Below, piece by piece: positions 1 through 37,336 of a DNA stretch of 37,336 nt. A program made the position numbers and the translations under genes. Numbering within the stretch: position 1 is the stretch's first letter; each line of letters opens with the position of its first letter. The notes under the pieces were generated by a model. It ran no database searches. It was not told where the DNA came from and worked only from the letters and a program-made list of their open reading frames with translations. The DNA comes from Opitutales bacterium (GTDB lineage Bacteria > Verrucomicrobiota > Verrucomicrobiia > Opitutales > Oceanipulchritudinaceae), in contig JAFIGH010000048.1 in the NCBI GenBank assembly GCA_020831525.1, forward strand, positions 1 to 37,336, read 5' to 3'.

Positions 1-1690
<1,690 letters not shown>

Positions 1691-1693
1691 TCG

Positions 1694-2005
1694 TCAGCCT
1701 TTCATCGTGGCGGCGGCATCCGCGTCGAGGTGGTGGTGCCGCCAGTGGAACTGAAGAATGATGGCGAGGCCGACCGCGACCTCGGCCGCCGCCATGGTGA
1801 GGATGAAGATGAACATGCTCTGCCCGTCGACCTGGCCCCAGTAGGCGCCCGCCGCGATAAAGGCGAGCCCGGCGGCGTTGAGCATCACCTCCACGCTCAC
1901 AAGCATGAAAATGAGGTTGCGCCGCGCGAGCAGCCCGGCGAGGCCGATGGCGAAGAGGGCCACGGCGAGGAGCATGACGTGTTCGAGCGGGACGTGCGTG
2001 TTCAC
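1694..2005 (-). CDS. nuoK: NADH-quinone oxidoreductase subunit K
   Basis: This is a 103-aa membrane subunit of complex I, the MrpC-like component of the proton path. I chose the GTG at 2005, not an upstream start. The chain then begins [20 protein letters not shown] and has the usual NuoK length of about 100 aa. A strong ribosome site (AAAGGAG) lies 7 nt upstream, and the start overlaps the nuoJ stop as GTGA. Three transmembrane helices are evident. The conserved segment [20 protein letters not shown] carries the membrane-embedded glutamate typical of the family, and a second acidic position lies in the [12 protein letters not shown] helix. It is followed 3 nt later by nuoL, so translation is probably coupled. 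Confidence 0.97.
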
Positions 2006-2532
2006 GGCGGGTCTCCTTTCGCGCGCAGGGGAGTGCTCTTGTCGTGGCGGCGCAGGTGCGAGGCGCCGACCAGTCCGGCAAGCAGCAGCAGGGCGGCCAG
2101 TTGCACGGCGACAACATAGGGTCCGAAGAGCGAGACGCCGATATCGGAAGGCGCGGTCGCCTGGGGCAGGTCGTATGGAGCGGGCGGCGATTCGGCGAGG
2201 ATCACCGTGACGGTGGCGGCGAGAAGGACGGCGGCGAGCATGGCCGGGCCGATCCACACGCGCGGGCGGATCCACGTGCGTTCCTCGCGCCGCTGCCCGC
2301 GGCCGATGTGCAGGAGCATGACAACGAAGAGGAAGAGCACGATGATCGCGCCCGCGTAGATAATAATTTCGAGCGCGGCCACGAAGGGCGCGCCGAGGAT
2401 GTAGAAAATGACGGCGGCGGCGAGCAGGGATACGATGAAGTAGAGCAGGGCGTGCACGGCGTCGGCGTGGGTGACGGCGCGGAAGGTGGCGGCGAGGGCG
2501 ACGGCGGCGGCGATGTAGAAAGCGAGGGTCAT
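2002..2532 (-). CDS. nuoJ: NADH-quinone oxidoreductase subunit J
   Basis: This is a 176-aa polytopic membrane subunit of complex I (ND6 homologue). The open frame extends upstream to 2877, but that part overlaps nuoI in another frame. The ATG at 2532, giving [17 protein letters not shown], fits the family and leaves 25 nt after the nuoI stop. The core motif [20 protein letters not shown] followed by [20 protein letters not shown] is diagnostic. The LEIIIYAGA stretch is the pi-bulge helix implicated in coupling. About five helices are predicted. The hydrophilic tail ([18 protein letters not shown]) ends in the overlap with nuoK. Confidence 0.96.
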
Positions 2533-2557
2533 GGCGTGCGGGCGCGGGTTCCGGGGC

Positions 2558-3073
2558 TCACGGCAGGAGGGATTTGGGATCGACGGGGGGCGACTCGTTT
2601 TCCGCTTCGCCCTTGTCCTTGTCTTTGATGGCGAGGCCGGCGACGCGGTAGAAATTGTAGCCGTGGTATTTTCCCTCGCCGTTGATGAGGAGGTCCTCCT
2701 TTTCGTAGACAAGGTTCTTGCGGTTGTATTCCGCCATCTCGAAGTCGGGAATGAGCTGGATGGCGTAGGTGGGGCAGGCTTCCTCGCAGAAACCGCAATA
2801 AATGCACCGGGAAAAGTTGATACGGAAGAACGACGGGAAGCGGCGGCCGTGTTCGTCTTCCGTGCCGTCGAGGGCAATGCAGTCGACCGGGCAGGCGACG
2901 GCGCAGAGCTGGCAGGCGACGCAGCGTTCGCCGCCGTCCGGATCGCGCGAGAGGATGATCCGGCCCCGGTAGCGGGGGGCGAGGTAGGCTTTCTTTTCCG
3001 GATACTGGATCGTCTCCTTCTTCCGGAAGAGGTGGAGAAAAACCAGCCAGAGGGTGCGGATATGGCTTAACAT
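2558..3073 (-). CDS. nuoI: NADH-quinone oxidoreductase subunit I (two 4Fe-4S clusters)
   Basis: This is the 171-aa ferredoxin-like peripheral-arm subunit (TYKY homologue) that carries clusters N6a and N6b and passes electrons towards NuoB. Two CxxCxxCxxxCP motifs are complete: [12 protein letters not shown] (Cys 51, 54, 57, 61) and [12 protein letters not shown] (Cys 90, 93, 96, 100). The N-terminal amphipathic segment [19 protein letters not shown] is the membrane-proximal anchor seen in the family. The acidic/basic C-terminal tail is short and unremarkable. It lies 43 nt after nuoH and 25 nt before nuoJ. Confidence 0.97.
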
Positions 3074-3116
3074 GGCGGCGATTCAACTGGGAAGATTAGG
3101 TTCATAACGGGCGGGA

Positions 3117-4076
3117 TCAGCCGTGGCGGATGAGCACGACAACGGCGGTGGCGACGAGGTTGACGAGGGAGAGCGGGAGGAGGTACTTCCAGCCCCATGC
3201 GAGGAGTTGGTCGTAGCGCGGACGCGGAATGGCGGCGCGCAGGAGGATGAAGAATCCGATGAAGAGAGCGGTCTTGAGGCTGAACCAGACGACCGGAGGC
3301 AGAAAACCCGGCCCGAGCCATCCGCCGAAAAAGAACGTGACGATGAGCGCGCTGATGAGCGTGAGCCCCATGTATTCACCGACGAAAAACATGCCGAACT
3401 TCATGCTCGAATACTCGCCGTGGAACCCGGCGACCAGTTCGCTCTCCGCTTCGGGCATGTCGAAGGGCAGGCGGTGGCTCTCGGCGAGGCCGGCGATGAG
3501 GAAGAGGACGAAGCCGATGAACTGGGGAACGACAAACCACATGCCGCGCTGCGCCTCCACGATGTCGCTGAGGTTGAGGGATCCGGCGAGGATGACCACG
3601 CCCATGAGCGCGAGCCCCATGAAGACCTCGTAGCTGAACATTTGCGCGGACATGCGCAGGCCGCCGAGGAGAGAGTATTTGCTGTTCGAGGCCCAGCCGC
3701 CGAGAATGACGCTGTAAATACCCATCGACGACATGGCGAGGAAGAAGAGCACGCCGATGTTGGAATCCATGACGACGAGCCCCGGGGCAAACGGAACCAC
3801 GGTGAAGCCGAGCAGCGCGGTGATCATGATGATCGCCGGGGCGAGGACGAAGACGGGCCGGTCGGCGAAGGGAGGCGTCCAGTCCTCCTTGGTGAAGATC
3901 TTGATGATGTCGGCGACGATAATGAAGAGCCCGAAGGGTCCGGCGCGGTTGGGGCCGAGGCGGTCCTGCATGAGCGCGAGCAGCCTGCGTTCGACCCAGA
4001 TAAGGAAGCCCGCAAGGTGCAGCAGGACGAAGAGCACCGTGAGTCCGAGGAGAACGCTCTGGAGGGTCGGGTCCAT
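3117..4076 (-). CDS. nuoH: NADH-quinone oxidoreductase subunit H
   Basis: This is a 319-aa membrane subunit (ND1 homologue) that forms the quinone-access channel. The reading frame is open far upstream into nuoG. The ATG at 4076 is chosen because the chain then starts MDPTLQSVLLGLTVLFVLLH and sits 2 nt after the nuoG stop. Conserved pieces are ERRLLALMQDRLGPNRAGPF, the acidic loop AESHRLPFDMPEAESELVAG, and FHGEYSSMKFGMFFVGEYMG, the last two contributing the glutamates near the quinone pocket. Eight helices are expected, and the hydrophobic pattern agrees. Confidence 0.97.
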   Translation of the reverse strand: MDPTLQSVLLGLTVLFVLLHLAGFLIWVERRLLALMQDRLGPNRAGPFGLFIIVADIIKIFTKEDWTPPFADRPVFVLAPAIIMITALLGFTVVPFAPGLVVMDSNIGVLFFLAMSSMGIYSVILGGWASNSKYSLLGGLRMSAQMFSYEVFMGLALMGVVILAGSLNLSDIVEAQRGMWFVVPQFIGFVLFLIAGLAESHRLPFDMPEAESELVAGFHGEYSSMKFGMFFVGEYMGLTLISALIVTFFFGGWLGPGFLPPVVWFSLKTALFIGFFILLRAAIPRPRYDQLLAWGWKYLLPLSLVNLVATAVVVLIRHG

Positions 4077-4078
4077 GG

Positions 4079-6832
4079 TCAGGGGGCGGGCCTTACGGTG
4101 GCGTAGGTGTCGTCGGCGCGCGGCGGCAGGCCCGGCACGGGCACGGGCAGGGCGATGAGGCCGCGCGCGAGGGAGGGATCCAGGCGCGCGCGGAGAACGG
4201 CGGAAGCGCCGTCGATTTCGATGCGTGCGTCCGTGTCGTCGGCGATGCCGTGCGCGGCGGCGTCCTCGGGATGGAGACGGCAGACCGGCGGCGCGGCGCG
4301 TTCGGCGACGGGCGGCGAGAGGGCGGCGAGTTCGTCCGAGGTGAAGACGTCGTGGGCGGGGACGGTGAGAAGACCGGGGCCGGCGCCGGGGTTGAAGGGA
4401 CGCGGCGGGCTGCCCGCGAGCGCGCCGTTTCCGCCCGGCGCGGCAAAGAGCAGCGCGCCGGGATCGCCCCCGCGGCAGAGACCGGCGATTTCTTCCTGGA
4501 AACGCGTGAGCGACTGCACGGAGTTCCAGCCCGGTGTCTGGTAGTGGGAAACCAACGACGACGGTAGGTGCTTCTGGACGCCTGCCGGAGAGGGGACATT
4601 CTTTTCCCCGGAATTGGCGGTGCTTCCGCAGGTAGGTGCCGCGCCCTCCATGGAGAAGGCGAGGGGACTGTCGGGATCGTCGGGCGGGCGGGGTTCGTGC
4701 AGGGAGCGGTCGGCCAGTTGCGAGGTGCGCCCGCTGTAGCGGCGGGAGGACCGCGGCGCTTTGCGTCCGTTGAGGCGGAAATCCTCTCCGGGCGCGGCCT
4801 CGGCGGCGGGCGCGAGGTGCGGAAAGTCCTTCGCGAGGGCGAGGAGGATGTCGTCGAGGGAGTCCCACGTGGCGTCGGTCAGCGCGGCGAGCCAGCGCCA
4901 TGACTCGCGCAGGTCGTCGGTGTGCGGAAGCGCCGGGAAGAACCGCTGGGCGCGGCCCTCGTGGTTGACGAGTGTGCCGGCGGCGTCCGCGAAGCTTGCG
5001 GCGGGGAGGACGATGTCGGCCCGCTCCACGACGGGAGTGGCCGCGCAGTCGAGGGCAATGACGCAGCGGGCGGCCTCAAGGGCGCGTTGGAGCAATGCGG
5101 GGGCTACCCGGCGCGTGAGGTCGTTTTCGAGGACGACGAGGGTGTCGGCCTTGCCTGCATCGAGGGATTCGAGGAGTTCTTCGGGCGGCGGTCCGCCGAG
5201 GAGCGTGGCACCGACGGTGTTGGCTTCGCCGAAGACCGCGCCGAGGCGGGCGTTTTCGCCGTTGGCCTGCAAGAGGGCACGGGCGACGGCGGCGGCGGCG
5301 AGAAGGACGGGGCGGGAGTGCAGGCTCGTGCCCGTGACGACGGCGGGGCGGCGGGCGGCGCGCAGAGACTCCGCGATCTCCTTTGCGCGGGCGTCGAGGG
5401 CGTCGTCGATGCCGGCCACCGGAGGGGTGTCGCCGCCGAGGTGGTGGGCCACGGCGAAGCCGAGCCGGGCGATGTCCGCCGGAGCGCCGCGGAAGGGCCG
5501 CGAAATGTCGTCGAGGCGGGTGGCCTGCGTCCATGCCGTATGCAGCGGCCCCGTCGCGCCTTGGATGATGTCCCGCGCGGCGCGGTCGTACCAGCGGGGA
5601 ATGCCGAGCTTGTCGACGCTTTCGAGGGGTTGCTGGCGGGCGGCCTGGCGGAGGGCAAGGGCCATGCGCGGCGCGGTGTCGGCGGGATCTTCGCCGAGGA
5701 CGAGGACGGCGTCGGCCTGTTCGAGGTCGTGCAGGGACGCGGCGGGGAGGGGGCCGTCGCGCAAAATCTCGACAAGGAGGGCGGCGGCGGCGGCCTCGGC
5801 GGCGGCCATGCCCGGCGAGTAACGCCCGTTGCCGGCGAGGGTGCGGAGGGCGTAGTTGCCTTCGAGCGAGGCGCGCGGGGAGCCCACGGCGACGACGCCC
5901 TTGGCCGCCGCGAGGGCGTCGGACGCCGCCTTGAGCGCGACGGCGGCGACGGCAGGGCGCATCGTTCCGTCTTTGTCGCGCACGAGCGGTTGCCGCGGGC
6001 GGTCGGGGCGGTTGGCGTGTTCGTAGGCGAAGCGCCCGCGGTCGCAGAGGAAGTATCCGTTGATGGCGGAGTGGTAGCGGTTGAGGATGCGCCGCACGGC
6101 GCCGTAGCGCGCCCCCGCGAAGGTGTTGCAGCCGAGCGAGCAGTGCGCGCACACGGAGGGCGCGCTTTCGAGATCCCATTTGCGTGTGTAGTGGCGCTTG
6201 AGGGTTTTGTCGGTGAAGACGCCCGTGGGGCACACTTCGATGAGGTTGCCGCTGAATTCGTTTTCGAGGACGCCGTCGGTGCTGCGGCCGAAGTAGACAT
6301 GGTTGTGCGCGCCGAAGGCACCGAAATCCGTGCCGCCCGCGTAGTCGTTGTAGAAGCGGGTGCAGCGGTAGCACTGGATGCAGCGGTTCATCTCATGGTT
6401 GATGAACGGTCCGAGGAACTGGTTGCGGAAGGTGCGCTTGGGAAAGCGGTGGCGGCGCGAGCAGTGGCCGGTCATGACGGTCATGTCCTGGAGGTGGCAT
6501 TCGCCGCCCTCGTCACACACGGGACAGTCGTGCGGGTGGTTGGTCATGAGCCATTCGATGACGGAGGCGCGGAATTCCGTCGCCTCGGCGTCGGCGATGG
6601 AGCAGCGCGTGCCGTCGACGGCGGGCACCATGCAGGCCATGGCGATCTGCCCTTTTTCGTCCTTTTCGTCGCGGTATTGGCGCACGGCGCACTGGCGGCA
6701 TGCCCCCACGGAGCCGAGGGCGGGGTGCCAGCAGAAGTAGGGCAGGTCGTAGCCGAGCTGGAGCGCGGCGTGCAGGAGGTTGACGCCCTCGGGGACGCTG
6801 TGGGCGGTGCCGTCGATGTGGATGGTGGGCAT
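4079..6832 (-). CDS. nuoG: NADH-quinone oxidoreductase subunit G (iron-sulfur, molybdopterin-oxidoreductase-like)
   Basis: This 917-aa peripheral-arm subunit conducts electrons from NuoE/F to NuoI. The N-terminal 2Fe-2S domain has Cys 34, 45, 48 and 67 (N1b). The next domain has His 100 with Cys 103, 106 and 112 (N5). The ferredoxin fold has Cys 151, 154, 157 and 201 (N4). Cys 228, 231, 235 and 263 form the CxxCxxxC-x27-C pattern of the optional N7 cluster, which mitochondria lack. The rest is the cofactor-free molybdopterin-oxidoreductase-like domain, with the segments YSGRTSQLADRSLHEPRPP, DSPLAFSMEG and TPGWNSVQSLTRFQEE typical of long NuoG. The stretch between the last two, near 4520-4660, is less family-like and Ser/Pro-rich. 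The gene starts 21 nt after nuoF. Confidence 0.97.
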   Translation of the reverse strand: MPTIHIDGTAHSVPEGVNLLHAALQLGYDLPYFCWHPALGSVGACRQCAVRQYRDEKDEKGQIAMACMVPAVDGTRCSIADAEATEFRASVIEWLMTNHPHDCPVCDEGGECHLQDMTVMTGHCSRRHRFPKRTFRNQFLGPFINHEMNRCIQCYRCTRFYNDYAGGTDFGAFGAHNHVYFGRSTDGVLENEFSGNLIEVCPTGVFTDKTLKRHYTRKWDLESAPSVCAHCSLGCNTFAGARYGAVRRILNRYHSAINGYFLCDRGRFAYEHANRPDRPRQPLVRDKDGTMRPAVAAVALKAASDALAAAKGVVAVGSPRASLEGNYALRTLAGNGRYSPGMAAAEAAAAALLVEILRDGPLPAASLHDLEQADAVLVLGEDPADTAPRMALALRQAARQQPLESVDKLGIPRWYDRAARDIIQGATGPLHTAWTQATRLDDISRPFRGAPADIARLGFAVAHHLGGDTPPVAGIDDALDARAKEIAESLRAARRPAVVTGTSLHSRPVLLAAAAVARALLQANGENARLGAVFGEANTVGATLLGGPPPEELLESLDAGKADTLVVLENDLTRRVAPALLQRALEAARCVIALDCAATPVVERADIVLPAASFADAAGTLVNHEGRAQRFFPALPHTDDLRESWRWLAALTDATWDSLDDILLALAKDFPHLAPAAEAAPGEDFRLNGRKAPRSSRRYSGRTSQLADRSLHEPRPPDDPDSPLAFSMEGAAPTCGSTANSGEKNVPSPAGVQKHLPSSLVSHYQTPGWNSVQSLTRFQEEIAGLCRGGDPGALLFAAPGGNGALAGSPPRPFNPGAGPGLLTVPAHDVFTSDELAALSPPVAERAAPPVCRLHPEDAAAHGIADDTDARIEIDGASAVLRARLDPSLARGLIALPVPVPGLPPRADDTYATVRPAP

Positions 6833-6853
6833 GGCGGGGCGGTTTCCTTCGGG

Positions 6854-8143
6854 TCAGCGGCCGTTGGTGTAGGGGCAGCGTTGCTCGGTGATGTGGCGGC
6901 GGAAGTCGTCTTCGAAATAGCGGAGGGCGCTTTGCAGGGGCGCCATGGCGCCGGGGGCGAACGCGCAGAAGGTGCGGCCCGGCCCGAGGAGGCGGGTGTG
7001 GGTGTGGAGGAGGTCGATGTCCTCTTCGCGGCCGTCGCCCGCCTCGATGGCGGCGAGCGTCTTTTCGATCCACGGGATGCCGTCGCGGCAGGGGGTGCAC
7101 CAGCCGCAGGACTCGCGCGAGAAAAAGAGCTGGAGGTTGCGCAGCATGCCGACCGTGCAGGTCTTGTCGTCGAGGAGGATCATCGTGCCGGTGCCGAGGC
7201 GGCTGCCGGCCTTCTGCACGGATTCAAAGTCCATCGGCAGATCCATGTGCTCCTCCGGGACGAGGAAGTCGGTCGAGGCCCCGCCGGGGATGACGCCGCG
7301 CAGGCGGTAGCCGTCGAGCATGCCGCCGGCGCGGTCTTCGATGATCTCGCGCATCGTCGTGCCCATGGGCAGCTCCCAGATGCCCGGACGGCGCACGCGC
7401 CCGCTCGCGCCGTAGAGCTTGGTGCCGCCGTCGCTCCCTTTGCCGAGGCCGCGGAACCAATCCGCGCCGTGGCGGAGGATGTGCGGCACGAAGCAGAGCG
7501 TCTCCACGTTGTTGACGATGGTGGGTTTGCCCCAAAGGCCCGCCACGGGCGGAAACGGCGGCTTGGCGCGGGGCACGGCGCGCTTGCCTTCGAGGGCGTT
7601 GAGGAGGGCCGTCTCCTCGCCGCAGATGTAGCGGCCCGCGCTGATGTGGAGGTGGATGTCGAGGTGGAAGCCGGAGCCGTGGATGTCTTTGCCGAGATGC
7701 CCGGCGGCGCGCGCCTCGGCGACGGCGGCGCGCAGGCGTTTGGCGCAGAGCGGATACTCGTCGCGCAGAAAGATATAGGCCACCTCCGCGCCGATGGCGT
7801 AGGCGGCGAGGATCATGCCTTCGATGAGCTGGTGCGGATTGCCCTCCATGAGGTAGCGGTCCTTGAAGGTGCCCGGCTCCATTTCGTCGGCGTTGCAGAC
7901 AAGGTATTTGCGCCGCGGCGCGTCGTCGCCCTGCGGCACGAAGCTCCACTTCATGGCGGTCTGGAAACCGGCGCCCCCGCGGCCGCGCAGCCCCGCCTGC
8001 TTCACCCGGTCGATGACGTCCGCCGGTTGTAGGTCCCGCAGCGCTGCGCGCACGGCGGCGTAACCGCCCGCCGCCTCATACGCTTTGAGGTCGGGCGGCG
8101 GCTCGCCGGGGTGGATGAGCGCGGTGAGGGGGCGGCGGTTCAT
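6854..8143 (-). CDS. nuoF: NADH-quinone oxidoreductase subunit F (NADH/FMN site)
   Basis: This is the 429-aa subunit where NADH is oxidised. It binds NADH, FMN and the 4Fe-4S cluster N3. The glycine-rich FMN/NADH motif GLRGRGGAGFQTAMKW is at residues 51-66, and the NADH-site segment YLVCNADEMEPGTFKDR follows. The N3 ligands are Cys 346, 349 and 352 in ESCGWCTPCRDG, plus Cys 393. The frame is open upstream to 8338, but the ATG at 8143 gives a standard NuoF N-terminus ([19 protein letters not shown]) and overlaps the nuoE stop as ATGA, which suggests coupled translation. Confidence 0.97.
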   Translation of the reverse strand: MNRRPLTALIHPGEPPPDLKAYEAAGGYAAVRAALRDLQPADVIDRVKQAGLRGRGGAGFQTAMKWSFVPQGDDAPRRKYLVCNADEMEPGTFKDRYLMEGNPHQLIEGMILAAYAIGAEVAYIFLRDEYPLCAKRLRAAVAEARAAGHLGKDIHGSGFHLDIHLHISAGRYICGEETALLNALEGKRAVPRAKPPFPPVAGLWGKPTIVNNVETLCFVPHILRHGADWFRGLGKGSDGGTKLYGASGRVRRPGIWELPMGTTMREIIEDRAGGMLDGYRLRGVIPGGASTDFLVPEEHMDLPMDFESVQKAGSRLGTGTMILLDDKTCTVGMLRNLQLFFSRESCGWCTPCRDGIPWIEKTLAAIEAGDGREEDIDLLHTHTRLLGPGRTFCAFAPGAMAPLQSALRYFEDDFRRHITEQRCPYTNGR

Positions 8144-8637
8144 GGGTGCTTCCCGAGGGGTTCTTCGGCCTTGGCGGGGTCCACGGGGCCGTAGAGTTCG
8201 TCGCCCACCATGAGCGCGGGGGCGCGGTCGCACGCGCCGAGGCAGGCGATGGGCAGGAGGGTGAAACGTCCGTCCGGCGTGGTCTCGCCGAAGTCGATGC
8301 CGAGCGTCTCGCGCAGGCGTTCGCGCGCGCGGTCGCACCCCATGATCCAGCAGCTCACGCTGTCGCAGAGGTAGATGACGTGCCGCCCCGTCTCGTGCCG
8401 GTGGATGCGGTTGTAGAAGGTCGCCACGCTGTCCACCTCGTCCGCCCCCATGCCGAGGAATTCCGCGATGTCGGCGACGGCCTCGTCGGACACCCAGCCG
8501 CGGTGCTCCTGCACGATTTTGAGCGCCTCGATGCAGAGAGAGCGCCGCCGCTCGTAGAGGGGGAGTTCGGCTTCGATGGCCTTGCGTTCGCTGTCGCTCA
8601 ACATGTTCGGTGCGGGTGCGGGGTTAGCGGTCGACAT
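8140..8637 (-). CDS. nuoE: NADH-quinone oxidoreductase subunit E (2Fe-2S)
   Basis: This is the 165-aa thioredoxin-fold subunit that holds 2Fe-2S cluster N1a beside NuoF. The four ligands are present: Cys 91 and 96 (CDSVSC) and Cys 132 and 136 (CLGAC). The N-terminal helical bundle, including [20 protein letters not shown], is typical, as is [20 protein letters not shown]. The ATG at 8637 makes the gene overlap the end of nuoCD by 14 nt. A second in-frame ATG at 8604 ([20 protein letters not shown]) would remove the overlap and 11 residues. No ribosome site decides between them. Confidence 0.96.
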
Positions 8638-10354
8638 CGGCGAGGACGAAGTCCGTGGCGCCGATGATGGCGAGGAGGTCGGGGATCATGTGGCCGCGGC
8701 TGATCTCCGGGATAAACTGCATGTGCGGAAAGGAGGAGGAACGGATGCGCATTCGGTAGGGGATGGTGTCTTTTTCGCTCACGGCGTAGTAGCTGTAAAG
8801 GCCCTTGGACCCCTCGATGCGCCCGATCGATTCGCCCGCCGGAATGACCGGCCCCCAGCTCACTGCGAGAAAGTGGGTGATGAGCGTCTCGATGTCGTGC
8901 ATGACGCGGTCCTTGGGCGGCGGCGTGGTGAGCGGGTGGTCCGCCTTCACCGGGCCGGAGGGCATGTTGTCGAGGCACTGGCGGACAATGCGCAGGCTCT
9001 GCCGCATCTCCTCGATGCGGACGAGGCCGCGGTCGTAGCAATCGCCCTTGTGCGCGACCGGCACGTCGAATTCGAACTGTTCGTATCCGCAGTAGGGGCG
9101 GATTTTGCGCAGGTCCCACTCCACCCCGCAGGCGCGCAGGGCGGGCCCGGTGACCCCCCATTCGACGGCCTCGGCGGCATTGAAGGCGCCGATCCCCACT
9201 GTGCGCGCCTTGATCAATTGATTTCCCATGACCATTTTATCATACTCGCGCAGGCGGCGCGGCATGTAGTCGAGGAACTCGCGCACGAGACGCTCCCACC
9301 CCTCGGGCAGGTCCGCCGCCACCCCGCCGATGCGGAACCAGTTGGGGTGCATGCGCGCGCCGCAGACCGCCTCGATGATCCCGAAGAGGCGTTCGCGGTC
9401 GGAGAACATGTAGAAGACGGGTGAGAGCTGGCCGACGTCCTGCGCGTAGGTGCCGTACCAGACGAGGTGGTTGGAGATGCGGAACAGCTCGCAGAGCATG
9501 ACGCGGATCATCTGCGCGCGCGGCGGCACCTCGATGCCCGCGAGCTGCTCGACGGCCATGAGGTAGGGGAGGTTGTTGAGCGTGCCGCTGAGGTAGTCGA
9601 CGCGGTCGGTGTAGGGGATGTAGGTGTGCCAGCTCTGGCGCTCGGCCATCTTTTCCGCGCCGCGGTGGTGGTAGCCGATATCGGGGACGACATCGAGGAT
9701 CTCCTCCCCGTCCAACTGCAGGACAAAGCGTATGACGCCGTGGGTACCGGGATGCTGCGGCCCGACGTTGAGGAACATGAACTCGCTGTCCTCCGACTCC
9801 GCTTCGAGGCCCCACTCGCCGGGATTGAAGCGCAGGGCGCGCTCCTCCTCCTCGTGGCGGTCTTCGGGCAGCGAAAAGGGGCCCGCCTCGGTGGCGCGGG
9901 CGTAATGGTCCTTCCGCAGGGGATGCCCCTTCCATGTCGGCGGCATGAGGATGCGGCGCAGGCGCGGGTGCCCGTCAAAGCGGATGCCGAACATGTCCCA
10001 GACCTCGCGCTCATACCAGTCGGCCGCCGGCCACAGGGCGGTGATGCTGGGGACTTCAAGGGCATCGGCGGTGAGCGGCACCTTGAGCAACACATCGCGC
10101 GCCCCGTCGAGGGCAAAGAGGTGGTAGAATACGGTGAAGGCCGACGCCGGCCGGCCCGCGCGCGGCGCGCGCTCCCGCTCGTCCACCGCGCTGAGGTCGT
10201 AGAGCATGGGAAAGGGCTTCTCCGCCGCCGTTTTGAAATGGCGCAGCACCTCCACGATCCGTCCCCGGTCGATCCACATCGCGGGCACCCCGCCGAGGAT
10301 CGTTTCCTCGGCGAGGACCGCGCTCTGCAGGTCGGGCGGGAGTGTGACGGACAT
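8624..10354 (-). CDS. nuoCD: Fused NADH-quinone oxidoreductase subunit C/D
   Basis: This is a 576-aa natural fusion of NuoC (30-kDa-type, residues about 1-180) with NuoD (49-kDa-type, about 190-576). It forms part of the quinone-reducing core with NuoB. The NuoC signature [20 protein letters not shown] followed by [16 protein letters not shown] is at residues 113-151. NuoD begins with [17 protein letters not shown] near residue 195 and continues with [19 protein letters not shown] and the C-terminal [11 protein letters not shown] ending. NuoD lacks the nickel cysteines of the related hydrogenases, as expected. The frame is open to 10594, but the ATG at 10354 ([13 protein letters not shown]) gives the normal NuoC start 47 nt after nuoB. 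The fused gene is well known in gamma-proteobacteria and occurs sporadically elsewhere. Confidence 0.96.
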
Positions 10355-10401
10355 GGTGTGATAGGCGGGGTTCGGCGGGCTGTGCGGCGGAGTGGCTTTG
10401 T

Positions 10402-11052
10402 TCAAACGTGGTCGGGCGGCGGGAGGCGGGTCATCGACATGCGTTCGTCGCGCATGAGGTCGCGGCGGGATTCGCGGCCCGGCTTTTCGACGCCCTGCGG
10501 GCCGATCCACCAGCCGAGCGGGCGCCGCTCTTTGCCCACCGCGTTGTGCAGGAGCACGACCCCGTGCATGAAGGCGTCCGGCCGCGGCGGGCACCCCGGC
10601 ACGTAGACATCCACGGGGAGGATCTTGTCGACGCCCTGCACGACGCTGTAGATGTCGTACATCCCCCCGGAATTCGCGCAGGAACCCATCGAGATGACCC
10701 AGCGCGGCTCCATCATCTGCTCGTAGAGGCGCTTGATGACCGGCGCCATCTTGAGAAAGGGGGTGCCCGCGATGACCATGACATCCGCCTGCCGCGGCGA
10801 ACCGCGCAGCACCTCCGCGCCGAACCGGGCGATGTCGTACTTGCTCGTCACCGTCGTCGCCATTTCCACGAAGCAGCAGGAGAGACCGAAGTTAAACGGC
10901 CAGATACTGTGCTTGCGGCCCCATGCGACGAGGTCCTGCACGCGGGAGAGGGCGAGGATCTTGCCCACGGCTTCGTCGAACCCGCTTTCGGTGGACGCGT
11001 CATCGGGACCGGAGGCCGGGGCGGAGGAGGGACGGGAGAGAGACCATTTCAT
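10402..11052 (-). CDS. nuoB: NADH-quinone oxidoreductase subunit B (cluster N2)
   Basis: This is the 216-aa subunit carrying 4Fe-4S cluster N2, which reduces quinone. The ligands are the adjacent pair Cys 59/60 ([10 protein letters not shown]), Cys 125 ([13 protein letters not shown]) and Cys 154 ([11 protein letters not shown]). The ATG at 11052 overlaps the nuoA stop as ATGA. The first 30 or so residues form a Ser/Pro/Ala-rich leader before the family domain begins. The C-terminal 40 residues are basic and extend beyond a minimal NuoB. Confidence 0.97.
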
Positions 11053-11507
11053 GGTGTCGGCGGGTCGGAGGATTGGGTTGCGGGTGAATTGTCCTGCGCG
11101 CCCGTCTTCATGTATGCGGGCATGCGCGGGCGGCGCAGGTGCGCGCTGCTGGTCCAGTCGAGGCTGCCCATGCGCCATTCATACACGAGGCCGACGGCGA
11201 GGATCAGAATGAAAACCAAAGCGCCGGTGAATCCGCTCCACCCCAGCTCCAAAACCGCCGTGGCCCATGCGAATATGAAGGCCAGCTCGAGGTCGAAGAT
11301 GACGAAGAGAATGGCGATGAGGAAAAACTTGATGGAGAAGCGTGTGCGCCCGCTGCCGGTCGGCGGCACCCCCGATTCATACGGCTCGGCCGTGCACCGC
11401 TCGCGGTGCCGTTCCCCGAGAAAGTGCGAGAGAAACAACATCCCCGCCGCAACCGCCAACACCACGCCCGTGTAAACGACAAAGGGCCAGTACGTCGGTG
11501 GTTCCAT
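11049..11507 (-). CDS. nuoA: NADH-quinone oxidoreductase subunit A
   Basis: This 152-aa membrane subunit (ND3 homologue) is the first gene of the operon. Three helices are visible. The long loop has the family pattern [20 protein letters not shown] before [20 protein letters not shown], where the DLE acidic residues are conserved. The usual loop cysteine of ND3 (ECG) is absent at its normal place; the sequence here is YESG. The ATG at 11507 gives a natural N-terminus ([16 protein letters not shown]). The C-terminal 35 residues are a hydrophilic tail longer than in minimal NuoA. No clear Shine-Dalgarno or confident sigma-70 promoter is visible upstream, although the operon promoter must lie beyond 11507. 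Confidence 0.95.
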
Positions 11508-11844
11508 ACGCGGGTCTGATTTGTGGAGCGTCGGTGCTGTGCGTGAAATTGGCTGAGACCGTGGGCCGGGGCAGTGGCCGGAAGCGGAACCGCGCCGCGC
11601 CGGAGCGCGCCGCGAATCCCCTTCGCGTCGATTGCGGTGCGAACGCACCGCGCGACGTTAGTCAGCTTGCAATCGGCCCCCGCCCGTTTCAAGAAAAAGT
11701 TTAAGAAAATCTTCACGCCCCCATTAGCGGGGGTTGGGAGCCTTGACCCCAATGGCGCTCGGACAAGCCGGGCAGACGTGGAAATACGGTCGTTCTGAGT
11801 TCGACTCCGTATCATCCGGAGGACGAGCGCGGAGCGCCGTGGAG

Positions 11845-11863
11845 GGCGGCGGGCACCGCCGCC
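11845..11863. repeat. GC-rich palindromic hairpin
   Basis: An 8-bp perfect stem GGCGGCGG/CCGCCGCC encloses a GCA loop and is followed by TTTA. It has no coding context and resembles a REP-type palindromic unit more than a terminator, because the T-run is only 3 nt. Confidence 0.6.
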
Positions 11864-12068
11864 TTTACGGTTGGGCGGCGTCCATACGCGGCGGAGGGGA
11901 GAAATCCCGTCGCGAGACGTTTCGCAGCGACCCCGCGCAGGAGGCGAGGGAGGACCGGGGTGTTTTTTTCGATTAGACTTGAAAAACGGGAATGGGATAT
12001 GCGGATTTCAAGGTTAAGTGGGGCCGTTCGGTTGTGGTGCCTGCGGAGCCAAAGCTTTTGCCACGGGT

Positions 12069-12093
12069 GGCCGGAGCAAGCTCCGACGCCACG
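12069..12093 (+). repeat. Palindromic repeat family B, copy 1
   Basis: This is a 25-nt element with the palindromic core CGGAGC-AA-GCTCCG. Its reverse complement recurs exactly at 14689-14713, about 2.6 kb away. It lies outside coding sequence and is flanked by GTGG and GGGGAATTG. Confidence 0.85.
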
Positions 12094-12276
12094 GGGAATT
12101 GCCTTGCCTGCGAAGCGTGGCCTGAGGGACCGACCGTGCCGGAAAATTGACCCGTGCCCGTCTCATTTCCGGGGAGGGTAGACGAGTGGGCGGCCGTCGC
12201 TGCGCTCCCCGGAACCGGTCCGCGGCGGATGGGACACGAATTGGAGGTGTGCGAAGCGGAGATGGCCGGAGGTAAG

Positions 12277-12339
12277 ACCCGTGTTCTGACGGGCGAAGTG
12301 GACACGGTTTGAAACGGAGCACGGACATTCTTGTCCGTG
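12277..12339 (+). repeat. Palindromic repeat family A, copy 1
   Basis: This 63-nt element aligns without gaps to 25558-25620 with about 53 identical positions. The last 29 nt (12311-12339) are identical in both. The core ACGGACATTCTTGTCCGT forms a 7-bp stem. Translations of such repeats give the spurious peptides (TDKNVRAP, DILVRV) that I recall from verrucomicrobial annotations. Confidence 0.9.
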
Positions 12340-12683
12340 TCGGGCGGGGCAGGTACGGACTCCATCGAAGCGCGGACATGGTCTTCGACCTCTGGTGCCC
12401 CCGTTTGGGTGATGGCCGGAAGAGGCTCTTGCGTGAGCCCGGGCGGCGCGGGGTGCGGACACAAGGTCTCGCACCTACTGTTTGGATGCGCGCATCCACC
12501 TGACTTGTTCCCACCATCGGAATCCTCCCTTGATTACCCTTCGTTTCCAAGCGCCTGCGGCACCCTTCGGATGCTGCAATGAAGTTGACCCTGCAGCCGC
12601 GCATGGTATCCATGACGGTGTGATGCGTGAATGCGGCGGTGGCAGGATGAAACGAATGATCAGGAAGGTAATTTGTAATCGAA

Positions 12684-12857
12684 ATGCGTATCCATTATGA
12701 GGATGGAAACGTTGTCGACTTGACGCTGTTTTCAGAGCTTTATGACCTGACTTTTGTCGTCACTTCAAAGGCCGTCTATTATTCAAGATCAAAAATCTCC
12801 GTGTATCTTGATGCTAAGCTCGCCGTCAATGGATTCGAGGCCCGCGAACGAAGGTGA
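12684..12857 (+). CDS. Small ORF of unknown function (57 aa), uncertain
   Basis: I do not recognise this ORF. It runs from an ATG at 12684 to a TGA at 12857 and translates to a protein-like chain: MRIHYEDGNVVDLTLFSELY, then DLTFVVTSKAVYYSRSKISV, ending AVNGFEARERR. Hydrophobic and polar residues alternate as in a small beta-rich domain, unlike the Arg/Pro-rich repeat translations around it. It lies in a patch distinctly richer in A+T than the rest of the window. It overlaps the chosen start of the downstream serine hydrolase by 47 nt in another frame, so at most one of these boundaries is right as drawn. No ribosome site is obvious. It may be a remnant of a longer gene. Confidence 0.3.
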   Translation: MRIHYEDGNVVDLTLFSELYDLTFVVTSKAVYYSRSKISVYLDAKLAVNGFEARERR

Positions 12858-14427
12858 TTGCGGTAAATTCGCCGGCAGTGGAAGGGCGTGCGGCGCGCCG
12901 GTTTGCGCGGCGGTGCTGTTGTTTGTCGGCTGCGCCGCGCTTTCAGACCGCGCGCGGGTGTTGCCTGAAGACCCCGCCGCCGCTTTGGACCGGGCCATGC
13001 CGGTCCTGCGGCTGGACGACGGCTCGGTCTTTGAGCCGGGGCTGGCGGAATGGATGGAGCACTTGGCCGTGCCGGGGGTGAGTGTCGCGGTGATCGACGA
13101 TTTCGAAGTCGTCTGGACGGCGGGATTCGGCGTCCTCGAAGCGGGGAGCGACAGGCCGGTGACGCCCGGCACGCTTTTCCAGGCGGCTTCCATTTCCAAG
13201 CCGGTCACCGCGCTCATGACCATGCTGCTGGTGGAGGCCGGCGAACTCGATCTCGATGTTTCCGTCAACGAATGGCTCAGGGAATGGACGCTGCGTCCGG
13301 ACGGGCCGGGGATCGACCGGGCGCCGACCCTGCGGGAACTGCTCGGCCACACCGGGGGTCTGCCGCCGGGCGGCTTCGCGGGTTACGATCCCGGGGCCGA
13401 ATTGCCGGACCTGCGGCAGATGCTCGATGCCGAGCCCCCGGCGGTGAACCCGCCGGCCACGATCGTCCGGCCTCCCGGCGAGGCGCTGGTTTACGGCGGG
13501 ATGGGTTACATGGTGGTGCAGCAGGTATTGACGGAACGCACCGGCATGGACTTCGCCGAACTGGTGGAGCAACGGGTCTTCCGGCCCCTCGGCCTGCGCT
13601 ACAGCACCTTTGCGCAGCCCCTGCCGCCCGAGCGCGCACGGCAGGCCGCGAGCGGACACAACGTCGTGGGCGGGGTCCTGCCGGGACGCTGGCGCGTGCA
13701 GCCCGAGCAGGCGGCGGCCGGGCTCTGGACGACGCCGGGCGACGCCGCTGTGATCGCGATCGAGACGGCCAAAGCGAGGCGCGGCCTGCCCGCGACTTTG
13801 GTCTCCCCGGCGGCTGCGGAGTGGATGTTGACGCCCCACCGTCGCCATATGGCCCTTGGATGGATGCGGCCGCCCGGGGCGCCCGGCGGGCTTTTTGCCC
13901 ACAGCGGTGCGAACCACGGCTATCGGGCTTACCTGCTCATGCATGCCGAGACCGGCCACGGAGTGGCCGTGATGACCAACGCCGACTCCGGCGGGAAACT
14001 CCTTGTGCCGGTCATCGCGGCGGTGGCGGAGGCCTTCCGCTGGCCCGCCCGCATGCGGCCGCCGGTCGCGCCGGACGCACGGCTCTACCTCGTCGACGCC
14101 GTGCACGGAGCGGAGCGGGCGCTGGAGGATTACCTCGACCAGCGGCGGCGGCGCCCGGAAGCGGTTTCGCCGGAAGATCTGCACGATTGGGCAAGCCGTT
14201 TGCTCTTCCGCGGCCGCTTCGATGACGCGCTCCTCGCCTTCAGGAAAAACACGGAATTGTATCCGGAGAGCGAATACGCTCACCTGCATCTTGCGCGCGG
14301 TTACTTCGTCGCCGACCGGAAAGACGACGCCTTGGCCAGCGTTGAGCGCGCCTTGGAACTTGCGCCCGGTCTTGCGCCGGCCCTGCGCCTCCGCGCCCGC
14401 CTGACCGAACCCGGAGCGGACGAATGA
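12811..14427 (+). CDS. Lipoprotein-like serine hydrolase (class C beta-lactamase family) with C-terminal TPR region
   Basis: This is a predicted penicillin-binding-protein/esterase-type serine hydrolase of the beta-lactamase fold (PF00144 family). Numbering from the ATG at 12811 (538 aa), the SxxK nucleophile motif is SISK at 127-130, the YxN position reads YGG (228-230), and the KTG position reads HSG (364-366). The YGG and HSG variants are common in the esterase-like branch, so substrate cannot be told. LLFVGC ending at Cys 41 looks like a lipobox, which suggests an outer-membrane or periplasmic lipoprotein, although the segment before it is long. Residues about 465-530 form tetratricopeptide-like helices (LLFRGRFDDALLAFRKNTEL, then a second pair). 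Starts at 12754 (TTG) and 12829 (ATG) are also in frame, and none has a clear ribosome site. It is followed by a hairpin at 14462-14483. Confidence 0.85.
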   Translation: MLSSPSMDSRPANEGDCGKFAGSGRACGAPVCAAVLLFVGCAALSDRARVLPEDPAAALDRAMPVLRLDDGSVFEPGLAEWMEHLAVPGVSVAVIDDFEVVWTAGFGVLEAGSDRPVTPGTLFQAASISKPVTALMTMLLVEAGELDLDVSVNEWLREWTLRPDGPGIDRAPTLRELLGHTGGLPPGGFAGYDPGAELPDLRQMLDAEPPAVNPPATIVRPPGEALVYGGMGYMVVQQVLTERTGMDFAELVEQRVFRPLGLRYSTFAQPLPPERARQAASGHNVVGGVLPGRWRVQPEQAAAGLWTTPGDAAVIAIETAKARRGLPATLVSPAAAEWMLTPHRRHMALGWMRPPGAPGGLFAHSGANHGYRAYLLMHAETGHGVAVMTNADSGGKLLVPVIAAVAEAFRWPARMRPPVAPDARLYLVDAVHGAERALEDYLDQRRRRPEAVSPEDLHDWASRLLFRGRFDDALLAFRKNTELYPESEYAHLHLARGYFVADRKDDALASVERALELAPGLAPALRLRARLTEPGADE

Positions 14428-14461
14428 TGAGCCGGTACGAATCGCATGATTCGCCCCGTAG

Positions 14462-14483
14462 CGACGGAGCCGCGCCTCCGTCG
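14462..14483. repeat. Hairpin downstream of the serine hydrolase gene
   Basis: An 8-bp perfect stem CGACGGAG/CTCCGTCG has a 6-nt loop and starts 34 nt after the hydrolase stop codon. There is no T-run after it, so a Rho-independent terminator is not supported. It could act as a 3' stabilising stem or be a repeat unit. Confidence 0.6.
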
Positions 14484-14549
14484 ATTCCGCGGGAGGGCAG
14501 ATAGTCCATGAAGAGTAGACCTGCTGCCTCCGGAGCGGGTGGCCACACT

Positions 14550-14570
14550 CGAAGGTTCGCGGAACCTTCG
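14550..14570. repeat. Perfect 9-bp inverted repeat
   Basis: CGAAGGTTC-GCG-GAACCTTCG forms a 9-bp stem with a 3-nt loop in non-coding DNA. It is the strongest hairpin of this spacer and has no T-run. Confidence 0.7.
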
Positions 14571-14612
14571 CTACGGAGCCGCAGGGGTTTGGGCGGCAGC
14601 TACGGATGGCCA

Positions 14613-14649
14613 TCGATGGATATTGACGGGCGGCGGGTATCCGGATGGC
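14613..14649 (+). repeat. Repeat family C, copy 1
   Basis: This 37-nt element matches 16508-16544 at about 33 positions, and the first 21 nt are identical in both. The shared part contains GATGGATATTGACGGGCGG. It is not itself a strong hairpin and lies upstream of the 405-aa gene. Confidence 0.85.
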
Positions 14650-14651
14650 AG

Positions 14652-14671
14652 GGCGCGAGGCAGGCTCGCAC
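14652..14671 (+). repeat. Repeat family D, copy 1
   Basis: The 20-nt unit GGCGCGAGGCAGGCTCGCAC contains the small stem GCGAG/CTCGC. It matches 16731-16750 at 18 of 20 positions. It sits directly between a family C and a family B element. Confidence 0.75.
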
Positions 14672-14688
14672 GCCACTGATCGCGGCAT

Positions 14689-14713
14689 CGTGGCGTCGGA
14701 GCTTGCTCCGGCC
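14689..14713 (-). repeat. Palindromic repeat family B, copy 2 (inverted)
   Basis: This is the exact reverse complement of 12069-12093 over 25 nt, with core CGGAGC-TT-GCTCCG on the plus strand. The two copies flank the serine hydrolase gene in opposite orientation. Confidence 0.85.
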
Positions 14714-14812
14714 CCCCGCGGAATTGTCAGCCCCGTGTCCGCCCGTTCAATCATTGCGGTTGGCCGGCGATTGGGACTTGCCTGAAGCGCCTGTTCGCGT
14801 GTTCTTGACGGC

Positions 14813-16030
14813 ATGGCTTGGCGCATCGCTGAACAGGTGGTCGAAGGGGAAATCGACAATCGCACGAAGGGCCGTGTGACCGGTTGGATCCGTCTCGTCG
14901 ACGGCGGGGAGCTGCGGCTGGAACTCACGGGCAATGCGTGGCCGGACATCGCCGGTTCCCGTATCCGCTTCCGCAACAGGGAACCCGCCCGGGCGGAGCC
15001 GCAGGGCCTGCATCCAGAACAAGAGGGCCGCGCCGGCGACATCACCGCCTCGCGCAAGGTGAAGGACCTGCTCGTCCCCGTGGAAACCTTTCTGGAGATG
15101 CCGAAGGCCGAACGGGAGAGCGCCCTCACATGGGCGAATGGGCTCTACCTCGAGTGGTTCTCCCGCGCCAACGGGCGGGTCGTAATCGAGTCAACCCGCT
15201 TCGATACGGAAATCGTAGACGGTCCCCGTTGGACGCTTTCGGAAGAGGATCGTCGCGCGCAAGCGGAGTCCGGCGCAGACGCCATGCGCCGGTTTATGGA
15301 GGATGCGGCGGGTGCTGTCGCCGCAGCGGAAACCGACCCGTTCGCGGATGAGGACGAATTCATTCCGCCCGCCGAGGCGGAGATGGACGCAGAGGCGGCG
15401 CGGATGGATCTGCTCAGCGACCGCATCGAACGGCGGCTGCGGAAAAACTGGGACGAGAATGTCGATTGGGGGCAAATCTACGAAGAGGAATCCGCGCGCC
15501 TCCGCCGCGAGCGGGGCGAGCCGGAGCCCGATCCGCCGACTCCTGAGGAGGAAGCCGAAGCAGCGGCGTGGATCGAGGAAATGAACGCGGCCGCAAAGGC
15601 GGCGGAGGAAGAGGCGGAAGCCGAAGCATGGAAGGCAAGAGAACGGCGCCGGCATCCGCTTGTTCTCGAATGCCGTGAATACGCCCTGCAGTTGCGGGAG
15701 GAATGCGAACTTCCTGCCGATGCCTCCCCCGAACACCCGTTCTGCGAGTTGATGGACGGGGTCCTCTTTGCCTCCGGCAAACTCGCCGGAGCCCTGGGCA
15801 TCTGCGAAGACGAGGAAGAATGGCCCCCGGATGCCCTCCAGGCACCGTCCGTCCTCGTCTTCCTGAAAAAGGCCCGCGGCTACCTGCGGGATGCCCTTCG
15901 CGCGCTCGACTCCATTGACGAGGAGGCCCTCGGCACGGCGGCATGGCGGAAAGCCGCGCGCGCCAAAGTGGACCATCTCCTGCGCGAGACCCACCGGCTC
16001 ATCCTCGAAGCCCGCCGCTCGTTACAATGA
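14813..16030 (+). CDS. Conserved-type hypothetical protein, acidic, 405 aa
   Basis: I cannot assign a function. The N-terminus (about residues 1-60: VEGEIDNRTKGRVTGWIRLV, then LRLELTGNAWPDIAGSRIRF) resembles the start of hypothetical proteins I associate with Verrucomicrobia and Planctomycetes. Residues about 80-140 look like a compact alpha/beta region (ESALTWANGLYLEWFSRANG). Residues 145-285 are strongly acidic and Ala/Glu-rich, with coiled-coil character (EEEAEAAAWIEEMNAAAKAA). The last 120 residues are predicted helical (LVFLKKARGYLRDALRALDS). There is no signal peptide or membrane segment, so it is probably cytoplasmic. The start is the first ATG of the frame, at 14813. Both flanks are repeat-rich, so it is probably transcribed alone. 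Confidence 0.75.
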   Translation: MAWRIAEQVVEGEIDNRTKGRVTGWIRLVDGGELRLELTGNAWPDIAGSRIRFRNREPARAEPQGLHPEQEGRAGDITASRKVKDLLVPVETFLEMPKAERESALTWANGLYLEWFSRANGRVVIESTRFDTEIVDGPRWTLSEEDRRAQAESGADAMRRFMEDAAGAVAAAETDPFADEDEFIPPAEAEMDAEAARMDLLSDRIERRLRKNWDENVDWGQIYEEESARLRRERGEPEPDPPTPEEEAEAAAWIEEMNAAAKAAEEEAEAEAWKARERRRHPLVLECREYALQLREECELPADASPEHPFCELMDGVLFASGKLAGALGICEDEEEWPPDALQAPSVLVFLKKARGYLRDALRALDSIDEEALGTAAWRKAARAKVDHLLRETHRLILEARRSLQ

Positions 16031-16240
16031 GGCGACTGTGACTCTCCCGAAATCGACGTTTTAGGGCCGTTTCGAAACTCCCGTTCGAGGATGGTCCATG
16101 AATAGGAGTTTCTAGTTGAGATTTTGGAACTCATCGTTTTGAACATGTCTACTTCGCTTGTTCAGGAAGAAGGCGACGAAAACCGATCGACTGAGATTAT
16201 AATGAATTCGATAAGGGGATTTTATTTCAGATTCAATACA

Positions 16241-16489
16241 ATGAATTTGCGTATGGTGGATTGTGCTCTTTTGATCAGTATGATCTTTTGTGCGTCATTG
16301 TCTGCTGTCGGTAATTCAGACTTTCCAAGATCAATTGGGATTTTTCACACAAGAACGATTGGATTGAGAGGAGAAGGTGAAAAGGAGCTGATCCTAATGA
16401 AATGGCCGTGTCTGTTGATGTGTATGCACGGTTTCGTTCATTTTTCGTCGTTTGGCAGTCCAGAAAGTATACGCGAACTTTCCGCCTAG
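16241..16489 (+). CDS. Small ORF with possible signal peptide, uncertain
   Basis: I do not recognise it. From the ATG at 16241 it encodes 82 aa beginning MNLRMVDCALLISMIFCASL, a plausible short signal peptide with an Ala-x-Val-type end, followed by SAVGNSDFPRSIGIFHTRTI. The frame is open back to 16124, which would give 121 aa. The base composition is far more AT-rich than any neighbour, so it could be a recently acquired gene fragment or simply a chance frame in non-coding DNA. No ribosome site is visible. Confidence 0.25.
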   Translation: MNLRMVDCALLISMIFCASLSAVGNSDFPRSIGIFHTRTIGLRGEGEKELILMKWPCLLMCMHGFVHFSSFGSPESIRELSA

Positions 16490-16507
16490 TAGAAGCCGAT
16501 GCTGATT

Positions 16508-16544
16508 TCGATGGATATTGACGGGCGGGAGGCACCCGGATGGC
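16508..16544 (+). repeat. Repeat family C, copy 2
   Basis: Second copy of the 37-nt element at 14613-14649, with 21 identical nt at the 5' end and four mismatches after that. It marks the end of the AT-rich island. Confidence 0.85.
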
Positions 16545-16730
16545 GCGCGAACCGCGGAGGCATGGGGTTGGGCCTGGCGCAGCGTTAACGCGCCGTGCCG
16601 CGGCGGATTCGAATGCATAGAAGGAATATGGGTGCGGTGACAGGAGGTGTCGGGTTCCGGGGACTGTCGCTGCGCACGGGTCAATCCCTTGTCGTTGGTG
16701 CCGCGGAGGTAACTGGCGCGGGCTCCGCAA

Positions 16731-16750
16731 GGCGCGAGGAAAGCTCGCAC
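16731..16750 (+). repeat. Repeat family D, copy 2
   Basis: GGCGCGAGGAAAGCTCGCAC differs from the copy at 14652-14671 at two loop positions, while both arms of the GCGAG/CTCGC stem are kept. Conservation of the arms with change in the loop suggests that the structure matters. Confidence 0.75.
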
Positions 16751-16919
16751 TCTGCGGCGGAGAAGAGCCGCGGACAGAGCGGATTCCCGCCTCGGGTGCG
16801 ACGAAATGCGACGGCGCGTGGGGGTTCGGTGGACTGTGGTTGCGGGGAGAGGTTTTTTGGAGCGTTTTTGATTGCGGAGGCGAGGGGTCGGAGTGCTGAC
16901 TAGAGGCTTCCCCGATTTC

Positions 16920-19900
16920 ATGAATCCCCTGGTTGCCAAATATGTCGGTCGTCTTGCGTTGACGACAGCTGCCGTGACGGCTGTTTTTTTCCTCTTTATC
17001 CTGGCATGGGCATGGCTTTTTCGTCCGGCTGTGCCGGACCGGCCGCATGAATATGACGCGGAGGCCGTGGCGCGGGCGCAGGAGACGCGCGACGAGCGCT
17101 TTGATTCGGAGAACCCGCCGGAGGTTTTCCAGTGGGTCGACTATTCCGAAGGTGAAAATGCGTCATGGTTTCCGCGTGGGGAGGCACCGGTCCTCGCGGA
17201 GTTGGTGGAGGAGGGGCATCTGCCGCCGGTGCACGAGCGGGTGGGGCCGGAGCCGGTCGTTCTCAAAGGGGTCGACGGCATCGGCAACTACGGCGGCACA
17301 TGGACCTATCTCATTTCTTCGCCGGGGCAGATTGCGCAAGTACTGCCGCACCGGCTCTCCTACCCGAATCTGGTGCGCTGGACGCACTACGGACATCCCA
17401 TCGTCCCGCACCTTGCGCGGGATTACGAGGTGTCGGAGGATGCGCGCGAGTTCACCTTCTACCTTCGGCGGGGTGTGCGCTGGTCCGACGGGCATCCCTT
17501 CACGGCAGACGACATCATGTTCTGGTATGAGATGGAGGCGCAGGCGGAGGAGAAGATTTTTCCGGAGTCGGATGAAATCCTGCGCTTCCGGGGCGAGCGG
17601 GGCACGGTCGAGAAGGTCGACGATTTCACGGTGGTCTTCCGTTTTCCCGAGCCCAACGGACTTTTCATCGAGCGCATGGCCTCGTATCCGGGGCTCTGGG
17701 TCGTCGAGTTTCCCGCGCACTTCCTGCGTCAATACCACCCGGACCTTGGCGACGCGGAGGTGATCGAGCAGCTCCGCCGCGAGCGCAACCTTCCTTCCGC
17801 CCGTGCCGTTTACCGCACCTACTTTTGGGGCGCGGGCGACTACCGGCGTCCGCGCCTTTGGCCGTGGATCGAGCGCGGGCCGCGCACCAATCCGCCCTAC
17901 ACCTTTGTGCGCAACCCGTATTTCTTCGCCGTCGACACGGAGGGTAACCAGCTCCCGTACTTCGACCGCCTGCTCTTCGACCTGCGCTCACCGGAGATGA
18001 TCAGCGTGGCGGCCTCGAACGGGGAGGTCGTGCTCCAGCCCAGCGGGGTGCAGATCAATCAATACACGCTCCTCGTCGACAACATGGAGCGCAACAACTA
18101 CAAGATGTTCCACTGGATGTCGGGCGACCGCTCGCCCTTTGTCATCCAGCCCAACCTCAACCGGCGGCCCGACCCGCGCGATCCTGCTTCCGAGAACAAG
18201 CGCTGGCTCTTCAACCAAAAAGAATTCCGCCAAGCCCTCTCGCTCGCGATCAACCGGGCGAATATCATCCAGACGGAATACATGGGGCTCGCCGAACCGG
18301 CCCAGGCTGCGCCGCCGCCGCAGAGTCCGTTCTTCCATGAGCGGCTCTACCATGCTTTCACCGAGTTCGATCCGGAGCGTGCGGGCGAACTCCTAGACGC
18401 CATCGGCCTCACGCAGCGCGACCGCGAGGGCTACCGCACTTTCCCCGACGGAACCCACCTCCAGCTTTTTCTCAATCTCTCCGGTGCCATCGGCGGCGGG
18501 CCCGGTCAGGCCCTTGTCGAAAACTGGGCCGACATCGGCCTGCGCGTGACGGCACGGGAGCGCTCGCTCGGCCTTTTCCGCACGGAGGTGGAGGCCCTCC
18601 AGCACGACCTCAGCGTGTGGGGCAGCAACGGTGAATACATGCCCCTCCTCGAACCGCGCATGCTCGTGCCGAGCAATCCGTATTCGGACTGGGCGCGGGC
18701 CTACGCATTCTGGTTCCGTCGCGGCGGGTTGCACGGCGATCCGGCGGCGGACGGCCCCGGGGCGGAAGAACCTCCGCCGGACAGCCCCATCCGGCGCTCC
18801 ATGGAGCTTTACGATGCCGCGCTCGGGGCCACCACGCAGGAGGAACAGGTGGAGATCTTCAGCGAGGTCATGGACATCGCGGCGGACAATCTCTGGACGA
18901 TCAGCGTTGCTAGTTCGCCTCCGCGCCTCGTCGTGACGGACGAGGGCATTATGAACGTGCCGCGCAACGCCGTGCACAGCTGGGATTTCTTCACGCCGGG
19001 GAACACCTTCCAGGAGACCTATTCGTGGATCGACCCCTTTGACGCGCCGGGTGCGCGCGAGCAGGTGAAGAGCCTCATCATCAATCCCACAGCCCCGCGC
19101 TACGCCCGGGTGATGGGTACGGTGGACATCGGCAAGGTGATCCAACGCCTCCTCCTGGGCATCACGGCGGCGGGACTGCTCATGGTGGGCTTCCGCCATC
19201 CATATGTGGGCCGCCGCCTCCTTATCCTCGTGCCCACGCTCTTTATCATCTCGGTCGTCTCCTTTATCATCATCCAGCTGCCGCCCGGCGACTTCCTCAC
19301 GACATACCTCGCCCAGTTGGAAGAGCAGGGCGGGGGCGCGGCGGAAGAGCGCATGGAGGAGATGATGGACCTTTTTCACTACGACGCCGGGATGGTCGAA
19401 AAGTATGTGCGCTGGCTCGGAGTCCCGTGGTTTGTCACTTTCGAACGCGAGGACCGCGGTCTGCTCCAGGGCTTTCTCGGGCGGTCCATGGAAACCGGCG
19501 GCGCCGTCAACGACATCGTCGGCGACCGCGTCATGCTCACCGTCCTCATCTCCTTTGGCACGATCATCTTCACATGGCTGGTGGCCTTCCCCATCGGTAT
19601 CTACTCCGCCGTGCGGCAGTATTCGATGGGCGACTACGTGGCGACGTTCATCGGGTTTATCGGCATGTGTATCCCCAATTTTTTGCTCGCCCTCATCCTC
19701 ATGTATGTCAGCTCGCAACTCCTGGGTATCAATGTATCGGGGCTTTTCTCTCCGGAATACGCCGCGCAGCCCGACTGGACATGGGGCAAGGTGGTCGATC
19801 TCTTGAAGCATATCTGGATCCCGATCATCGTCGTCGGAACGGCGGGGACGGCGGGCATGATCCGCGTCATGCGGGCCAACCTCCTCGACGAGTTGAAAAA

Positions 19901-20228
19901 GCCCTACGTCGTCACGGCGCGGGCCAAAGGAGTGCGGCCCTTCCGCCTCCTCATGAAGTATCCCGTGCGGCTGGCCTTGAATCCCTTCATCTCGGGAATC
20001 GGCGGGATCTTCCCCATGCTGCTCTCCGGGTCGGCCATTGTCGCCATCATCCTCAGTTTGCCCACAGTGGGGCCGCTGCTCCTCTCGTCCCTCATGTCGC
20101 AGGACATGTATATGGCGGCGTCGCTGCTCATGATTTTCTCCCTCCTCGGCGTCCTCGGCACCCTCGTGAGCGACCTGCTTCTTATGTGGCTCGATCCGCG
20201 CGTGCGCATGGAAGGAGGGACGAAATGA
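16920..20228 (+). CDS. Fused family-5 solute-binding protein and OppB-type ABC permease
   Basis: This is a 1102-aa importer component of the peptide/opine/nickel (Dpp/Opp) class. Residues 11-33 form an uncleaved membrane anchor. Residues about 60-730 are a family-5 extracytoplasmic binding protein; the signature FTFYLRRGVRWSDGHPFTAD lies near 178-197. A hydrophobic helix follows (VIQRLLLGITAAGLLMVGF, about 740-758), then a short basic RHPYVGRR. An OppB permease domain takes the rest, with RRLLILVPTLFIISVVSFII, QLPPGDF and an EAA-type loop (ARAKGVRPFRLLMKYPV, about 1000-1016). The frame opens at 16872 (TTG), but the ATG at 16920 starts directly before the anchor. It overlaps the OppC gene by ATGA. 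Binding protein and permease are normally separate genes. The substrate is unknown. Confidence 0.92.
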   Translation: MNPLVAKYVGRLALTTAAVTAVFFLFILAWAWLFRPAVPDRPHEYDAEAVARAQETRDERFDSENPPEVFQWVDYSEGENASWFPRGEAPVLAELVEEGHLPPVHERVGPEPVVLKGVDGIGNYGGTWTYLISSPGQIAQVLPHRLSYPNLVRWTHYGHPIVPHLARDYEVSEDAREFTFYLRRGVRWSDGHPFTADDIMFWYEMEAQAEEKIFPESDEILRFRGERGTVEKVDDFTVVFRFPEPNGLFIERMASYPGLWVVEFPAHFLRQYHPDLGDAEVIEQLRRERNLPSARAVYRTYFWGAGDYRRPRLWPWIERGPRTNPPYTFVRNPYFFAVDTEGNQLPYFDRLLFDLRSPEMISVAASNGEVVLQPSGVQINQYTLLVDNMERNNYKMFHWMSGDRSPFVIQPNLNRRPDPRDPASENKRWLFNQKEFRQALSLAINRANIIQTEYMGLAEPAQAAPPPQSPFFHERLYHAFTEFDPERAGELLDAIGLTQRDREGYRTFPDGTHLQLFLNLSGAIGGGPGQALVENWADIGLRVTARERSLGLFRTEVEALQHDLSVWGSNGEYMPLLEPRMLVPSNPYSDWARAYAFWFRRGGLHGDPAADGPGAEEPPPDSPIRRSMELYDAALGATTQEEQVEIFSEVMDIAADNLWTISVASSPPRLVVTDEGIMNVPRNAVHSWDFFTPGNTFQETYSWIDPFDAPGAREQVKSLIINPTAPRYARVMGTVDIGKVIQRLLLGITAAGLLMVGFRHPYVGRRLLILVPTLFIISVVSFIIIQLPPGDFLTTYLAQLEEQGGGAAEERMEEMMDLFHYDAGMVEKYVRWLGVPWFVTFEREDRGLLQGFLGRSMETGGAVNDIVGDRVMLTVLISFGTIIFTWLVAFPIGIYSAVRQYSMGDYVATFIGFIGMCIPNFLLALILMYVSSQLLGINVSGLFSPEYAAQPDWTWGKVVDLLKHIWIPIIVVGTAGTAGMIRVMRANLLDELKKPYVVTARAKGVRPFRLLMKYPVRLALNPFISGIGGIFPMLLSGSAIVAIILSLPTVGPLLLSSLMSQDMYMAASLLMIFSLLGVLGTLVSDLLLMWLDPRVRMEGGTK

Positions 20229-21385
20229 GCGCGCCGGCATCCGCCAAACCGCCGCAGGCTTCCGCGCCGCCGGTAAACACCGCCACGCTCTCCCAGTGGC
20301 AGCTCATCCGCCTGCGGTTCTCGAGGCACCACCTCGCCGTCTGGTCGCTCTTCTTCCTCGCCATCCTCTACGGCATCGCGCTCTTCGCGGCGTTCCTCGC
20401 CCCCTACGAGCGCAATTCCAAGAACTTCGACTACACCTACGCGCCGCCCATGCTCCCGCGCGTGAGCCTTTCCGACGGGCTCCACGTCTACGGCATGGAC
20501 CGGCACACCGATCCGCTCAACCTCAAGACCTACTACGTCGAGAACCGCGACCGCGTTGTTCCGCTCGGTTTCTTCGTGCGCGGCGACGAATACAGCTTCC
20601 TCGGGCTCTTCCGCACGGACGTCCACTTCTTCGGGGTGAACCTCAGCCGCTTCGAGGCGAAGGGCTACGAGGGCGATTTCGCGGAGCCGGTCTACTTTCT
20701 CCTCGGGGCGGACCGGTTCGGGCACTGCATTTTCAGCCGCATCCTCTACGCCTCGCAGGTGAGTCTCTCCATCGGGCTCATTTCCATCGTTATTTCCTTC
20801 GTTCTCGGCATCTTCATCGGGGGGATTTCCGGCTACTACGGCGGCAGTATCGACAACTTCATCCAGCGCTCCATCGAGGTGCTCAATTCCTTTCCCTCGC
20901 TGCCGCTCTGGATGGCGCTCGCCGCCATCATGCCGCCCACATGGTCGCCGCTCACCGTCTATTTCGCCATCACCGTGGTCCTCAGTCTTTTCGGCTGGAC
21001 AGGGCTCGCCCGTGTCGTGCGCGGCAAAATCCTCTCCCTGCGCGAGGAGGACTACGCCGTCGCCGCGCGCCTCCTCGGGGCCAGCCACAGCCGCATCATC
21101 TTCAAGCACCTCGTGCCCGGGTTCACGAGCCACATCATCGTCACGCTCACGCTCAGCGTCCCGGGCATGATCCTCGGCGAAACGGCCCTGAGCTTCCTCG
21201 GCATCGGCCTGCGCCCGCCCGTCGTGAGCTGGGGCGTCATGCTCCAGGACTGCATGAATATCGACGTCGTCGCCAACTACCCGTGGCTCCTCATGCCCGT
21301 CATCTTCATCGTCCTCACCGTCCTCGCCTTCAACTTCCTCGGCGACGGTCTCCGCGACGCCGCCGACCCCTACGCTTCCCGCTGA
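20225..21385 (+). CDS. OppC-type ABC transporter permease
   Basis: This is a 386-aa inner-membrane permease that would pair with the OppB half of the preceding fusion. The ATG at 20225 lies inside the stop of that gene, and the upstream open frame is a shadow. TM1 is at 39-60, and residues 61-158 form a periplasmic segment much longer than in ordinary OppC. The core motif LLGADRFGHCIFSRILYASQ (159-178) has His-Cys at the place often occupied by arginine and aspartate. The EAA loop EEDYAVAARLLGASHSRIIF starts at about 274 and contacts the ATPase. The C-terminus LNFLGDGLRDAADPYASR is typical. Long first loops are also known in YejE-like members. No ATPase gene follows: the next gene is convergent after 61 bp. 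Confidence 0.95.
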   Translation: MSAPASAKPPQASAPPVNTATLSQWQLIRLRFSRHHLAVWSLFFLAILYGIALFAAFLAPYERNSKNFDYTYAPPMLPRVSLSDGLHVYGMDRHTDPLNLKTYYVENRDRVVPLGFFVRGDEYSFLGLFRTDVHFFGVNLSRFEAKGYEGDFAEPVYFLLGADRFGHCIFSRILYASQVSLSIGLISIVISFVLGIFIGGISGYYGGSIDNFIQRSIEVLNSFPSLPLWMALAAIMPPTWSPLTVYFAITVVLSLFGWTGLARVVRGKILSLREEDYAVAARLLGASHSRIIFKHLVPGFTSHIIVTLTLSVPGMILGETALSFLGIGLRPPVVSWGVMLQDCMNIDVVANYPWLLMPVIFIVLTVLAFNFLGDGLRDAADPYASR

Positions 21386-21446
21386 CGGTTTACGGAAAGA
21401 CGGAGGAGTGCCTTCGGCGGACCCTTTCCAGAATGGCCGGTGCCTG

Positions 21447-24074
21447 TCATGGGTGGTCGGCAAGGTAGCATACGGCCTCCTGGTCCTGGGGATTGGCGAG
21501 TAGGCGGGCGTGCAGGCCCAGCTTTTCGAGGTCGATGAACTTCAGCACGTGCCCGAGCGTGGTATAGTCGGGCAGGAAGTCGCCGAGGTGGTTGGGGGCG
21601 TCGCGGAAGAAGATCCTCGCGAAGGCGCATTCCGCACGCTCCGTGAAGACGGGCACGTAGATGATATGCTCCTCCACGAGGTCCTGGAAGAAGTGGGTAC
21701 CGTAGGAGACTTCAGGGATATGGCCGTGACCCGCGCTGGAGAGTTCGACGAGGACGTTGGCGTTATCGATGTCGGCGTAGCTCACGTTTACGCCGAGGTC
21801 GACATTGCTGGAACCCCAGCGGCCGGGTCCCATGAGGATGAAATGGCGCGGCGCGACCGCCGGGTGTGTGTTGAGGCGCCCGACGACGCGACCGAGCGTC
21901 TTCTTGTCGGGCGGGTAGTCGATATTGGAATACGCCTCGGGGTCGATGTAGGCGATGAAGCGGATCGATTCGACAACCCCGCCGGTGATGACGCGTTGCG
22001 CGCGGAAGAGAACGCGGTCGTCGGGGATATCCTCCGGGAGTTCAACGGCGACGGCCTGCTCCTGCATCCAAAGCGGACGGCATTGCAGGAGATTGACGCG
22101 CATGCGCCCGTCGGGCTCGAAAAAGGCCGTGAACTCGATGTCGACCGCGCGCCCGTAGGCCTTTTCGAGGATGGCGAGGATTTGGCCGAGCCTCCGCACG
22201 AGGGGCGTTTGGCGGATGAGGTTGTTGAAGGTAAGGATGTATTGGCCCGAGGGCTTTAGAAACCGTGTGAAGGGATCCTCGAGGTGGCCGTCTTTCCAGC
22301 GAGAAACGATGTAGTGAAGGTTGGGGTAGCCGATTCCATTGAGAATGTCGCTCACCGGCAGGGAGACGAAAGCATTGTCGTCGAGGTCGATGACATCCGC
22401 CTCGTGCTGGGAGTACTTCGCGGCTTCGCTGCCGACCTCGGGCCGCAGTTGGGGATGGCTCACGGCGATGAGTCTGGGGTAGTCGCCGCCCACGCGGTCG
22501 ACCGCGCGTGTGCCGAGGCCGAAGACGAGCCGGATGACGCCCTGCCGCGGGTCGATACGGTCGTTCCATGCGTAGAGGTTCCGCGAGAAGGCCACGCCCG
22601 CCAGCGTGGGAAAGAAGTATTTGCGGTATTGCGAACCGGAGACGCGTTGCACGAGTATGGCCATCAGCTCCTCTTTGTTTTCGAGGTTGCGGCGGCGGCG
22701 GTAGGAGACGGCGTCGGGCCCGAGCGAGCTGGCGTAGACGAGCTGGATAGCGCGGATGAGCTGCTGCAGGCGTTCGTCGAGGGTGCCTTGGTTGGGGCAG
22801 AACTCGCTGCGGTACTTTCCCGCAAAGGCCCCGCCGAAGCTGTCTTCGAGAAGACTGCTGGAGCGTACGATGATCGGCACCGGACCGAAGTGTTCAAGCA
22901 TGTTGCGGAACTGAGCCAGCGTCTCGGGCGGGAAGGTGCCGGTGAGAAAGCGTGCTTCCACGTCTTCGAAGGGCGGGGTGGGGCGGTCGGGGCGCGTTGT
23001 TTCCATACGCATGCGGAACAGTTCGTTTTGCACAAGGTAGGTGTAGTAAACGTCCGAGCCGATGAACCAGGAGTCATGTTCTTCGAGGAGCGAAGGGTCG
23101 TCGAGTCCGTCGCGATCATCCTTGAGAATTTCCCGCGCGAGGAGCATGCCCACGGCTTTGCCCCCGATTCGGCCGGAGCCGATGAGCCGCTCACGGATGT
23201 TGAGCAGGGCCTGGAGATTGAGGTAGCGCGAACCAAGACGGTTGAATGTCGGGTCTTTGCCGACGAGCATGCGAACGAACTCTTCTTTGAGGACGGCGAG
23301 GTCGTCCTCGATCGGCGCGGAGGTGGCGATGGCCCGTTTGAGGCGCTCGTGCAGGCTCTCCCATGGCGAACCCGTCTTTGCGGCGGTTGCCTCGCTTGCT
23401 GCCATGGCCTCGACCCGGTCGCGGTCAAAGGTGGGCCACAGACGGTCGCCATCGACCCGCTGCAGCGAAAACATGTCGGGCGAATAGCGGTCCCATACCT
23501 TGATGAGGCGCAGGAGGCGCTGGCCGCCGCCGCGGAAGAGTTCGATGAAGACCTGCGTTGTATTGTAGATCCGTGCCACCATCTGGTTGCTGTGGCGCTG
23601 CCGCAGGATCGCGAAGTAGGCGATCGTCTGCATGTCGTAGAGAAAGGGGCAGGCCGTTTGGAAGAAGTTGGCCAGCATGTTCTCCGTTCCCCAGCGCTCC
23701 ACCAACTCGGAGAGGCAGTCGAAGACATAGTAAGTGCCCGGCCCCTCCGCCTCCGCGAGCAGGTTTACTTTGCTGGAGAAGGTGTCGAACCCCTCGCCGG
23801 GATCGAAGGCGAACCGCCGGATCGATTCGTCCGCGTGCGGAACCACCGGAGTGTGGTTGGCAAAGCGGACATACACCACTTTCCGGCCCTCGGCATGCGC
23901 GCGGCGCAGCATGAGCCCGACGAATTCCCGGTAGTCGTCGAGATCATCCACGTGCCAGACGACGTTGTCCCCAAGGCGCAGTTTGTCCATGAGACGGTCG
24001 AGACCGTTGTGGCCTGTGGAGGCTAGGCCGCCGAGGGCAGGCAGCGATACGCAATACTTATCCGGCGTTGACAT
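21447..24074 (-). CDS. PEP/pyruvate-binding (PPDK_N) protein with degenerate KaiC-like N-terminus
   Basis: This is an 875-aa predicted cytoplasmic protein. Residues about 10-215 look like a RecA/KaiC-type fold: GLDRLMDKLRLGDNVVWHVD aligns with the Walker A position but has no GxGKT, and TYYVFDCLSELVERWGTENM is Walker B-like. Residues about 295-680 are the PEP/pyruvate-binding ATP-grasp domain, with IGGKAVGM (303-310), IIVRSSSLLEDSFGGAFAGK (401-420), and DIEFTAFFEPDGRMRVNLLQ ending in CRPL. The phosphohistidine swivelling domain and PEP-binding barrel of PEP synthase are absent. The last roughly 190 residues instead contain HFILMGPGRWGSSNVDLGVN followed by VSYADIDNANVLVEL. It is therefore not a normal PEP synthase; a phosphotransfer or regulatory role is possible. 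The start (MSTPDKYCVSLPALGG) has no ribosome site, though GATAAAAT lies just upstream (24090-24083). Confidence 0.85.
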   Translation of the reverse strand: MSTPDKYCVSLPALGGLASTGHNGLDRLMDKLRLGDNVVWHVDDLDDYREFVGLMLRRAHAEGRKVVYVRFANHTPVVPHADESIRRFAFDPGEGFDTFSSKVNLLAEAEGPGTYYVFDCLSELVERWGTENMLANFFQTACPFLYDMQTIAYFAILRQRHSNQMVARIYNTTQVFIELFRGGGQRLLRLIKVWDRYSPDMFSLQRVDGDRLWPTFDRDRVEAMAASEATAAKTGSPWESLHERLKRAIATSAPIEDDLAVLKEEFVRMLVGKDPTFNRLGSRYLNLQALLNIRERLIGSGRIGGKAVGMLLAREILKDDRDGLDDPSLLEEHDSWFIGSDVYYTYLVQNELFRMRMETTRPDRPTPPFEDVEARFLTGTFPPETLAQFRNMLEHFGPVPIIVRSSSLLEDSFGGAFAGKYRSEFCPNQGTLDERLQQLIRAIQLVYASSLGPDAVSYRRRRNLENKEELMAILVQRVSGSQYRKYFFPTLAGVAFSRNLYAWNDRIDPRQGVIRLVFGLGTRAVDRVGGDYPRLIAVSHPQLRPEVGSEAAKYSQHEADVIDLDDNAFVSLPVSDILNGIGYPNLHYIVSRWKDGHLEDPFTRFLKPSGQYILTFNNLIRQTPLVRRLGQILAILEKAYGRAVDIEFTAFFEPDGRMRVNLLQCRPLWMQEQAVAVELPEDIPDDRVLFRAQRVITGGVVESIRFIAYIDPEAYSNIDYPPDKKTLGRVVGRLNTHPAVAPRHFILMGPGRWGSSNVDLGVNVSYADIDNANVLVELSSAGHGHIPEVSYGTHFFQDLVEEHIIYVPVFTERAECAFARIFFRDAPNHLGDFLPDYTTLGHVLKFIDLEKLGLHARLLANPQDQEAVCYLADHP

Positions 24075-24222
24075 GGTATTAGATTTTATCGCAAATCCTG
24101 TTCGACATTGGTGCGAGGAAAAAAGGACGCCGCCGCTCTTCCGGCTCGGTCCGTCTTTGCTGCCCGTAGTCTCTCACGGAAATAAACTTTCCCATAACCG
24201 AATCCTTAAAGATAGTGCCGAC
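24075..24222. promoter_or_regulatory. Shared divergent intergenic region
   Basis: These 148 bp separate the divergent starts of the PPDK_N-like gene and gdhA and must contain both promoters. The edges are AT-rich (24080-24095 and 24178-24215). On the minus strand GATAAAAT (24090-24083) resembles a -10 element but is so near the ATG that the transcript would be nearly leaderless. I see no convincing operator palindrome. Confidence 0.4.
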
Positions 24223-25476
24223 ATGAGCCAGAACAACCGTAACCCCTTTGCCATCGCCCAGGCCCAGTTTGACGAGGCCGCCGAAACGCTTGGGCTCGAA
24301 CCCGCTATGCGTGAGTTGCTGCGCTGGCCGCGCCGCGAATACAAGTTCACCATCCCCGTGAAAATGGACGACGGCAGCACGGAGATTTTCCACGGCTACC
24401 GTGTGCAATACAACGACGCCCGCGGCCCCTGCAAAGGCGGTCTGCGCTGGCACGTTGAAGAGACGATGGACACGGTGCGTGCCCTTGCCGCGTGGATGAC
24501 GTGGAAGACCTCCGTCGTCGACATCCCCCTCGGCGGCGGCAAAGGCGGCGTCACCTGCAACCCGAAAAACCTCTCCGACGGAGAAAAGGAGCGCCTCGCA
24601 CGCGGCTGGATGCGTGTCATGGCGCGCGAGTTGGGCTTCGACCGTGACGTGCCCGCGCCGGATGTCTACACCACGCCCCAGATCATGGCTTGGATGATGG
24701 ATGAGTATGAGGTCATCACCGGTCGCTCCCATCCCGCCGTCATCACAGGCAAACCGCTCCCGCTCGGCGGATCCCAAGGGCGCAACGATGCCACTGCGCG
24801 CGGGGGTGTCCTCTGCGTGGGCTATGCCTGCAAGCGCCTTGATATCGACCCGTCCGGCTCCTACGCCGTGCAGGGCTTCGGCAATGCCGGGCAATTCGCC
24901 GCAACCCTCCACAAGGAACTCCTCGGCGGCGGCAAACTCATCGCCGTCTCTGACACAAGCGGTGCCATCCACTGCCCCGACGGAATCGACCCCGACGCCA
25001 TCGTGGCGCATAAGAACAAGACCGGCAAAGTCCTTGGATTCCCGGGCTCGAAGGAGATCGACGCCGATTCGCTCCTCGAACTTGACGTCGACTTCCTCTA
25101 CCCCGCCGCTCTCGAAAACGTCATCAACCGCCAGAATGCTCCCAATATCAAGGCGAAGGTCATCTGCGAGCTGGCCAACGGTCCCACCACACCAAACGGC
25201 GACCGCATTCTCCACGAAAAAGGCGTCCACGTCATTCCCGATTTTCTCGCCAACGCCGGTGGCGTCACCGTGAGTTATTTCGAGCAGGTGCAGAACCACG
25301 CCAACTACTATTGGTCCCTCGAAGAGGTGCACAAAAAACTCGATTACCACATGTCACGCGCCTACGACGCTGTCCACGAAATGCACGACGAACAAAAGGT
25401 CAACATGCGCCAGGCCGCCTATCTCGTCGCCGTCTCCCGCGTCGCCGAAGCCGTCAAGCTCCGCGGCTGGTTGTAG
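24223..25476 (+). CDS. gdhA: Glutamate dehydrogenase
   Basis: This 417-aa Glu/Leu/Phe/Val dehydrogenase family enzyme interconverts glutamate and 2-oxoglutarate plus ammonia. Substrate-site and catalytic residues are present: Lys 71 in GPCKGGLRW, Lys 107 in IPLGGGKGGV and Asp 147 in VPAPDVYTTP. The dinucleotide fold has VQGFGNAGQ (217-223), with Asp 244 near the end of the second strand in AVSDTSGAIH. Coenzyme preference (NAD or NADP) cannot be settled by eye. ELANGPTTPNGDRIL and IPDFLANAGGVTVSYFEQVQ are typical C-terminal segments. The open frame begins at 23965, inside the divergent gene. The ATG at 24223 (MSQNNRNPFAIAQAQFDEAA) gives the usual length for the hexameric class. No strong ribosome site precedes it. 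Confidence 0.96.
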   Translation: MSQNNRNPFAIAQAQFDEAAETLGLEPAMRELLRWPRREYKFTIPVKMDDGSTEIFHGYRVQYNDARGPCKGGLRWHVEETMDTVRALAAWMTWKTSVVDIPLGGGKGGVTCNPKNLSDGEKERLARGWMRVMARELGFDRDVPAPDVYTTPQIMAWMMDEYEVITGRSHPAVITGKPLPLGGSQGRNDATARGGVLCVGYACKRLDIDPSGSYAVQGFGNAGQFAATLHKELLGGGKLIAVSDTSGAIHCPDGIDPDAIVAHKNKTGKVLGFPGSKEIDADSLLELDVDFLYPAALENVINRQNAPNIKAKVICELANGPTTPNGDRILHEKGVHVIPDFLANAGGVTVSYFEQVQNHANYYWSLEEVHKKLDYHMSRAYDAVHEMHDEQKVNMRQAAYLVAVSRVAEAVKLRGWL

Positions 25477-25511
25477 CGGACAGTTGCCTCCGACTGGGTT
25501 CCCACCGGAAC

Positions 25512-25530
25512 ACGGACAATTCTTGTCCGT
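25512..25530. repeat. Palindrome related to family A
   Basis: ACGGACAA-TTC-TTGTCCGT forms an 8-bp stem with a 3-nt loop. It is the palindromic core of family A without the upstream half, about 80 nt from the full copy. Confidence 0.8.
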
Positions 25531-25545
25531 ACGCGGTGGGCAAGC

Positions 25546-25564
25546 CACGGGTTGAAAACCCGTG
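25546..25564. repeat. Perfect 8-bp inverted repeat
   Basis: CACGGGTT-GAA-AACCCGTG is a hairpin whose right arm overlaps the beginning of the family A element at 25558-25620. Confidence 0.75.
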
Positions 25565-25620
25565 CTCCGTTGGGCGAAGCGTGCGCGGGTCGAAACGGAG
25601 CACGGACATTCTTGTCCGTG
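25558..25620 (+). repeat. Palindromic repeat family A, copy 2
   Basis: Gap-free counterpart of 12277-12339, 13 kb away. The last 29 nt (25592-25620) are identical. It lies 93 nt before the start of the TonB-family gene. Confidence 0.9.
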
Positions 25621-25712
25621 CCCACTGGTCGAAAAAAAGTAATTGCCGACTGGACGGCACTCTGGTATCAATTCCGGCGTGTTCTGTAAACAACCGCAAT
25701 GAAAGGATCGAA

Positions 25713-26351
25713 ATGAACTCACTGCCTCCGTTACCCTACTGCCGTCCGTGTACTTTTTTCACTGCCTTGGTCGTTGCCTTGGCACTCTTTCTTTGTCTGC
25801 CGCTCATGCAGTTGATCGCGGTGCAGGCGGATGAAGAGGAGGAAGTAATTGAGGTCGAACCGGTGGTTTTCCGGGCGCCGCTGATGCCTGAGCCGCTCAA
25901 CCGGGGCGACGAACCGACCCCGAGTGACGATTTTATCGAGGACGTGCCGGAGGTTGCGCCGGAGGCACCGAGTCCGCAGGCAGTGGACCGTCTTTGGGAA
26001 CCATTCACTCCGCCGACGGCGACGGGTTCCACCACGATCACTGTTCCGGACACCGGGGGCTGGGGCGGCGGTGAAGTGATCGACTGGTCGGCTCTCGACA
26101 GTGTGCCGCGCGCGGTCGCGCAACCGGCTCCGCGCATTCCGGCGGGCGACCGTGTGAATGCCACCGTGACGGTGCGGCTCTATGTCGACACAGAGGGACA
26201 CGTCGTGCGCGCGACGGTGGAGTCCTCCACCCACTCCGCCTACGACCATGCGGTCCTTCGGGCCGTCCGCCGCTGGGTCTTCGAACCGGGCATGCGGGAC
26301 GGCCGTCCCGTCCCCTTCACGATGCGGCAGACGGTGAATATCCGCTGGTAG
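25713..26351 (+). CDS. TonB-family energy-transducer-like protein
   Basis: This is a 212-aa protein with one N-terminal membrane helix (about 14-36), an acidic Pro/Glu-containing periplasmic linker (37-130) and a C-terminal TonB domain (about 132-212). The domain shows the family pattern VNATVTVRLYVDTEGHVVRA, VLRAVRRWVFEPGMRDGRPV and a final VNIRW. Canonical TonB passes proton-motive-force energy from ExbB/ExbD to outer-membrane receptors. No exbB, exbD or receptor gene is next to it here, and the linker is shorter and more acidic than in classical TonB. The ATG at 25713 has AAAGGA 5 nt upstream, which decides the start over the longer open frame from 25311. Its partner could be encoded elsewhere, or it may serve another periplasm-spanning role. 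Confidence 0.88.
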   Translation: MNSLPPLPYCRPCTFFTALVVALALFLCLPLMQLIAVQADEEEEVIEVEPVVFRAPLMPEPLNRGDEPTPSDDFIEDVPEVAPEAPSPQAVDRLWEPFTPPTATGSTTITVPDTGGWGGGEVIDWSALDSVPRAVAQPAPRIPAGDRVNATVTVRLYVDTEGHVVRATVESSTHSAYDHAVLRAVRRWVFEPGMRDGRPVPFTMRQTVNIRW

Positions 26352-26361
26352 CGTCGGAGAG

Positions 26362-26378
26362 AGCCCGCGGGGCGGGCT
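26362..26378. terminator. Hairpin between convergent genes (possible bidirectional terminator)
   Basis: AGCCCGC-GGG-GCGGGCT is a 7-bp GC stem in the 31-bp gap between the stop codons of the TonB-family gene (plus) and the giant protein gene (minus). The position suits a bidirectional terminator, but neither side has a T-run, so the call is tentative. Confidence 0.45.
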
Positions 26379-26382
26379 GCGC

Positions 26383-29300
26383 TCACTGGCCGAGGATGTA
26401 GAACCGCCGGTCGCCCGCTCCGCCGGATTCCGGGTCGGCCCATTCGAGGACGTCGTGGGGTTCGAGGGTTCCGGATTCGAAGGGCTGCCAGGCGTCAAGG
26501 GTCTCGGAGACGAGGACTTCGTAGGGTTCGCCGGATTCGCCGAGGATCTGGATGCGCAGGGGGGCGGTTTCGACAATGCGGATAACGGGTTGGCCGAGGC
26601 GGCGGGCGCGCCACTCGACGGCGGCGGGATCGACGCCGGGCGGGGCGGCGAAACGGAGGGCTCCGGTTTCCGGCAGCGAGGCCGTGGTGAAGGGCACCCA
26701 CTCACCGCTCCCCGGTTCGCGCCAATCGAGGGCGTATTGGAAACCGGGGATGCCAACGAGATCGACCGCTTCGCCATCCGGGTCGGCGAGGGCCTGGGCG
26801 GACGCGGAATCGTAGTCGCGCACCCACACACGCGCTTCGCCAAGGCTTTCACCGCCGAAGGGATCGCTCACGCGGAAGGGAACCGTGTCCCAGCCGGCAA
26901 AGGCGGGTGGCGGTGCGTAGCGGAGGCGCTCCGGGCCAAGGTCAAGGGCGGCCCCGCCGGTGCTCGCGGCACCGGGCAGGCTGAGGGTGAGCGGATCGCC
27001 TTCGGCGTCCTCGGCAAGGGCGAGGAGGTCCGCCGCAACGATGTCGAGGGCGCGCCCGCGCGTCGCCGAAAAGGCGGGCGTGGTCGTAATGACGGGATCG
27101 GTGTTGACCGGGATAACCGAGACCGCGCGCACCGCCGTGGCTTCGCGGTTGGCACCGTCGCGGAGGGTGAATTCGATAACGCGGTCGCGCTCCGGCGGGT
27201 GGCGCTCGTCGTTTTCGTAGGTCACGAGGCGCATGAGTTCCTGCATGATCGTGTGGTCCGATTGTGCGGAAATGTCGATACGCAGGGTCTGCGTGGCGGG
27301 CAGGCCGACGGCGATGAGGCCGAGGTCCGCACCGTTGCGCCGCACGATGCCGCCGGCGATATCGTAGAGGCCGCTGCCGGAGGGGCCGGTGCCCAGGCGG
27401 AGGCGGTCGCCCGCGCTGCCGCCCGCAATGATCTGCGCGGTGAGGCGTCCGCCGGCAAATTGCAGTGGTTCGCCCACGGTGACATCGGCGGCGGGCACAA
27501 GGGGGATTGGAGGATCGCCTTCCGTCCACGTGAGGGCGGCGGGGTCGACGGTCACGGAGAGGTCGACGCGGAAGGGCAGGACCTCCACGGTGAAGGTGCG
27601 CGTGCCCGAGAGCGGGGGTTCACCGTCGTCGGTCACGCGCACGGTCACCGGATAGGTGGCCACGGGAACATCGCGCGAGGGCGTCCAGATGAAGAGGCCG
27701 GATGCGGGATTGATGGCCGTCCCCGCCGGAGCGCCCGCATCGAGGCTGAAGATGAGTTGGTTGGCCGGGATGTCGGGGTCGTTCGCGGCGATGACGAAGG
27801 CAACGGTTTCGTCCTGGTGTACCCGCTGGGCGGAAATGGGAAGAACCGTAGGCGGATGGTTGACCTCGAGGACCGTGAGCCGGAAGGTCTCCTCCGCCGA
27901 GAGCGACGGCCAGCCGTCATCGGTCACGCGCACGGTGATATACCACTCCGTTCCGCCGTGGGTCTCGGTCGTCTGCCATGTGATCCGCCCGGTCGAAGGG
28001 TTGATGGTCATGGCGGGCGGGATGTCGCCTTCGAGGGTGTGGGTGAGGGTCTGCGCCGGTTGGTCCGGGTCCGAGGCGGCGACGTCGAGGACGAACCGTT
28101 GCCGCTCGGGAATGGTCTGGTCGGCGATCGCCGCGATCTGCGGCGGGGCGTTGACAAGGGAGGTGGCGGTGGTGGCGTCGGGGGTGTCCGGAGCGTCTTC
28201 GACGTTACCGGCGGCGTCGCGGGCGCGGCTGTGGAAGGCGTAGGTCCGGCCCGGTTCGCCCTCGAAGAAGGCGGAGGTGGCCGTTGTGTTGCCAAGCCAA
28301 AGCTCGAAGGGGCCGCCGTCGGTGGATACATAAATGTCGTAGCCGACGACGCCGTTGGCATCGAGCCCACTCCATTGGACGAGGAAGCCGGGGTAGTTCT
28401 CGGCGGGCAGAGCGGTCACGGAGGAGACCGGTGCCGTCGTATCGATAAATTTATCGGGGCCGAAGACGAGTGTGTAGGTCCCGCCACCGCCGTGGTCCAC
28501 GAGGTGGAGGATGGATTCCTTGAGCGGGCGCAGACCCGGTCCGCGGAAGGTGCGGTCGGTGATCCAGGCGTTCGCGCCGGGCAGGAGGACGCGTCCGTCG
28601 GAGCGGATCACCTGTTGCAGGGGCATTTCACCGTTTGTCGGATCGGGCAGGCGGGTGTAGAACCAACCGGGCGGAACGGACCCGAGACTGAGCGTGACTG
28701 TTGGTTGGGCCGGAGAGGGCGTGGTCGAGAAAGCGCCTTGACCGATCCACCCGACCGACTCGACGTCGCCGTCCGTCCAATGGACTTCGACCGGGCGCGG
28801 GCCGACGGGAAAGCGGTCGCTCACGAGAAAGCCCCGGCGCGCGGGCATCCCGGACCGGACTTCGTCGACGAGCCCAAGGGTTTCGTGGATGGAGACGCCG
28901 CGGATGAGCGAGATACGCGGACTCTCGAAGGCATCGAGGTGAACAAAGGAGGCTTCGTAATCGATGAAGCGTCCCTGCAGGGTGGACTCCAGCCACCAGA
29001 TGGCGGAGCCGGTTGTGCCCGGCGCGATCTCCCCGAATTCAGCCGTGAGGCTCTCCCGCGCGGTCACCCCACCGACTTCGACGGAGACGATGCGGATGTC
29101 CACGGCGAGGCCCTGCTCGTTGGCAACGATTTCGGGCTGGGAGGTTTGAATACTGAGATCCCGCGCCGCGCCGTGGCCGACGTTGCGGGCCAGCACACCG
29201 AGGCTGAAGGGCACGGACGGCTCGACGACATCGGTGAAGGGATCGTTGGCGAAGACGTCGCGCTCGTGATAATAATCGAGTTGCAACTCGGGCTGAGGGT

Positions 29301-32300
29301 GGACGACGATTTCGACGGGATCGAGCGACACCGTCACGGGCACCCCGCCCTGGTCGTAGAAGAGCGTTCCGCCGATGGTGTAGGGCACCGGTTCGCCGCC
29401 GGGAGCGGCATCAAGGGCCGGGATGATGCGCCAGCTGCGGAGGTCTTCGCCGCCGTCGGGGAGGGGGTTGGCGGCGTCCGGATCGGACCATGTATTGTCG
29501 GCACCCGCGACCACGGCGAAGAGATCGCCCCGCCGTTCGCCCGTCGCATCGCGGATGGCGATATCGACAAAAATGTTTTCGAGGTCGACCCCGGAGTCGT
29601 TTTCGAGGCCGAGCCGGGCATCGAAACCAGTACGGGTGAGAACGGCTTCCTGAGTGATTTCCAAGGTGACGGTGGCGCATACGGGCCGCCGCTCTTCGCG
29701 CGTGAAGCGCTCGAAATAGAAATCGAAACCGGCGAACGGATCGGCGAAGCCGTCCACCTGGCTGTCGAGAAAGCTCTGCACGACGGCGGCGCTGAGGGCA
29801 TTGAATTCCGCGCGCGGAATGAAGTCGGTGCTGTCGCCGGGGGGGACGTCTTCGACTTCATGGATGTCGGCATCGGCGTAGTCCCATGTGCGGTTCCAGC
29901 GGTCGATGAAGCGGTGGGTTTCCTCGGCTGAGACGGCGGACGGGCGGGGCAAGTTGAGCAGGGCCGTGCGCTCGGCCAGGCTGATGCGCCGGGGAAGGGG
30001 ATCTCCGCTGTCGGCGGCGGCATCGAAGACTTCCATCCATGTGCGGATGGAACCGGTGTTGTCGCCCGCCACCCAGGCCTCGCTTCCGGTCATGAAGACG
30101 AGCCAGTCGCGGTAAAGCTGGATGCGTTCGAGGTAGGTGCGGAGGCCGTCCACCACACTGCTGCCGGCGGGATCGCCCCCGCCGTGGGTAGCGAAGCCCG
30201 GAGCGTAGGGGGCGGGCGCTCCGGCAGGCGACATGGTGCCAAAGGGAGAGACGTCGCCGAGGAGATCGTTCAGCGAGGAGAGGCAGGCGAGTATATCGCC
30301 CGCAAGATCGTCGCCGAGCGCGCCGAGGGCGGTCTTCGCGCAGCCGAAGGCGTCGCCTTCGCTGACACACAAAGCGATTCCCACGATGGCTTGCACGTTG
30401 TCGTCGAAGCTGGCAAGGAACTCGAGCAGTTCCTCGTCGCTGACGGGCGGCGAGCCCGGCGGGCGTTCGCCGAATGCGCGCTCCAGCAGCTCGGCGGCCT
30501 CGTCGAGGCGCGAGATCAGATCTTTGGCCGTGCCGAGGGCGCCGGCGGCGGCCTGCATTTTTTTCGTCCCCAGTTTGCCGCAATTGATAATGGGATCGAG
30601 GAGCGGGCCGAGGCAGTCGCCGACACCGCTGCCCCGTACCCACTCGCGGACTTGGGCGACACCGTCGAGGGCGTCCGAGATTGTTCCACGGAAGGCTTCC
30701 CCTGCGATCCGCCGGAAGCGTTGCCCCCCCGTCTCGGTCCAGCCGCCCCCGCCGGAGGTGTGGTGGACCGCGCGGCGCTGGCCGGAACCGGGGTGTCCGC
30801 GGAAGACCTGGGACTCCGGTTGCGGCGGGCGCGTCCGCTCCCGGCAGCTCTCCGGCGAGATGGCCGAGGAAGTCCGCCGGCGAATCCGCAGGTTGCCGCA
30901 TTCGTAAATGTAGTCCACCCGCGCGCGCCGGACACAGTCCGCGCCCGGGGGGGCTGAGGATTGCACGGCAAAGGGTCCGGAGGGGCTTTCCGCGCGCGTG
31001 AAGCGGACGGGAATGGTGCGGGAGGTCAGCGCGTCCAAATCGCCGATTTCCTCCGCCGCCGCGTCAACCGCGATGCCCGGGAGTTGGGGCAGGCGGAAGT
31101 GAACGTCGTCCGCGCGCACGAGGCCGTGGTTGGTGATGATGAAGTCCACCTGCACGCTGTCGCGGTTTTCGAGAAGGCTGTGCAGATCCACGGACTCGGG
31201 GTAAATCGTCACCACTGGTATCGGCACATTGGTTTCAAATTCGGTGCGGATGCGGATTTCGTAGCGGTCTTCAAACTCCACGGGAACCACTTCCCAAAAG
31301 GTCCGGACGGGTTCGTAGTTGAGAAAGGCCGACACTTCGGCGGTGTTGCCTGCGGCGATGAAGGCGGTGTTTTCAAACGGCAGGTGCCGCGTCGCTTCGA
31401 TGGTGACATCGTAGTGACCTTCGGGCAGGCCGTCGGTTTCGAACCTGCCGTCCGGTCCGGTCAATCCACTTGCCACGGGCGCGCCGGTGCGGGTGTCGTA
31501 GAGCGTGACGCGCGCCCCCTCGACCATCGGATTGCCCTCGGCGAAGTAGGTGAACTCGTTCTCCACGTCGACGGCGAATCCGCCGGTTTCCGTCGAAACA
31601 ACATCCAACACAAACGGAATCCGCGCGAAGGCGCCGTCCTCTTTTTCGCGCACGAGAATTTCTCCGGAGACCGTGCCCGAAGGGGTGTCGGCAGGCGGGC
31701 GGGCGGTCACGGTGAACTCCTGGTAATCGTCGGGCGCGATGGGATCGAGCGCGGTCACCGGAAGCGAGAGCCAGGGCAGCGGCGAGGCAAGGATCTCCAA
31801 CGGCCCGGACGCGGCTCCTCCGGTGTTGACGACGATCAGCCCGGTGTGCTTCGTTCGCCCGCGCACAACGTTGCCTTCGAGGCGTCGCGGATCGACCTCA
31901 AGTTTGGGCCGCTCGGCGAGGACGCGGAAATCGAGCGTGAGGACCGCCTCCGATCCGTCGGCGGCCACCAACGTAACCGGCACTTCGCCAAGGCCCTCAA
32001 TGTCGAGCGGGCTCACGACCAGTTCGGCTTCGAGGCTTCCCCCGGCGGGAAGGTCCGTGCCGTGGGGAAAGCGCACTTCCAGCCCGGCCAGACCCCCGCC
32101 GTCGAGGGGACCGGCGTGCAGACCGTGGAGATCGACGTTGCCGGGATTCGAGAGGGTGAAGGGCAGTACGGCATCCTCCCCGCCAGTGGTGAGGCGGGCT
32201 TCGAGCCGCCGCGGCTGGGCGTCGAAGCCGCGCAGGCGGACGCTGTCCTGGACGCTGAATTCGGCCGCACCTGGGTGCCCGGCACCGATCCCGAAGGTCC

Positions 32301-35300
32301 CGCTTTCGCGCAGCAACGGCTGCCAGACTTCGTTGAACTGGCCGTTTGCATCGGTGCGGAACTCAATGCGGCGCTCAAGCTCACCGCGCGTGATCCGCAC
32401 CACGACCGGCACGTTGGCGGCGGGCGAGCCGTCGGTTGCCTTGACCGCCGTGCCACTGAGCGGAATCGGCGTGCCGGCGGGCGCGTCGGTAATGGCGGCT
32501 TCGACGGTGGCAGTGTAAGCGGCGGCGACCTCCACGGGGTTGGCGCCCTGGCGGAGGTTGTTGTCGTTGCGCAGGTCGCGCATTCCGGCCGACGGATCGA
32601 CTTCGCCCGTCACCTGGAAGGTCCCCTCGATCCGGGGTGCCGGCACGGCGAGGGTCCGCTCCAGGATCTCTCCGCTTGTCAGGGAAATTTCGATACGCTC
32701 CTGGCCCACGAGGAAGCGGGTCGGGCGGGAAGGATCGTCGCTCACATAGACGCGGAGCGTGACCGGACCTTCGGCTGTTCCGGGCCCGTGGTTGGTCACA
32801 CGCAGGAGCACGTCCATGGTGGATTCGGTGAAGACGGCAGCGGGCGGCTCGACCGCCGTGAGGGCAAGGTCGGGCCGGGAAATCGAGGTGACGACAAGGT
32901 TGGCCGCGCCGGGCAAATGTTCGGCGGCGTAGACGTTGAAAACAACGGTCGCGGGCTGGTCCGGCACGGGCGCGGGCAAGGTGTCCACCGGCACGGAGGC
33001 GGAGGCCGCGCCGGGGGGCAGGGTGAGCCCGGCGGCATGCGCCACTTTGCCGGGAGCGTTGCTTTCGAGGGCCACGGTCAGGGCGGTGCCGTCCACCGGA
33101 TACCGGGTGACGGTCAGGGTCGCGGCGGCGGACGTCCCGGCGAGGGCCGACGGGGGATCGAAGCGCAGAGAGAGGTGCGGCGTGGTGTCGTCCACGACCG
33201 TGAGGGTGACCGTGTTGGAGACGGACACGGGATCGGCCGGGCGTCCGATCCGCGCGCGGAAATCGACCGTCTCGGCGCTGCCCTGAACGATCCCGCTCCG
33301 CGCCGAAACCGGCAGGTGCACGGCTTCCTGGCCGCCCTCGAAGAAAACCGCCCCCGCCAAAGGAACGAGATCCGGACGCGGGTTTTCAAGGCGGATCTCC
33401 TGTGGCAGAAGGTTGATGCCGGTGCGGCGGATGGTCAAAACGGTGCTTTCGCCGTTATTTCCGGTGCGAATGGTGTCCTCGCGCAACGAAAGTTCCAGGA
33501 GGGGCACTTTGGGATCGAAGACGGCCAACTCGGTTGAGGCGGAGAGGTGGCTGGCGGCTTCGGCGCGCAGGACCGCGACCGTGTTTCCGGTGGGCACGGG
33601 GGTGTTGGCGGCGCGCACGACCGCTTCGCCCTCTGTCTCTCCGGCGGGGATAAGGATCGACGGCGGAAGGTGCAGCCGCCCCGGCTGTGAAGCCTCCAGC
33701 CGGACGCGCAGGTCGGTGGCGCGCGGGTGTGGCACCGTTACCCGCAGGACAGTGCTTTCGCCTTCAGTCACGGCGGGTTCATCGAGGGACAGGGCGAGGG
33801 CGGCGCGGTCGGTGTCGCGCACCACAAGGTCGAGCACGGCCGGGGCAAAGCCATCGGCCGAGGCCGTTATCTGGGTGGCGCGGTCTCCGGCGGGAACACC
33901 GTCGGGAACGGGTGTAATGGGAATCCGGATACTGCGCTGTCCGGCGGGAAACTCCACGCTCTCCGGGGCGGTGGCGGACGACGGATCGGAGGCGGCGAGG
34001 GAAACGGTCAGCGGATTCGTCAGCGGCCCGGTGCGGAGGAGGCGGGGCCGCAGAGCGCTTTCACCGGCGTTTTCATCCACGGCGGCAGTGGCGGGCTCGA
34101 AGAAAAGCGCGGGCGACAGCGGAACGGGCGGGGAGAGAGCGCGGTTGTTTTGAGTGAACCATTCGTCGAGGGTCCGGTCTTCGTCGGCCTCCACCCGGAA
34201 ACGCACCGAACCGTGCGGGACCGCGCGGGGAAGATCCACCGTGACGGTGCGGAGCACGCTGTCGCCCGGGGCGATCGCTTGCGCCGCTGCGCTGTAGGCT
34301 TTGAGGAAGACGGCGTCCGCCCCGGAGGGACTGCTCTCGATGTAGAGGGTTTCGAGCCAATCTCCCGCCAAGGGTGCCGTGCCTTCGTTTGTCACGGTCC
34401 AGCTGACGGTCACCGGAGTGCCCGCCTGCACCGTTTCGGAGACAGTCAGCGCGCTCACGGCCAGATCGGGAAGTAATGGTTTTGCGATTTCAATTTCATG
34501 AATTGCGACCGACGCCATGGCGTTGCCCGCGAGATCGGTCAAGGCCGGGCCGATGCGCAGCGTGTGGAGCCCGGGAGTTTCCTGCTCGGCAAAGGTGACG
34601 CGGTAGGTGTCGGCGGCGATCCGCACGACGGTGGCGGCGGTCAGGGTGCCGCCGGGGGTTTCGAGTTCGAAGGCGCTCCGGGTCACCGAGCTGTTGGCCA
34701 TTTCTTTGCTGAAGGTGATGACAAACTGCGAGAATCGGTTCACCGGTCCCTCGGGGGTCACGGCGGTCACTTCCGGCGGGACCGGGCCGACGCCGTTGAG
34801 CGTGAGGGCGGTGGCGGTCTGCGCGGGCTCGTAGGTGACCCCTGCGGCCACATCGAGTCCGGACCAAGCGGTGAACCCGTCGGCGAGAACGGTGGCTTCG
34901 AAAAGCGTGTGCGCGTCGCCCACGGCGGGGTTGAGGTTCACGGTGACGAGGGAGAAGGCCCCCCGGAGGCGGGCAATGCCCGAGATCTCCACGCGGGGCA
35001 GTCCGGTGGAGTAGGCGCGGAAGGTCGTTTCGGCGTCGGCGGGGAGGGTGAGGTTGCCGGTGATGGTCAGAACATCCGGCGGAGCGGAGGAGGAGGCGCG
35101 GCGCATGTCGAGGCGGGCGGGACAGATGTGCCCCGTGAGGCTACCGGTGCCCTGCAGTTGGCCGGCCGCATCGATGGTGAGATCGGTGGTGAGCATTTGC
35201 CCGCCGCCGACGAGTTCGACGAAGACGCGCTTAAACATCGTGGCGGCAACCTCCGTGCCGACCTCGATGGTGCCGCCGTCGGTGGGTTCGAGGGCGGAGT

Positions 35301-37336
35301 CCCGGTTCATCCCGTCCCAGAGGACAAGGCTTGGGAAGGCGAGGAGGGAATCGCCGCCGGTCGCCGAGGCGGTGACGCGACCGGTGATGGTTTCGAGGGC
35401 GTCGAGGCGCACTTCTCCGCCGTCTTCGGCGGTGAACCGGAAGTTGGGAATGCCGCCCTCGAAAGCGGTGACGCCGGGCAGGTCGATGAGGCTGCCGGGA
35501 CCGGTGGCCTCGATGTGGTTTTGGGACGTTCCGGAGGGCGATGCCGAAGAGAGGATTTCAAGGTCGGGAAGCGATAGGATGGCTCCGTCGAGCGCCCAAA
35601 GGCCGCCGCCTTCAAAGTGGGTCGGGCCGTGGGCGGTGAAAACCGTGTCCGCACCGACAGAGCGAAGGCCCGCCCGCCGCTCGAGAGTGAGCCCGGCCGA
35701 GAGGGAGGACGTGCCGTCGTTAACCGTCAGAATACCCGCCTCAAGGTGCAGCGGCGAGGAGGCGAGAACGCGCATGACTTCGGTGCCATGGGAAATCGCG
35801 ACGGCTCCCGCACCCGCCGGAATGACGGCTTCATCGGTCGGGCCGGGCACGCGCCGCCCGAACCAGTTCGCCGGGTCGTGCCAGTCGCCGCTCGCGTCGC
35901 CGTGCCAGGTGCGGATGGATTCGAGGAGGTCTTCGGGCTGAAAAGTGACGACGTGCGGTTCGGCCATCGGCGTGCCTGCGAGGTTTTCCACTCCGGAGAT
36001 GGTGAGCGTGTAAACACCGGGCGGCAGGTCGGGTGCGAGCGTGCCTTCGATCCACCGCGTCACGGCGTCGTAGGTGAGGCTGGTGAGGAACCCGTCGGCG
36101 GGTGCGCCGTCGCGCGCAAGGGCGTAGTTTGCGCTGTCATCGGCGGAGTCTGGATCGACCCCGAAGGCATCAAAAAAACGCACCCGCACCGTGTCTCCCG
36201 CAAAGGCCTCGTCCACGATCACCGGACCCTCGTCGTCGCCTTCCTCCGCTGTGATCGTCAGGCGGTCGGCCTGGAAATCGAGCGAAAAGGCAAGCCCGCC
36301 GGGAAGGACCGTGCCGGTAAGAAGACCGAACTCGTCGATGTGGGAATCGTAGGTGAGAATGTCGACCGAGGTTCCGATCTCCGGAAAGAGCCCGGCGTTG
36401 TCAATGGCCAGTTCGCCGCTGAATGTTACCGTGCTGGAAAAGTGGATACGGTCGCTCTCTGGTGCCGTGTCGTCGCCCCCGAGGCGCACAACGACCCGCC
36501 CGGTGGGACCAAAGACGGTCGGGCCATCGATGGTCAGTTGGCCGAGGACGCCGGGCAAACCCGGCGCAAGGGTGCCGTCCTGCTGCAAAGTCATGCCGCC
36601 TAAATTGACCGACCCGATGCCCCGGATCATGCCCCCGGGGGCGTTGGTGATGGCATCGCCGGAAAAAGATAACGAACCGTCGTCGGCGAAGAGCACGCCT
36701 TCGTTGATGTAGGTGGTCCCGCTGCGGCTGAAGGAGAGGGTAACGCCATCCGCCGAACGAATCGTTCCCTCGTTGACCAAACTCCCATGAATGGTGCGGT
36801 TGCCGCCGCTTCCGGGGAGCGCCTCGATCATGCCTTCGTTGGTGAAGGTGCCATTGTCCTCGACGGAAACGATGATGTTGGATGTCGCATCGGCGCGTTC
36901 GAGCCGGAGGATTCCCCGGTTCACGAATCCGTCCGGCACCGTCACAAATTGGGCACCACTGCCAGGTTGTCCACCCGCCCAGACTGTCACCGACGGACTG
37001 TCTAATTGCAGCAGATCGAAACCGCGCAAGACCTGCACCTCTTGCGAAAGGAGCGTGGACTCCACCCGCAGGCTTCCGCCGTTCAGCCGGGAACCATCCC
37101 GCATTTCCCCGCCGACGAGGCGGACCGCCGCGTTGTCCAAGACCAGTTCGCCGCCGCCGGTCCCCTCGAAAGCGCCGTCTTCTTCCAATACCACGGAACG
37201 CCCGTTGTTGCCGACGTCGAAGACAATTCCGTCCGCCCGCACCGTTCCCCGGTTGACCAGGTTGGCGTTGACTGTGCGTCCGCCGCCGGTGCCTTGCCGC
37301 GCCTCGATCACACCTTTGTTGGTGAAGGTGCCGTTG
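26383..37336 (-). CDS. Giant modular extracellular protein (5' end outside window)
   Basis: More than 3640 codons are visible; the frame is still open at the right edge, so the signal peptide is not seen. From N to C, by position: beta-helix-like repeats (37336-36250); an Ig-like region; a TWHGDASGDWHDPANW motif starting a second beta-helix-like part (35920-34800); a Big_5-type Ig domain (34780-34480); a CARDB domain (34470-34150); about four Calx-beta-like domains (34110-32890); a second CARDB (32880-32560); an Ig/transthyretin-like domain; a Hydin-like domain (31900-31600); a carboxypeptidase-regulatory-like domain (31580-31330); a Cys-containing linker and helical section (30950-29800); FN3 (28446-28170); two putative-Ig (He_PIG) domains (28150-27580); cadherin-like repeats (27570-26820); and a C-terminal module ending RRFYILGQ. 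Such architecture suggests a surface or secreted adhesin or matrix protein. No catalytic domain is seen. Confidence 0.9.
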   Translation of the reverse strand, partial: NGTFTNKGVIEARQGTGGGRTVNANLVNRGTVRADGIVFDVGNNGRSVVLEEDGAFEGTGGGELVLDNAAVRLVGGEMRDGSRLNGGSLRVESTLLSQEVQVLRGFDLLQLDSPSVTVWAGGQPGSGAQFVTVPDGFVNRGILRLERADATSNIIVSVEDNGTFTNEGMIEALPGSGGNRTIHGSLVNEGTIRSADGVTLSFSRSGTTYINEGVLFADDGSLSFSGDAITNAPGGMIRGIGSVNLGGMTLQQDGTLAPGLPGVLGQLTIDGPTVFGPTGRVVVRLGGDDTAPESDRIHFSSTVTFSGELAIDNAGLFPEIGTSVDILTYDSHIDEFGLLTGTVLPGGLAFSLDFQADRLTITAEEGDDEGPVIVDEAFAGDTVRVRFFDAFGVDPDSADDSANYALARDGAPADGFLTSLTYDAVTRWIEGTLAPDLPPGVYTLTISGVENLAGTPMAEPHVVTFQPEDLLESIRTWHGDASGDWHDPANWFGRRVPGPTDEAVIPAGAGAVAISHGTEVMRVLASSPLHLEAGILTVNDGTSSLSAGLTLERRAGLRSVGADTVFTAHGPTHFEGGGLWALDGAILSLPDLEILSSASPSGTSQNHIEATGPGSLIDLPGVTAFEGGIPNFRFTAEDGGEVRLDALETITGRVTASATGGDSLLAFPSLVLWDGMNRDSALEPTDGGTIEVGTEVAATMFKRVFVELVGGGQMLTTDLTIDAAGQLQGTGSLTGHICPARLDMRRASSSAPPDVLTITGNLTLPADAETTFRAYSTGLPRVEISGIARLRGAFSLVTVNLNPAVGDAHTLFEATVLADGFTAWSGLDVAAGVTYEPAQTATALTLNGVGPVPPEVTAVTPEGPVNRFSQFVITFSKEMANSSVTRSAFELETPGGTLTAATVVRIAADTYRVTFAEQETPGLHTLRIGPALTDLAGNAMASVAIHEIEIAKPLLPDLAVSALTVSETVQAGTPVTVSWTVTNEGTAPLAGDWLETLYIESSPSGADAVFLKAYSAAAQAIAPGDSVLRTVTVDLPRAVPHGSVRFRVEADEDRTLDEWFTQNNRALSPPVPLSPALFFEPATAAVDENAGESALRPRLLRTGPLTNPLTVSLAASDPSSATAPESVEFPAGQRSIRIPITPVPDGVPAGDRATQITASADGFAPAVLDLVVRDTDRAALALSLDEPAVTEGESTVLRVTVPHPRATDLRVRLEASQPGRLHLPPSILIPAGETEGEAVVRAANTPVPTGNTVAVLRAEAASHLSASTELAVFDPKVPLLELSLREDTIRTGNNGESTVLTIRRTGINLLPQEIRLENPRPDLVPLAGAVFFEGGQEAVHLPVSARSGIVQGSAETVDFRARIGRPADPVSVSNTVTLTVVDDTTPHLSLRFDPPSALAGTSAAATLTVTRYPVDGTALTVALESNAPGKVAHAAGLTLPPGAASASVPVDTLPAPVPDQPATVVFNVYAAEHLPGAANLVVTSISRPDLALTAVEPPAAVFTESTMDVLLRVTNHGPGTAEGPVTLRVYVSDDPSRPTRFLVGQERIEISLTSGEILERTLAVPAPRIEGTFQVTGEVDPSAGMRDLRNDNNLRQGANPVEVAAAYTATVEAAITDAPAGTPIPLSGTAVKATDGSPAANVPVVVRITRGELERRIEFRTDANGQFNEVWQPLLRESGTFGIGAGHPGAAEFSVQDSVRLRGFDAQPRRLEARLTTGGEDAVLPFTLSNPGNVDLHGLHAGPLDGGGLAGLEVRFPHGTDLPAGGSLEAELVVSPLDIEGLGEVPVTLVAADGSEAVLTLDFRVLAERPKLEVDPRRLEGNVVRGRTKHTGLIVVNTGGAASGPLEILASPLPWLSLPVTALDPIAPDDYQEFTVTARPPADTPSGTVSGEILVREKEDGAFARIPFVLDVVSTETGGFAVDVENEFTYFAEGNPMVEGARVTLYDTRTGAPVASGLTGPDGRFETDGLPEGHYDVTIEATRHLPFENTAFIAAGNTAEVSAFLNYEPVRTFWEVVPVEFEDRYEIRIRTEFETNVPIPVVTIYPESVDLHSLLENRDSVQVDFIITNHGLVRADDVHFRLPQLPGIAVDAAAEEIGDLDALTSRTIPVRFTRAESPSGPFAVQSSAPPGADCVRRARVDYIYECGNLRIRRRTSSAISPESCRERTRPPQPESQVFRGHPGSGQRRAVHHTSGGGGWTETGGQRFRRIAGEAFRGTISDALDGVAQVREWVRGSGVGDCLGPLLDPIINCGKLGTKKMQAAAGALGTAKDLISRLDEAAELLERAFGERPPGSPPVSDEELLEFLASFDDNVQAIVGIALCVSEGDAFGCAKTALGALGDDLAGDILACLSSLNDLLGDVSPFGTMSPAGAPAPYAPGFATHGGGDPAGSSVVDGLRTYLERIQLYRDWLVFMTGSEAWVAGDNTGSIRTWMEVFDAAADSGDPLPRRISLAERTALLNLPRPSAVSAEETHRFIDRWNRTWDYADADIHEVEDVPPGDSTDFIPRAEFNALSAAVVQSFLDSQVDGFADPFAGFDFYFERFTREERRPVCATVTLEITQEAVLTRTGFDARLGLENDSGVDLENIFVDIAIRDATGERRGDLFAVVAGADNTWSDPDAANPLPDGGEDLRSWRIIPALDAAPGGEPVPYTIGGTLFYDQGGVPVTVSLDPVEIVVHPQPELQLDYYHERDVFANDPFTDVVEPSVPFSLGVLARNVGHGAARDLSIQTSQPEIVANEQGLAVDIRIVSVEVGGVTARESLTAEFGEIAPGTTGSAIWWLESTLQGRFIDYEASFVHLDAFESPRISLIRGVSIHETLGLVDEVRSGMPARRGFLVSDRFPVGPRPVEVHWTDGDVESVGWIGQGAFSTTPSPAQPTVTLSLGSVPPGWFYTRLPDPTNGEMPLQQVIRSDGRVLLPGANAWITDRTFRGPGLRPLKESILHLVDHGGGGTYTLVFGPDKFIDTTAPVSSVTALPAENYPGFLVQWSGLDANGVVGYDIYVSTDGGPFELWLGNTTATSAFFEGEPGRTYAFHSRARDAAGNVEDAPDTPDATTATSLVNAPPQIAAIADQTIPERQRFVLDVAASDPDQPAQTLTHTLEGDIPPAMTINPSTGRITWQTTETHGGTEWYITVRVTDDGWPSLSAEETFRLTVLEVNHPPTVLPISAQRVHQDETVAFVIAANDPDIPANQLIFSLDAGAPAGTAINPASGLFIWTPSRDVPVATYPVTVRVTDDGEPPLSGTRTFTVEVLPFRVDLSVTVDPAALTWTEGDPPIPLVPAADVTVGEPLQFAGGRLTAQIIAGGSAGDRLRLGTGPSGSGLYDIAGGIVRRNGADLGLIAVGLPATQTLRIDISAQSDHTIMQELMRLVTYENDERHPPERDRVIEFTLRDGANREATAVRAVSVIPVNTDPVITTTPAFSATRGRALDIVAADLLALAEDAEGDPLTLSLPGAASTGGAALDLGPERLRYAPPPAFAGWDTVPFRVSDPFGGESLGEARVWVRDYDSASAQALADPDGEAVDLVGIPGFQYALDWREPGSGEWVPFTTASLPETGALRFAAPPGVDPAAVEWRARRLGQPVIRIVETAPLRIQILGESGEPYEVLVSETLDAWQPFESGTLEPHDVLEWADPESGGAGDRRFYILGQ
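36791..36856 (-). repeat. Internal repeat unit of the giant gene, copy 2 in reading order
   Basis: This segment codes NGTFTNEGMIEALPGSGGNR and the start of the following strand. It matches 37271-37336 exactly 480 nt away; the 36-nt part at 36821-36856 agrees at 32 positions. The spacing equals a 160-residue protein repeat. Confidence 0.8.
37271..37336 (-). repeat. Internal repeat unit of the giant gene, copy 1 (at window edge)
   Basis: Codes NGTFTNKGVIEARQGTGGGR, the counterpart of the unit at 36791-36856. Because it abuts the window edge, further copies may exist upstream of the visible part of the gene. Confidence 0.75.

Follow-up and report, generated by a model that had tools for sequence, protein, structure and literature searches.

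A family-5 solute-binding protein and an OppB-type permease encoded as one chain in an Opitutales genome

Within the window (the whole stretch of 37,336 nucleotides of Opitutales DNA that was analysed), a single open reading frame joins a family-5 solute-binding protein (SBP) to an OppB-type permease. We read it, with a probability of roughly three in four, as part of an Opp/Dpp-class importer in which the receptor is covalently carried on OppB, OppC and an OppD/OppF motor complete the transporter, and the substrate is likely an oligosaccharide. A receptor-OppB fusion is unusual for Opp/Dpp-class importers, and listings from the open-access PMC literature showed no Opp-class receptor-permease fusion. 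Covalent receptors are already known from OpuA and GlnPQ; the Opp-class form appears to be new.

The first-pass annotation had called a single chain of 1102 residues with the SBP ahead of OppB, and the frame, Pfam and NCBIfam agree on this arrangement (Table 1). The frame starts with the ATG at 16920, with a further in-frame TTG at 16872, and ends with the stop at 20226-20228. SBP_bac_5 covers residues 161-574 (E 8e-47; PF00496, 160.5 bits against a cut-off of 32.4) and BPD_transp_1 covers residues 890-1096 (E 2e-25); across the fused protein and the adjoining OppC, BPD_transp_1 and OppC_N both lie above their Pfam cut-offs. Because several NCBIfam OppB-type permease models span residue 762 to about 1096, we consider the permease to be whole. 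At E 0.001 every NCBIfam model matched by the permease part belonged to the Opp, Dpp, Nik, Gsi, Yej or Sap systems, with no match to the osmoprotectant or polar amino acid permease families; the NCBIfam OppB and OppC models match, yet score below their equivalog cut-offs.

Table 1. Positions in the window of the fused gene, its parts and the OppC gene that follows.
Feature	Coordinates	Strand	Basis
Fused gene, SBP family 5 and OppB permease, 1102 aa	16920..20228	+	Frame, Pfam, NCBIfam, orthologues
N-terminal membrane anchor, residues 11-33, probably uncleaved	16950..17018	+	Hydropathy 12-30, model helix 3-33
Solute-binding domain, about residues 61-702	17100..19025	+	Pfam; folds of SPH1118, 5ipw, MelB
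Linker, residues 703-735	19026..19124	+	Model: short helix 710-721, then low-confidence stretch
Extra membrane helix, residues 736-759, outside OppB fold	19125..19196	+	Model, hydropathy
Complete OppB-type permease, residues 760-1102	19197..20225	+	Pfam, NCBIfam, structure alignment
OppC-type permease	20225..21385	+	Start codon overlaps fused-gene stop by 4 nt (ATGA)

The positions of the membrane helices were taken from hydropathy, which peaks at residues 12-30, 740-758 and 767-785, and from an AlphaFold model of the 1102-residue chain (pLDDT 84, pTM 0.78), which has helices at 3-33, 736-759 and 761-786. The helices originally claimed at 11-33 and 740-758 are thus correct within a few residues, and the AlphaFold check proposed along with them places helices where they had been expected. 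In the structure search the model matched known proteins in two separate parts, SPH1118 for the receptor and OppB/DppB for the permease (Z 29.0 to 8j5q and Z 27.6 to 8z1y for the OppB part), and the OppB/DppB structures among the matches listed align from residue 759-764 onward, leaving the extra helix outside. That helix precedes OppB in 63/63 aligned proteins, and across these the stretch corresponding to residues 694-759 varies from 64 to 93 residues. All 63 also carry net positive charge behind it, in keeping with the claim that the basic RHPYVGRR lies inside ahead of the first OppB helix. An N-terminal helix was present in 64/64 rows, where starts are approximate and one row (L115) is a truncated frame that is not countable. 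Inspection of the anchor by eye revealed no obvious signal-peptidase site, and so we infer that it is uncleaved.

The cryo-EM report on DppB places its TM1-TM2 region in the periplasm (PMC12136057), which puts the amino end of OppB on the cytoplasmic side; the helices ahead of it must then be even in number, as found. Helices, charge, modelled fold and known OppB orientation support the proposed two-helix topology with the receptor outside, and they suggest that in vivo the receptor is periplasmic and OppB is inserted in its normal orientation. The chain would cross outward at the first helix, the receptor would fold in the periplasm, and the second helix would bring the chain back to the cytoplasm so that OppB could insert with its usual topology. 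Such a receptor, one per OppB, would be kept near its own OppB/OppC pore and could deliver ligand without diffusion.

The frame is preserved in three orthologues (93%, 93% and 79% identity). The linker and extra helix have dN/dS values of 0.14 and 0.09 against the two 93% relatives, and because of these low values and the retained frame, the open frame is far beyond chance. Against the 79% relative (L065, 58 codons) the value is 0.53, which makes the linker a far faster-evolving part than the two domains. The count of fused and split homologues that had been suggested gave, for the best 79 of 581 confirmed loci, 68 with one frame across both domains, 10 split and 1 interrupted; owing to this selection, 68/79 is no frequency, and among the 68 five reach a contig end and one (L115) has its frame broken upstream of the junction. 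The fused frame was found in 11 of 37 near genomes (19 loci) and, at full length, in 17 genomes (19 loci) of a phylum-wide draw of 288, the window's genome being included in both; the larger survey considered two candidates from each genome at E 1e-100, and a partial frame crossing the junction in G259 was left out of the 17. The fused form occurs in several bacterial phyla. One of the fused loci, L094, comes from a cultured relative, Pelagicoccus mobilis KCTC 13126.

In an OppB tree of 71 rows, the fused proteins and the interrupted L085 form one clade (SH-aLRT 99; a quick search with a long-branch warning and an outgroup that does not hold together, left with 5 of 9 rows after the removal of four whose translation ran into stops). 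An SBP tree of 69 rows recovers the fused proteins and L085 as one clade with support 100, likewise from a quick search with a long-branch warning and under a simpler model. Judged from these trees, the fusion seems to have arisen once, as one old clade that is not peculiar to one genome. SBP and OppB are separate frames in G003:C155 and G033:C67, which were hence counted as split, and the SBP-only G001:C93 and G001:C512 stop at contig edges and are not callable. The split OppB nearest the fused clade belongs to the second L131 system (support 91, long branch), and since it pairs with an SBP whose start is signal-peptide-like, the trees do not show a direct route by which an anchored receptor became a fused one.

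Two observations might suggest that two separate genes were joined by an error of sequencing, assembly or gene calling: the gene at L085, on a MAG contig labelled 4.7x coverage, has several breaks, one of them between the domains, and at split loci L132, L134 and L136 the SBP and OppB genes share a reading frame and are separated by 3 to 6 nt. The relatives refute this reading, to which we give a negligible probability. The fused frame recurs in many assemblies (those 68 of the best 79 loci), fused and split forms stand side by side in genome G003, and the split SBPs and OppBs looked at have no counterpart of the roughly 58 residues, extra helix included, that lie between the fused domains. 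The claim that this is not a sequencing fusion therefore stands, and an interruption between the domains, which had been named as contrary evidence, is present in 1 of 69 family members (L085). It is also unlikely that the product is a polyprotein cut in the linker after insertion, with the receptor left anchored or free and the fusion serving only to set the expression ratio. The linker does evolve fast and includes a low-confidence stretch (residues 729-738, pLDDT <50), and the receptor is N-terminally membrane-anchored in split L134, L136 and the first L131 system, but a cleaved receptor would have no need of the second helix found in 63/63 proteins, and ten linkers compared by eye share no cleavage motif.

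OppD and OppF are absent beside the fused gene in the window, and a matching pair is encoded on another contig (C25) of the same genome, which has nine strong OppD/F-type ATPase frames, among them the pairs on C25 and C116. By BLAST on both strands at 200 bits or more, the C25 pair was the best match for 55 of 57 strong OppD/F frames near fused genes (from 31 of the 68 fused loci), the other two matching C116 best, whereas at split loci the C116 pair was the best match for 17/17 OppD/F-type frames. These counts supersede an earlier plus-strand motif count (40/41 near fused genes to C25, 15/15 near split genes to C116), which had missed 13 ABC ATPases among the neighbours. We accordingly disfavour the C116 pair as the partner ATPase and infer that the C25 pair, OppD/OppF with an oligo_HPY tail, serves the fused permease.

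The OppD/OppF pair would thus be the motor, encoded elsewhere in the genome in the window's lineage; G036 is one of the genomes in which the ATPases instead come after the fused operon. Pairs of the C25 type stand without SBP, OppB or OppC on the fetched stretches of G006:C29 (12 kb, contig interior) and G003:C138 (9 kb). Contig C25 itself starts 321 bases before OppD, and a lost upstream operon is therefore possible in the window's genome. Among the matches compared in G002 there was no C25-type ATPase. In G020 there is one C25-type pair, at 692-693 kb, against three fused genes, so one motor is probably shared by several of them; five of its six PF08352 matches were compared, the sixth (L199) having the same open-frame length as the adjoining L196. 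We tentatively suggest, at slightly under even odds, that these are modular importers in which several fusions with ligands of their own draw on a shared, separately encoded OppD/OppF and sometimes a shared OppC. If so, the fusion would keep the receptor with its pore even as the other operon genes became dispersed, and the split lineages would form a series from signal-peptide or lipoprotein through membrane-anchored to fused receptor.

The first Foldseek match to the receptor domain was SPH1118, followed by MelB, which was solved with raffinose and melibiose. In VIA, SPH1118 (7veu) aligned at Z 41.7, with rmsd 1.9 over 597 residues and 28% identity, and the top row was 5ipw (Z 43.0, rmsd 6.5), titled oligopeptide-binding protein OppA, which is also the best sequence match. 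SPH1118, itself annotated as an oligopeptide binder, is reported to have hardly bound yeast extract or tryptone and to bind galacturonate and an unsaturated trimer thereof (PMC9314435). Because the receptor resembles this pectin-binding protein, oligosaccharide uptake appears likelier than peptide uptake, possibly of a uronate-containing ligand, and we put an oligosaccharide at a little better than an even chance. When the galacturonate-contacting residues of SPH1118 are mapped by hand, three are shared with the window's protein: R145 stands at Arg57 (with an ambiguity of one residue), R580 at Arg496 and W688 at Trp594, the arginines being found in 53/63 and 48/63 fused proteins and the tryptophan in only 17/63. 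Arg466 falls on L550 in the window's protein, with Arg in 46/63 fused proteins, and Arg438 and Asn324 fall on G522 and D403.

OppC would supply the second half of the pore beside the fused SBP-OppB, and because it is a separate protein, one receptor per transporter is expected, unlike in OpuA or GlnPQ. The fixed 1:1 ratio proposed in the first-pass annotation would hold for receptor to OppB. Where OppC does not adjoin the fused gene, if not more widely, the fused protein might instead pair with itself and so bring two receptors to each transporter. This could be read from the 11 fused loci that have enough downstream sequence and carry no OppC (15 were first listed; L104 and L106 have one, and L110 and L112 are too short), and from G020, a single contig with three fused genes and two OppC of the fused-system type, none of them beside the third fused gene. 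All 11 genomes of those loci nevertheless encode an OppC at 60-66% identity: in eight, with a single fused gene, the sole such OppC (60-64%) is on another contig, and in G319 and G328 one adjoins a second fused gene. We therefore disfavour a homodimer lacking OppC and give it a slim chance. A peptide substrate for the same architecture, as the Opp name implies, is possible but doubtful. It would suit the NCBIfam matches, which are to oligopeptide, dipeptide and nickel systems, the rank of 5ipw, the M16 peptidase genes that adjoin two Opitutae copies, the two asparaginases among the neighbours and the reported induction of the SPH1118 genes on yeast extract (PMC7055323); the binding reported for SPH1118, the sugars in MelB and the arginines aligned with Arg57 and Arg496 speak against it. 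So do neighbours of the fused loci that include sulfatases, enolase-superfamily enzymes, UxuA, UxaC and alginate lyase, in a scan with no background control that took in 199 of 295 listed neighbours and the 25 commonest families per scan.

Tethers in OpuA and GlnPQ carry two or more receptors per complex, whereas a single receptor is expected here, and related free, anchored and fused versions of one receptor and permease exist in nature; the effect of tethering on import is therefore testable. There is also a risk for annotation, in that a fused gene can be called as a "permease" or a "substrate-binding protein" alone. Since the ATPases are encoded elsewhere, as is OppC in some Opitutae, the transporter can moreover seem to lack parts.

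In OpuA the receptor sits C-terminal and the permease is from another family; in the fused system a family-5 receptor is N-terminal and on OppB only, with OppC separate. OpuA, which serves glycine betaine in Lactococcus lactis, is alike in that a short linker and a hydrophobic membrane anchor connect its receptor covalently with the permease, and unlike in having two receptors on two like permease chains (PMC11065425). GlnPQ, for glutamine, also tethers its receptors by a flexible linker, of 19 aa, but is a homodimer with two tandem receptors per chain (PMC8025302), where the fused system has a single large receptor and places a further membrane helix ahead of the permease. Escherichia coli DppABCDF and Mycobacterium tuberculosis OppABCD share the OppB-type fold, an OppC-type partner and OppD/OppF-type ATPases, but have a free-standing receptor, either soluble or a lipoprotein (PMC12136057). 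SPH1118 of Sphingomonas sp. A1 shares the receptor fold, at a Z just below that of 5ipw and a lower rmsd, but is a separate periplasmic protein, and only part of its ligand-contacting residues is common to the receptor. The nearest split systems (L132, L134, L136, L055/L056 and both of L131) have OppB in the same larger branch and OppC on the same locus, and three (L134, L136 and the first of L131) have an SBP with an N-terminal membrane anchor; in all of them receptor and OppB are separate and the second helix is absent. The fused system thus has the family-5 SBP, the OppB/OppC-type permeases and a putative OppD/OppF pair of the Opp/Dpp class, and in place of the separate receptor of the usual layout, which is no strict definition, one frame that spans both domains, so that at the level of the gene product the receptor is covalently joined to its permease, as in OpuA and GlnPQ.

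The reading of a solute-binding protein (SBP) and an OppB permease as one 1102-aa chain was confirmed by an open frame in which both domains are matched. Because NCBIfam OppB models begin matching at residue 762, the permease part of the fused protein is complete. The adjacent OppC, which carries BPD_transp_1 and OppC_N (Pfam), starts inside the stop codon of the fused gene; no ATPase gene adjoins either gene in the window.

Features of the fused gene and of its surroundings in the window
Feature	Position	Strand	Remark
Serine hydrolase	12754-14427	+	beta-lactamase family; TPR stretch at C-terminus
Fused SBP-OppB gene	16920-20228	+	open frame, 1102 aa
SBP_bac_5 domain	residues 161-574		Pfam, fused protein
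BPD_transp_1 domain	residues 890-1096		Pfam, fused protein
Motif region, just past receptor	19035-19082		P-x-D-x-P-G-A-x-x-Q-x-K in family majority consensus; short model helix
OppC start/fused-gene stop	20225-20228		ATGA
PPDK_N-domain gene	21447-24074	-	convergent, next after OppC
3642-aa frame	26383-37311	-	bacterial Ig, putative Ig, CARDB and carboxypeptidase-regulatory domains; giant product, probably secreted or on the cell surface

As the first-pass annotation had argued, the fusion is not an artefact. Both halves matched one frame in 68 of 79 named loci (the best 79 of 581 confirmed), and 11 of 37 near genomes, the window's included, contained 19 stop-free fused genes of full length (48-100% identity). 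Ten of the 79 loci were split, with SBP and OppB as separate genes. The stop or frameshift between the domains that had been named as a refuting observation was seen in a single relative, L085 (8180-11257). This sole interrupted member has several breaks, one in the linker region, and is either a low-coverage MAG contig or a decaying gene.

By NCBI name, the 68 fused loci belong to Verrucomicrobiota (36), Planctomycetota (13), Lentisphaerota (4), Gemmatimonadota (3) and seven further phyla with one each, with 5 unplaced. Since they come almost wholly from metagenome assemblies (L094, Pelagicoccus mobilis, is a strain record), the single-member phyla may be binning errors. An even draw across the window's phylum yielded a full-length fused gene in 17 of 288 genomes, the window's included; the nearest named relatives among the 79 loci kept are Opitutales (L063-L065). 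On contig C67 of genome G033 (L057:1-1873, minus strand), OppB and OppC apparently form one 624-aa frame running off the contig, which appears to be a different kind of Opp-class fusion.

A single branch held 70 fused rows plus L085 in the OppB tree (SH-aLRT 99) and 68 plus L085 in the SBP tree (support 100), and the simplest reading of these sequences is that the fusion arose once. Split SBPs, their N-termini judged by eye, range from lipoprotein-like (L133, L135, L140, L141) or an ordinary-looking signal (L139) to a long membrane anchor (L134, L136, first system of L131), and SBP and OppB of L132, L134 and L136 share a frame across gaps of 3-6 nt; a series from free or lipid-anchored through helix-anchored to fused receptor is therefore possible. 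In the OppB tree, the split OppB closest to the fused proteins is that of the second L131 system (support 91); it pairs with a signal-peptide-like SBP, and two origins of the anchor are therefore possible. In L131, two SBP-OppB pairs precede two consecutive OppC genes, and the anchored and signal-peptide-like SBPs are neighbours.

Hydropathy of the fused protein peaks at residues 12-30, 740-758 and 767-785. The hydrophobic helix proposed at about 740-758, between receptor and OppB, was borne out by the second peak and by an AlphaFold helix at 736-759; the model (63 sequences; pLDDT 84.2, pTM 0.78) also has helices at 3-33 and 761-786, a short one at 710-721, and a weak stretch at 729-738. All 63 rows have a hydrophobic helix within the segment aligned to 694-759 and net positive charge just behind it. 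About 58 residues, the second helix among them, separate the domain ends in the fused form. By VIA, the first part of the model aligns to 5ipw, SPH1118 and MelB, and OppB/DppB align from residue 759-764 on. The TM1-TM2 region of DppB is described as periplasmic (PMC12136057), and the topology therefore requires an extra helix before OppB.

OppC was absent from 11 fused loci, yet all 11 genomes encode one at 60-66% identity. Eight have a single fused gene and a single OppC of that grade on separate contigs, and in G319 and G328 a second fused gene has an OppC next to it; these genomes have thus retained the partner set, though not the operon. Opitutae loci with OppC elsewhere in the genome are L090, L091, L093, L095, L096, L098, L108, L113 and L122; neighbours in some of them include iron superoxide dismutase, Fur, acetyl xylan esterase and M16 peptidases.

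The window's genome has nine oligo_HPY matches, including OppD/OppF pairs on contigs C25 and C116. Among its ATPases, the C25 pair was the best match for 55 of 57 strong OppD/F-type frames on fused loci (spread over 31 of 68) and the C116 OppD for 2; C116 was best for 17 of 17 such frames on split loci. The single contig of genome G020 carries three fused genes (near 9, 16 and 1,918 kb), two OppC of fused-operon type and one C25-type pair (692-693 kb), and G029 has a fused gene on C20 with OppC and a C25-type pair on C23. From these sequences, one OppD/OppF motor may serve several receptor-permeases. The ATPases of G036 follow the fused operon, so linkage of the motor genes is variable. The C25 pair lies ~2.4 kb from a family-4 glycoside hydrolase gene; a pair of that kind in G006, in a contig interior, has a xylulokinase gene nearby and no SBP, OppB or OppC on 12 kb. 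Contig C116 (L043) has OppB, OppC, OppD and OppF together, alongside a protein with BT_1020-like beta-propeller and sialidase-like CBM and sulfatase-like genes; no family-5 binding protein was found on it.

We consider an oligosaccharide the probable ligand (about 0.55); that it contains uronate is possible but rather doubtful. SPH1118 of Sphingomonas sp. A1, despite its oligopeptide-binder annotation, is reported to bind an unsaturated galacturonate trimer and hardly to bind peptide mixtures (PMC9314435). With SPH1118 contact residues placed by hand on a pairwise alignment with the fused protein, Arg occupies the Arg57, Arg466 and Arg496 positions in 53, 46 and 48 of 63 aligned proteins (the window's has Leu at Arg466), and Trp the stacking Trp594 position in 17, the window's included. 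The 199 neighbours scanned around other fused genes, counted without a background for comparison, included 8 sulfatases, 7 enolase-superfamily C-domains, 6 GFO/IDH/MocA enzymes, 5 sugar-isomerase-like barrels and one each of UxuA, UxaC and alginate lyase, but also 2 asparaginases; M16 peptidase genes adjoin two Opitutae copies.

Searches of the open-access literature listed no description of an Opp-class receptor-permease fusion. The receptor is covalently attached via a linker plus membrane anchor in OpuA (PMC11065425) and to the permease in GlnPQ (PMC8025302); the fused importer should operate as they do. Unlike them, it is of the Opp/Dpp class, its receptor is N-terminal to one of two unlike permeases, and one receptor should be present per transporter.
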